From Paratrimastix pyriformis (lineage: Eukaryota; Preaxostyla; Paratrimastigidae), in NCBI GenBank assembly GCA_027972325.1, contig JAPMOS010000012.1, forward strand, positions 553,501-617,500: a DNA stretch of 64,000 bases, given 5' to 3'. The position numbers and the translations under genes were made by a program. The notes under the pieces were generated by a model, which did no database searches, was not told the origin of the DNA, and saw only the letters and a program-made list of their open reading frames with translations. Shown here piece after piece: positions 1-64,000 of the stretch (the first letter of the stretch is position 1; every line of letters starts with the position of its first letter).

Positions 1-2361
1 AGACGGCCCCTGGGTGGGTGGGTGGGTGGGTGGGCGGGCGGGCGGGCGGCGGGCGGGGAGTGGGGCAGAGGTCGTGATGTGTGGGCGCAGCGCCGGCATT
101 GGGAAGGGGAACTGGCCGCCCTGACACAGGGGGGGGGCGTAGAGGTGTGCTGGGGGGGGGGGGGGGGGGGATGGATGGGGCGGGCGGACCCCCGTCGCGG
201 CGGCTGCGGTTCTGGTCGAAGGTGAGGCCCCGCCAGCGGATGGTGCCCGCCGACTGGAAGGTGATCGCCCCGCCCGTGGAGGTGGTGGCCCGGTTGGCCC
301 GCAGCTGGACGGCCTCCATCTCGGCCCGGCCCACCTCCAGCAGCTGCACCGCACCCCCGGCCAGGGCCCGGTTGGACTCCAGCACCGACCTGCCGCCCCC
401 GCAATCAAAAGAAGCGAGCGGAGCGGATGGTCGGGTGGTGAAGCCTCGGCTGGCAGTGACGGAGGGGCGGCGCGGCGCGGGCGCGGGCGCGGGCGCGGCC
501 TGCCGACCGGGCGATGGTGACGTTTTCGAGGCGCTCGACCGAGAGGCAGCCGCCCGAGCCGATCAGGGCCGCGTTGCCCCGGCACTCGACCCCCTCCAGG
601 GCCAGTCGGCCCATCAGGAACCCGCACAGGGCCCCGCCGTCGCCCTCTGTACATCTGGGGGCAGGCAGGGAGGGACGGTGAAGCAGGATGGAGGAGGGGA
701 GAGAGCGGTCTTTCATCCACCCCCCCCCCCCCCCCCCCCCCCCACATCCCACAGTCCGCTTCCGCCTCCCCGGGGGCGCCCCCCGCGGCGGACGTGTTAT
801 TGGCTAAGGTGCTGTTGACGGCCTCGACCGAGTGCACGTCCAGGGCGAAGACGGCCCCGCCCAGGGTGCCCTGGTTCTGGACCAGGATGCTACGCGGGTG
901 GCGCCCAGAGGGGCCATGAGGGGTGTGCCGGCAGAGCGGCGTGGGCTGGGGCGTGGGGTGGCGGTGCGGACCAGTTGTCGAGGGCCAGCAGCTGGCCGAA
1001 GTAGAGCGAGATGGAGCCCCCGAAGGCCTGGGCGGTGTTGCCCTCGAGGCGGCACCCATCCAGCAGCAGCCGGCCCTCGACCAGGTCGGCCGTGAGGGCG
1101 CCCCCGTAGTCGGCGGCCCCGTTGCCGGCGAAGACGCACCCGGCCAGGGTGACCTCCCGGGCGGCCCCCATCCAGTAGGCCCCGCCCGGCCCCAGGGCCT
1201 GGTTGGCGAGGAAGGAGGAGCCCTCCACCCGGACGGCCTCGGCCAGGTCGACGGCCATGGCCCCGCCCGCGGCGGCCCGGTTGCCCGTGAAGGCGCACCC
1301 GGCCAGGGCCAGCTGGCCCACCCCGGCCACGTAGAGGGCGCCCCCCCGGCCGCTGGTGGCCCGGTTGTCGGCGAAGGTGCAGTTCTCGAGGCGGGTGCTG
1401 TTGGCCTGGCGGATGGCCAGGGCGCCCTGCATGTCGCTGTTGGTGTTGCCCACGAAGCGCACGTCCTGCATCCGCACCGCAACGGCCTCCTCCACGTAGA
1501 GGCCGCTCCCGTAGTCGGTCGCCCGGTTGCCCTCGATGCGACACCTGCCGCGCGGGGGGGAGGAGGGACCGAAAGAGGATGCGAACGTGAAGAGAGGCGC
1601 AGGGGAGGTGGGAGGGGGTGCGGAGCAGACCCCACGACGACCACCTCGACGGCGTAGATCAGGTCAAAGCCGCTCCCGGAGCCCGTGGCCAGATTGCCCT
1701 CGATGGTGCTGTTGCGCAGCTCGACCCGGGTGGCCCCGTCGGCGTACAGGCAGGCCCCCAGCTCGGCCCGGTTTTGGCGGAAGGTGCACCCGTCGAAGGA
1801 CAGGGCCCCCCGGTGGGACCGGATGGCCGCCCCCCATGGCTCCCGGATGGCCGGCACCTGGGTGAGGTTGGTAAAGGTGGACCCGACCACGGTGAGGCTG
1901 TCCCCGGCATTGTCGATCTGGGAGGTCCCTTGGGCCGAGCGGAAGGCGCACCCATCGACCAGCACCGAGGCGGCCCCCTCGACGAGAATACTCGAAGCCA
2001 GCCCGTCGAAGGTCAGCCCGCGCACCACAAACTGGGAGCTCCCGTTGGCAAAGCGCAGGGCCACCTCGGAGAACAGTCCGGCGGGCCGAAGAGTGACCGG
2101 GGTGGCGGCGGTGGCGGTGGCGGTGGCGGCGAGAGTCACTGAAGCCAGGAATGTGACAGTGTTATCGATCAGATGGTCACCACTTAGCAAGGAAATATCG
2201 GATGGGGTGCATGTGGCCGCCGCAAAGTACAGTGTTTTACAGGGCTGTGCGGATGACGAGCAACAAGAAACCGAATCAGAACCTCCGATGGGATCGACAT
2301 TCGTTGTACCCCCTGCTACTACTTGGGTCAAAAGAAAAAAAGCTCCGAGGGCGAGGAGCAT
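1..2361 (-). CDS. Secreted right-handed beta-helix (Pmp-like) repeat protein, 3' end beyond window
   Basis: Predicted secreted or surface protein of parallel beta-helix repeats; its ligand is unknown. Exons by phase: complement(join(1..9, 190..389, 508..654, 794..889, 972..1544, 1631..2361)); all junctions keep frame. The ATG at 2361 is the first after an in-frame stop and opens a signal peptide (MLLALGAFFLLTQVVAGG). A Cys-rich stretch follows, then short repeats of about 25 residues built on G(G)A/NxA turns and cores such as CTFADNRA and CAFTGNRA, which is the pattern of polymorphic outer-membrane-protein/beta-helix families common in protists. Introns begin GTCTGC, GTCCGC (three) and GTCGGC. 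The gene continues past the left edge. It diverges from the anoctamin gene, with 79 bp between start codons. Confidence 0.82.
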   Translation of the reverse strand, partial: MLLALGAFFLLTQVVAGGTTNVDPIGGSDSVSCCSSSAQPCKTLYFAAATCTPSDISLLSGDHLIDNTVTFLASVTLAATATATAATPVTLRPAGLFSEVALRFANGSSQFVVRGLTFDGLASSILVEGAASVLVDGCAFRSAQGTSQIDNAGDSLTVVGSTFTNLTQVPAIREPWGAAIRSHRGALSFDGCTFRQNRAELGACLYADGATRVELRNSTIEGNLATGSGSGFDLIYAVEVVVVGSAPHPLPPPLRLSSRSHPLSVPPPPRAAGVASRATGRPTTGAASTWRRPLRCGCRTCASWATPTATCRAPWPSARPTAPASRTAPSPTTGPPAAGGAPSTWPGWASWPWPGAPSRATGPPRAGPWPSTWPRPSGWRAPPSSPTRPWGRAGPTGWGPPGRSPWPGASSPATGPPTTGAPSRPTWSRAGCCWMGAASRATPPRPSGAPSRSTSASCWPSTTGPHRHPTPQPTPLCRHTPHGPSGRHPRSILVQNQGTLGGAVFALDVHSVEAVNSTLANNTSAAGGAPGEAEADCGMWGGGGGGGVDERPLSPLLHPASPSLPACPQMYRGRRRGPVRVPDGPTGPGGGRVPGQRGPDRLGRLPLGRAPRKRHHRPVGRPRPRPRPRRAAPPSLPAEASPPDHPLRSLLLIAGAAGRCWSPTGPWPGVRCSCWRWAGPRWRPSSCGPTGPPPPRAGRSPSSRRAPSAGGASPSTRTAAAATGVRPPHPSPPPPPPAHLYAPPLCQGGQFPFPMPALRPHITTSAPLPARRPPARPPTHPPTQGPS

Positions 2362-2440
2362 CGCCTGGTCTTCGCCGGTGCCTCCTGGGATAATTTCTGA
2401 AGCCCCACGGTCAAGGAGGCAATCCTCGCGTTCCGATCAG
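2362..2440. promoter_or_regulatory. Shared divergent promoter, beta-helix gene / anoctamin
   Basis: Only 79 bp separate the two start codons, so both 5' UTRs and promoters must lie here or overlap the first exons. The stretch is less GC-rich than the gene bodies. I see no TATA box. The bidirectional role is inferred from geometry alone. Confidence 0.5.
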
Positions 2441-3406
2441 ATGGAGGCGAGACCCGCTCCACCGCTGCCCCCTCCCCCGCAGCCTCAATTGGATCCCAAC
2501 AGCACCTTTGGGGTTTGTCGAATTTTTTTTTGATAAGAGCACAGTTATAAATGGCATGTGTGGCAGATCAAATTCGAAGGCGAGCTTTGGAAGAAAGATG
2601 GTTTCTGGAAGAAGAAATGGGCCGTGGTCTCTGAAGATGCTATTTTGACTCTCAAGAAAGCAAGGGTTTGTTTGTCAATTCTCTGGGGATAATTTTTGCT
2701 GATTCTTGAACTCTGCAGGAATCGGTGACTTCGGAGGAAGTCATCAATATGCAACAAAATGTCACTGTTTATAAAAATATGGATACAAAGGATGTCTTCT
2801 TTGTGGACATCTCCGCCACCGACGGCGGCATCGTCCGACTGACTTTCAAGGCCAAGAGTCAACTGAATCGAGATGAGTGGTACGGAGCGATATCGCATGT
2901 CATTGGTGGACGCCAGGTCTGCTCTGTCACTGTCCAGATCCAATGCATATCCCCCCCCCCCCTCCTCCTCCTCCTCCTCCTCCTCCTCCTCCTCCTCCTC
3001 CTCCTCCTCCTCCTCCTTTGCGGCCATGAGCAGGAGGCTCTCCGGCAGCAACGCGAGGAGCAGGAACGGATCTCCCGGGCGGCGCTGCGAATTCAGCGGC
3101 AGGTGCGGTGCCACCAGGCCTGGGCCCAGCTGGGCGCCCTCAAGGAGGAGCGCGCCCGCAACCAGAGCGCTTCCAAGCTGCAAGGTCCGGCACCGGGGGG
3201 AGGGTGGGGTCTCCCGACTTGTGGCTGACAACCGAATCATCGTGGTTGGTTGTCCCAGGGGCCTGGAGGCGCCACCGGATGCGCCAGAACCTGGCCACCA
3301 AGCAGGAGACCGACCGGGCCGCCAAGAAGGCCGGCAGGGTCTGGTTGCAGCCCCCGACCCCAACCCCACCCCGCCAGTCCCCGCCAGTCCCCCGCCAGTC
3401 CCCGCC

Positions 3407-3446
<40 letters not shown>

Positions 3447-4852
3447 CGCGGCCCATCCCACCTCAGCCTCTCTTCTTCCTCTTTCTGTCGAGCACACACG
3501 TATGACACACACGTGTAACCACCACACCCGACACGCGACCACATGCCTTCCCTTCCACGGTATGCATGGGCGCGGGCATGGGGGGTGACCGAGCAGACCG
3601 TGCAACGGCAGCTGTGGGAGATCGTCACGGAGGCCCGCGAGCGGAAGCTGCCCATGACCCAGGTGGACTACGTGCTGGTCTTCCCCAACAAGGACCCCGA
3701 CTACCTCGACGAGCTGGCCCAGCAGAAGCTCGAGGAGAAGCTCAAGAAGCGCAACAAGGGCAAGAAGGCCGCCGCCGCCCAGGCGGCCGCCGGCCCCAGC
3801 CCCAGCCCCGCCCCCAGCACGGCCCCGCTGACCGAGAAGAAGGAGAAGGAGACCGACCCCAACGCCGGCAAGGGCTGCTGCGGCTGCTGCGGCGGCGACG
3901 GGTCTGCACCCCGACAGGCCACGCCCACACAGCCCACGCCACGCACCCAGCCCACACAGCCCACACCTTGGGTGGGCCGGGGGTTCATGGCGGATGGATC
4001 CCCTGCTGGCTGGCGGGGGGTGGGGGGCCCACAGGACGGACATGATCGACCCGCTGGCCATCCGCAAGTACATCATCAAGCGCCTCAACGAGGCCGGCAT
4101 GGAGACCGAGGAGCGCTTCCACGGCAAGGACAAGTCCAAGATCTACGTCCGCCGCCCCGCCCCGCCCCGCCCCGCCAACCGGAGGGCGCCCTCAGATGGG
4201 TTGGCTCATTCGTTCTTTTTGCGTGGTGGTGGTGGTGTGTGTGTGTGGGGGCAGCTGTGTGACGTGCAGCTTCGACAACCTCCTCGAAGAGGCCGAGGAC
4301 CAGCAGCTCAAGAAGAAGCTCGCTGCCCGCCCCGCCCCGCCCCGCCCCGCCCCGCCCCGCCCCGCCCCGCCCCGCCCCGCCCCGCCCCGCCCCGCCCCGC
4401 CCCGCCCCGCCCCGCCCCGCCCCCGCCCCGCCCCGCCCCGCCCCGCCCCGCCCCGCCCCGCCCCGCCCCGCCCCGCCTCACGCGCCGCCCCGCCCCGCCC
4501 CGCCCCGCCCCGCCCCGCCCCGCCCCGCCCCGCCCCGCCCCGCCCCGCCTCACGCGCCGCCTCATGTCCATCCGTCCTGCCGCCCCTCCCCCGCCCGCCC
4601 GCCCGCGGGGCCGACCACCTCCGCCCACGCCCAGCCCGAGTGCGTCTTCGAGGAGGGCAACGACTTTGTGCCCTTCCTGGTGGCCCGCCGGGACGAGTTC
4701 GTGGGGATCGAGGACCCGGCCCACTTCTTCTTCAGCTCGGAGCGCAAGAAGCTCATCCTGTCGCTCATCGAGGGCATCGAGCTGCGCGAGGGCGAGGCCA
4801 TGGGCTTCTTCCGCAAGGGCGACACCGTCGGTCCGCGGCCGGCCCTGGAGCG

Positions 4853-4884
<32 letters not shown>

Positions 4885-7817
4885 CATGCACGCCAGCCAT
4901 CACGCCAACATCGTCGCCACTCACACCACCATCAAAACCCCGGCGCCCCGCCACCCCCCCACACCGCTGCCCCGCGCCCCGCGCGCAGTGGGCCGTGCCG
5001 TTGCGACGGGTGTCTGCGAGGGGGTCTTCCCGCTGCACGACTACGAGCACCTGGCGGCCCTGCGGCGGGACTGGGTGCGGAAGCCCTTCTCGCGGCAGCC
5101 CATCAACGCCATCCGGGCCTACTTCGGCGAGAAGGTGGGCCTGTACTTCACCTTCCTGGGCTTCTACACCCAGTGGTGCCTCTACTCGGGCCTGGTCGGG
5201 GGCATCATCTTCATCGTGCTCGAGGTCCTCGACAGCTCCAAGTGGTACCTGACCCCCCTCTACGGGCTCTTCCTCTCCATCTGGAGTCCGCCACGCCCGC
5301 CCGCCCGCCCACCCACCATCACCACCACAGCCACCCACCCGCCCCTGGTGCCACCACCCCGCTCGGGGCCCGATCTGCGCGCCCGGCCTCATTGGGGATT
5401 GATCTGATCCTGGACCGCCTGCCCATGTCTGTCATGCCGCAGGCACGGTCTTCCTGGAGATGTGGAAGCGCCGCCAGTCGGACGCGGCCTACCAGTGGGG
5501 CACCCTCGAGTTCGAGGAGAACGTCCGCCCCCTGCGCCCTCTGTCCCGCCCCCATCGGCCCCCCTGCCCAGCCCTCGGCCATGCGCGTCCTCATGGCCCC
5601 CCCTGATGCCAATCTTTCCCGCCGGCCCACTGGCCCCGCACAGGAGGCGCCCCGACCGCAGTACTTCGGGTCGCTGCGCAAGAGCCCCATCACCCGGCGC
5701 CTCGAGCGGCACTACAGCAACAAGCTGCGCCTCATCAAGCTCTGCATCGCGTGGCCCATCACCGTCATCCTGGTCCGCCCCGGCCCCAGGCCCACGCCCA
5801 CATCCCCTGCCCCGACGCCGCCGTCTCACCACCACTTCGCCACCCGCCCACCCTGCACCCACCTCCGCCCATCCGCCACTCACCCACTCACTCACCCACT
5901 CACCCACCCACTCACCGGATGCCGGTCTCTGCTCCCCAGATGGGCGGCGTTGTGGCGGCCGAGATCTACCTGCAGCTCTCCAAGGAGGCCATCGTGGCCT
6001 GGGCCAGCGGGGACGGCAAGGAGATCTCGCCCTACCTCGGCTACCTGCGCTTCCTGCCCGGGGTGGCCAACGCCATCGCCATCACCATCATGGACAAGGT
6101 CGCCCTCTCCCCCTCCCCTCTGCCCCTCCTCCGCCCCTCCTTTCCCTCTCTCCCCTCCACCCATCTGCCCGGTCCGAGCGGCCCCTCCTTTCGACCGCTT
6201 CATCGGCCTTCGCTCTCCGCCCCCCACCGCCCCCCCACCGGCCCGCCGGCTGCCTCGTGCCCACTCCTGCCCAGGTCTACAACGGGGTGGCCCGTGTCCT
6301 GAACAACTGGGGTCCGCCTCCCCCTCCCCCTTCCCCACCCCCTCACCCCCCCACCCCACCCCCCACCAACACCAACACCAAAACCAAAACCAAAAACAAA
6401 ACCAACACCAACACCAACACCACCCATCCCCTCGCCAACACCCATCCCCTCGCCACACCTCCCGTGCCCCTGCCCATGTGCCCATGTGCGGACGTGTGCG
6501 CCCACGTGCAGAGAACTACCGGACGCAGACGGAGTACGACGACGCGCTGATGGTGAAGACCTTCCTGTTCCAGTTCGTCAACTCGTACTTCTCGCTGTTC
6601 TACCTGGCCTTCGGCAAGAACCCCCTCGACCCGGACACGGCCAAGGGCAACTTCGACGCGCTCACCGAGCAGATGACCATCCTCTTCCTGACCAGGCTCA
6701 TCGTCGGCAACATCACCGAGACCGCCGTCCCGTCCGTGCCCCCCCGGGGCGGGGTGCGGGGCGGGCGGGGGGGTGCGGGGCAGGGCGCATGAAACTTGAA
6801 ACTTGCTCCATCTCATCGGCCGCCCCGGCTTTGACTGTAGGTTCGTGCTGCCCCGGGTGCTGGGCCGGGTGAAGGGCTTCCTGGCCGCCCGCAAGGAGAA
6901 GAAGGCCAAGGCGGCCCAGGAGAAGGCCCGCAAGCAGGCCATCGCGGCCGGCCTGGCGCCCCCCCCGCCCGCGGCGGGCAGCGCCGACGAGGTGCTCAGC
7001 CCGGTGCTGGTGGTGACCCCCTCGGGGGCCCCCGTGGCCAGCTCGGCCGAGCCGCCCGAGGTGGCCCAGGCCAAGATGCCCGTCTACGACACCTTCGACG
7101 ACTACGCCGAGATGGGTCCGCACCCCCCACCCACCCACACGCCCACACGCCCACCCACACGCCCACACGCCCACCCCCTGGGTTGCGCACACCCGCACGC
7201 CTCCATACCACGCACGATGCTCCCCGTCGGCTCTCACTCGATCCCACCTTGCGCCCCGGCCCTGACTGGCCCCGGCCCCCGTGCAGTGATCCAGTTCGGG
7301 TTTGTCTCGCTGTTTGCGGTTGCCTTCACCCCGGCGGCCTTCCTGGCCTGGGTGAGCAACCTGGTGGAGATCCGCTCGGACGCCTTCAAGCTCTGCTTCA
7401 CCGTGCGGCGGCCCAAGCCCGCGGGCGGCCGACATCGGGCACTGGCTGCCCCTGCTGCAGATGGTCTCGTGGCTCTCGGTGCTGACCAACCTGGCCCTGG
7501 TGCTCTTCCCCTTCCGCGCCAAGATCTTCGGCGACCTGCCCGACTCGGTCGAGGTGCGCCCGCCCGCCTCCCAGCCCCCGGCCTCCTCACAGCCCCTCAC
7601 ACCCCTTCCATCCACCCGCCTATCCGTCACAACAACGCACACACACACACACACACACACACGCCCCCCCCCCCCCCCCGCCCCCCCCCCCCCCCCCGCA
7701 GTTTGTGGCCTGTTTCGGGATCGAGCACGTGGTGGTCATCATCAAGCTGGCCCTGCAGGCCTTCGTGCCCGACATGCCCGGCTGGGTGCGCAACGGCAAG
7801 AAGCGCGAGGAGGTCCG

Positions 7818-7856
<39 letters not shown>

Positions 7857-8505
7857 CCCTGACCCACCCATGCCCGCACCCTGGCCGCCCCTTGACGCCG
7901 GGCACACACGGGTTCGACTCCTGACGGAGGGGTGCGTTCTCGGTGGGGTGGTGGGGGCCGGGGGCCGGTGGGCCAGTTCGTGCAACGGGAGGCCTGGCTG
8001 CAGGTGTGTGCGCGCAGCAAGGCCGCCCGCAAGGAGGACGAGCGCCAGAAGAAGATCAAGGAGGCCACCGCCGAGGCCCAGAAGCAGCCCGGGGCCCTCG
8101 ACCTCCAGCAGGCCCTCGCCGACGTCTCGGCCTCCCGTCCGCACCCGCCCACCCGCCCACGCACCTTCTTCGCCTTCCACCTACCATCACCTACCATCAA
8201 CATCACCACCACCACCACCATCATTCGCCATCATTCGCCATCATTCGCCATCACCGCCATCACCCCCGCACACCCCTCCTTTGTGGCCTGCGGGCCCCCC
8301 TCTGACTCGGTGTCTGCTGGGGTGTTCCTGCGGTCGGCGGTGCGCAGTGCCCCTCGTGTCCCAGGGCGGCGTGATGCCCTCGCTGCCCCCGCCCCCGCCC
8401 CCCCCCCAGCCCGCCATCGCCCTGGCCGGCCCTGCGGCCACCTCGGGCCCCGCCACCGCTGCTGCTGCTGCTGCTGCCGGTGCGGCCCCCGTCGCTCGGC
8501 GATGA
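2441..8505 (+). CDS. Anoctamin/TMEM16 family protein with N-terminal PH domain and IQ motif
   Basis: Anoctamins are membrane phospholipid scramblases or Cl- channels. Exons: 2441..2512, 2567..2665, 2719..2916, 3034..3184, 3259..3338, 3597..3901, 4035..4146, about 4270..4321, 4635..4830, 4989..5285, 5443..5522, 5644..5772, 5940..6098, 6275..6311, 6512..about 6730, 6841..7115, 7287..7553, 7702..7812, 7977..8136, 8348..8505. Exons 2-3 form a PH domain (begins IKFEGELWKKDGFWKKKWAV). Exon 4 holds an IQ motif (ALRIQRQVRCHQAW). Exon 6 has the anoctamin N-terminal signature (VDYVLVFPNKD). Later exons carry the helices (FTFLGFYTQWCLYSG; TVFLEMWKRRQ; FVNSYFSLFYLAFGK; EHVVVIIKLALQAFVPDMP). Introns 1-2 begin GTTTGT and later ones mostly GTCCGC. 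The exon 7/8 and 15/16 junctions are a base out of phase, and exon 17 (about 7425-7445) needs a one-base slip before WLPLLQMVSW; likely assembly errors, but a broken gene is possible. Confidence 0.88.
4321..4560. repeat. CCCCG pentamer minisatellite in an anoctamin intron
   Basis: Almost pure (CCCCG)n fills this intron, interrupted twice by CTCACGCG. The upstream exon ends at the repeat edge with GC rather than GT, so this is either a GC-AG intron or the repeat has eaten into the donor site. Confidence 0.9.
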
Positions 8506-9261
8506 GGCGCACCGCTCGCTCCCTCCTCCCCCCGCTTACAACCACCCCCCCCGCTTACAACCACTCTCCCCCACTTCCAACCTCGCTCCCTCCTTCCCCC
8601 ACGCTCCCCCATGGCGCCTTGGTCTCCTGTGCCTTTGGGGCGCAGCAAACTCGAGACGGGCCCCTCCAGCCCCCCCTCGATCCCCTCTCGCGGGAGGCCG
8701 GCCCAGCCCCCCCACCCGATGTAATAACGGCTCCTCTCGGGCACCCTTCCCGCACAAGATGTTTGTGGCCGCAAAGGACGACGGGAGATGATCAGACGCA
8801 GCAGAAGAACCGAGACAGAGGAGGGGGCGCGAGGGAGGCAAGAGGAGGCGGTGCGGGGGAGGGATGGGGAGGCGGTGTTCTGCCGAATCCTTTGGCCGCC
8901 ACCCCCCCACCAAAAACACGAGCAACGAGCCAAACAGAGAGAGAAGGGGAGCGGTCGCAATGACAGAGGAGGGGCGGCGGACGCCCAGACGACTGGCCGA
9001 CCACACGTACATGATGGGATGGGGAGAAAGTGTTATTTCGGAGGCCTTGCCGAAGGCTGGGGGTGTGTGTGCCCGATAATAGTCCCTGCGGTGCCCGGGG
9101 GAGACAGGGGAGAACCTCCCCACACGGGCCAGGGGGGGAGCGGCCCCTTCGCCCGAAGCCCCCCATTGGGGGACGACGGAGACGGGGGGGCGCGCCCAGC
9201 CGCCAAGACTGAGCGCTGGCGCCGTGAGGGGGGGTCGTGGAGGGGGTTGGCTGCAGGAAGC
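8506..9261. other. Convergent intergenic region, no gene seen
   Basis: This region lies between the stop codons of the anoctamin and ArfGAP genes. It holds C-rich tracts, a short tandem of GCTTACAACCAC near 8535-8570 and mixed sequence. I see no conserved reading frame on either strand. It presumably contains both 3' UTRs. Confidence 0.6.
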
Positions 9262-10684
9262 TTATCGGGAGGTGGGGAACCAGGAGCCCATCGACATGGC
9301 GCCGAACTGCTGGGTGGGCGGCTGCTGGCCGTACCCCATGGGCATGGGCTGGGGCAGCCCCATGGGCATCGGCGAGGGGGCCTGCGAGGGGTACATCGGG
9401 GGCACCCCGAAGGAGCCGAAGCCGCCGTAGGGGGAGCCGAACTGGAGGGGGGAGAGGAGGAGGAGGAGGAGGAGGAGAGGGACCATCAGAAGCCGGTCGG
9501 GTAGGGCGCACAAACCTGGGGCGGGGCTGGCTGGCTGAAGAGCCCAAGGATGGAGCCCTTCACGTCCTGGGCGCTCGAGGCAGGCGAGCTGAGGGCCGGG
9601 GAGGCGGGCGGGCTGGTCGATGGGGGCGAGTTGCGGGCGCTGGCGGTCAGGGCGTCTGGGCGGGTCGGGGGAGGGGCGGACGGGATGGATCAACAAATGA
9701 ACGGGGCGGACGGGAGGGATCAGCAAATGAAATGGGCGGTGCAAGCAAGTCGACAGACTGCGCAACTCCTGGTGGATATCGAAGGCCGCCATGGGGGGCG
9801 TGGGCCGGGTGGAGGGCTTGTCCAGCTGGATGAGGTCCGGCTCGGGGGAGGACTGGGGAGCGGGCTGGGGAGCGGGGCTGGGGGCCGCGATCCGGGGAGG
9901 GAGGATCGGGGTGCTGGCAATCCGAGGAGGGGGGAGGATCGGACTGGGGGAAGGAGGGGCCGTCGAGCGAGGAGGGGAGACCGAGTCGTCGTGGTGGTGG
10001 TGGTGCCGGCGGTGGTGGTGTGGGGGTTCCGTCCGGGGGGGCGACGGAGAGGGAGATGGGGCAGGAGTTGGTGCTGCCTGCTGCGTTTGGGGCGGAACAT
10101 CACGGCTCATGTAAAGCTTCCGCGCCCATTTTGCGCGGGCGAAGTTCTCAACACCGCTTTTTGGGGTAAATATACAATTTGGCAATGTTGACAGAAAGTG
10201 CCAGTGAAGTAGAACAGACCCATCATCCGTAGGACGACGAAAACCAGGAGGAAGGTTTGCCTCCATGATTGCATTCACACGAGCATTGCCGTGCTCGACC
10301 ATGAACTTTGGTGAGCCAAGATACGATCGACAGCCGATAAAAGGAACGAGCCATCGAATGACCGAAAATTCCAGAAATTCGGATGTTGAGTAATATCAGA
10401 CCCTCACTTGTTCAGGAGACCAAGTGTCCAGACTCACCGATTTCACCTTAGAAATGGCAGTACCAAAGTGACGATGAATTGCACTGCACCGCATGCAAAT
10501 GTAAATGCCGAGGTTTGTTGAGGTCCACCGCGGGGCTACAGAAAGAAGAGGTTCGGACACCGTACGATGGACAGAATTGGAACGCACCTTTCGCACCGCA
10601 GTCGGCACAGGTCAGATTACCAGGAAGGCGCAACTGCTCTTCGAGAATACGTTCGTGCTTCTTGTCGAGCTCCTGACGAGACAT
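9262..10684 (-). CDS. ArfGAP (SMAP-type) with long disordered C-terminus
   Basis: GTPase-activating protein for Arf GTPases in vesicle traffic. Exons: complement(join(9262..9441, 9516..9639, 9767..10156, 10220..10305, 10402..10535, 10588..10684)); every phase agrees. The zinc finger is split over exons 1-2: CADC, then CMRC, with the invariant aromatic and Arg region (PRWTSTNLGIYICMRCSAIH) and the following VKSVSLDTWSPEQV. Exon 3 gives the SMAP-like segment NAIMEANLPPGFRRP, and exon 4 begins with WARKLYMSRD, then a Pro/Ser/His-rich linker. The last two exons encode a Gln/Met/Phe-Gly-rich tail. The start at 10684 gives MSRQELDKKHERILEEQLR, matching SMAP N-termini. Introns 1-3 are short and AT-rich. 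It diverges from aladin. Confidence 0.93.
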
Positions 10685-10761
10685 CAGAGGGCTTTCTTTC
10701 GCAAGAAAGAAGGACGGGTCGCCGGAAGAACCGGGGGATTCCAGGCAAGCTCATTTCATTT
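10685..10761. promoter_or_regulatory. Shared divergent promoter, ArfGAP / aladin
   Basis: The start codons are 77 bp apart. The interval contains an inverted repeat CTTTCTT-TCGC-AAGAAAG near 10692-10710. Function is inferred from position only. Confidence 0.5.
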
Positions 10762-13700
10762 ATGCTCAGTGCGTCGACAGCAACAACACCATGCGATGAC
10801 GTTCGCGTGGCTGTTTCCGAACTGAATGGCAAAATAATCACCTTGCCCCATCCATCAGCCGATGAAGACGTCCTCCCAGAGCTCCTCAAGCTCTATGGCG
10901 TCGAACGCTTCTTGTTTGGGCGGGTGGATTTCCCTGTTGAGCCGAAGCGCGCGCAAACCAAAGAACAACAGAGTCTGCGCGCCATCGTTACACATCTGCA
11001 AAACAATCCTGCCCATGGTCCCAGGTCCCGCTCCAACGCGTGCCGCGGTTCTGCACCCCCACCGGGGCGGGCAAGGGATTCGGCAGCAGCTGAATGCCTT
11101 CTCCAAGATGTCTGCTGATGTCCCATCGGCGTCCCTCTCCCTCACCACTTTCCCGCACCACGTCAGGCCCATGCAGCTCCTGGCCAGCTCGCGGAGCCTG
11201 CTGGGCCCACGGGTCCGGGAGACCGTCACCTGGATGCGGGCCAAGGTCTGGCATTCCCCGCCCCGCTACCCGCCCGCTGACCGACTGCGCCTGTCCGCGT
11301 GGGGGGGGCGTCCAGACCCCCCTGAGGCTGCTGCTGCCCCTGGTGGCGGCCCCGCCCAGCCGGCCCGCCGGGGCACCGGGGGGCTTTCTGTTCGCCTGGC
11401 ACCCGGCCCTGCGTCAGTTCGCGGTGGCCCTGCGGGGCGGCGACACTGTGCACATCTGCACCCTGCAGCCCACCGGGTCCCACGGTCGGCGCACAATCCT
11501 CATCCTCCCCCCCCTCCCCCCCCGCATCCTGCACCCCCCGCACCCCCACTCGGCCTCTCCCATCAGCCCCCGCCCGGTTCCCTTCAACGAGCCTGCCCCC
11601 GCTCCGCTCAGCCACCCCGACTTCCGTCCTGCACTCCCCCCCAGTGTGGTCGGACCCGCCCCTGCGGCACCGGGGACAAGCCGGCATCCGATGCCTTGAG
11701 TGGCGCCCTCACAGCACCCACTGCCTCGCGGTCGGCTGCCGGTCCGCCACGCCCCACCCCCATCCCTCCATCCCCCCCCGCACACACACACGCACACACA
11801 GACACAAGCACACACGGCCCCACAACGGGTGGTGATGATGTGGGGCCTCGTCTCTGGCTGGCTGGCTGGTTGGCTGGCTGGCTGGTGGGGGGGCCGCAGG
11901 GCCGGGGTGGCCCTGTGGAACCTGACGGGGCACCCGTTCGCTCCCTTCTACCTGGCCGCCGGGCCGGCGGGGGCCCTGGTGGCGCCCGAGTCGCTGCTGG
12001 CCCCAGCGGCGGCCCCCGGGCGGCCGCGGTCCCGTCGCTGCCCGCCTCGCTGCTCCTCCGGCAAGCCGGCCTGGGGGCGGCCCCCGCGACCCCCACCGGG
12101 CCGGCCACGCTGCCCCCGACGGCCTCGCTGCCCTCGTACTCGCCACCCAGCGGGTGGCAGGTCCCGCAAACACCCGCCGTCGCAGGTCCGCCACGCCAGT
12201 CTCCGCCTCGGCCACCCCGCCTCGGCCACCCCGCCCCACCCACGTCGCCCACCCCCATGCCGGTCGCTCGCGCTGACTGTGGCGCCTCTCCGGGGGTCTG
12301 CCTCGGAGGGACAGGAGCACCGAAGGGCGACGGGGAGGCCGCCCTGACGCCCCATGGAGGCGCCCTGGCAACGGCCTTCCACCGGGCCCTCTTTGCCCAG
12401 CCGCCCGTGCCCGTCCTGCCCCGCTCCGGGTCCGCCAGCCCCCCCGACCACCCTTTTTGCTCGGCCCGCCACCCTGTACCGGCGTCCCGTCATTGTCGCC
12501 GCCACCCCACACCGTGCCTTCCCGCCGACAGCGAGAGCCCCTGCCCGGGCGAGGCCCCCGACCCGTGTGCCGGGTGGGTGGCCGCTGGCCCGCTGGCCGA
12601 CCCGAGCGGGACGCCCTGGCGGCGGGTGTACACGGCCGCGGGGCAGCCCCTCGAGGCCGGGGCAGACCCCCGCGGTGGGGGTTGCCCGCCGACGGGCGCC
12701 GAGGCCCAGCCCGGGGCCGCCGCCGGCCCGGGGGGCTGGTGGGTGGACTTCCTGCGGCCCGACCCGCTGCTGGGCTTCATCGCCCCCCAATCGATCGCCC
12801 CCCGCCTGCTGCCCCGGCCCGCCCTGCCCGCCGGCGGCCTCCTGGCGGCCGAGGCCCCGCAACCAGACGAGCCCACGTCCCAGCCGGGCGCTGGCGGGGC
12901 CAAGGGGAGCGACCCCACGGCGAGGGTTCCGCGGGCCGTCCCGCTGCCCTCATGCGCCGCCCCGTTTGGCTGCGGGGTGGCCGTGACGCCGGCCGGGGCT
13001 CCGGGGGCCGGGGCTGCCGAGGCGGTGGCCCCCGAGGGCGGCGTGCAGGCCCTCGAGTGGAGCCCCGACGGGTCCCGCCTGCTGGCGGGCGGCCAGGCGC
13101 ACCTGCCCCTGGCCATCTGGCACCCCAGCTCAGGCCGGGGTCTGCTCCGCCCGGCCTGCACCCCCCTCCATCCCCCACCCCTCCCAACCACCCCCCTCGG
13201 CGCGCTCTCCCCGCGGGGTGGGCCATTCGCTGCGCCCTTCGGCGGCCGCTTTGCTGACCTGTCACCTGTGGGCGCCTGTGGGCTGGCGGGCGGATGTGCG
13301 GGCCGGGGCAGCGATGCCCATCGCCCGGCTGGGCGGGCCGATCGTGCTGGCCCGCTGGTCGCCCCAGGGCGACTACCTCCTCACCTGCACAAAGTCCGCG
13401 CCCCCTCCTCCAGGGCCCCGCGCCCACCCTCCCCCCGACCCGCCTCTCCTCTGACCGCCTCCTGGCCGCCCCGCGCTCGCCCCTGGGCCCACCGTTTGAC
13501 CCGGAGCGGTGCCTTGTTCGTCCTCCATCCCCCCCCACCCATGTGCCTGCTTTTCCTCCATCCCCCCCACCCATGTGCCTGCTTTTCCTGCATCCCCCCC
13601 ACCCATGTGCCTGCTTTTCCTCCATCCCCCCCCACCCATGTGCCTGCTTTTCCTGCATCCCCCACCCATGTGCCTGCTTTTTCCTCCATCCCCCCACCCA

Positions 13701-14554
13701 TGAGCCTGCTTTTCCTGCATCCCCCCCCACCCATGTGCCTGCTTTTCCTGCATCCCGCGGGGGGCGGCGCGCAGCACGGGGGTCTTCCGGGTGTGGGAGA
13801 CCCTCACCTGGACATGCGAGAAGTGGACCCTGCCCGCCGGCTATCCCCTGGTCCAGGTCCGCCCCACGTGCCCCCGGCACCCACGGGCACCCACGGGCCT
13901 TCTTTCATGCACCCACCTGCACCTGCATGCACTGCACCCACGCGCCTTTCATGCCCCCTTCCCGCTTGTGGGCCGTGGGCGGTGGGCACTGCCCCGCGGC
14001 CGGATCATCCTGTCCCCGTGTGGCCGTGGTGGTGGTGGTGGTGGGGGGGGTTGGGGCGGGCAGGACGCCTGCTGGTCGCCCTGCGGGCACTTCCTGACCA
14101 TCCTCGTCAACGCCGGCCCCGGGGGGGACGCCGCCCCCGGCTGCCCCGAGGGGGACCGCGACCCCGCCGCGCCGCCGCCGACGCCGGGCCCCGGCTCGGC
14201 CATCGCCGCCCCCCCGGCCAGCGCCCAGGGCCCGTCTCTCATTCGGCTGCAATTCCCCGACGCGCCCCCGACCATCGGTCCGCCCGCCCGGCCAATAGGG
14301 CCCCCACTTAGGGGCATCTCGCCTGCTCGCCTCCGTCCCTCCCCTCCATGCTCACTTCGGGTCCCCCCCGCCACGACCCGACCCGACCCGACCCGACCCG
14401 ACCCACGCACCACCACAGGGGGCCGCTTCGTGAACACGGTGGACCTGCTGGCGGGGCTGGGGGCCCAGGCGCGCCACCTCAGCTGCGACCCCACCGGCCA
14501 GCGGCTGGCCGTCGGGTACTCCGTCCCAGCCCCCCTCGGCCCCGGCCTCGGCTC

Positions 14555-14587
<33 letters not shown>

Positions 14588-15077
14588 CCGCATCGCGCTC
14601 TACTCCACCCGGCCCAACGCCACCTTCGACCTGCTTCCCATGTCCGCACACCGCCCCCTGCGAGCGCGAGGCGGCGAGGGGTGAGGAGGAGGAGGGGGAG
14701 GTGGTGGTGGTGGTGGGAAGAAGCGGGGGGCCCGAGGGGGTGCAATGAGCTCACGGGCCGCTGGGCGGGGCGGGTTTGCTGTTGTGGGCCGGGGCGGGCG
14801 GGCAGCGAGGAGGCCATCCAGGGGCCGCCCGGGGCCGGGGGGCTCGTCTCGCTGCGCTTCCACCCGGGCGCCTGCCCCCGTGGCGCCATCCTGGGCGCGG
14901 TCCGCGCTCGCCCCCCCTGCCGCCCGCGTCCCCCTCTCCTCACACCGCCCCCCTGCGATCCTCCCCCAACCCTCACCCTGCCCTGACCCGGCCCACCACC
15001 ACCCACCGGCCCCCATCTTGCAGTGCTGGCAGGGCGGGATGGCCACCTTCGTGCCGCTCTACTTCCGGGACATGTGA
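10762..15077 (+). CDS. AAAS: Aladin-type WD40 nucleoporin
   Basis: Aladin is a WD-repeat component of the nuclear pore complex. Exons: 10762..11017, 11076..11245, 11316..11484, 11645..11741, 11900..12160, 12326..12429, 12532..13139, 13312..13393, 13775..13856, 14064..14277, 14419..14641, 14806..14899, 15024..15077. Diagnostic segments match animal aladin in order: FLFAWHPALRQFAVAL, IRCLEWRPHSTHCLAVG, VALWNLTGH, VQALEWSPDGSRLLAGG, LARWSPQGDYLLTCT, TGVFRVWETLTWTCEKW, CWSPCGHFLTILV, CDPTGQRLAVGY, and the C-terminal GMATFVPLYFRDM. Low-complexity inserts make it longer than usual. Exon 5 (about 12017-12030) needs a one-base slip in a G/C run. The first exon is AT-rich; the start is the ATG after the ArfGAP promoter gap. 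Confidence 0.88.
13521..13756. repeat. 34-bp tandem minisatellite in an aladin intron
   Basis: About seven tandem copies of a unit containing CCACCCATGTGCCTGCTTTT preceded by CATC plus a C run. Copies differ by length of the C tract and by TCC/TGC before CATC. The array ends just before the 3' splice site of the intron. Confidence 0.9.
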
Positions 15078-15333
15078 CCGCCCCGACCACGAGCCGAGAG
15101 AGGAGCCGATGGTGGAGCGGCGGCGGTGTTTCTCTTGAGGGGAACCATCGATCCGGAGGGAACAACCACTCGGGGGTGGGCGGTGGGGTGGGGTGGGGTG
15201 GGGTGGGGTGGGGCGGGGCGGGGCGGGGCGGGGCGGGGCGGGCGGGCGGGCGGTGGGTCAGCCGCGGCAAGCTATACAGCGGTTTAGGGCAGGGAGGGGA
15301 TGAGGGCGCGGGAGGGGATGGGGATGAGAGGAA
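15078..15333. other. Convergent intergenic gap with G-run array
   Basis: 256 bp between the aladin and Gln-rich protein stop codons. Positions 15176-15250 are tandem GGGGT then GGGGC units, a strong G-quadruplex candidate on the plus strand. No gene seen. Confidence 0.7.
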
Positions 15334-17080
15334 TTACTGGCAGCCGCCGCACTGGGCGGGCAGGGCGGGGGCAGCGGGCAGGGCCAGCCGGGACATGCCC
15401 TCGCGGGCCTTGTTGAGCATCGACAGGGCGCCCTGGCGCAGCCAGGCGGGCAGGCGACCCTGCTGGCAGCCACCCATCATCATCGACCCGCAGCCCGCGG
15501 GCCGGGGCATCGGGCTCGCGACCATCGGAGGGGTCTGCGGGCCGGCAAAGGGCAGGGATCAGGGATCAAGTGTGAGCGGGCGAGCCGGCAAGGCAAGGCC
15601 CAGACCTGGATCGGGGCCACCGGCATCGGCACCTGGGGCAGCGGCATCTGGGGGCACATCTGGGGGCACATCTGCTGCATCTGGGGGAACATCTGCTGCA
15701 TCTGCTGCTGGGGCATCTGCATCTGCTGCTGGGGCATCTGCATCTGCTGCTGGGGCATCTGCTGCTGGGGCATCTGCTGCTGGGGCATCTGCTGCTGGGG
15801 CATCTGCTGCTGGGGCATCTGCTGCTGGGGCATCTGCATCTGCTGTTGGGGCATTTGCATCTGCTGCTGGGGCATCTGCTGCTGGGGCATCTGCTGTTGG
15901 GGCATCTGCATCTGCTGCTGGGGCATCTGCTGCTGGGGCATCTGCATCTGCTGCTGGGGCATCTGCATCTGCTGCTGGGGCATCTGCTGCTGGGGCATCT
16001 GCTGCTGGGGCATCTGCTGCTGGGGCATCTGCTGCTGGGGCATCTGCTGCTGGGGCATCTGCTGCTGGGGCATCTGCATCTGCTGTTGGGGCATTTGCAT
16101 CTGCTGCTGGGGCATCTGCTGCTGGGGCATCTGCTGTTGGGGCATCTGCATCTGCTGCTGGGGCATCTGCTGCTGGGGCATCTGCATCTGCTGCTGGGGC
16201 ATCTGCATCTGCTGCTGGGGCATCTGCATCTGCTGCTGGGGCATCTGCATCTGCTGCTGGGGCATCTGCTGATCTTCGGCCATCTGCATCTGGGGCATCT
16301 GCATTTGTTGCTGGGGCATCTGCATCTGGGGCATCTGCATCTGAGGCATCTGCATCTGAGGCATCTGCATCTGAGGCATCTGCATCTCTTGCTGGGGCAT
16401 CTGCTGCTGCTGAGGCATCTGCATCCGCTGCTGTTGCTGCTGCTGCTGAGGCATCTGCATCCGCTGCTGTTGCTGGGGCATCTGCTGCTGGCCGAAGAAC
16501 GGGAAAGGCTCCGGCTGAGGTTGAGGCTGGCCGGGCTCTTGCTGCCGCTTGCATGCAAGCCAGGCCTCCACATTGCCACGAACGTACCTGATGATTTGTG
16601 AGCAGATTTGGCCACCACAGCCCAGCAGACCGGGGGTAGTCGTCAGGGAGCCGCCCGCCCGTATTGGATGGGCACACTTGGGGGAAAGGACACTTCCCGA
16701 AAACCGGGGCCGGTGACTGGAGAAAATGAACAGAATTCAAGCCGGCAAGACAGACCATAGGCCGAGTGCATTGGGGGTTTACGTCACCAGTGATCATCTT
16801 TGTCCTTCCTTGCTGACGGCCATTCGACATCGTGTCGTCGTTCCAGCCGCGAGAAACAGCGAGAGCCCTGCAAGCGCGAACAATAACAAAACCAATGCCT
16901 GATGATGATGACAGACTCAAAATTCTGTTGTTGGGTCGCAACGCAGTCGAGAATGCATGAGACGCTATCATCGACTTGTGTGATTTGATCGCACTGGGCA
17001 AGACAGTACGCCCAGAGCTGTTCTTCCTGTTGCTGGGCGACAACAAGCCCAAGCAGCGCCAAGAGCAAAGCAAATTTCAT
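15334..17080 (-). CDS. Secreted protein with long Met-Pro-Gln repeat domain
   Basis: I recognise no family. Exons: complement(join(15334..15534, 15606..16676, 16756..16867, 16917..17080)); phases agree, giving 514 residues. Order: signal peptide (MKFALLLALLGLVVA), a small Cys-containing domain (AYCLAQCDQ, CILDCV, GCGGQICSQIIRYVRG), several dozen MPQQQ/MPQQQMQ units, then a Cys-spaced C-terminus (AGCGSMMMGGCQQG ... AQCGGCQ). The paired Cys-rich ends around a Gln/Met rod suggest a secreted fibrous or adhesive product; this is inference. The start is the ATG at 17080; a GTG two codons upstream lies in the promoter gap. The repeat DNA is open in several frames on both strands, and I treat those as shadows. 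Confidence 0.75.
15670..16490. repeat. Coding 12/18-bp tandem repeat with 240-bp higher-order unit
   Basis: GGGCATCTGCTGCTG and GGGCATCTGCATCTGCTGCTG units encode MPQQQ and MPQQQMQ on the minus strand. A block carrying the rarer CTGTTGGGGCATTTG variant recurs exactly 240 bp apart (about 15840 and 16080), so expansion also happened in larger blocks. Confidence 0.9.
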
Positions 17081-17151
17081 TTTCACTCAAGCGATGTTGC
17101 ACTTTCCAACCAAAGAGCTGAAAAAAATAGGCGCGGGGACTTCATTTACAG
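17081..17151. promoter_or_regulatory. Shared divergent promoter, Gln-rich protein / giant ankyrin-F-box gene
   Basis: 71 bp between start codons, AT-richer than both genes, with an A7 tract. The bidirectional role is inferred from geometry. Confidence 0.5.
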
Positions 17152-20100
17152 ATGAATGACGACTTGACGTCTGTCACCATTGCCCCGTGTTCTTCACTCG
17201 ACAGGTCCGTCACCCCTTTTTTTGCTCCCTTTTTTGCTCACTCAGCTACAATTTTTCAGGTATTTTTTCGACAACCCCAGGGTGGCGCAACCAGAACAGC
17301 GTTTCCTCCCATTCTTTGTATCATCCGGCTTTTCAACCCGTGACTTTGATCAGACTGGGTCGCTCGGGCGTGACCAGAGTCAGAACGAGTCGTCCCGAAA
17401 ATACCAGGGTTCTGCATGGTGCACAGCTACATCTGCCTTTGATTTGGTTGGCCCAGGTGCATCCCGTCCCTTGGACGGAAAGAAGAGCAAAGAGGGACTG
17501 GGCACGGCGGGTTTGACTCCATCGACGTTTTTCCCATTTCGTCATGGTCAGAATGCGGAACGTCCCGCATTCGATATCAACTTGCTCGTCCGAAGCCCTT
17601 TTGTGGTTGCCTCCTCTCGCGATGAGGACGGCACCCCGGAGCAGTCCCCCGAAGACGATGATGAGACCAGTGCCCCGGCCCCTCGGGAGACCGAAGGCGC
17701 TGAGTATCCCCGGGTTTGTTTGCCCTGCCTTTCTGCGGTTTCCATCTCGGGGGAAACACTCTATTCACGCCCCCCCCCCCCCCCCCCCCGCCCCCCCATC
17801 CATGCTAGACGGAGTGGTGTTTCGAGGAAGCCCGAGCTGCGCTGACCTCCGAGTCTGCCCGGAGCGCCCTGCTCCCGCTGGACGGTTCGTGCCCTCCGCC
17901 CCTGCCTTCGTCACACCCCCGTCATCCCTCCACCGTCCCCGTCCCGTCCCGTTCCGGGCTCCCCCAGGGCTCCGGGACGCCGTCTGCGGGCAGTGCTTCG
18001 ACGCGAGCCTGCGGATCTTCCCCGCCAAGGGCGACAGCCGCGTCCCCCTGGCCCTGCATGCCGCCGCCGCCGCCAACCACCTCTCGTGCCTCGAGGTCCG
18101 CTCGCCCCCGTCGGGGCGTGGCTCCTGTCTGGCTCACCCCGGTGTGTACCCCCGGCTGCCGTGGGGTGCAGGTGATGGCCGAGGCGGGGCTGCTGGCCAG
18201 CCGGGCCACGGAGCCCGGCTCGGCGCCTTCGATCCTCGACGAATTCAACGCCCTCCACGCGGCCGCCCTGGGGGGCGCCCCCGACACGATGGCCTTCCTG
18301 CTCAGTCTGCCCCCGCCATATCCAGCCAGCCCCAGCCCTCCCCGGCCCCGACCCCGCGGGCGGGATGACGGTGCCTTCTGGCAGCTCACCAGCAGCCCAG
18401 GCCCTTGGTTTGGGATGGGCCGTCGTCACTCATCACTCATCACGGCCACCTTCGACCTTCTGTCTGGTTGCTCCGTCCGTCCCTCTGTCCGTCTCTCCGT
18501 CTGTATGCATATCTGTCTGTCTCTCTCCCTGTCTGCTATCTGTCCCTGTGTGCTGTGCTGTGCTGTGCTGGTCCGGCGGGCTGGGCGCCAGAGCGGGGCC
18601 ACCCGGTGGATGCCCCCATCCGCGCCGACATCATCGACGGGTCCCTCCGCTCGCTCTGCGAGATGTGCCGCCTGTCTGGCCCCAGCCTCCTCTTCCTCCT
18701 CCTCCTCACTCTCCCTCCCCCCGGGCTGGTTGACTCCTTCCCACTGTCGCTCATCGGGTGATGGCTCCCGGGGCGTCCCGCAGGCCGGTGGTGGAGGGCG
18801 AGAGCAAGCCGGACCTGGTGGGCCTCATGGGCATGCAGCCCCTCCACCTGGCGGCCCTGGTCGGGGCGGCTCCCTGCGTCCGGCTCCTCCTCGAGGCGGT
18901 CCGCCCGCCCGACCTCGCCCACCCGCCCACGCGGCGCCCCCATCCTCGCCCCTAGCCGCCCGGATCGCTCACCGCGGGGCTGCGGCGGTGCTGCTGCTGG
19001 GACCGGGGCCTTGGGCCGGTGGTTTGGGGCTGGTGGTTCGGGCTGGTGGTTCGGGCTGGGGGTTCGGGCTGGGGTTCGGGCTGGTGGTTCGGGCTGGGGG
19101 TTCGGGCTGGGGGTTCGGGCTGGGGGTACGGGCTGGTGGTTCTGGTTTGGCAGGGTGCCGACCCGAGCGCGCTGACGCCCCTCCGCGAGGACCCTCTCGC
19201 CCTCGCCCTCAGTCCGCCCCCCCCCCCCCCCCCCCCCCCCGCCCGCCCCTCTCTTCGTTGTTGCCGCCGGTCCTCACGGCGTCCGATGGTGGGATTCCGC
19301 GCCTTGCCGCATCTCCTCAGGCCACAAGCGGTTCGAGTGCCCCGTCCTGGTCGGGCCCAGCGCCCTGCCCTCCTCCCACCCCGGTGGCCCTGTTCACGGG
19401 TCCTGACGGCCGGCCATTCGCCATCATCTGACTCGGTTCTGCCTGCCCCCTGCCCCTGCCCCTGCCCCTGCCCCTGCCCCTGCCCTGCCCCTGCCCCTGC
19501 CCCCCCTGCCCCCCACCCCTGCCCCCCCCTGCCACCCCTGCGCAGCCCTCGTCCTGTGCACCCTGGCCACCCCCTCCGGTCCGCCCACCCCACCCGCCGC
19601 CCCCCCACCTGCCCTCCCCCTCACGCCCGTCCCCTCACTGCCTCCCTCTGGGCCCCGGGCCGGCCGCCCGCTGCAGAGGGCTCGCTGGGCCTGCTGCGGG
19701 TCCTGTGCGGGGAGACTGCCAGCCTGCAGGCGGCCGACGTGGTCGGGTGGACGCCCCTCCACTACGCCGTCATGGCCTGCTGCGCCCCCGCGGCCCCGGC
19801 CCTCGCCCTCGGGGAGGCCCCGGGCGGCTTCCTGGGGCCGGTGGTCTGCCTGGACGACAAGGGCGCCCAGCCGGCCCCGGCGCCCTCCCTGGCGCCCGCC
19901 CAGATCCTCCTCGACCAGGCCCGCAGCCGGCTGACGCCCGCCCAGGTCCGCCCCGCACACCCCCAGCCGCTGCTCCCCTTCCCCGACCTGCGACCTGCGA
20001 CCTGCGACCTGCGACCTCTCCCTCCCAATCTCCCCCTTCCCCGGCCTCCCCTTTCCTCCTCCCCTTCGCTCGATGCGCCGTGGGCACCTGACTGGTGGCG

Positions 20101-21789
20101 GCGGTGGCGGCGGTGGTGGGCTTGGGCTGCAGTTCGAGCGGTTTGTCAACGCGCCCGCCCTGCGGCCTGCGGGGTTCACGGCCCTCCACGGGGCCGTGGT
20201 GGGGGGCCACCTGGCCCTGGCCCGGCTGCTCCTCGACAGCGGCGCGTCGCCCTTCGCCACGGCCGCCCCCGCCGTCCTCCCCCAGGCCGACCGCCCCCAG
20301 CCCGCCACCGCCCAGCCGGCCCCCGAGGCCCCCTGCGCCGCTGCTGCCGTTGCGGGTGCCCCTGTGGCGGCAGCGGGCTGCCCCGCGGGGGCCCCCACCG
20401 CCACCGCCACCGCCACCGCCACCGCCACGGCCAGCGGGGGCCTGACGGCGCTGCACATGGCCCTCGCCCAGCGGCAGGGCGACATGGCCGCGCTGCTGAT
20501 GAGCCGCATGGCGGCCGCGGCCCCTGCGCCCATCCCGACGGCGGCCCCTCCCACGGCCCCCCTGCCCACCACGGCCGGACTGGCCCTGCCGGCCTCCCTG
20601 CCCAGCCCCGAGGCCCTCCTGGCGGCCCACTGCGCCCCCTCGGCCGCGGCCGAGCTGCGTGTGCCGGGGCCCCTGCTCCACGGGCTGCTCCGGGTCGAGG
20701 CGGACGTCTTCCTCCTCGTCCGGTGGCACGGCGTGGGCACGGGCGACCAGGAGGCCCTCATGGTCCGCTCGTCCCCGCTCCCCCCCTCCCTTGGCCTGGC
20801 CTGGCCTGGCCTGGCCTGGCCTGGCTTCCCATGCCAGCTGCTCATGTCGCCGTGCGGTGGGTGGGGGGTTGGTGGTGGGGTGGGGTGTTGGGCGGCGCCG
20901 GTGGGCAGAGCCTCTTCCGGCCCGCCGTGCCTGGGGTGACCCCGGCCGGGCCAGGCGACCCGTGCCCGCCAGCTTTCGGCACCCACCTCGCTGGGCCCCA
21001 CGGCCCGGGCACCCTGCCCGTCGGTGGCTCCTCGCCAGCACCCCAATGCCCCCCCTCGCGGCTCACTCATCTTGCCGCTCCCCGCCCCCGCCCCCGCCCC
21101 CGCCCCGCCCCGCCCCCGCCCCCGCCCCCGCCCCCCGCCCCGCCCCCGCCCCCGCCCCGCCCCCGCCCCCCCGCCCCAGGAGCGGCGCCCGCTGCGTCCC
21201 GCCTCGATGGGGCCGTCCGGATGGCCGTGCTGAGCAGCCTGGGCACGCGCCTCGAGGCCGACCTGGCCGCAGCCCGGGAGGCCCTCGAACAGGCCCCGCC
21301 CCCCGGTCCGCCACCCCACCCGTCCCCCTTCCGGACGTCCCACAGCAGCCCGCAGCGCGCCCTCACCATTCCCAACCCCGACCCCCACACCCACACCAAA
21401 CACCAAACACCAAACACCAAACAAACACCCACACCCATCTCCGCCTTGGCGCGCCGGCCCGGGCCCCGGGATGCGGACAGTCTGCGAGCTCTATCGGGGG
21501 CTGCTCGCCCAGGCGGACGCGGCCCTCCGCCTCCACCGCGAGTGCCTCCGACGCATGCGGGCGGTCTGCTTCCCGCTCACTCACCCTCCCCCCCCCCCCC
21601 TCCCCCGTCCCCATCCCCGTCCCCATCCTCCATCCCCGTCCCGCCCTTGCCGTCCTCACGGCGTGTCCCGGACGGGGCGGCGCAGATCTCGAACTGCCTC
21701 TCGCGGGCCCGCGAAGCATCGGGCTCCCCCCCCGACCCCGACCAGCACCAACATGAACATGAACAAGAGCAGCAGCAGCAGCAACAACA

Positions 21790-21821
<32 letters not shown>

Positions 21822-22389
21822 AGCAGCAGGGCCCCCGAGCCCGCCGCAGCTCCGCCGCAGCCCGGAGGGCTTCCTGGTGTCCTCGGAGGCGGTCGGGGTG
21901 CGGGTCTCGGGGTACGTCTGCCGGCACCCCACCCACGAGGCGCCCGACCGGTGCCCCCACTCGCGCCAGGCCACGCCCCGGGCGGGGCCCAACCTGGACT
22001 CCGGGGCCGTCGCCGAGCTGACGGCCCACGCGACGGCGGCCCTGCGGACCTGGCCCCAGCTGCACGACCGGCTGCGGGCCCTCTTCTGGCAGCTCCACTG
22101 CGCCCTGCAGCTCTCCCTCCACCGGGCCGCCCCGGGGGCCCCCGGTGCCCCCGCCCCCGGTGCCTCCGCCCCGGCGCGCCTGCCCCCGGGAGCAGCAGCA
22201 GGGGGCGAGGAGGACATGGCCGCCGAGGAGGCCGGGCCGCCCCGCTGCTGCGGGCTGCTCGACCTGAACGACGACATGCTGGGCCTGGTCATGGCCGGGC
22301 TGACCCTCCCCGAGCAGGTCTGCGCCCATGCACCCGCCTCCACTCGCGCCACCCCCCGCCGCCCCCTTCCTGTGGGAAGCGTCCTCACG

Positions 22390-22422
<33 letters not shown>

Positions 22423-25402
22423 CCCGGGCTGTGTCGACTCCCTCTGTGGGGCGGCGGGCGCAGCGGCTGGTGATGTGTGCCAGCAAGGCGCTGGGACAGG
22501 CCGTGGGCCGGGTGGTGGCCGAGGTGGACCTGTCCTCCATCCGGCGGGTGAACGCCCTGCGGCCCGCGGTGCGCATCTGGGCGGGCGCCTCGGGGCGGCT
22601 GGGGCGGCCCGGCAACGACCCCTGCGTGGGCGGGGCGGCCATCCGGCCCAGCAGCCTGCTGGCCCTGCAGCGCTGGTTCCCCAACGCCCGGCGGCTCGTC
22701 TGGGTCGACGTGCGCCTCGCCTCCCGTCCGTCGCTGCCGCCCCGCCCAAAGGCCCACCGCCCCTCACGTCACGCCGCCCCTCGCGTCACGCCGCCCCTCA
22801 CGTCACGCCGCCCCCATCCGCCCCCATCCGCGGTCTGACTCGCGCCGCCTCCGCTGCCTGCTGGTGGTGCTGGTGGTGCTGCCTGGCGGTTGTGGCTGTG
22901 CTGGCTGTGGCGGGTGTGGCGGGTGTGGCGGTGGTGGCGGTGGTGGCGGTGGTGGCGGTTGTGGCGGTGGTGGCGGTTGTGGCGGTGGTGGCGGTGGTGG
23001 CGGTGGTGGCGGTTGTGGCGGTGGTGGCGGTGGTGGCGGTGGTGGCTGTGCTGGCTGTGGCGGGTGTGGCGGTTGTGGCGGTTGTGGCGGTTGTGGCGGT
23101 TGTGGCGGTTGTGGCGGGTGTGGCGGTGGTGGCGGTGGTGGCGGTTGTGGCGGTTGTGGCGGTTGTGGCGGTTGTGGCGGTTGGCGGTTGTGGCAGGCTT
23201 CGGAGTGGGGACCCCCCACCAGGCCCTGCTCAAGTGCTACCTGGCCCGGACGCCCCGGCCCGAGCTCACGGCCCCGCCGCTGGCCCCGGGGGTGTTCGTC
23301 TTCGGGGGCCCGCCGAGCCCAAGCCCGACCAGGGCGACGAGGCGCCGCCCCCTGGCTGCCGCGGCCCTCGCGGAACCCCTTCGGGCTGGTCCCCGGGCAG
23401 GGCTTCTGGTTCGCGGTCCCGCGGGGCCCCTCCGGATCGTCGAGGCGGGGCCCCGCCCCACAGGCCCCGCCAGTTCGCCGCCACGTGCCCCTGGTTCCTG
23501 CCCGACCGGAACCCCTTCACCCTGGACCCAGCCTGCAGCGACTGCGGCAGCTGGATCGTCCCGGCCCCCCTGATGCTCGTCTGCGGTGCCTGCCTCTGCG
23601 CCTGCCTGCCTCTGCGCGTGTGTGCGCGTGCGTGCGTGCCAGTGGAGGGGGGGGGGGGGGGGGGCGAAGAGGGGGAGGGGAGCATCGTCCATGCCCTTCC
23701 TCACCTCTCTGCCTGCCTGCGTGTGTGCCTTGGTGCCCCTGTGTGCGTATGTGCGTATGTGCGCATGTGCGTATGTGCGTATGTGCGTGTGTGCGTGTGT
23801 GCGTGTGTGCGTATGTGCGTATGTGCGTGTGTGCGTGTGTGTGTCTTGCCTGTGTCGGGGACCCCCTTTGGCGCGACACATGCTGCTGCCGTGCGATGTG
23901 GTGAGAGCGTGAGCTGTCCATCCACACCATGTGACGGATCCCTTGTGGGTCCTGATTTCCGGTCTCGGATGTTGACGTGCTCTTCCGCCTGAGCGCTTTG
24001 CCGTTGACTGACCCTTGTTCGCTGCCGCCTGCTTGCGTATGTTGGCTTGGTGGACACTGCTTGACTATGGCGCTTCCCTCGTGGACTGTGCCTACATTTC
24101 TTGCGGTGTCTCTCTTCCCTCTTTTCAATGTGCGTGTGCGCGGCGGCGGGGTGGCGGCAGGTGAGCGAGCCGCACCAACCCTTCCCGGGTGACCCGCCGC
24201 CCGCGGAGCCCACCGCCTGGGGGCCCTTCGGGCCGCCCCCGGGGGCGATTCCCTTCGGGGCGCCCCAGGCCCGGCCCCGGCACAGCTGGTTCGAACCCGA
24301 CCCGACCCTGTTCGGGTTATCGGGCCCGAGGCGCCCCCAGGCCCAGGCCCAGGCCCAGGCCCAGGCCCAGGCCCAGGCCGCCACCCGGTCGCCCGGGGGC
24401 GAGTGGGAGGGCGAGGGCGACGAGGAGGGGGACGAGGTGCAGCTGGCCCGGGCCCTGACCTGGCCCCGGCTGAAGGGGCTCACCCTCGGCTCGGTGGGGG
24501 CCAGCTGCGACCCGCCCGCCAACCTGGTGGCCGTCCTGCTGGCCCTCAACCCGGCCCTGGGCGACCTGACCCTGGTCGCCTCGGCCGAGGCCATCTGGCA
24601 GCACAGGGCCCAGTGGGCGTGCCTCGTCCAGGGTCGGCACCCGGCAACGGGCCCTTCCTCTGCTCCTGCCCCCCCTGCGCCCCGCACCCCGCCCCGGCCT
24701 CTGCCACCACGCACCCCCCCCCCCCCCCCCCCCCCCCCCATGCCCGTCCCGGGTCTCATCGGAGGGCACCGTGGCCCGGCTCTGGCGGGGGTGGTGGGGA
24801 CGGCGCCACACCCGGCCAGACCTGGTGACGGTCGGGCCCTACATGGACCGGGTGGCCTTCCGGTTCGTGGCCCAGGACGGGCAGCCCTGCCGGCCGGCCG
24901 GCTTCGGCTTCGGGCACCGGGTGCCCGCCGACGGCCTCGCCATACCCCGGCTGTTGACCCCACAGGCGCGCCACCAGTTCCTCAAGGCCCGCCCTCCCCG
25001 CCCGCCCGCCCGCCCGTTCCTCTCTCCATCCCTCCCTCCCTTCCTCCACCCTGACCGCTCTTGGGCCCTTTTGGCCACGGCTGCGCCCAGGATTCCGAGG
25101 CGCCGGCTGATGCCATCGCGGATCGGCTCGGCCCGCGGGGCTTCTCCTTCTCCCGCCAGCCTGGGGGCTTCGGCAGGGGCGCCGCCGCCCAGGCTGCCGA
25201 CGGCGGCCTCTGGGGTCTGTGGCCTTGCCCCCCCCCCCCCCCCCCCCCCCTCGGGGGTTGGGGTTGGGGTTGGAGGACCCTGCGCATCCCTTCGTCCCTG
25301 GCTCACGCACGTGGCTTGGTGCCTGCAGGCCCCATCAACCCGCCCCCTGGCCCGCCTGCAGGCGTTGGCTTTGGCGCCTTCGGTGGGCCCCCCGCCGCTT
25401 TT

Positions 25403-25437
<35 letters not shown>

Positions 25438-28400
25438 CGGGCGACCCTTCGTCTTCGGGCCCCCCGGCACCGTCCGGAGGGCAGACGGCGGCCTCTTCGG
25501 GGCGCCGGCCGCGCCCCCGCCCCCGCCCCCGCCTCCCCCCGCATTCGGCGGTGCTCTGCCGGCGCCCCCTCCGCCGCCGCCCGGGGCGGCCGATCACGGC
25601 CCCGCGGGGCTGGGCTTCGGGCGGGGGCGGGGCGGCATGAGGGGCGGCTTCCGCGGCGGTCGGGGCGGCTTCCGGGCGGGCTTTGGCGCCGGGCGGGGCG
25701 CCGAGGTGGCCACCATCCCGGACGCCCCCGCCCCCCCACCCGCGCCGGGCGCGGGGTTCTTCGGGGCCCCGGCTGCCCACGCCCCGGCCCCCGGCCCGGC
25801 CCCGGCCTTGTTCGGGACCCAGCCTGCCTTTGCCTTCGGTGCCCCTGCTCCGGCCCCGGCCACCGCCCCGGCCCCTGCTTTATTCGGGGCCGCCCCGACC
25901 CCTGCTTTATTCGCGGCTCCGGCCCCGGGTTCGGCCCCTGCACTGTTTGGGGCTCCGGCTCCGGCTCCGGCCCCTGCTCTGTTTGGGCCCCCGGCGGCCA
26001 CCCCAGCGGCAGCCCCGCGTGGCTTTGCCTTTGGCGGAGCCCCCGCCCAGCCGGCTGGTGGCCTGTTCGGGGCTGCGAGGCCTGCCCAGGCCCCCGGATT
26101 CGGCTTCGGGTTTGGCGCGCCCGCATCCGCACCCGTGGCGGCCGAGAAGGTGGTTGAGGCGGCGGAGGAGAAGAAGAAGGAGAAGGAGGAGAAGGAGAAA
26201 CCGGAGGAGAAACCGGAGGAGAAGCCGGAGGAGAAGCCGGAGGAGAAGCCGGTGGAGAAGGTGGTCGAGGCGGAGGAGAAGACGGAGGAGAAGGCAGAGG
26301 ACAAGCAGTTGGCGCAGGAAAAGGCCCCGAGGGAGGCGGATCGTCCCGCGCCCCGGACCGCCGACCCGGAGGGACCCCACAGCCCCGGGCCCCGTCAGCA
26401 CGAACCCGAGCGCGTCCCCTCCCGGTCACGCTCCAGGTCACGGTCCAGGTCACGGTCCAGGTCACGGTCGCGTTCAGGCTCCCGGTCGCCGCGTGGGAGA
26501 AGCCCGCCGCTGCCCCGGGATCGTGCCCGGTCCCGGTCGCCTCCCCGGTTCGCCTTCGGGGGCGCACCTGCGGGGCCGGGGCCCCTCGCTTTTGGCGCAC
26601 CTGCTGCCGGGCGTCCTGCCGGCCTCTTCGCCGGCGGCGGCGGTGGCGGTGGCTTCGGTGGCTTCGGGGGCGGCGGCGGTGGTGGCTTCGGGGGCGGCGG
26701 CGGTGGCTTCGGCGGCGGTGGCTTCGGCGGCGGCGGCGGCGGCTTTGGGGGTGGTGGCGGCGGCTTTGGGGGCGGCGGCGGGCCGGCGGGCTTTGGGGTG
26801 GGGTTGGGCGGGATGGGCCGGGCGGCGCCTCAGCCTGGGCTGGCGGTGGCCCTGCGGCAGCCCATCGCCGACCCGCCCATCGCCAACGAGGTCGCCCCCT
26901 GCCCCCCACCCGCCTCCTCCCGCCGGGTCCCTTCTCGCCCGGTCCCTTCTCACCCGGTCCCTTCTCACCCGGCCCCTTCTCACCCGGTCCTCTTCACGCC
27001 CCTTCCTCGCCTGCCTTCCTGATGGCCTGGGGTGGGGTGGGTGTGCCGTGCCGCGCGCCCGAGCAGCTCCGCTCGCTGGACCTGAGCGGGGTCGTCCTCC
27101 CGGGCGGCCCGAGCTGCGAGTGCCTCCTGGGGGCGGCCGCCCACCTGGGCGAGCTGCGGCTGCGGGTGGCGGTCCGGTCGGAGGTCGAGGTGACCCCCTT
27201 CCTGTGCGCCCTCCTGCAGACGGGTCCCCACCTGGAGACCCTCGACCTCCAGATCTGCGGCGTCCGTCCCCACGCCCCCGCCCCTGCCCCTGCCCCTGCC
27301 CCTGCCCCCGCCCCCCAGCTTGATCCTGCCCACCCTGACCCACCATCCACCACCCCACCACCCACCACCCACCACCCACCACCCACCACGGCATGCCGCC
27401 CGTTGGTGTTGAGCTCCCCGCCCGACATCGTTGAGCCGCCGCCGTCTCTCATCCGCTCCTCGCCTCCGCTCCTCCTCATCCGCTCCTCGCCATCTTCTTC
27501 TTCTTGGCCGGAGCAGCGGGCGCCCGGGCCGGGGCCGGCCCAGCTGGCGGTGTGCTTCGTGGGCCCGGGCCCTGCGGTGCCTGGGGGCCGCCGTGGCCGA
27601 GAGCAAGCTCGACCCGGCCGCCGCCCAGAGCCTGCAGACCCTCCGCCTGGTGGGCCAGCTGGGCCAGCTGGGCCTGGACGCCCCCGCCCCGCCCTGCGCC
27701 CCGGGGCCTTCGGCCCCACAGGACGACGACGACCGCAGTCTGCCGCCGCACCCCCTTCCACGCCGCCCCGATTGCCCCACTGGCCGCTGCCTCGTTTGGT
27801 GGGCCTCTGTCTGTGCTCCGGCCCATCGATTGCCCTGCCCTCTCTTCCCCGCATGCCCCCCGGCTGCCTCCCGTCCGTCGCCCCGGCTGCCTCCGCCCGA
27901 GCAGCCGAGCCGGCCGCCAAGCCCAACGAAGACCAGCCCATCTTCACCGAGCCCGCTTGCATGGTCCGCCACGCAGCCACACACCCCGTCCTCCCCCCTG
28001 CCCTCCCTCTTTTTTTTTTTTTTTTTTTTAAACCTATTGCCATGGAGGTAGAGTCCATGGCAACGGTACAGCATATACACCGCTCACAGAGTACTCAGTA
28101 CTCTCTGAGCGAAGTAACACGCTACTGTCCCCATTATTTCTTACAGTTTCGATCTCAACTGAATCTTCCTCCCTCTCACCCCCCTCATCATTCCTCTTCT
28201 TGCCCCCATCCACTTTATCTTGCTTCCACCCACAATCCCCCCCCGTCCCCCCACACCCCCACCACCTTTCTTTCCCATCATCACCACCCTCTCCCCCACA
28301 TCCATCCCGCCTTTTCTCCCGTTGTATCTTCAATTCACCACATCATCATCCAGCACATCCCATTCCTTCCTCCAACCATTATTCTCGCCACAACCCCACT

Positions 28401-30375
28401 CCACTACCAATCGTTCCCACTTCCCCATCATACCTCTTCTTCTTCCCCACCTCGCCTAACCGATTCCGTCCACGCTTCCTCCTACTCAAACCATCACCAC
28501 TTTCCAAACTTCGATCCACTCTCCTTCCTTCTCACAAGTTTCTCCGTAATCTCATCCCAATCCTGATCCCTAACTGATGCCACTCTTTCCCGTCCCCACT
28601 CCCCTGCCTGCCCTCCCTCTCCCTCTCACCCCCCTGCCCTCCCTCTCACCCCCTGCCCTCTTCACCCCCGCCCTCCCGCCTCCCTCTCACTCCCCGCTCA
28701 CCGCTCTGCTGCCTGTCTGGCTGCCTGTCTGGCTGCTCGTCTGGCTGCCTGTTGCGGGACAATGGGGCGTGGCGCCTGGGCCTGGCCCCCCCCCCCCCCC
28801 CCCCCCCCGGGCAGATCTTCGAGGCCACCTGCGGGCCATCCTGGGCGCCGAGGAGCCCCTGGCGGCCGTCTGGGCGGCTGGCCGAGGGCACGGCGACACC
28901 CGACGAGCTCCTCATGGCCGCCGCCACCCAGGCGCGCATCCTCAACGGCTGCCTCCCCGCCGCCCCGTCCGTCACCCGGTCGCCCTCGCCTCGCGCCTCG
29001 CCCCCGCACACCAGGTGCCTCATGTATATCCATTCATCCATCGGTACGGGCGCCCTTCTTCCTGGGCAGGTGGTCTTCCCCCACGTGACCAACTTCGCCC
29101 TGCTGCACACCCTGGACACGGTGCCCCCCGCGGCCCCCCTCCACGGGGCCCTCTTCACCGAGGAGAGCGCCCCCCGGGCCCCCGGGGCGCCCCCGCGGCC
29201 CCCCAAGGCCCCCTCGCCCCCCGTGCCGGCCGAGCCGACGGGGCCGAGCGGGGCACCCGAGCAGCCCGCCGCGCCGGCCTTCTTCTTCGGACCCCCGCCG
29301 GCGGCGGCCCCGAAGCGGCCCGCGTTCCGGTTCGGGGGAGGCCCCCGGGGGGACGCCGAGGGCGACGAGGCTGCCCCGGGGCCCGACCCGCTGGGCGAGC
29401 AGGCGCGGGACAATCCCTGGTGCCTCCTGCCGGCCCTGAGCCACCCCTGGCTGGCCCCGCCGCCCCTGTACGCGCCCCCCGAGGGCCCCAGCCCCCTGGC
29501 GCCCCTGCATGCCGCCTACGGGGCCCTCTGGGCGCGCCCCTTCACCGAGCCCGAGCTGGCCCTGCTGGCCGGGGGCGTCTGTGGGCCCGCGGGCTGCTCG
29601 CTGGCCCGGACGATGCCCGCCCTGCGGGCGGCCGAGCTCTCCCTGGTGACGGCCGCCCACCCGGCCCGGCTGACGGTGGCCCACCCGACCCTCGAGCTGC
29701 TCCAGCTGACGGCCGTCCCCCGGCCCGGCCCCCGCCAGCCGCTGCACATGCTCTCGCTGCCCCTCATGCGCCAGACCCTCCCGCCCATCAGCCTCCTGGT
29801 CCGCCGCCACCCCACCCCACCCCGTGCCCTGCCCCCTCGCCCCTCCTCGCCCCCCCTCGCCCCCCCTCGCCCCTCCTCGCCCCCCCCTGACGCCGATACA
29901 CCGCGGTGCAAGTCATCATCCCCATCCCCCCTCTTCCGGCGGGCGGCAGACGCCCAACCTGGTGGCGCTGACGATGCGCTCGGCGGGCAACCTGACGGGT
30001 GAGGGGCCCACCGAGGTGGGGGAGTTCCGGGTGCCCATGGTGGACCCCAGCCGGCTGCTCTTCGGCCGGCCGCCCCGCCTGGAGGAGCTCACCCTCGACG
30101 GGTCGGGGCCCCTGCTGGCCGCCCCTGCTGCCGGTGCGGGCGCGCTGCCGGGGCCCCTGGAGCGCCTCGTGGCCGAGGAGGCCCTCGACCGCCCTGGGGC
30201 CCCGGGGTCCCTGCTGGTGCCGCCCCGGCTGGGCCGGCTCTCCCTGATGGGCATCCCGGTGGCCCTCGACGAGATCGAGGCGGCCCGCCTCTCGCGGTGC
30301 GGCCTCGCGGCCTCGCTGCGCGCCCTCGAGATCGACACGCTCGGCTTCGGCAACGGTCCGCGGCCGTGGAGCCCC

Positions 30376-30428
<53 letters not shown>

Positions 30429-31346
30429 TCGCCTCTCCACCGTCTCCACCTCGCTTGCGGGGTCGGGGTGCGGGAGCCGGAAGTGGGAGGCGGCGCCGAG
30501 GGTTGGCCCCGGGTTCCTTCTGCTGTGTGGGGCTCATTGGACGTGCCTTGCCTCGGTCCTGTTCCCTCTGCTGTGTGGGGCTGCTCAGAGGTGCTCCGCT
30601 CCGTCGGCCGGGCCGCGCCGCCCCGGCACCCGTCGGAAGGCCCCGAGGAGGCAGGCAGCCCCGCCACCGAGGCCGAGGCACCCGCCCCGCACCCCACGGC
30701 CCCCGCCGCCCCCGAGGGGAAGCTGGCCCCCATCCTGCGGCTTGCCGAGCTGCGCACCCTGCGCCTCCGCGCCGTGCCCGTCCCCGACCGGCTGGCCATC
30801 GACTGCCCCAACCTCGAGGTCCGGCATAGGGGCGGTGGGTGGGCGGGTGGGCGGATGCGGATGGGACGGGCGGAAGGGGTGGCGGAGGTGGCGCCGGATG
30901 GGGGGATGGATGATCAAGACTATGCTCTGTGCTCTGTGCCTGTGGGGGGGTTGGGGGTCGGTGGTCGGGGGTGTTGGGGCGGGCAGTGCGTGGAGCTGGA
31001 CGGGGTCCAGTGCCGGACCCAGTTCCTGCCGGTGGCCCCGGTGCTGCTGAGCCTGCCCCGGCCCGAGCGGCTCCGCACCCTGCGCCTGGCGGCCATCCAG
31101 CTGCGCGACGAGGCCCTCGAGCGCATCCTGGGCCGGCTGACGGGTCTCCGCGACCTGGCCCTGATCCGCTGCCCGGGGCTGGGGACCCCGCTGCTGCACA
31201 GCGACTCGCTCCGCTCGCTGGCCCTCGACCGCGACGACGCCCCCGACGAGGCCGACCCGGCCCGAGGTCCGCCCGCCCCCGGCCCCGGCCCCCCGGCCTT
31301 TCTCACGGCCACTCTCTGCGGACCGGCGTGGGTGGGTTGGGGTGTG

Positions 31347-31381
<35 letters not shown>

Positions 31382-31672
31382 GTGTGTGTGTGTGTGTGGG
31401 GGGCAGTGCTCTTTGGGCGGACTCCGGCCCCGTGCGTGCTGTGCCCCAACCTGGAACAACTCACGGTGGACGGCTCCTGCACGCTGTCCCGGTCGCCCTT
31501 CGCCCTCTGCCACCGGACCGCCCGCCAGGAGTCCCTGATCCCCAGCGAGCCCGCCATCTCCCTGGGCGAGCTGTGGAATCGCCTGGCGCATACCATCCGA
31601 ATGCGCCCCGTCCCCAGCTCGATGCTCGCCATGGCCGACGTCAATAGCACCGACCCGTTGGGCCTTTGGTGA
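17152..31672 (+). CDS. Giant ankyrin - F-box - FG/RGG/RS - leucine-rich-repeat protein
   Basis: About 30 exons, roughly 2,700 residues; I know no protein with this order. Exons: 17152..17204, 17260..17713, 17809..17884, 17968..18095, 18172..18304, 18592..18673, 18784..18898, 19154..19211, 19321..19383, 19677..19945, 20133..20762, possible 19-nt exon near 20840, 21180..21305, 21481..21563, 21850..22317, 22464..22725, 23197..23578, 24161..24632, 24820..24986, 25091..25214, 25329..26890, 27067..27261, 27544..27737, 27905..27963, 28815..28970, 29070..29798, 29950..30355, 30589..30818, 30987..31266, 31407..31672. Ankyrin-like repeats: FNALHAAALGG, MQPLHLAALVG, WTPLHYAVM, FTALHGAVVGGHLALARLLL, LTALHMALAQRQGDMAALL. 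F-box-like segment: LLDLNDDMLGLVMAGLTLPE plus MCASKALG. LRRs: LRSLDLSG, LETLDLQIC, LEELTLDG, LRTLRLAA, NLEQLTVDG. F-box proteins usually recruit substrates to SCF ubiquitin ligases. Frame slips occur in exons 17 (about 23310-23460) and 23. Confidence 0.72.
18999..19145. repeat. GGTTCGGGCTGG minisatellite in intron
   Basis: Tandem units of GGTTCGGGCTGGGG / GGTTCGGGCTGGT before the 3' splice site at 19153. G-rich on the plus strand. Confidence 0.85.
21768..21832. repeat. CAG/CAA trinucleotide tract, probably intronic
   Basis: The CAG/CAA run would read as poly-Gln, but only a frame starting after the AG at 21849 joins both neighbouring exons in phase. I therefore place the tract in the intron, where it offers many competing AG acceptor sites. 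Confidence 0.6.
22877..23195. repeat. GGTGGCGGT / GTTGTGGCG minisatellite in intron
   Basis: About 300 bp of GGTGGTGGC, GGTTGTGGC and GGGTGTGGC units. It is open in all frames and makes Gly-, Trp- and Pro/His-rich phantom proteins. It ends at the acceptor site 23196 of the giant gene. Confidence 0.9.
23842..24124. repeat. Dispersed 280-bp repeat, copy 1 (intron of giant gene)
   Basis: Starts TGTCTTGCCTGTGTCGGGG and ends TCTCTTCCCTCTTT. It matches 59330-59611 with one visible difference (five versus four C after GGGGA). A GTGCGTAT-type tract precedes it. It has lower GC than the surroundings and no long frame. It is probably a short interspersed element; I see no poly(A) tail or clear target duplication. 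Confidence 0.9.
25329..26890 (+). other. Single 1.56-kb exon encoding FG, RGG, charged and RS low-complexity domains
   Basis: Part of the giant gene, spliced in phase on both sides and open throughout. In order: Pro-rich start, GGLFGAPAAP and RGG-type segment (GRGGMRGGFRGGRGGFRAGF), FG repeats of the FGAPAPAPALFG type, a KPEEKPEE/EEK charged block, an RS dipeptide block (SRSRSRSRSRSRS), further FGGAPAGPG units and a (GGGGF)n tail. This resembles FG nucleoporins fused to splicing-factor-type tails. A link to nuclear pores or condensates is inferred from composition alone. Confidence 0.75.
28011..28167 (-). mobile_element. Poly(A)-tailed short retroposed insertion with two hairpins
   Basis: On the minus strand a body of about 138 nt ends in A20 (T20 at 28010-28029). 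The body has a perfect 10-bp hairpin (28037-28046 with 28054-28063, arm TTGCCATGGA) and a near-perfect palindrome (28081-28111, core AGAGTACT). CCTCCCTCT at 28002-28010 and 28168-28176 may be the target duplication, though the region is CT-rich. It looks like a SINE or retroposed small RNA within an intron of the giant gene. Confidence 0.55.
28177..28810. other. G-poor pyrimidine-rich intron segment
   Basis: Remainder of an 850-bp intron (27964-28814), the longest AT-rich stretch inside a gene here. G is very rare on the plus strand from about 28160 to 28560. The segment is open on the plus strand only because it lacks G and stops, and I see no protein in it. Confidence 0.7.
30378..30427. repeat. 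AC dinucleotide microsatellite
   Basis: (AC)n in an intron of the giant gene, directly after the GTCCGC donor region. Confidence 0.95.
31344..31397. repeat. CTGT tetranucleotide then GT microsatellite
   Basis: (CTGT)n followed by (GT)n in the last intron of the giant gene, next to the acceptor at 31406. Confidence 0.95.
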
Positions 31673-31943
31673 GGCCCAAACCCTGTCGAAAGCTTCGCCC
31701 ATAATTGTGATTGTTGTGTGATTAATATTGTGTCAATCGCTGTTTACAACCCCAACGTGTAACATTGATTTTTGAGGTCGTCTCAGTTCGGCCGGTCCGT
31801 CCCATTTTCGGGGGTCGAGCACCATCTGTAAAAAAAACCTTTGACACGCCCAGCGCGCGCCGAGGGTAGGCAAGCCATGCAGGAGGAGGAGCTCGTCGGA
31901 CCGCCTGGTGGGTTGCCTTTCAATTTCAATCTCTTCCAAAAGC

Positions 31944-33066
31944 ATGTCCGCCCTCGCCCTCTTTTTGGTTCATACCTTCGCTCGACGATCACAGTTGGCC
32001 ACGAATTCCATTGGCCGATGCATGATCTACAGGAAGATCGTCGACTCCACCATGGATTTGGGGATGAGAGAGCTTGAAGAAGGCGGGCCGAGCGGCACCA
32101 TAATTCTGGCCGAAGAACAGCGACAAGGGCGAGGCCGCGCCGGGCGGACGTGGCTCAGCAGCCCGCGGGGGAATCTCTACTTCACGGTGGTCTTTCGGTC
32201 GGACAGCGTGGGCTTTTGCCAACGCCTCAACTTCGCCATGGCCCTCGCGGTGGCCTCGTCCTTGCGCGAGATCGGTCCGCTCCCCCCATCCCCCCCCCCC
32301 CCCCCCCCCCCCCCCCGATGTCGGCCGATTCTGGCGTCATCTTCTTCACCCCCGCCCTGCTGCAGGCGTCGAAGATGCGGCCCTGAAGTGGCCCAACGAC
32401 TGCTGGGTTCGTGGCCAGAAGATTTGCGGGATGCTCCTGGATGCGCGGATGGTGCCCGGGGACGGAGACGATGGCCGGATGGAGTACCAGGTCAGCGTGG
32501 GCGTGGGCCTCAACGTCAACGAGCTCTTCCACCGCGAGGCCCCCGCTGCGAGCGGCCCCGCCGACCCTCCAGCGCTCGCGCCGAACCCCACCAGCGTGGC
32601 GATGGTCTTGGGGCGGCCCGTTGTGCGGGAGGTCCGTAACCAGGCCCGCCAGACCGCCTCTGAAAATCTGGGGGTCGCTTTTGTGGGGATCGTGTTGTTG
32701 TGGGGATCGGCAGCACCTGCTGGCGCTGGTCTGCAACCGGCTGGAGCGCTATCTGGCCGTTGGGGCCATCACGACCCTGCTGCGCGAGTACGGCGAGTAC
32801 GACCTGCTCCGGGGGCGCGAGGTGGTCGTCAAGCCCAAGGGCAGGTCCGCTCCCCCCGCTCCCCGCCACCTCCCTCTTCATCTCCTCTGCCAACCGCCCG
32901 CCCCGCCAGGGAGTCGGCCGAGGGCTACGAGGCTCAGGTGTGCGGGGTCTCGGAGGAGGGCAATCTCCTCGTGGCGCCCCTCCTCGACCAGGAGGGCGGC
33001 CCGGCCGCAGGGGAGGAGGTGGCTCTCTGCTCGGAAGAGGTCTTCGTTCGGCCCCGCCAGCAGTGA
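31944..33066 (+). CDS. Biotin--protein ligase (BirA/holocarboxylase synthetase catalytic domain)
   Basis: Attaches biotin through biotinyl-AMP to carboxylases. Exons: join(31944..32274, 32366..32631, 32714..32844, 32910..33066), all in phase, 294 residues. The biotin-binding loop GRGRAGRTW is followed by SPRGNLYFTVVF, the KWPND motif, ICGMLLD and VGVGLNVNE. The last exon holds the small C-terminal domain. The start at 31944 gives a short basic and hydrophobic N-terminus (MSALALFLVHTFARR), possibly an organellar leader. An ATG at 31876 is in another frame. It follows the giant gene on the same strand after 271 AT-rich bp and converges with the NSUN2 gene. Confidence 0.93.
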
Positions 33067-33295
33067 GGACTGGCGCCTCGCCCCCCCCCCCCCCCCCCCC
33101 CCCCCCCGCTCTGGTGTATATGCGCGCGTTGAATATTCCGCTGTGGGTTGAGGATCGCGGGTGGCAAGCGGCCACTTTCGGCGAAAGACAGAAAGCAGAT
33201 GATGATGAAGAAGAAGAAGAAAGCCGCACAGAGAGACCCCATCTCCGCGGGCCCGGCCATCCACCTGCTGCCCCCGCGGGACTCGAGGGGGCCGC

Positions 33296-33567
33296 TCAGT
33301 GGCTGGTGGTGGCCGTGGCCGTGGCCGCGGCGCCCGGGGCGGGCAGCGAGTCGAGGAAGGTCAGCATGCCCGAGACGAGCGGCTGGGGGGCGCACACCTG
33401 CAGGTGGAAGCCGCCGCAGCGGCAGAGGAGGGGCAGCGAGACCACCAGGGGCTCGGCCTCCCCCGGGACGGCCACCGGGTGGCGGTGCATGACCACCACC
33501 GAGCCCGGCTTGAGGGCCTGCAGCTCGGTCCGCTTGGCCTGGGGCAGCGGCCCTGCACCGACCAAAG

Positions 33568-33601
<34 letters not shown>

Positions 33602-34612
33602 ACACCCCGGGGCGCATGGGAGCGTGAGAAACCGGCCAGCAGGCGAACGCGGGGACCGAGGAGGTGCCGCCAGCCCGTGGTGTGGGTGGGGGTGTGCAAG
33701 CGCCGCGGCCCGCCGGCCCGCCGGCCCCCCGTGCGGACCGAGGTTGCCCGCCGTGTCGGGCCGGTCGCCATAGTAGAGCTCGCGGCCCTCGAGGAGGGTC
33801 CGGAAGAGGGCCCGCTCGAAGACCACCACCCGGCCCCCGCCCAGCGAGGGGGCCATGAAGGGCACGATGTACCGCAGGGACTCCTGCAGCAGCCGGTAGG
33901 GGCAGGGCGAGCTGCCCGCCCGGCCGGCCCGGTTGGCGGCCCCGGGGGCGGCGATCTTCTCGAGGAGGGGCACCCCCGCGTAGATCATGTTCAGCGCCGG
34001 GATGCCGCGCTCCTTGCGGCGCTGCTGCTTGCCCCCCTGCGGGGCCCCCTCTGCACCGGCCGCCGAGACAGGCAGGCAGGCAGGCAGACAGAGCACAGCC
34101 CCAACCAGCACAGGCGGGGCCCGGCAGGCGCAGCGAACGATGAAGAACCACCGTCCTCAAGGGGGGGGAGGGGTGCAATGGGGTGTGGCGGTGGGATGGC
34201 GGGGGGGGGAGCGGACCCTCGCCCATGTTGGGGGCGCCCATGTCCATGAGGCGCCCGAGGGACTCGGTGACGATGATGATCTTGGAGAGGTCGTCCTGGC
34301 GCACGTGGTCGGCCCGGGCCCGCAGCTGGCCCCGGGGGAAGGCCTCCGAGAGCGCGTAGAAGGGCGCGATGCTCTGGGCCACCAGGTTCTCCTGCTGGGC
34401 GGCCGTCAGGGCCGTCAGGACCATGGCCCGCTGGGCCTCGGCGTGCCGCGAGGTGGCCGGTGCCGGGCCCTGGGTGCTGGTGCGCCGGCGGGCGGCCGGG
34501 GCCTGAGGGGCGGCCGGTGGCTCATCGGCGGCCGGCTTGCGCTCCTTCTTGTGCAGCACGGCAATGAAGAAGCCTGCCGCCCCCCCCGAGGACCCCGAGG
34601 GAGAAGAAGAAG

Positions 34613-34643
<31 letters not shown>

Positions 34644-34852
34644 CCAGGACGGGAGATGAGGAGGGGAGGGGATGAGAGGGATGAGAGGGAGGGTGGCGGC
34701 GGCAGTGGGGTGGGCGGGAGGCGGACCGCCCGAGTTCATGTGCTGGGGCATGATGCGCATGCAGCGGTGGAGGCACATCCGGGCGGCCTCCTCGGGGCTG
34801 GGCGGGAACATGCTGGCCACCACCTGGGGGTGGGTCTTGTTCTTGGCCGGCC

Positions 34853-34883
<31 letters not shown>

Positions 34884-37509
34884 CTCGGGGGCCTCCTCGG
34901 GGGCGGCCGCCTCACCCGCCTCGCCCGCCTCGCCCCCCTCGGGCTGCTCCTGCTTCTTGGCCTTGCGGGCGAACGGGATGCGGCCCTTGACGGGGGGCAG
35001 GGTCAGCACCCGGGGCACCTCCTCGAACCGCGAGCAGTACGCCCAGGCGCCCTCCACGTCCTCCGTCGGGATGGCCGCGGCGGCGGCAGTGGCGGCGGCG
35101 GCGGCAGTGGCGGCGGCGGCGGCAGTGGCGGCGGCGGCGGCCTCGGCGCCCTCCTCGGGTTCGCTGCGGGCGCGCTTGCGGGGCTCCTCGGGCTCAGGCA
35201 CGGGCTCAGGCTCGGCGGCAGCCTCGGCCTCGGCCTCGGCCTCGGGCTCGGCCTCGCCCTCGGGGCCGGCCTTCTTCTTCTGGCGCCGCTCGACCTTCCG
35301 CTGGCGGCGCCGCTCGCGCCTGGAGGGGCCCTCGGTCCCCTTGCCGGCGGCCAGCACGGCGCCCGCCGACCCGGTGGCCCCCATGACCGTCCCCGAGGCG
35401 GCCTTCGGCGCAGCAGCAGCAGCAGCAGCGGCGGCAGCAGCAGCGGCAGCAGCGGCGGGGCCGGTGGCGAGGGCCGGCTGGATGGCGACCTTCCAGGTGG
35501 TGATGCCGGGGACGGTGGACAGGCCGGGCAGCATGGGGGCGGGGGCGGGGGCGTGATGGTGGTGCTTCTTCTTCTTCTTCGTGCCCTCGGCCTCGGCCTG
35601 GGCCTGGGCCTGGGCCTCGGGCGGCCGGTAGCCGACCCGCTCGTCGTGGCACTGCACGTCCACAAGCTCCACCTCGTCGCCCCAGGTCCGCAGCAGGGCC
35701 GCCACCACGGCCTCGTCCTCGACCGGGTTGAAACTGGCCCGCCAGGCGGGGTGGGGAGGAGGAGGAGGAGGGCAGAGGGCTCAGCTCTGGTCCCACAATG
35801 GAAGGCGGCGCACCGGCAACGGGCAAAGAGCGACAGGGGGGGGCGGGTGCGGGCAGGGGGGGGCGGACCTGCACGTGCTGTAGACCATGCGGCCGCCGGG
35901 CTTGAGGAGCTGCAGGCCCCGGTTGGCGACGGCCAGCTGGACGGGGTGCAGCAGCATCCCGTCGAAGGGGCTGAAGATCTGCCAGATCTTGGGGGTCTTC
36001 CGCAGGGTGGCGTCCCCGCTGCAGGGCACGTCGGCCTGCACCCGGTCGAAGAGGAACAGCCGCTCGGCCTCGGCCTCGGTGAGCGGGGCCAGCCCCGCGG
36101 GCCGCAGCGAGTCGGGCAGCAGGCGCTGCTCCTCCTGGATGCTGGCCGCCCCCACGGCCGGGAACTGGGTGGCGTCGTGGTTGGTGATGATCAGCCCGGG
36201 GCTGCACAGGCGCTGGGTCTGGGTCGTCAGCACGAAGCACCGCTTCCGGGAGACGTCGTTGGCCACCACGCACCCCGTCGGGATGGCTGCGGCGGCGGGG
36301 GCGGCGTCAGAGGAGAGGAGGCCAGGATGAGGGGGTGTGCGCGAGACGGGACGGGCCCAGCCCATTATTTCAAAGGACGGGGCGCTTGTGGCTCAGGCAC
36401 AAACCGCGCACACCAGCACCGCGCACAGCACCACTCCTCCTCCCCCTCCTCCCCCTCCCCCGACCCCACCTCCCAGGCCAACGACCCGACGGACCCTGGG
36501 GGTCGTGGTGGGCGTGCATGAAGTCGAGCAGCTGGGCGGTCTTGGAGCCGGGCGAGGCGCACATGTCCAGCACGCGGTGGTTGTGCTGCACCCCCAGGAA
36601 GAACGGGGGCAGCATGCTCACCTGCAGACCCGCGCCCGCACGGCCATAGGAGGCGAACACGAAAATGAGGGTGGCGGTGCGTCACGGCCATCACTGCGGC
36701 CTCCCTCCCTCCCCCTCCCTCCCCTCCCTCCCTCCCCCTCCCCCTCCCCGACCGCCTGCCGACATGGGTGGCCTCGGGGCGGGCAAGAAGGGACAAACCT
36801 CCTCCTGGCGCACGATGAGGCCGCTCTCGGCCGAGACGGTGAGGTAGCGCTTGAGGTCGGCCACCGAGGGGTCCTTCTCGAGCATGACCCGCTTGCGGAG
36901 GATGGTCTTGCCCAGGTCCACCCGCCAGCCCAGGTCGTACCACGACATCTGGTGCACCAGCTCGTCCGCCGTCACGGCAGCCTCGGCCCCGTGCCGGACA
37001 CCCTCCGCGAAGATGCTCTCCAGCTTCTGCTGGACCGTCCACCTGCGCCGCCGCCGCCGGGGGGATGAGCGGTGGTGCGGGGAGAGAGAGGCAAAGGCGG
37101 GCGAGACCTGAGGGCCTTGGCATTGGCGGGGCTCGAAAGCATCATGGGGGGAGTTTCGTTCAAATGGAACGAAATGGGCAGGGTGGTGCGCAGGATCTGA
37201 AGGCGCGGAGAGAATTCACACAAGTCAATCATCTGTTCCACAACCACAAACCTGGATAAATGCATCCCAATCACTATCGGCAACCCAGTTCTGCTTCTTG
37301 TAATACTGCTCGAAGAGCGTCACCTGTTTCGGCTTCTTCTCCCATCGGGTCCACTTTTTTTCGCCTTCGGCAGGGGTTTTGGCTTTGGTACCCGCCTCGG
37401 GCTTTTGAGGGACACCCTTTTTGGGAGTCGCGGGAGGGGGCGTGCTCTTTTTTTGCTTCCCTTCCTTCATCCAGGCAGAAAGACCGCTCAACCCTGGCAA
37501 GAAACCCAT
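33296..37509 (-). CDS. NSUN2: tRNA (cytosine-5) methyltransferase, NSUN2/Trm4 family
   Basis: SAM-dependent m5C methyltransferase of tRNA, usually nuclear. Exons: complement(join(33296..33552, 33739..34050, 34217..34573, 34727..35733, 35869..36286, 36495..36621, 36799..37042, 37108..37196, 37252..37509)); all phases agree, 1,022 residues. Domains match NSUN2: N-terminal [30 protein letters not shown], the SAM motif [26 protein letters not shown], the first Cys motif [12 protein letters not shown] and the catalytic [17 protein letters not shown], then [12 protein letters not shown] and the PUA-like C-terminal part ([19 protein letters not shown]). Exon 6 adds low-complexity tracts (His, Lys, Ala, Glu, PEPE) not typical of the family. 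The start at 37509 gives [13 protein letters not shown]. Confidence 0.95.
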
Positions 37510-37596
37510 CTGCAGGGAAAAGTGGGGCTCAAGAGAACGAGCTCGGAAAAACCGATTCTGACTCCGCACAGCAAACACAGACAGAGAAATAAATGA

Positions 37597-38960
37597 TCAT
37601 CTGGATTCCTGGGTCGGTTCTGACGGAGTGCCATCGTCAGCTGAAGGAGGTGTCTGGCTGTCGGCGACAACCAGAGGTTCAGGCTGGCGAGAGCGAGGAG
37701 TGGCCACAGCCGACTGGAATTCGCCAGTATCACTGTTCTGGCGTGGTTTTCTCGGGGATGGGGGTGATGAAAACACTACCCCCGGGGATTTGCCGGCCGC
37801 CTCCATGTCACTTGCTGTGGGTGAACTTGCTGCGGGGGGCAAGTCTGCGAAGGCCGGGGAGTGGGAAACTGGAGGCTGGAGAGAGGGAACAGGGGGATGG
37901 GGAAGAGGGGAATCGACAATGATCACCTGCGGTGGCCGATCCAGCGCGGAGGGCCGCGCCGGGGGATGGGCAGCCTCGAGGCGGGCATCGATGAGTTCCA
38001 TGGCACGACAGAGGAACGTGTGTTGGGTGAACTTGAGGTGCACCTGGGGGCGCCGGCTCCGGAGCAGGATGGCCACGGTGGGGATGTCGGCACAGACGCC
38101 CCGCCGCAGCAGCAGGGCCGCCGCAAAGCAGGCCGAGCGGCCAATCCCGTTTGCGCAATGCTGTGGGGCATGGGCAGGTGAGTCAATGGGGAATGGGAGG
38201 AGGAGGAAGGGGGGGATGGAGGGGGGGAGGCAGTCCGACCACAAAGACGGGGAGCTCAGGAGGCAGGGCCGCGACTGTCTCGAGGACCTCCGCAAAGAGG
38301 TTGATCGGTGGCATGTCCCCGTCGAGGGCGGGCACCGCGAAGTAGCGGCGCCCCTTGAGGAGCTTTTGCCGGGCGGGGAATTCGCAGGTCAGGTCCACAA
38401 TGACCTGAGCTTCCTTGGGGAACCACCGCTGAGCAAAAAGAAAGATAGTGACGATGAGCCAACAACAAGGAGAGTGGGGTGGCAAGCCGGACGTCAAAAA
38501 GGGGATAGCGACCCACATACACATTGTGGGTGATGTGGGTGTAGGGGTCCTTGCATAACCGAAAGAGTAGGGTTCTCAGGAACCACGAGATCCACCCCAA
38601 AACGTAGTACGGAAGGAAAATGCAGAAAGAAAAGGGCGAAATCATCCCCCTGGCGAAAAATTGGTATCATCGAAGAAAAATGCGCGCAAACTTTTTCCGT
38701 TCCTTGGCAAAAATAGTAGCGAGAGGTGGCACGAAGTACGCGCAGGCCACAATAAAATAGGTGATGCACGGCCAGAGCAGAACGAATAGGATATACCAGC
38801 GCGGAGAGCGATCAGCCAAGAGGACGATGGGGACGATGACTCCCCCTAGATACACGGCAAAAATGGCAAAGTAGACCGTGCCCCAAATTGTGTTGGCCGT
38901 TGTTTCGACGAGGCTCACACGAGACTGGACCGCCTGCTGAGAGTTTCTTCCGCCCGGTGT
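37597..38960 (-). CDS. Membrane-anchored dual-specificity (tyrosine-type) phosphatase
   Basis: Cys-based phosphatase. Exons: complement(join(37597..38160, 38240..38428, 38493..38649, 38692..about 38950)). The N-terminus carries several hydrophobic helices (VYFAIFAVYLGGVIVPIVLL; WYILFVLLWPCITYFIVACA; FCIFLPYYVLGWISWFL). Then come THNVYVGRYPLFD, VIVDLTCEFP, the general-acid region FAVPALDGDMPP and the signature HCANGIGRS (HCX5R) at the start of the last exon. A long Pro/Ser tail follows. This order resembles bacterial and plant DSPs that have membrane segments before the catalytic domain. No in-frame ATG precedes the first helix, so a tiny upstream exon is needed; ATG-AA at about 39006-39010 spliced to 38950 would fit, but is unproven. 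Confidence 0.85.
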
Positions 38961-39109
38961 GGATGAGACACGGAACGGAAAAATGAACGGTTACGGGAAT
39001 TACTTCATGTGGAGACCAACTTTTTTGCCGAAAAACCTAGGCTAGTACTTCATGTGGAGACTAAATTTTGAAAAAAATTTGAAACTGCCCAACGGAGCTT
39101 GAGTTATGA

Positions 39110-39245
39110 ACCCCCGAAGTTGCTGTTGATCGGAATCGAACCCGCCTCCAAAAAATACCCATTTTCTTGGGTTTGGCCGGGATCGAACCACGGTCATTTC
39201 GTTCAAAGACATCAACTTTTCTATTGTACCATCAAGAACACTTTA
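39110..39245 (-). other. tRNA-like B-box sequences, not a complete tRNA
   Basis: On the minus strand GGTTCGATCCC (near 39182) and GGGTTCGATTCC (near 39130) both fit the T-arm/B-box consensus, about 55 bp apart. Flanks do not fold into a full cloverleaf with paired acceptor stem. They may be degraded tRNAs or part of a tRNA-derived repeat. Confidence 0.3.
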
Positions 39246-39287
39246 AAAAAGTTTATGAGCTGCTTCGTTCCAAATAAGGCACGACAG

Positions 39288-39560
39288 TTAGTGGTCAAGA
39301 GAGGAAGAAAAAAGAAAGAAGACACGATTCGGGTTGTGAGGGGGCACAGCCGCGCGCCCCGCCCCCGCGTGGGCCTCGCTGAGGGTGGGAGAGCAGAGTA
39401 TGCTGCGCCGCTGCCTGCCGACTGGGCTGCCATGAGGAGCCTCTGATTTGGATGGCTGGGTCTCCCGCACACAGGTGGCCGGGGCAAATTGCTCGGTGGG
39501 AAGCCGTCCTGGCGGGGGCGGGGCTGCGCCCCGCGGCTGTGGGGTGGTGGACATCCGGCC

Positions 39561-39595
<35 letters not shown>

Positions 39596-40171
39596 GGGGA
39601 GGAGGTGGTGGTGGTGGTGGTGGTGGTGGTGGTGGAGCACTCTTCGTCGGCCTTCCCGCTCTTGGGCGGCCCTGAGGTCGCCATCCAGGGCCGCCACCCG
39701 CTGGCGGGCCTCCTCGGCCTCAGCGGCCCGGGCCTGGGCAAGCCGGTCGCCCTGGGCGCGCGCCTGGTGGAGCTGCTGGGCGGCCTCAGTCAGCTCGCCC
39801 AGCTGGGCCGCAGCCTTCTGGCAGGCCTCCTCATGGTTCCGATCGGCGGCCCGGGCAGCCTCCTCCAGCTGAGCGACTCTGGGGGTGCGGGGGAGGGCAG
39901 GAAGAGCGAGTGATGGCACCGGATCCGGGGACGGGAGGGAGGGAGGGAGGGAGGAGGGAGGGAGGGGGGCAGGGGAGGGAGGGAGGGAGGGAGCTGACGC
40001 TCCCTGGGACAGCGGGCTCGGAGGAGATGAGAGGCTCAGGCACTTGAAGAGGCCGGACATCTGCAAGTTGGCGCCCCGGGGCGCCCCGTCGTAGCAGTCT
40101 TCGTCGCCGTAGTGGTCTCCAGCCCTCAAAGGTCTCTTGCCCCCCGGGGCCACGCGACGGGAGTCGAGGGA
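39288..40171 (-). CDS. Coiled-coil protein, 5' end unresolved
   Basis: I recognise no family. Three exons join in phase: complement(join(39288..39536, 39641..39878, 40059..40171)). The middle exon is a strong Ala/Glu/Gln coiled coil (IVAQLEEAARAADRNHEEAC onward, about 80 residues). The last exon is Pro/Ser/Arg-rich and ends at 39288. The upstream exon starts after an AG at 40173, preceded by a stop, so more exons must lie to the right. An (AC)n tract and a (GGT)n tract fill the 39537-39640 intron. Confidence 0.5.
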
Positions 40172-41519
40172 CTCTCAGGTGGGGCCGGGGGGTGCGCAGG
40201 GAAGGAAGCAACAGTCGGGGGCGTCACTGCGGAGCGAGAGGCAACGCAACCCTTGACGCTGCGCATACCTCTGTGGTTCAGTGCGACGATTCGGATTAGC
40301 GGGCAGGGGAGGGCCAGTTCGAGGCGGCGCGTGCCAACCGTGGCACAGGTCAAGGGTGTCCAGGCAGCAATCATCACCATTCGTCACCACCTGCTCATAG
40401 AGGCAGGGTCGGAAGGCCTTCGGCGGTGGCGGTGACGGTGACGAGCCGCGGAGGTGAAGGCGTCGCCCAGGCGGCACGGACCATGCCGTGATTGAGCGAC
40501 AGCACATCCGTCCGACAGCTAGCGGATACAGGAGCGTGCCCTGGCCCGGTGCCGTGGGAGCCTGTCAGAGGCAGTGGAGGAGTGCCCTGCTGCGCAGCGC
40601 CAGGCGGTTCTGGAGCGGGCCGAGGGCGTGAAGGCTGAGGTGGCAGTGGGGCGGCAGCTGGAGGAGGCTGCAAGCGAGGCCGTGGTTGTCCAGGAGGTCC
40701 CCTGCCCCTTGAGCACCGCCGCCATGGCGCGGTTGGCCCAGAGGGGTGGAAAGCGCGGCAACCGAGGAGGCGCCCCTGGCGGCCGAGGATGCGGCTGAAG
40801 ATGCGGTCCTGGAGTCCAACAAGGCAAGGCGAGCGCGTCGAGGTCCACCAAGGGAGTGCAGGCCCAGAGCGAGCACCTCGAGGCGACCAGTGAACACATC
40901 AGTGGGGCCTGGCCCTGCTCCAGATGTGCGCGTGGAAGGGGGAGTGACGCATTGATGTGCCCGTGGGTGGACGGCGTAAACATCCAAAAACAAGAAGGAG
41001 GAGCAGTCCAGGCCAGGATGTTGCGCACCGACCTGTGGCCGGGAGAAGCCAGGGTCGTGCAGCATGGCGGAGGACGACCGGTGGCCATCGAGAGCGGTGC
41101 GGGGAAGGTCGCCCCAGGTCGGTGGGCCCAGGGCGGTAGCGGGGACGGGCCGCCGGCCTGGCGGTGGACAGGGGCGGGATTCATCGTGCCGGGTTGTCTT
41201 GGGACCAGGGCGCAGGGCGGCAACCGCATACCAGCGCCGGGGCGGCGACAGGGGTTCTCAGCGGGCCAAGGCATGTGAACGGCAGCATTGGCAACAGGGC
41301 TGCACCGGGTGGGGCAGGAGGGTTAGGGGCCGGGGAAGAGGCGGGGTAGAGCAGTGTGTGAGGCGATCCGTCAAACAAGGGCCGGGCCCTGGGCCCTGAC
41401 AGACCCAATGGGGGCAGGGGCTTGGCAGGGCCCAGCGGAGATCTGCTCCATTTGAGGTGCTGATGGGGAAGCTGATCCGTCTCGAACCGGAGCAGCTGCG
41501 GTTGAGGATCTGGGGCAGG
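40172..41519. other. Unassigned 1.3 kb with unusual composition
   Basis: Unlike the rest of the window, this stretch lacks C/G homopolymers, minisatellites and GTCCGC donors. Frames of 100-250 codons are open on both strands (for example 40519-41274 minus, 40856-41278 plus), but I recognise no domain. It may be exons of the coiled-coil gene or an old insertion; I cannot decide. Confidence 0.4.
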
Positions 41520-42758
41520 TCACGCAGCTTGGTCATCATCGGTGGGCTGCTTGGACCCTCGCTTAGACGCATCGCAGGAGACCGGTGTGGCCCCAGGTTC
41601 AGCGACCGTTGTGGCTGAGGAGTCCGCGCGTGGGCGGCGCGGGGAGCGGACGTTGCCGAGGGCCAGCTGGGCGCGGGAACGCGGGGTGGGGTGGCGGGCT
41701 TGGTCAGGAAGCGTCGTGGGCGGATGTATGCCGGCCGACGGCTCAGAGGGAGAGACGGGGTTGGGGAGCCCAGAGACACCGGGTGCACATTGCGCTGCGG
41801 GCCTCGCCCGGGGCTGGCCGTCCTGGCCGTCCTGGCGGGTGACACGGTTGCACTGCTCTTCGTCTGCGTCGTCAGGCCACCCCGCCATCAGATATCCGCC
41901 CCTGCGCATCGCTTGTGCCGCCTCCAGTCCCCGCCCCATCCGGTCCGCAGGGTTGGTACCCTCCTCCTGTGTGGTGAGCGCCCGCTCAGCCCGGTCGTCG
42001 ATGGGTCCCCCTGCGAGACTCTGTCCCCTGGCGCCGCAGGCCAATGTCAGCCCAAATGACCCGGGGGGGAGATGCGAGGCGGGAAGGACGACAGACCGGG
42101 CGGGGCGGGATGGGGCGAGCCGCAAAACCAGCACGGGAGCGGCCGTCGGGGAGCCTGAAACAGCACCGCAGTTGCCATTGAAACTTGGCAGAAAAAAACT
42201 GTGCCGGATGGGCGCGGGAACGATGGGAACTGTGAATGGGAGAGAGGAGGAGCAGGGGTCAGTCAAGAATCTCCCGGAAAAACATTCGCCGCACATTCGG
42301 ACAAATCACAGACCCGGAACCCGGGGGGGGGGGGGGGGGGGGTGACCTCGAGGATGTTGCAGCGGGCTTCTGCAGGATGGTAGGCGTTGGAGTTCTCCAG
42401 GACGCTGTACACCAGCGCCAGCGGTGGACGTTGACCTGTGCGCCGGAGGCGGGGGGCGGGACGGGGGGTGGAGAGGTGGATCTGCGGTGGGAAAAGAGCT
42501 GGACGGCGTTGGGCTTTGGAGAGGCGGTCCCACTCCACGACGAATTGTACGTGTCAGCGAAATAATGGAGTGGGGCATCAGATTGATGGTGGAGAAGTGA
42601 GTGTCGTCAGGCTCAAACCTTGCCAAAAGTTCATGGTTTATCCATTTCAAGCGGGTCTCATCAGCCGGAGTGGTTCTTGGCCTGGAAACGGGATGAAGAT
42701 TGCATCAATCTAAAACGTCCACAGACTTCCTCGTCGAGGTCTCTAACAACCTTGACAT
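41520..42758 (-). CDS. Uncharacterised protein, exon structure only partly resolved
   Basis: No family recognised. The start is clear: ATG at 42758, a short exon (MSRLLETSTR), a GTCTGT intron, then PRTTPADETRLKWINHELLA in phase, and a GTTTGA intron. Further left, a segment reading PPLALVYSVLENSNAYHPAE looks protein-like, and a 257-codon open stretch (41520-42290) ends at a stop. I could not join these by phase with confidence, and the left part may belong to another gene. Confidence 0.35.
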
Positions 42759-42995
42759 GAATGCGCTCTTTTGTTATGAGTCTGAAGAGACGGATCTTTG
42801 AAAAAGAAGGCAAAGAAACGCCTTGGGTCCAAATAATTCTCCGGAGACGGTAATACACGCCCGGAGACGGCACTAAAGACTTCGGAGAAGGTCTCCACAT
42901 CAAGTAAAAGCCCAAGTAAAAGCCAAATGAACGGCCGCCACCTGAGGCCGGTTGACAAAGTGAAAAACCCAAGGCACACAACGGGACTAACTCTC

Positions 42996-43056
42996 TTTTT
43001 TTTTTTTTTTTTTAATCAAACCCAACCCAGAAACCGAGATTACTGGGCAGGTGCAG
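42996..43056 (-). mobile_element. Short retroposed insertion with perfect 14-bp target duplication
   Basis: On the minus strand a 43-nt body (from 43056, starting CTGCACCTGCCC, to 43014) is followed by A18. It is flanked by identical copies of CGGGACTAACTCTC at 42982-42995 and 43057-43070. This is the hallmark of LINE-type target-primed reverse transcription. It lies just downstream of the XRN stop codon, in or next to its 3' UTR. Confidence 0.85.
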
Positions 43057-43085
43057 CGGGACTAACTCTCGAAACATCAAGAGCA

Positions 43086-46000
43086 TTAGTGGTAGCCGCG
43101 CCAGCCGCCGCGCCCGCCCCGCCAGCCGCCGCGACCTCGGGAGCCATAGCCGCCCCTCCCCACGGGGAAGGCCGGGAACGGGGTGGCTGGAGGCACCTCG
43201 GGCAAAGGGCCGCCTGCGAGGCGAGAAGAACCCGGGGGGCATGAGCCACACGATGGGCAGAGAGCGGCGGGGCAGGCGGACCCTCGGGACCCACCACGAA
43301 CTCCGGCGGGCCGTACTCGAGGCCGGCCCCGCTCGTGGGCGGGCTGGGCGTCTGAGAGGGGGTGGCGTCGAACGAGGATGAGGGCGGGGAACGATGAGGG
43401 ATGACCGGGGGCCGGGGAGGGGAGCAGAGGGGAGGGTGTGCGGACCGGGTGGGCCGGGTCGAGGCCCCGCTGGAGGATGAGCAGGGCCTGGATGGGCACG
43501 TTGAACCCGTGGCCGGGCGGTGCCCTTGAGGGGGGGGGGGGGGGGGGGGGGGGGGGGATGCCAAAATCGGACGAACCAGGGGGAGACCAGCCAGCAACCA
43601 GGGGACCGTGAGTGCGTGGGGACGGAGGTGGGGGAGGGAGTGGGGTGCGTGTCCGTGTGTGCCCATGGGGTGCGTGGCGATGGAGGAGCCGCGGGGGCGG
43701 GGCAGACCGGCCGCCCAGGTCGGAGCCGCCCAGGAAGGGCTTGTCCGAGACCACATCCACCGAGGCCCCCCACACGGCCAGCACCGTCGCCCTGCATCGG
43801 CACCGCCCACCCAGCCCATTCAAAAGGAACCCCCCACGGCCACGGATGACGCGAGGTGAGCGGTGTCGCTCCACGGGATGAGGGGGGGATGGGGGAGGGC
43901 GGACCGCTCGCCGAAGGGGAGGGCCAGGTCGCCGGCCACCACGACCACCCGGCTGCCGGGGGGCGTGTGATGGGGGCTGCAGAAGGCCTCGGCCTCGATG
44001 GGCGGCTGCTGGCCGGGGGCGGGGGCGGGGCCCCCCGGGCGGAGGCCGAGGCAGGGCGCCTGGGGGAAGATGAGGCTGCCCAGGGGCACCTGCAGCATCT
44101 GGGGGGCCGTCTGGGGGGCCACCTCGGGGGCGGCCGGCTGGTCGCCCACCAGCTGGCGGAGGGCGTTGCTGAAGGGGTCCCCCATCTTGGCCAGGTCCAG
44201 GGGGGCCACCGGGCCCAGGGCCGCCGGGGCCGCCGGGGCCTGGGGGGCCGGCACCCGGTAGCCGGGGGCGCGTGGGCGGCCGCCAGCCGCTGGGCCTGCT
44301 CGGGCACCAGGTGGGCCACGCCGGCCGGGATGAGGGGCAGCCCGGCCGTGGGCAGGGTGCACAGGAAGTGCAGCAGCTCCGCAAGCGCCCGCCAAGTGGC
44401 GGCGGGCTGAGGGCGGCGGCACCGGCCCCGCCCAGCGGGACGGAGGGGGCGGGCGAGGGGGAAGACGAGGCGGGCGACCATGCGGCCGGGGTCGGGGTCG
44501 GGATCGGGGCCGGGACAGGGACCGCCGCGGGTGCGGGTGCGAGTGCAGGTGCAGGGGCGGGTGCAGGGGCGGAACAGGGGGGCAGGGGCGGGGAGGGACG
44601 GGGAGCGCCTGCCTGGATGGGGCTGGGGGCCGCGCCGGGGGGCGATGGGGAGTGGGGGCGGGAGCGCCTGCGGGGCGGCGGGGCTCTGGGGGCGAGCGGG
44701 GCGGCGAGAGGGCCGCCGGGCGCGGGTAGAAGAGGCCCTCGGCCCGGTAGGCGGACATGGGCCCGGGCCGCAGCAGGGCCACCACCTCGGGGAAGAGGGC
44801 CGCGTACAGGCCCACCAGGGCAGCCGCGTAGCAGGTGTACAGGATGGCCCCGCCCGCCGTCTGGATCACCCGGGGGGGGGGGGGGGGGGGGGCAGCGGGG
44901 AACATGGGCATGATGGGCACGAACCAGGAGGGCCAAGCGCATGGGGTGCCACGTGGGCAGGCGGGCGGGCGGACCTCGCGGACGAAGCCTGGGACGGTCA
45001 TGGTGCAGGGGGAGCGGCTGTCGCCCCGGTGGAAGAGCCGCAGCCCGACGTCCAGCTCGACCTCCACCGCCGGGTAGGGGGTCGGCGCCCCGTCCGCGTA
45101 GCGGCCCCGGAAGGGCTTCTCGGGGTGGAAGATGGGCAGCCGGGCCGCCAGGGCCTCCGTCTGGGCCGTCCGGCGCAGGATCAGCCCCACCGAGCCGGCC
45201 AGGGCCTCGAAGACGGCCGCGGGCATGTTCAGCGCCTGCGAGGCCTCCGCCGCCGTCTGGTAGGCGAACGCTCGCCCAGCACCCCCACACAGCCCGGACT
45301 GAGCAGGAGGGCAGGGGGGGGGGGGGGGCAGCGAGGGGGGCCAGGGAGGCGGACGGTGGGGTCGGCCGGGGGCAAGCCCATCGAGGCGGGCAGGCGGAAG
45401 GCGTTGGGGGTGCCGTCGTCGATCAGGGTCACGGGCACCATCGCCACCCCCCCGGCCTCCTGGGGCATGGCCCCAATGTGCGCTGGGCGGCCAGTCAACG
45501 GGGTGGGAGGTGGGTGATGGGTGGTGCGGTGTGCGGGTGCGGTGCTGTGGCGGGGGGGGGGGGGGGGGGGGGGGGGGGCCGGACGTACCGAGGCCGCGGG
45601 CGCGCGGGTCCCAGACGAGGACGCGGAGGGTGGGCAGGGGCGCCGCCCGGATGGGCCGCGGCACGGCGAACCTGTGGGCGCCCGTCCCGCCCGTCCCCGA
45701 TGAGCGACGAGGAGCCAGGGCCGGGGGGTGGACCTGAGCAGGCGGGGGGGCGGGCAGGCGGACCGGGGCGTGACGGCCATGTCGTAGGGGATGACGAAGG
45801 GCGCTCCCACGCAGAGCCGGGTCGAGACGGGGCCCTCTGTCCCGTCCACGGACGAGAGGGCATGTGGCCGGGGTCAGGGGTGAGCGCATGACGACCATCG
45901 ATGGGGGTGCACGGGAGCCGACGGGGCGGGGCGGGGGCGGCGGACCGGAAGCCTCAGGGGAGGCCAGCTTGCGGACGACCAGCAGGATCTGCGCCCCGCC

Positions 46001-49000
46001 ACCATCAGCGGGGTCAGGGCGGGGGTCAGGGCGGGGGTCAGGGCGGTGATCAGGGCGGGGATCAGGGCGGGGATCAGGGCGGGGATCAGGGCGGGGGTCA
46101 GGGCGGAGGGCCAGGGCGGGGCGCCTGTGCGGACCTCGACCTCGCCCTCGATGCGGATGCCGTTGGTGGCGAGGGCCGCGATCGAGTGCTGCAGGGTCTC
46201 ACTGAAGTAGCGGAAGTCCCGCCCCCCCGCAACCTGCACGCAGGCCGTCCGTCCGTCCGACGTCAGCCGGAACCTGCGCCCCCCCACACAGCCAGTCAGC
46301 CAGTGCCAGGATGCGGGTGAGCCCCAGTGCTGAGTGAGTGAGTGAGTGAGTGAGTGAGTGAGTGAGTGAGTGAGTGAGTGAGTTGAGTTGAGTTGAGTTG
46401 AGTCGAGTCGCGAGTTGGAGTTGAGTGAGTGCTGGGGGGGGGCGGACGCGTGGGTCTCTGTGACTGCGCCCACGACGAGGGCCGGCTGGGGGTAGGGCCA
46501 CGAGCCGCCCCAGACGACCGTCCCAGGGCAGCCCGGGCCGTTGCCGTCACGGCCCCGCCATGGGGCGCGAGGATCTGCCCAGCCAGTCGGGGGATCATGG
46601 GTGGAGGGGATGGATGGATGGATGGCCGGGTGGCCGGAGGAATGGATGGATGGCCGGGTGGCCGGGTGGCCGGAGGGAGGGATGGATGGATGGATGGGAT
46701 GGGATGGGTGGAGGGGATGGGATGGGATGGGATGGCCGGGTGGCCGGAGAGGTGGATGGCCGGCGGGGCCACGGACGGTGACCGAGAGGACCGAGGATGG
46801 GGGCGCCCGGCCGAAGAGGGGTACGATCTGCGAGGCGGCCAGGGAGGCCCCGTACCGGGGCAGCGAGGCCAGCGTCGGGATGCCCCCTGCGCCGCCATCC
46901 CCCACCCCGCCCACGCCCCACCGACCGACGGACCGACCGACCGACCGACCGACCGACGGACCGACGGACCGACGGACCGACGGACCGACGGACCGACGGA
47001 CCGACGGACCGACGGACCGACCGACCGACAGTTACCCCGGCGCCCATCCGGACAGACGCGGCCACCGTGAACAAGAGGCCCCCAGGAACCGGCAGCCACA
47101 GGGGGCCGTGGAGACGGGGGGAGGGGAGGGGAGGGGGTAGGGCACGAGGGGCGCCCATGCCGCACCCAAGCCACGCCACGCCACGCCACGCCACGCCACG
47201 CCACGCCACGCCACGCCACGCCACGCCACGCCACGCCACGCCACGCCACGCCACGCCACGCCACGCCAACCAGGCAGCCCGATTCCCATGCCCATGCCCA
47301 TGCCCATGCCCATGCGGGGGACGGACCGGGCGGGAGGGGCGCCAGGCCCCCGAAGACCTGCTGGCGGAGGGTCTCCAGTTCCGGGGGCAGCGAGCTGCAC
47401 CGCACCCGCACCACCTCCGGCATGCCCTGCTCGCCCCGCCGCCCCGCCCCGCCCCGCCCACCGTGCCCAGAGAAACGCGCCGTCAAGCGAGGAGGCCGGG
47501 GCATGAGGCCGGGGGAGGAGGGAGGAGGAGGGAGGATGGAGGATGGAGGATGGATGAGGGAGGAGTCGGAGGGCGGCGCGGACCCCGACAGCGAAGAGGG
47601 GCCCGAAGAGGGCCCGCATGCGGGCGGCCAGGGCGGCGGCCTCCATGGGCGGGGCCAGGGGCAGGTCGAAGAGCGGCCGGGGCGCGTCCGTCGGGTGGCC
47701 CGCCTCGAAGCGCACCGGGTGGCCCACCTCACAGACACGCCGCTCCTCCGCTGCCCCGGTGCCACCAGCCCAGGGCAAGGGCAGGGCAGGGCCAGAAACC
47801 CATCAGCGGCCGGCCCATCCGCCCACGGCCACCGCACAACACGAGTGGACGGAGGGCAGGCACAGGGGCACAGGGGGCACAGGGGGCACAGGGGCACAGG
47901 GACACAGGGACACAGGGACACAGGGGCACAGGGACACAGGGGCACAGGGACACAGGGGCACAGGGACACAGGGGCATAGGCACGCGAGGCGAGGCGAGGG
48001 GGCTGCCCGACGGACGGGAGATGCGGTCCATGCAGGGGGCCACCAGGCGCTCGAGCTGATCGAAGTCGGCGAAGGGCAGCACCTGCGCGCACCCGCCCAT
48101 CCCCACCCAGGGCGCCCCCATCCCGTGCCGGTCCCGGTCAGCGCTGCGTCCAGCGGCCCGCCAAAGAGGAGCGCGGGGCAGGGCGGGGAGGGCGGGGAGG
48201 GGGGGAGGGGGAGGGGCCAGGGAGGGGCGACCTTCTCGCCCTTGCCGTAGCGGTCGATGGCGATCGTGCGGAAGGTGGCCGGGCAGAAGGCGGCCAGGGC
48301 GAGTCCGCATCGGTCAGCAGCTCGCCCCCCCCCCCCCCCGCCATGCCATGCCATCATGGGGTCCCATCAGCGCGAGAAGGAGGCTCATCCCATCCCCATC
48401 CCAAGGGGTAGGGGCGCGGGGGACGGAAGGCAAGGCGCGCATGTTTGTGGCTGTGGGTGTGGGGTTGCGTGGAGGTCCACGGACGGGGCGGAGGGGCGCG
48501 GGCAGCAGGTGGGCCGATGCGGGCGGCATGACGGCCAGCAGCTGCACCAGGGGCGACACGGGCGCCCCAGGCTGAAGCCGGGCCGCACTCCATCCGCTGC
48601 AGGGCCGCGTCCACGTCTGCACCGAACACACACACACAGCCACCCGCAGGTGGCGAGCGGCCGGGTGCAGGCGGGCGGACCGACGAGGAGGTCATCGGGG
48701 GCAGGGCGGGGTGGGGTGGGTGGGTGGGGTGGACGGGGCGGCACGGCGTGGGCGGGGTGCGGACCGACGAGGAGGGGCGCTGTGGTGGCGGTAGGCCCAC
48801 GACCAGGAGGGGACCCCCGACCGGTAGTAAGCCAGCACCCAGTGCAGCGTGGCCACGTAGTCTGGGCCATCTCCTGCCCCCGCCCCCCCCCAACCCCCCC
48901 AAACCCCGCCGGGCCGGCCGCGCAACGGAAAGAGCATTGGAGGGGGTCGAGGGGAGGGCGGGGGAGGGGATGGAGAGCAGCCAGCCATCCTGCCGCCCGG

Positions 49001-51478
49001 GGGAGGGGGAGGGGGAGGGGGCTGACCGGATGTAGGGCTCGAGCTGGGCGAGGGCGAGGCCTGCCGTCTGGGGCAGGTGGGGCAGGTCGGAGAGCTGGTA
49101 GAACATCCGGCGCCAGTCGGCCTCGTGCCAGTCGGCCGCCTCACCGGGCGCCGCCCCCGGGGCGGGCGAGCCCGAGGGGACAGCGGGGCCGCCGCCGGGT
49201 GGCCGGGGTGGGCCGGGGGCAGCAGGGCGGCCTCCTCGAGGTACCCACCGGCGGGCGGGGTCCGGGCCAGGAAGTCCTCCACCGGGCGCCGCTCGGGGCT
49301 GCCCGGGCCCGGGGCAGGGGCGGGACCGCGGGCATCGGGGAGGCCGGGGCGGGAACGGGGCAGGGGCGGGGGCCGTCGCATAGGCCGACTGGGCGCCCCA
49401 GGCGTCGGCGCTCCAGCCAGGCAGGGACATGTTCAGGCAGCGGGTCATCCCCGCCAGCTCGCGGGTGTCCATGTCCATCACAAGTGGCTCCCCGGGCGCC
49501 CTGGGGGGACAGCAGGAGGGACACCGGGGCATGGACGACTGTCCTGCGGCCCACCGCCGCACCCGCACGGCGGACAACAACGGGGTAGGTGGCGGCAGGG
49601 TGGCGGACCGGCCCTGGGTGGCGGCCTCGAGGCTCAGCTGCTGGGTCTCCCACTGGGCCAGCAGACCCACGAACCGCCGCAGGGCTGCCAGCCCACCGCC
49701 ACCCCGGCCACCATGAGGGACGAGCAGACAGGACGAGGCGACGGGGGGGGGGGGGGGGGGGGGGGGGGGATGTGAGCTGCGGACCTCGAGGAGGATGGCG
49801 TCCCCGTCGGTGAGGAAGTCGACGAGCCCCTCGGCCCGGGCGTGGCGGTAGAGGAGAAGATCCGGTTGAGGAAGCCCGGCTGATGGCGGTGCTCCAGGTG
49901 GGGCAGGAAGTCATTGCCCACTGCACCGCAAGCCACGGCCCCGCCCGCCCGCCCCAGCATACCACAGAGCCCCCCGCAGCCACTAGCCGAGGCCGAGGTG
50001 AGGACGCGGGGCCGGATCGGCGCGTGGCCGGCGGGCAGGGCAGTGGCGGGAACGGAGAGGTGGGCGGAGGGGCGGGAAAGGGCGGGCCAGCCGACCGAAG
50101 AAGGTCCAGCACAGACCAAGAGGGGCGGAGAGGGAGGGGGGGCGGAGAGGGGGGGGGGAGGGGGGCGGAGGAGGGAGGAGGGGGGGGGCGGAGGGGCGGA
50201 GCCGGAGGAGGGTCAGGACAAGTCACCCAGGATGCGGCCCAGGAGGCGGGCCCGCTCGGCCTGGGGGCCCCCTCCTCGGCGGGCCGGGGCCCGAGGAAGT
50301 CCAGCTCGATGTACTGCCGCAGGAGGCCCATGTGGGTGGCGATGACCGGCACCGGGGCCACCGGGCGCCCCATCAGCCGCTCCAGGGGCTGCTCCCGGAG
50401 CAGCACGATGTGGGGCTGGTCCAGGCCCAGGGCCAGCATGAACAGGTCCGCGTCCGGCGAGTAGATCGCCCAGCTGGTGGTCGGGGGCGCGTGCGACTCC
50501 CGGATGAACTGCAGGGCGGGGGTAGGGGTAGGGGTGGGGGTGGGTGGGGGTGGGGGACATTGCTGCTGGGGACGGAGCCACGGGGATGGTGGCGGCTGCG
50601 ATGGCCTCTCTGTCGTGCTGGCCCGACCCAGGCCAGGCGGGCGGGCGGGCGGGCGGGCGGGCGGGCGGACCTGGATGACCTTGTGCTCGCCCTCCCCGGG
50701 GACATCGACCCCCGAGACGATCACCTGGATGCCCTGCCAGGCCAGGTCGGTGTGCATCTTCAGGGCCACCCAGGTGTTGATGGCCGCCGTCATGTGCAGC
50801 ATGAAGGGCTGTCAGGGCCCGTCGTCCGGACCGGGTGGGCGCGGCCAGGGGGGGCGGAGGATGGCAGCGGTGAGGAGACCCGACCGTGGGGGGGGGGGGG
50901 GGGGGGGCGACCGACAGACCGTCCCGGGGGTGATGCAGTTCGTGTCGAACTGGCGATGGATCCGCACCCAAACCAAACCGAGGGAGATCCAATCAGAGCG
51001 GCCCAAGGCCAAGGCGCCACCCACAGCACAGGGGGCAGCGCAGACCGGGGGCAGGGGCTCGCCCTGGGCGTGGTAGCGGCGCTGCCGCTGGTGAACGATT
51101 TTGGCGCAGGGCGCAACACCATCGATGGCGATCATAAGGGCCTTCTGGGGTCGAACCAGGTTGAAAAGATCCTCCAACTTCTGCAAGAAGGGCAGGAAGA
51201 TCTCGTCTTCCGTGATCGCGACGCCCTCTGGGATGCAATTATGGATAAATCCGTTGGCATCAATGAGGAGGTAGTCCTGTGGTGGTGAAATGGCACGGGG
51301 GGATTACCGAAATGGCGAGGTGGTGTGCCCTGTACGAACCACATCGGCATTCCTTGAACCGCGCTGGTTCAAAAAAGTGTTGATTAATGGGTATCGCGAA
51401 CTGATAAAACTAAAAAATTTGGGGACTCCCTATCGGCCAAATAAAATCAGGCCCAGAGCGCCCCGACGGGGAGACCAT
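43086..51478 (-). CDS. 5'-3' exoribonuclease of the XRN family
   Basis: Degrades 5'-monophosphate RNA; Xrn1 is cytoplasmic and Xrn2/Rat1 nuclear, and I cannot say which this is. The first exons are clear: 51476..51478 (the ATG alone), 51340..51429, 51046..51276, 50920..50949, 50671..50808, then one starting at 50508; about 20 more follow. The active-site acidic segments are present: DYLLIDANGFIHNC, MIAIDGVAP, FDTNCITPGT, VDVPGEGEHKVIQ, SPDADLFMLALG and GNDFLPHLE. Later exons match the XRN core (WVLAYYRSGVPSWSWAYRHH; PLVQLLAVMPPASAHLLP). The C-terminus is an RGG-like tail (GRGGYGSRGRGGWRGG). The zinc knuckle of animal Xrn2 is not visible. Frame slips in G/C runs occur near 50240 and 49860. Introns are rich in minisatellites. 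Confidence 0.85.
46321..46440. repeat. GAGT tetramer then GAGTT pentamer array in an XRN intron
   Basis: (GAGT)n from about 46325 passes into (GAGTT)n and GAGTC variants. A clear two-phase microsatellite. Confidence 0.9.
46600..47030. repeat. Several neighbouring minisatellites in XRN introns
   Basis: 46600-46760 is built of GGATG and GGCCGGGTG units. 46917-47030 is a CCGA/CGGACCGA array. Each lies in an intron of the XRN gene. Confidence 0.85.
47167..47270. repeat. CCACG pentamer array in an XRN intron
   Basis: Near-perfect (CCACG)n of about 20 units, followed by (CCCATG)n at 47284-47314. Confidence 0.95.
47868..47985. repeat. CACAGGGG/CACAGGGA tandem array in an XRN intron
   Basis: Repeated ACACAGGG and GCACAGGG octamers, about 14 units, with alternating G/A at one position. 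Confidence 0.9.
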
Positions 51479-51696
51479 TCAATCCAAATCACCGCAACGG
51501 GAACGACGAGGCCAAGGGGGCTGAGCCGCTCTGCCGAGCAAACCTGTGTCAGCGACAGGTCTCTTCGGGGGGGAGCGAACCACGCAAATAAAACACAAAA
51601 AGGGAAGGAAAATGAGACCAACCCAAAATATATCTACTGTCGCCCTGCTGCACGCGGAATGTGGGAAACCAGCAGGCGGCGGTATGCGTGATGTTA

Positions 51697-53819
51697 TTAT
51701 TGCACAGCGCAGAGGCAGCACCCCTTTTTGGGGGGCGACACTCCGTGTGCGCCGACGCGGGCCGGGTGGTTCGCCCCGGGGGCCCGAGCGACCCTGGGCT
51801 GGGCGTGGAGGCGCTCGCGCTCCAGCCGGTCGCGCTCCTCGAGGGCGGCTGCCACCCGGGGCCAGTCGACCAGCTCCAGGGGCACCGGGGCCGACACCTC
51901 CGGGGCCGGGGGCGGGCCGGCTCCCTCGATGGTGCACAGGCCGGGCGGCGGGCTCCCGAAGGGCGGGGGCGGGGGCGACTTCAGGGCCGCCCCCTCGGGC
52001 ATGCCCCACACGTCGTGCGACTGCTTGCCCAGGGCCGCGTGCAGCTGCAGCAGCTCCGCGATCCGGGGGCCCTGGGCGTCCAGCTTCCGCTGGAAGGTGG
52101 CCGAGATGGGCAGCGTGTATGACTGGGCCCCCGGGACCAGCTGCGCCCGGTAGCCCAGGCGGGCCCCCGACAGGACACTGGCAGGAGCGGGTGGGGGGTG
52201 GGCGGCCGACTGTGCCGCGGCCGGCGTCGGCAGGGCAGCGGGCGGGTTGGCCGGAGGGTTCTCGGCGATGGCTGAAGGGGCGGCGGCAGGGGCAGCGGCC
52301 GTTACCGGGTCTGAGTCAGCAGGGGAGGAGGAGGGCACGGCCGGGGGTGGGGGCGAGCCGGGGGCGGGCGGGGCGGGGCCGCCGCGAGGGGCTCGAGGTC
52401 CACCTCGACGAGGGCCATGTTGGCCGCGGCCAGGGTGGGCCTGTACAGGGCGACCAGCTGGCCCTCGCGGAAGTGCAACACCAGGGTGCTGCCCATCGGG
52501 GCCGACAGCTGCAGCTCCTCGTCGAGCGTCCGGTAGTACGACTGGTCCACGAAGAACACCACGCAGTCGCGCCCTGGCCGACACCGAGGGGGGCCGCCCC
52601 CGACGACAAGAAAGGGCAAAAGGGACGTCAGCTCGGGGAGGGGGGGTGGCCACGCTCTTTCCAGCACCACTCGCGGCAGGGGGGGGGGGGGGGGGGGGGG
52701 TGGAGGAGGACGGGTGGGTGGGGGCGGACCCGCGAATGTGCGGGCAAGCCTGTTCCCGTAGAAGACGGCCGTCTGCTGCCAGTCGTCGACGGCCTCCTCG
52801 GCGGTGGCCGAGCGCCCGTCCAGGTAGACGGGCACGAAGAGCAGGCTCACCGCGACATCCTCGGGGCCCGGGCGGGCCAATTCGCCCAGGGCATAGGGGG
52901 CCGGAGGCTCCGGCGAGCTGGGGGAGGGGGAGCCGCCCGAGGGGGGCTGGAGGATCGATGGGAAATCATGGCCGCCTGCCGGAAGGGGCGGGGGGCTGGA
53001 GACTGCAGGCGAATCCGACAAGGCAGCGACGTCATCATCGGCCGATGCCGCGGATGCGGGCGCTGCGGGGTCGGTGGTGGCGGGGGCTGGCGGTGGCGGT
53101 GGCGGGGGTGGGAGTGGGCGACCCCCGGTGCCCGCCTCTGAGACGGAGCTTGAGCGTTCCGTGATGGGCGACGGGGGTGCCGAGGGGGGGTCTGGCGAGG
53201 CCGGGGCGAGAGTCGAGAGGGAGGGCGAGAGGGCCTGCGAGCTCAGGGGGGGCAGGATGGCGGGCGGCGGGCTCCGGGCCTGGGGGCCCTGCGCCGCCTT
53301 GGGCCCCTGGAAGGTCTCCCGGACCATCGAGAAGCACCAGGCGTCCATGCAGACCAGGCAACCCGCCCCCACGGCGCCCACCGGGGCCTCGGGGGGGCCC
53401 AGCAGCAGCGGGAACCGGGTGGCCCCGGTGCAGGGGCCGATGTCGATGTGCGAGACGCCCCGCTCGGCATCGGTGACGTTGTTCTTGGGGTGGATCGCAA
53501 CGATGTGCCCCGTGCGGTCGATGACAATCCCTCCATTGTAAAGCTTCGCAGTTCCATTGGGATCGGTACAGTGGATGGGCGTCGAAAAAATCACATAAGC
53601 CTGGTAACGTCGTGCAACATGACACATTTCGTCAATAAGCTCCTTTTGTTTGGCCAGGGCAAAGGCGCTGAAGAAATATTCCGGGAGAAGGATCACATCA
53701 AGGGGCTGCGTGAGAACGCATTTTGCCGCGAGTTTATCGATGTACGAACAAAAGTACTGGATCGAGGCAGTTGATTCTGCCTCATGGACGGTGCAGCAGA
53801 GGACCCTCACCCGAGGCAT
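51697..53819 (-). CDS. Nitrilase-superfamily (carbon-nitrogen hydrolase) protein with long C-terminal extension
   Basis: Probable amidase or nitrilase-like hydrolase; the substrate is unknown. Exons: complement(join(51697..52573, 52730..53819)). The N-terminal 150 residues carry the Glu-Lys-Cys triad in order: LLPEYFF (Glu), IHPKNN (Lys) and CLVCMDAWCF (Cys). A long Ser/Pro-rich insert follows, then AVSLLFVPVYLDG, and after the intron CVVFFVDQSYYRTLDEEL and LVLHFREGQLVALYRPTL. The tail ends in a charged helix (ALEERDRLERERLH). Exon 2 is one base out of phase near 52380, within a G/C-rich run, before an Ala/Pro segment. The start at 53819 gives MPRVRVLCCTVHE. It is tandem with XRN. Confidence 0.78.
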
Positions 53820-54014
53820 CGGAAGGCGAGGTGATGCACACCGAACCCTTGTCTCTCTGCCCTGGAGGTGCTATTGTCTTCTCGTTTGCATTTGGCTCGC
53901 GGCTGCCCTTTCGGGGGCAACCCGCCGGTCGACGGGGAAAAAAAAGATCAAGAAACAACATCACCAAGGCATCAACAAGGCCACCCTCGCCTTGCCCTTC
54001 TTCCCCGGGGCTCC

Positions 54015-55627
54015 TCAGGCGGCCTCCAGGAGGCGGAAAGGGAAGTCGTCCTCCGGGTTTGGGGTGCGCTCGTCGAAGGTGACGCCCTGGGTGCGGAGGT
54101 CGTCCACCATCAGCTGCACCTTCTCGAAGAGGTCCTTCTGGCCCAGCAGCAGCAGGCTCTGGCCCATCTGCACCGCCGGGGGGGTGAGGGCGACACAGAG
54201 GCGGGGGTCAAGAGGCTGGTTGGGGGGAGGGCGGGGAGGGGTCCGACCTTGCGGAGCCTGATGTCCCAGCCCCACCAGCGCTGGCCCTCGGTGGGCCGGC
54301 CCACGGGGGCGTCGGTGCGCAGGGACCAGCCCCAGCTCAGGCAGCACAGCTCGACGGCCCGCCGGTAGCGGGCCATGTACAGCGGGTCCTTGATGAGCTC
54401 GTCCCTGCGCACCCCCGGTGGGCGCCATCGTCAGAAGGGATGGCGGGGGGGGGGGGGGGGGGGGGAGGATGGCGGGGGGGGGGCTATTCGGACCGCTCTG
54501 CGAAGAAGAATCGGTAGCCATTCTGGGAGGACGGGAAGGGGATGGGGAAAGTCCACCAGTCTGGGGGGCGGGGTGGGGGTGGGGTGGGGGTGGGAGAAGG
54601 GGTCCTGAGTCCCTGGACGTGGGCCTGCGCGACCAACGGGGGGGGAGGGGAGAGGGGTGGCGGGTGGCTGGTGGGAGGTAGGTCCCTGGAACTGGCCCTG
54701 AGGCCTGAGCTGGCTCTGCAGCTGCCGCTTGAGGTCGTTCACCCCCACGAAGTCGGGGTCGCTGTTCCGCGGGGGCAGCACCGTGTACGAGCGGAACGAC
54801 GAGAAGGGCACCGGCTCTGCACGGGGGACACGGAAGGCGGTGGGAGAGGCGATCGATCATGGGCCGGCTGGGTGGGACTGGCTGGGTGGCTGGGCTGGAT
54901 GGCTGGGCTGGGTGGCTGGGCTGGATGGCTGGGCTGGATGGCTGGGTGGATGGTTGGGGCGGATGGATGCGGACCGGCCGAGTCCCTAAGGAGGAGGATC
55001 CGGTGGAAGTTGGTCCCGTAGATGCCGCAGTCCATCCAGAAGGCGAAGGGCGGCTCCTCGTCGGCCAGCTGGGAGGAGAGCATCGGCGAGGGGGGCAGCG
55101 AGGAGGGCTGCAGCGAGGGGGCGGCGCACTCCTGCAGGACCGCCATCTCCGCCAGGGCCGGAACGGGCTGCAGCTGGGGGTGCTCTAAGCACCCTCGGAT
55201 GTGCATCTTCAGGGAGCGGTTCTCCGGGAAGCCTAATAAGGGCGAGGTCGGGGTCCGGCGGGCCGGCGGGGGGTGAGAGTCGCCAAACCTTCCCATCGCA
55301 GGATTCGCGTCTTTTGGTGGTCTGATATGGCAAATTTATAGTCAAACTGGATATATTCCTGGTCAGGAGCCACTGGTACGATCACAAAGGCGTGCCAAAG
55401 GGGGAACCAACGATGATCGGTGTAAAACTGAGTACTGCCCGCAAGGGTCCAGTTGCATGTTGGCAAGGAAGACATCAATATTATATCCTCGCCGCTGACT
55501 GGGACACCGTCAGCGGTCACTCAAAAGCCAGGACGAAATGCAAACCTGTTCCGGCGCATTTGAGTTGGAAATAGATCCGAACTTCATGAACACGCCCGCG
55601 GGGGGGTATTTGGGGTGTTGTGGCCAT
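54015..55627 (-). CDS. CBM20 (starch-binding) domain protein
   Basis: Contains an N-terminal carbohydrate-binding module 20, which binds starch or glycogen; the rest is unrecognised. Clear exons: 55546..55627, 55289..55498, 54975..55232, and one starting at 54817; two more follow to 54015. CBM20 features: VRIYFQLKCAGTV, GEDIILMSSLPTCNW, then after the strands IQFDYKFAIS, ILRWEGFPENR. Central part: FAFWMDCGIYGTNFHRILLL. C-terminal exons: ELIKDPLYMARYRRAVELCC and SLLLLGQKDLFEKVQLMVDD. No phosphatase or glucanotransferase motif is visible, so it is neither laforin nor DPE2. The start is the ATG at 55627, 190 bp from the divergent B-box gene. Confidence 0.75.
54870..54965. repeat. GGCTGGGCTGGAT tandem array in an intron
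   Basis: Repeats of GGCTGGGCTGGATGGCTGGGCTGG in an intron of the CBM20 gene. Confidence 0.85.
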
Positions 55628-55817
55628 TTTACGATTGGACCGGTGCAAGAAAACGACCCCGCAAAAAACAGAATCCGAATGAGAAGGTCACAAATATGAG
55701 CACCCCTCGTCGTACACCCTATCCTTTGTTCGCCGCTCGAACCTTTGTGGCGTAAATCTGGCCTCACCGCGATCGTTTCGCTCAAAGTCGCCGGGTCCAT
55801 TGACCCGCAACCCTCCC

Positions 55818-58800
55818 ATGCGTTTTTCTATGGATTCTCCGCGCCTCCAGCGCCCCACGGGCCGTTATGCCCTCCGGATCGCTTCCCTCCTCCCCCCGCC
55901 CTCCACTCAAAAGGAGGATATCTCCAGAAAATGCTGCCTCTGCAAAGAGAGCATGGCCACCGTGATCTGCTTTGAGTGCGGCGAGTGGATCCTGTGCGAT
56001 GAGTGCAGCCACTACATCCACGCGAACGAGCTGAACCGGTGGCACACGGTGGACCCTTTCATGGCCTCTCGGATGCCCCCGCCAGGCACACCATCCGCAC
56101 CCCCAAGCGCGGTGGCCACCCCGGTCACCGTCTGGGGTGGCGGTGGCGGTGGCGGCGGCGGCGGCGGTGCCGGCTGCCCCAGCCCCTCCCTCAGCACCAC
56201 GCCCCTCCCCAGCCCGAGCGCATCCCCGCCGCCCAGTCCCGGGCCCGGGCTGCCGCCCAGCGCCACCCCGGCCACGAACCAGGCCCTGTCGGTGCTGCTG
56301 GCCAGCCGGGTGAACCTGATCCACCCCCGGCTCTGCCCCCGCCACGTGGGGGTGCCCCACCACCAGTACTGCCTGGACTGCATGGCTCTGGCCTGCCCGC
56401 ACTGCCTGGCCCCGGGGGGCGTCCACGAGGGCCACCGGTGCGTCTCCTTCGAGGCGGCCCTGCCCCTGGTGCAGCAGCGGCTGGCCCGGCGGCTCCCCGA
56501 GATGCGCCAGTGGCGCGGCCGACTGGGCGAGGCCCTGGGCGAGGCCACCCGGGCCCGGGAGGCCGTCGAGGGCCACCGGCGGGCCATCGTGGAGCCCCTG
56601 CGAGCCCGCTTCGGCCAGCTGCGGGCCCTGCTGGACCGGCAGGAGTCCCGCATGGTGGCCGAGGTGGAGGCCGACCAGGCCGAGCTGCGGGCGGGCCTCG
56701 AGGCCCACCTGGCCGCCCTCCAGGAGCACATCGGCCTCCTCCAGAAGGGCGTCCGCACGCACCCCCACACACACACACACACACACACGCACCCTCTTGT
56801 GCTCTCGGTGGGAGCCGCGCCATCCACGGAGCCCCGGGCCCACCTTCGCCCGATCGCCCTGTCTGCCGTGCCGTGACCTGTTCGCTGCACCCCCCCCCCC
56901 CCCCCCCCCGCCGGGCGGCCGCGTTGGGGACGCCGACGATGGTCTACTCGGGGCCGACCACGATGGACATCCTCAAGGACGCCGCCTTCGTGGAGGTGCT
57001 CGCCCGGGCCCTGCCCACGCCCCCGGACATGGCCGCCCTGGGGGCCGCCGCCCCCCAGCAGCCCCCGCCCCCCGCCGGCCAGGCACCCGGCAGCCCCGAG
57101 GCCGCCGAGGCCGCCCCCGGCAGCAGCAGCGGGATGGCCGAGAGCGACGGCAACCCGCCCGCCCCGCCCCGCGGTGGTGATGCCAATGACAATGGTGATG
57201 AGGCCTCCGCCGAGGGGGGGCCCGAGTGCGGCCAGGAGCCGGAGCCCGAGTGTGGCCAGGAGCTGGGGCCCGAGGGCCGGCTGGCGCTGGGGCTGGAGGA
57301 GGCCCGCCGGCTGGTGGAGGTGCCGGCCCCCCTGCTGCGGCCCTACCCCAAGGTCCTCCCCACCGAGGCCGCCGCCCGGGCCATCGAGGAGCTCGTCCTC
57401 GACTACCCCGGTCCGCGCCGCCCCCCGCCGCTCACTCATCCGCCTCCACCCGCCCACTTCCGAGGGGTGAGGGGGTGAGGGGGTGAGGGGGTGAGGGGGG
57501 GGGGGGGGGGTCCATCATGTCTGCTGCTTGGTGGGCGTGTGGCGGCGGGCCATTCCCGCGCCGCCCTTGTCACCCGCTTCTTCATCGGGGCGCCTTGGCC
57601 TGGCCGTGTGGTGGCTGTGGTGGCCGTGTGGTGGCTGTGGTGGCCGTGTGGTGGCTGTGCTCCCCAGTGGACGTGGGGGCGAGCGAGGCGGTGCTGGAGC
57701 AGCGCGGGGTGCGGCCCCACCAGCCAACGGTGGTGACGCTGGTCGCCCGGACGGCCGCCGGCCGGCCGCCCAGCCCGCCGCTGATGGAGTGCCCCTTCGA
57801 GGTCTCCGTCGAGGGGCCCCCCAGCCACACGCTGGCCGTCGAGCCGGCCGGGGCCCCGAGGGCGGCCGCTTCCGGGTGACCCTCACCGCCACCGCCGTGG
57901 GCGAGTACCGCCTCCACGCCCGCCGCCACGGGGCCGAGGTGCCGCCCCTCTGCCCACTCCGCGTGCTCATCTCCGGTCCGCAGTCGCCCCCGCCCGCCCG
58001 CCCGCCCGCCCGCCCACCCGCCCACCCCTCAGCCTGCCTCTCACTCATGCACTGGGTCCCTCGGGGGGGCGGCTGGGGGCGTGACGGCGGCTGCGGCAGA
58101 CCTGCCTCTGATCCCGGCGGCGCCCGTCTGCACCCAGCTGGGGGCCTACAGTCTGACCCTGCGCTGGGCCCCGCCACACGACAACGGCGTCCCCGTCCTC
58201 GGGTACCGGTCCGCCCTCGCCCCGCCTCCGCCTCCGCCCCCGCCCCCGCCTCCGCCCCGCCTCCGCCCCCGCCTCCGCCCCCGCCTCCCCCCTCGCCCTC
58301 ACTCTCCGCCACCTCACCCGCCGCCACCTCACCCTGGCATCTTCTCGGCCCGACCCTCGGGGGTGATGGCCGGCACACAGGCTGCTGATGTGCAGCGGGC
58401 CCAACCCCAACCCGGCCGAGCCGCCCACCCCCTGCGCCGGGGCCGGGGCCGGGGCCGGGGCCGGGTCCACCATGCCCCCCGGCTCGCCCCGGGGCGGCGG
58501 CCCCTGCCCGGCCACGCCTGCCCGGTGGCGGGAGATCTTCCGGGGGAAGGCCCTGACCCGGACCCTGACCAACCTGCGGCCCGCCCGCCAGTACCGCTTC
58601 GCCGTGGGCGCCTACTCGGCCGTCGGGGACGGGGGCGCATCGGCTGACCTGCTCCTCAGCACCCTCGGTCCGCACCACGCCCCCACTGGATGCCCTGGAC
58701 AGGTCCCAGCTCGATCGCCCGGCCCGCGGGCCGTCAGGAGGCAGCGTCGTGCTCACCGTGCGCTGCTGCTGCTGTGTGGGCAGATGTCCCGCTGACGCCC

Positions 58801-59015
58801 GAGCCGCCCCTGGCCGCGGACGCCACCCCGACGGCCATCCTCATCCGCTGGCGCGCCCCGCCCCCCAACGGCGTCCCCGTCCGCACCCCCCTCGTACCCT
58901 CGTCCCTCCTCCCCTCCTCCCCTCCTCCCCTCCTCCCCTCCTCCCTCCTCCCCTCCTCCACGCCGCACCCCCGACGCCCTGCCTCGCCTCCCCGAAGGTG
59001 GACTGGAACCTGACG

Positions 59016-59086
<71 letters not shown>

Positions 59087-59608
59087 TCCACACCCCGGCC
59101 CCGTCCCGTCCCGTCCCGTCCCGTCCCGTCCGTCCCGTTCTTCACCGTGCCCCTCTGTGCTACGTGCGGCCTGTCCTGGTCGTGCTGCCCCTACGTCCCG
59201 TCCCTGGTGCGCCGTCCCGTCCCGACCCGTCCCGTTCGTTGCCCGTCCCGTCCGTCGTCGATGCTCGCCATCGACATTCTACTGCGCACCCAATCGAAAA
59301 GGTCTGTGTCATATGCTCCGATTGCCCCTTGTCTTGCCTGTGTCGGGGACCCCTTTGGCGCGACACATGCTGCTGCCGTGCGATGTGGTGAGAGCGTGAG
59401 CTGTCCATCCACACCATGTGACGGATCCCTTGTGGGTCCTGATTTCCGGTCTCGGATGTTGACGTGCTCTTCCGCCTGAGCGCTTTGCCGTTGACTGACC
59501 CTTGTTCGCTGCCGCCTGCTTGCGTATGTTGGCTTGGTGGACACTGCTTGACTATGGCGCTTCCCTCGTGGACTGTGCCTACATTTCTTGCGGTGTCTCT
59601 CTTCCCTC

Positions 59609-59693
<85 letters not shown>

Positions 59694-60743
59694 TGTGGTG
59701 GGGCCGCAGGTGCTGGGCTACCGGCTGATGTGGGTGCCGCCGCCAGGGTTCGTCTTCGCGGCCCCGCCGCCCACCCTGCTGCCCCCCGAGGACCCCGCGA
59801 CCGCCGGGGCAGCCCAGTCCCAGTCAGCGGCCCCGCCGTCGCGGGCGGCGCGGCGCCCGGCCTCGCCCCTGACCCGGCCGCCCCGGGCGGCCTCGGGCTT
59901 CCGGCGGGGCCGAGGTCCCCACCATGGCCAGGCGCCGGCCCCGGGGCCCCTGATGGGGGACTCGCTGCTGGCGACGGGGCTGGAGGGCTACCGGGAGCTG
60001 TACCGGGGCCCCGAGAGCCAGTTCACCCTGGGCGGCCTCGAGCCGGCCACCCGGTGCCGGGTCAAGGTCATCGCCTACAGCGCCCGGGGCCCCCTCCTCC
60101 AGCCCCGTCGTCCTCCCGCCCCCCGCCCCGCCCCGCCCGCCCTGTCCCTCCCTCCCTCCCGCCCCTCCTCCCCCCCCCGCCCCGCCCCCTCCCTCCCTCC
60201 CTCCCTCCTCCCCCTGCTCCCCCCCCCCCCCGCTCGGTTGCTGTTGGTGGGCTGGTGGGTGGTGCCCCCTGCAGCGCGGCCCTTCTCGGTCTCGGCCATC
60301 CTGACGGCCCCGAGGAGGCGCTCTTCTGCGCCTGGCTGCCCCCCCTGGCCGAGCGGTGGGGCCTCCTCTACCGCGGCTCGCGCGACGGTCCGCCAACCCT
60401 CCTCCCTCCCTCCCTCCCTCCCTCCCTCCCTCCCTCCCTCCCTCCCTCCCTCCCTCCATCCCTCCATCCCCTCCTTCTCTGGCCGTGATGAGTGGTGGCT
60501 GGCTGACGATCGGATTGGGCGGCTGGATGCCGCGGGGGGTTGGGGGGGGGCTGTGGCGCGGTGGGGGGGCAGGCTTCACGGCGGAGGCCTTCCACAGCCG
60601 GTGCGACGGGGCCCACCCGACGGTGACCCTGATCCGCTCCGCCGCCGGGGCCGTCTTCGGCGGCTACACCACCGTCCCGTGGAGCGCCCCGCCCCGGGTC
60701 CGCCTGCCCCCCGCATCATGAGAGCGTGCTCGGGGATGGGGCT

Positions 60744-60801
<58 letters not shown>

Positions 60802-61835
60802 AGGGGTTGTCGCACGACGCCAGCTCCGCACCTCCCCATCTCATCCGCCTCCACCCCCACATTTCCCATTCCCCGGGTATGGCGGCGGGCCGCGGGTCGC
60901 AGGCCGAGGGACACGCCGACCCGGCCGCCTTCCTGTTCAGCATCCGCCGGCCGAGGGCCCCCATCCGCGACCCGGCCGCCGCCGCCACGGCCCCGGGCAG
61001 CCCGCGGCCCACGGAGGGCGACACGTCCACCCTGATGGCCGGGCTGCCCTCGCTGGACGAGCTCTCCATCGGCCTGCCCGGCTCGCCCCCCCCGGGCAGC
61101 CCTCCCAGCTGGCCGTCCCCCGCCCCCGGGCCCGCCACCACCCCCGGGGGCCCACCGGCGGGGCCGGCGATGCTGCTGCCGGGCGGCCTGGGCGGGGGCG
61201 GCCCCGGCTCGGTGACCAGCACGGCCTCGCTGCAGCAGGTGCGGGCCCTGAGCCCCGCCCCGCCCAGCAGCCGGGCCAGCGGGGCCCCGGGCGAGCGGCC
61301 CGAGGGGGGCCCGGGGGGCCCCGACCTGGACCTGGTGCCGGCCGTGGACCGGATCGCCCCCGCCCGCGAGGGGGACGAGCCCCCCGACACCGGGGCCCCC
61401 ATGCGCCTCATGCAGAACCCCGCCCTGGCCGGCCACGCCCCCGCCGTCGTCCACTACCAGGGTCCGCCTCGCCAGTCGCCTGCCGTGCCCGCCGTGCCCG
61501 TCGTGAGCGCCCGCCGTGAGCGCCCGCCGTGAGCGCCCGCCCGCCCGCTCCTCCGTGACACTTCGTTGGGGGGACACGGTGGTGTTGGCGCAGGGTGGGG
61601 CCCGTCCTTCGGGGGCCACGACCTGACGGTGGCCGACCGGTGCGAGGGGCGCCCCAGCACGGCCGACCCGGGCTTCGTCTACTGTGCGCCCCCGGGGACC
61701 ATCTACCGGTCGCCCGCCGCGCGGCGCTTCCTGGCGGGCAGCCGGCTGCACTTCCGCACCAGCGAGATCGAGGTCTACGGGCCCCTGCCCCCCATGGCCG
61801 GCCCCGGCAGCCCGGCAGCCCCGGGGGGCCGCTGA
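55818..61835 (+). CDS. TRIM-like protein: B-boxes, coiled coil, filamin, FN3 and TLDc domains
   Basis: Exons: 55818..56750, about 56927..57410, 57668..57975, 58100..58208, 58381..58667, 58784..58878, 59710..about 60100, 60275..60387, 60573..60697, 60903..61461, 61594..61835. Exon 1: B-box 1 (CCLCKESMATVICFECGEW, CDECSHYIH), B-box 2 (LCPRHVGVPHHQYCLDC, CPHC, HEGH) and an antiparallel-type coiled coil. Exon 3: filamin-like repeat (TVVTLVARTAAGRP ... VGEYRLHARRHG). Exons 4-7: FN3-like domains (LTLRWAPPHDNGVPVLGYR; ILIRWRAPPPNGVP; CRVKVIAYSARG). Exons 8-11: TLDc (WGLLYRGSRDGFTAEAFHSR; CDGAHPTVTLIRS; LHFRTSEIEVYG), split by a low-complexity insert of about 170 residues. No RING is seen. Exon 2 lacks a clear AG acceptor, and exons 3 and 8 each have a one-base slip in a G/C run. 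Confidence 0.85.
59017..59086. repeat. GT dinucleotide microsatellite
   Basis: (GT)n of about 35 units in intron 6 of the B-box gene, followed by (GTCCC)n. Confidence 0.95.
59330..59611. repeat. Dispersed 280-bp repeat, copy 2 (intron of B-box gene)
   Basis: Matches 23842-24124 over its whole length with one visible difference, in a C run. A (GT)n tract of about 80 bp follows directly. The same flank preference (TG-rich) is seen at copy 1. Confidence 0.92.
60397..60470. repeat. CCTC tetranucleotide array
   Basis: (CCTC)n in an intron of the B-box gene. Confidence 0.9.
60745..60801. repeat. GAGCAG hexamer array in intron
   Basis: (AGGAGC)n near the acceptor of the intron before exon 10 of the B-box gene. 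Confidence 0.9.
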
Positions 61836-61900
61836 TGAGGGGCCACCAGGCCCGCGTTGTATTCTCACAAGGGCGGCGCCCACAGCAGGCGCACCTCAAT

Positions 61901-61906
61901 AATAAA
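61901..61906 (+). terminator. Polyadenylation signal AATAAA for the B-box gene
   Basis: Canonical AATAAA, 65 nt after the stop codon at 61835, in a local AT-rich patch. Confidence 0.65.
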
Positions 61907-62533
61907 ATCACGGTCTCCCGCCACTTCCTCCCCCCCCTGCACGGCCACGGCGCGGCCGGTGGGGGCTCGTGTTCTCTGTTTGCTTTTTTTCTTTTATATT
62001 CCCTCCCTGTCCACCCCCCCCCCCCCCCCCCCCCCCCGCGCTCTTTTCCCTCTTCTCTATGAGGGTGCGGGGCACGGCGCTGCGGCCTTGGGTGTGCCCG
62101 CCCGTTGCCCCGCCCTCTTCGGAACTGGCCCAAGATGCCCATTGGATGGGAGACCCCAGCCAAGATGCCCGGCCCATGGATGGGAGACCCCAGGACATGA
62201 GCGGAGGCCGATGGGGTCCGGGTCCATCCTCGTGGTGGTCTGTGTTCGGACACAGCGAGGAGGGGAAGGGAGAAGGGAGGGGAGAAGGGAAGGGCGGAGC
62301 AGGAAAGCGGGCGCACGGATCCCGGGGCAGCCCCGGCCGTCCGGTGGGGGAGGCGGTGTGCCGGGGCCGCCACAGGGGGGGCAGCGCCTGGGGTGCGCCG
62401 GGAAGGGATCTGCTGGGCTGGGCTGGGCTGGGGCGGGGCCAGGGCCCAGCAGGCATGCGGCATTCGGCCCCCGCCGGCAGCCGGCAGCCAGCAGAAGCCC
62501 GAGCAGGGTGCGGAGGGGGAAGCCCCTAGGGCC
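61907..62533. other. Convergent intergenic region, no gene seen
   Basis: Between the B-box and RPF2 genes. It contains a C run (62010-62036), a short direct repeat around CCAAGATGCCC and ATGGGAGACCCCAG (about 62130-62195), and purine-rich sequence. I see no supported reading frame. Confidence 0.6.
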
Positions 62534-64000
62534 TCACTCGTCCTCCTCGGCGTCGCCATCCTCCTCCTCCTCGTCGTCGTCGCCCTCGGCCTCCTCGCCC
62601 TCGCCCTCGGGGTGGGCCAGGGTGATGCCCTCGGCGATGATCTCGTCCACATCGTCGTCGTCGTCGTCGTCCTCCTCGCCCTCGCCCTCACCGTCCTCCT
62701 CGCCCTCGGGCCCGCTCTCCTCCTCCTCGGCCTCCTCGCCGCTGGGGGCCTCCTCGCCCTCGCCCTCGCGCTCCATCGGGGCCGGGCCCTCCTCGCCCTC
62801 GGCGGCCTCCTCGCCCTCGGCGGGGGCGGCCCCTGCGGGGGCCTTGACGTTGCGGAGGGCCTTGGACATCTTGACGTGGGTCTTGAGCTCGTCCAGGTCC
62901 TGGCGGCCCACGTGGACCCGGCCCAGCTCCTCGCCCAGCAGGCCGCGGCTGAGGTTCTTCTTGATGTCGGCGTCCTTGGCCTGGGCACGGGCCATCGCAG
63001 CCATCGCACAAGCCCCCCGACCCGACCGACACACGACACCGATGAGACGAGGAGGCACGCATCCAAGAAAGGGACCCGAGGCCCCGTGACGCCCAAACAA
63101 CCGGCATGAGGCATATGATATGGGGCATCAGGGGGCATGAGGCATATGGGGCATCAGGGGGCATGAGGCATATGATATGGGGCATCAGGGGCATGAGGCA
63201 TATGATATGGGGCATCAGGGGGCATGGGGGGGCGGACCTTGGGCTTCTTGGTGTGCATGGCCAGCTTGGTGAGGGCCGGGTCGGCGAACTGGTGCCGGCG
63301 CACCTCGAAGTCGATCGAGGGCCCCATCTCCTTCAGCTCCACCTTCATGCCCGTCGAGCCCTGTGGCCCGAGTGCAGGCGGAGGGAGGGAGGGAGGGAGG
63401 GGAGGGAGGGAGGGAAGGGAGGGAGGGAGTCAGCCACGGGAGGGACGTCCTGTCCGGTGTTGGGCTGCCTGTCGATGTGCGACCTGTGGTGGGACATGGG
63501 AGTGGGGGGGGCAGGACGGACCACAGGGGTTGGTATGGAGGGGGCCGCCCCCTCGGCCGGGGCTGCCTGGTCAGGGGCGGGGGCGGCGGCGCCGGTGGCG
63601 CGCTTCATCTGGATGGTGTAGTGGCGGAAAAGAACCTTCTTGGGGGAGACCGCCGTCACCATGATGACGTGGTCCAGCCCGGAGATGTTCACCGCCGGCA
63701 CCTGCGCCGCCCGGAAGAAGTCTGTCCGGGGGGAGCCCAGTCGTGAGTATCACCCCGGGGGGATGAGGCGGCAAGGCGCAGACCAAGGAAAAGGTTCTTC
63801 AGGACGCCAAGAACCTCGTCCGTCTCGAAAAGGTCGCCCTGAAAAACGAAGCAGGGCTTGGAGCCGGGAGCGTGCGGAGGGGTCTGCGCATCAAAGTGGC
63901 AATGCAATGAGGTCAGAGTGAACGAGTCAATGAGGCGGATTCCAGACATCGAAGCAGCAAATGGGAACATATCCTGTTATGCCCAGCTCAATCATGTGGA
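62534..64000 (-). CDS. RPF2: Ribosome production factor 2 homologue, 5' end beyond window
   Basis: Brix-domain factor that, with Rrs1, brings the 5S RNP into pre-60S ribosomes in the nucleolus. Exons in view: complement(join(62534..62980, 63238..63360, 63522..63721, 63784..63883, 63948..64000)); all phases agree. Segments match RPF2 in order: MIELGITGYVP, SKPCFVFQGDLFE, LKNLFLDFFRAAQVPAVNIS, GLDHVIMVTA, MKVELKEMGPSIDFEVRR, LGRVHVGRQDLDELKTH. The C-terminus adds a Glu/Asp-rich acidic tail of about 100 residues absent from animal RPF2. A Pro/Ala insert ends exon 63522-63721. The start codon lies to the right of the window. Confidence 0.93.
63106..63225. repeat. 30-bp tandem repeat in an RPF2 intron
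   Basis: Four to five copies of a unit containing GCATGAGGCATATGATATGG and GGCATCAGGG, with one copy shortened. Confidence 0.9.

What the first reader, a model, noticed from the sequence alone, without database searches (positions are those of the whole stretch)
17152..31672. One gene joins ankyrin repeats, an F-box, an FG/RGG/RS low-complexity block and LRRs
About 30 exons over 14.5 kb join in reading-frame phase with no stop between them, apart from slips in G/C runs. Ankyrin repeats come first, then an F-box-like motif, then LRRs interrupted by a 520-residue exon with FG-nucleoporin-like, RGG and RS composition. F-box/LRR proteins are known SCF substrate receptors; adding ankyrins and a phase-separating FG block is a combination I do not know. 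It could tie ubiquitin ligation to nuclear pores or condensates.
Basis: partly seen in the sequence, partly recalled or inferred. Interest (0 to 1): 0.85.

Follow-up and report, generated by a model that had tools for sequence, protein, structure and literature searches.

The report
Protist gene joining ankyrin, LRR, FG
A gene of a free-living anaerobic flagellate appears to encode one very large protein with ankyrin repeats, a weak F-box-like segment, leucine-rich repeats and a stretch resembling nuclear-pore FG repeats; a role in protein destruction is only inferred.

Summary
The window lies in the Paratrimastix pyriformis genome. The observation largely holds. Gene finders whose final training left this region out, one started from neutral splice signals, join 34-36 exons into one plus-strand gene ending at 31672. 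The cheapest internal break (~24.0 kb, 20.7 nats) costs about as much as or more than those in neighbouring XRN1, anoctamin and NSUN2 models (16.7, 17.2, 20.8). Ankyrin repeats are clear (Ank_2 1e-20). The LRRs match an F-box-protein LRR family weakly (2.8e-5, below cut-off). The FG exon (25329-26890) fits the phase of both neighbours and has 28 FG dipeptides against 8.2 expected; its coding signal is strong in one part, moderate or absent elsewhere. FG motifs also lie outside it. The F-box is the weak point: no Pfam or HMMER match, modest signals that a C-terminal LRR stretch nearly equals. No homologue or paralogue was found. Best reading: an orphan multi-solenoid adaptor, possibly an SCF substrate receptor. 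Side result, perhaps more important: U1 snRNA here has a changed 5' end (8 of 8 copies) suited to the genome's unusual GTCYGY 5' splice sites.

The parts
17152..17713 (+). first two exons (17152-17204, 17260-17713): N-terminus without recognised domain; start codon uncertain
   Evidence: read by eye with phases; HMM starts at 17661 or 17622
17809..20762 (+). ankyrin-repeat exons: 17809-17884, 17968-18095, 18172-18304, 18592-18673, 18784-18898, 19154-19211, 19546-19578, 19677-19945, 20133-20762
   Evidence: HMM exons from 17968 on (one search ends 18592-18673 at 18640); 17809-17884 by eye; Ank_2 E 1e-20, Ank 1.9e-19 on the spliced product
20955..22144 (+). linker that reads as helical (by eye), polyQ stretch and a frame slip near 21833
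   Evidence: HMM exons 20955-21019, 21238-21305, 21481-21563, 21850-22144; slip with frameshift penalty
22255..22505 (+). F-box-like segment split by an intron: 22255-22317 and 22464-22505
   Evidence: not found by Pfam or HMMER; best ungapped PSSM window of the protein, 6 of 2000 shuffles; hhalign 20.6%, 0 of 200 shuffles, about equalled by C-terminal windows
22506..23578 (+). first LRR-like stretch (by eye) and FG-containing linker (exons 22464-22725, 23197-23388, 23445-23578); frame uncertain at 23.3-23.45 kb
   Evidence: HMM; two FG in this part of the linker
24161..25214 (+). FG-containing and LRR-like exons 24161-24632, 24820-24986 (GC-AG intron by eye; HMM ends it at 24976 or 24920), 25091-25214
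   Evidence: HMM (25091-25214; one search has 25177-25214); phases by eye
25329..26890 (+). 520-codon exon: FG (PALFG, GLFG, FGFG), RGG, K/E-rich, RS and G/F-rich blocks
   Evidence: 28 FG vs 8.2 expected; frame margins; Nucleoporin_FG E 4.8e-4, below cut-off; HMMs splice out parts of it
27067..28970 (+). LRR-like exons 27067-27261, 27517-27737 (slip near 27565), 27905-27963, 28815-28970 (slip near 28879)
   Evidence: HMM with and without frameshift penalty
27990..28593 (+). dispersed ~600-bp repeat inside the intron 27964-28814
   Evidence: 42 matches listed, one of them itself
29070..31672 (+). C-terminal LRR exons 29070-29798, 29950-30355, 30589-30818, 30987-31266, 31407-31672 with stop
   Evidence: HMM; LRR_At5g56370 1.2e-4, 2.8e-5 for the LRR parts joined, cut-off 27 bits not reached

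Best explanation
One gene of Paratrimastix pyriformis encodes a protein of roughly 2,650-2,700 residues. Two repeat solenoids, N-terminal ankyrins and F-box-protein-type LRRs, serve as binding surfaces (inferred from domain type). Between them lies a divergent F-box-like segment that would dock on SKP1 and bring bound partners to a cullin-1 ligase (inferred). A disordered FG/RGG/RS insert within the LRR part would concentrate the receptor at nuclear pores or in nuclear or RNA condensates (inferred from composition only). Supported by tests here: single gene model, ankyrins, FG enrichment. Probable: LRRs. Suggestive: F-box. Not shown: expression, SKP1 binding, ligase activity, location.
For: Single gene: three trainings of the gene finder (52 re-estimated and 75 trained from scratch without this region), break calibration, FG motifs on both sides of the weakest break (2 of the 8 linker FGs before it; positions, enrichment). 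Outside check of the gene finder: 13 of 18 junction peptides of its anoctamin model occur in the deposited protein P0001. Ankyrins. LRR family named after an F-box protein. F-box-like segment placed directly before the LRRs. SKP1 and cullin genes present.
Against: No F-box match in Pfam or with an HMM built from 27 F-boxes of the same genome; in that HMM search a C-terminal LRR stretch scores higher (1.0 bits) than the proposed F-box (-1.5 bits), both insignificant, and at least 12 of 2000 shuffles score 2.4 bits or more. On the PSSM the F-boxes used to build it score 43.7-89.9, this one -7.3. LRR and FG matches lie below Pfam cut-offs. No protein resembling it was found, although the database holds a deposited protein from the same contig, so the deposited annotation probably lacks it or splits it into short pieces. 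No expression evidence. AlphaFold on single exons was uninformative (mean pLDDT 41.6 and 56.0).
Confidence: 0.38

Rival explanations
1. Same single gene, but the F-box-like segment is not an F-box: the protein is a scaffold with ankyrin and LRR surfaces and a disordered FG linker, unrelated to ubiquitin ligation.
For: No Pfam or HMMER F-box; a C-terminal LRR stretch scores higher in HMMER, second on the PSSM and about equally in hhalign, so the signals are not specific.
Against: Best PSSM window of 2631, slightly above the best window of 39,981 control residues (-7.3 vs -7.9), 6 of 2000 shuffles; placed right before LRRs whose best Pfam match is an F-box-protein LRR.
Confidence: 0.35
2. Two neighbouring genes read as one: an ankyrin gene ending before ~24.0 kb and an FG/LRR gene starting at an ATG near 24.13 kb.
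For: Cheapest break of the 226 points tested (20.7 nats); mild G+C dip to 0.57-0.61 at 23.7-24.1 kb; the forced break starts the second gene at an in-frame ATG at 24128.
Against: The cheapest internal breaks of neighbouring models are lower or equal (XRN1 16.7, anoctamin 17.2, NSUN2 20.8, Aladin-like 8.6, B-box/FN3 12.4), and anoctamin is one protein in the deposited annotation; most flanking windows dip further, to 0.42-0.56 G+C; FG motifs on both sides. None of six poly(A)-like motifs occurs in the gap, but 3 of 9 gene ends examined lack them too, so this says little.
Confidence: 0.17
3. The FG/RGG/RS block is a neutral low-complexity expansion of GC-rich codons, translated but without a role.
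For: Neighbouring gene models carry low-complexity inserts too (NSUN2, Aladin-like, B-box/FN3; by eye); tandem repeats at DNA level in the block; in 2 of 5 arrays with at least two units the coding frame is not the most constrained.
Against: FG dipeptides 3.4 times the shuffled mean, written with five codon pairs; at most 4 FG per 300 residues in control proteins (51 proteins; those of 200 residues or more entered this maximum); 3 of 5 arrays most constrained in the coding frame.
Confidence: 0.3
4. A decaying pseudogene with real frameshifts.
For: Three slips at penalty 9, two at 12, and up to three more by eye at 23.3-23.45 kb; at penalty 12 the density is twice that of other predicted genes (0.30 vs 0.14 per kb, 2 vs 12 events).
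Against: At penalty 9 the density is close to that of other predicted genes (0.45 vs 0.33 per kb). The assembly is Nanopore/PacBio with Nanopolish and Pilon (PMC10703272, passages), where G/C-run indels are to be expected (own knowledge).
Confidence: 0.06

Closest known systems
FBXL (F-box/LRR) SCF substrate receptors; Pfam LRR_At5g56370
   Same: F-box-like segment directly followed by LRRs; the LRR part matches this F-box-protein LRR family weakly
   Different: F-box not recognised by Pfam; ankyrins in front and an FG/RGG/RS block inside the LRR part
Ankyrin/F-box adaptors (poxviral ANKR/F-box with PRANC; Legionella AnkB; Orientia Anks)
   Same: ankyrin repeats in one chain with an F-box(-like) segment
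   Different: in poxviruses the F-box is C-terminal; PMC9414399 (abstract and passages) calls such proteins almost exclusive to poxviruses and extremely rare in eukaryotes (Nasonia wasps). Here the segment is internal, LRRs follow, and no PRANC match was listed. AnkB: PMC4209131, passages; Orientia: search listing only
FG nucleoporins (Pfam Nucleoporin_FG)
   Same: PALFG, GLFG and FGFG repeats; E 4.8e-4
   Different: below cut-off; no pore-anchoring domain in the Pfam scans; the repeats sit inside an LRR protein. The genome has other, better-scoring FG loci (6 matches, this exon not among them)

Membership tests
SCF F-box protein (FBXL type) | recognisable F-box | tested here: inconclusive
   no Pfam/HMMER match; PSSM 6 of 2000 shuffles; hhalign 0 of 200 shuffles but about equalled elsewhere in the protein
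SCF F-box protein (FBXL type) | LRR domain C-terminal to the F-box | tested here: inconclusive
   LRR_At5g56370 E 2.8e-5, 24.3 bits against a cut-off of 27
SCF F-box protein (FBXL type) | binds SKP1 and cullin-1 | not testable with these tools
   SKP1 and cullin genes exist in the genome; no binding data
ANKR/F-box (PRANC) adaptors | N-terminal ankyrin repeats | tested here: met
   Ank_2 E 1e-20
ANKR/F-box (PRANC) adaptors | C-terminal F-box within a PRANC domain | tested here: not met
   segment is internal; no PRANC match listed at E up to 10, HMMER filters on
FG nucleoporin | dense FG repeats | tested here: met
   28 FG in 520 residues, shuffles at most 17
FG nucleoporin | reaches the Pfam Nucleoporin_FG cut-off | tested here: not met
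   21.4 bits against 32.2
FG nucleoporin | located at the nuclear pore | not testable with these tools
   no localisation data

The most novel reading that the evidence does not exclude
A native ankyrin/F-box/LRR substrate receptor in a free-living eukaryote, carrying its own FG/RGG/RS tether inside the LRR part, which would place a ubiquitin ligase at nuclear pores or in condensates.
Probability: 0.25. Interest if true: 0.7.

Novelty: new variant of a known kind. Interest (0 to 1): 0.48.

Why it matters
Ankyrin/F-box proteins are reported as almost confined to poxviruses and some bacteria (PMC9414399, abstract and passages). A native one in a free-living metamonad would give a cellular case for that design, and an FG tether on it would be a testable way of bringing ubiquitin ligation to pores or condensates. 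The splice-site analysis made to test it also showed an altered U1 snRNA that suits the altered 5' splice sites, which bears on how splice sites and U1 co-evolve.

Tried and rejected
Full-length and structured-part protein searches found nothing (at E 0.001, at E 1; in both only the roughly 8000 candidates sharing most words were scored). PDB sequence search with 526 residues of the C-terminal part: nothing at E up to 10. AlphaFold of two LRR exons from single sequence: too uncertain for a fold search. Low-G+C gene boundary inside the gene: only a mild dip at 23.7-24.1 kb, one window at 31.3 kb and the repeat at 28.0-28.6 kb. Co-occurrence of ankyrin and F-box loci elsewhere in the genome: comparing by eye I saw no same-strand pair within about 8 kb, but neither list includes this gene itself, so the test is weak. 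Constraint on PALF units is circular, since units were chosen by their amino acids; I rely only on the DNA-defined arrays there (6 examined, 5 with two or more units, two of these with just two; coding frame most constrained in 3, not in 2). The HMMER F-box comparison gave nothing.
Full report
Origin. The window is G000:C24:553501-617500 of a 56.06-Mb, 495-contig genome. The anoctamin gene at 2.9-8.7 kb matches the deposited protein 'putative Transmembrane protein 16H [Paratrimastix pyriformis]' (95% identity) on a contig of 787,959 bases, the length of C24. P. pyriformis is a metamonad of the Preaxostyla. Passages of the genome paper (PMC10703272) give a Nanopore plus PacBio assembly polished with Nanopolish and Pilon, 60.94% G+C, and Augustus/PASA/EVM gene prediction with RNA-seq; the word counts for F-box, ankyrin, nucleoporin, ubiquitin and snRNA in its main text are 0.

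Gene model. I trained a hidden Markov gene finder on the window, the 8 loci and 19 of the 20 10-kb stretches, without any annotation. It found donors GTCCGC/GTCCGT/GTCTGC and acceptor CAG, median intron 142. Because the first donor matrix was seeded with GTCCGC, I repeated the training with neutral splice signals; the same consensus emerged. Re-estimated without the 16.9-31.9 kb region (19 stretches plus the window's arms) it still predicts one gene, 17661-31672 with 36 exons, and from the neutral start, also without the region, 17622-31672 with 34 exons. As an outside check, 13 of 18 junction peptides of its anoctamin model are in the deposited protein; the five misses include both ends of the gene. 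Recognised neighbours: Aladin-like, XRN1, an RsmB/F-type (NSUN2-like) methyltransferase, anoctamin, B-box/FN3.

One gene or more. Forcing an intergenic point at 226 places in the gene costs at least 20.7 nats, lowest at 23.97-24.09 kb; the cheapest internal breaks in the XRN1, anoctamin and NSUN2 models cost 16.7, 17.2 and 20.8, those in the Aladin-like and B-box/FN3 models 8.6 and 12.4. Of these, anoctamin is one protein in the deposited annotation, XRN1 has XRN_N and SH3_12 in one model, and the rest are assumed to be single genes. An earlier run with the model trained on the whole set gave 23.5. G+C falls to 0.42-0.56 in most flanking 100-bp windows but only to 0.57 at 23.7-24.1 kb. The single-gene reading is thus as good as for these neighbours, without being proven.

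Domains. Ankyrins: Ank_2 1e-20, Ank 1.9e-19. LRRs: LRR_At5g56370, 1.2e-4 for the C-terminal part and 2.8e-5 for the LRR parts joined, under the curated cut-off of 27 bits. F-box: nothing in Pfam, nothing in HMMER with a profile of 27 F-boxes of this genome, where a C-terminal LRR stretch scores higher than the proposed F-box. An ungapped profile puts the segment starting LDLNDDMLGLV first of 2631 windows, at -7.3 against -7.9 for the best window of 39,981 control residues (81 predicted proteins of both strands, overlaps not removed); 6 of 2000 shuffles reach it, a C-terminal LRR stretch comes second at -10.7, and the F-boxes used to build the profile score 43.7-89.9. hhalign aligns it in register over 32 columns (20.6% probability; 0 of 200 shuffles reach the score), yet windows in the C-terminal LRRs score nearly the same (18.4 vs 18.8, of 104 windows). 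I call it F-box-like.

FG exon. 25329-26890 carries 28 FG against 8.2 by composition (5000 shuffles, maximum 17), with five FG codon pairs. In one search the frame scores 81.2 against -126.4 and -164.4 for the other two, but the intron model scores 93.7. With the model re-estimated without the region, 12 of 13 windows prefer the same frame: two exceed all 150 intron windows, six are reached by 1-19 of 150, and five by 62-131, including the RS/G-rich end. Nucleoporin_FG matches at 4.8e-4, below cut-off. FG is also enriched in the linker (8 vs 2.07, 0 of 5000) and the C-terminal part (5 vs 1.35, 31 of 5000), while control proteins of 200 residues or more (51 proteins examined in all) have at most 4 per 300 residues. 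DNA-defined repeat arrays are mixed: 3 of 5 most constrained in the coding frame.

Relatives. The full model and its structured parts found no protein in the large database; the search needs shared 5-residue words and similar length and scored only about 8000 candidates each time, so distant relatives can be missed. Two searches of the own genome with the F-box/linker part and the C-terminal part returned only this gene (6 and 6 matches). Since the database holds a protein from the same contig, the deposited annotation probably lacks this gene or has it in pieces under about 700 residues; this is inference from the length limits.

Mechanism. SKP1 and several cullin genes exist (8 and 22 matches, exon by exon), so an SCF pathway is likely available. 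The likeliest role is an adaptor with two binding solenoids, docking on SKP1 through the F-box-like segment, with the FG/RGG/RS insert setting its location. The last two steps are inference.

Comparison. [quoted passage not shown] PMC4209131 (passages) describes F-box/LRR families in Chlamydiae and ankyrin/F-box AnkB in Legionella. My search for F-box with FG repeats, nuclear pore and leucine-rich repeats found no paper; three searches for ankyrin with F-box architectures (10 of 15, 3 of 3 and 3 of 3 papers listed) showed none whose title or abstract start described this combination. These searched an open-licence library only.

Side result. Donors in this genome are GTCYGY: of 341 introns predicted outside the window 129 are GTCCGY, 295 start GTC, and 3 fit GTRAG; among the 13 introns confirmed by the deposited anoctamin, 9 start GTCCG. 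The U1 snRNA hits (50.8-60.2 bits, below the gathering score of 69.5) begin AUACAGACCUUG where the Rfam consensus has AUACUUACCUGG (two aligned), and a pattern search with both changed positions left open finds AG there in 8 of 8 copies. The two changed bases face intron positions +3 and +4 (pairing scheme recalled), so the change suits +3 C and +4 U; the commoner +4 C would not pair with A. U6 keeps ACAGAGA in the two copies read. The oxymonad Streblomastix has A, U, G at +3 to +5 (PMC1501061, passages), so the shift may be specific to this lineage. One literature search listed nothing on this for Preaxostyla beyond that paper (10 listed).

Noticed in passing
whole genome; U1 copies at L061-L063 and 5 further places; introns throughout the window: U1 snRNA 5' end is AUACAGACCUUG instead of AUACUUACCUGG in 8 of 8 copies, and predicted 5' splice sites are mostly GTCYGY-like instead of GTRAG: an apparent compensatory co-evolution of U1 and 5' splice sites; U6 keeps ACAGAGA in two copies read.
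   Followed up: partly
27990-28593: Dispersed ~600-bp repeat with a T-run at its left end, inside an intron; 42 matches listed genome-wide including itself, the others at 77-96% identity.
   Followed up: partly
11171-16601: Aladin-like WD40 gene (Beta-prop_Aladin 7.3e-34, below its cut-off) just upstream; its predicted 3' part runs into a 15-21-bp minisatellite (15.7-16.5 kb) and its end is uncertain.
   Followed up: no
1-2212 minus: Predicted protein full of short G/N-rich repeats resembling a right-handed beta-helix or polymorphic outer-membrane-type repeat (by eye).
   Followed up: no
33296-37145 minus: RsmB/F-type (NSUN2-like) RNA methyltransferase with long Ala/Glu-rich low-complexity inserts; such inserts recur in several neighbouring gene models.
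   Followed up: no
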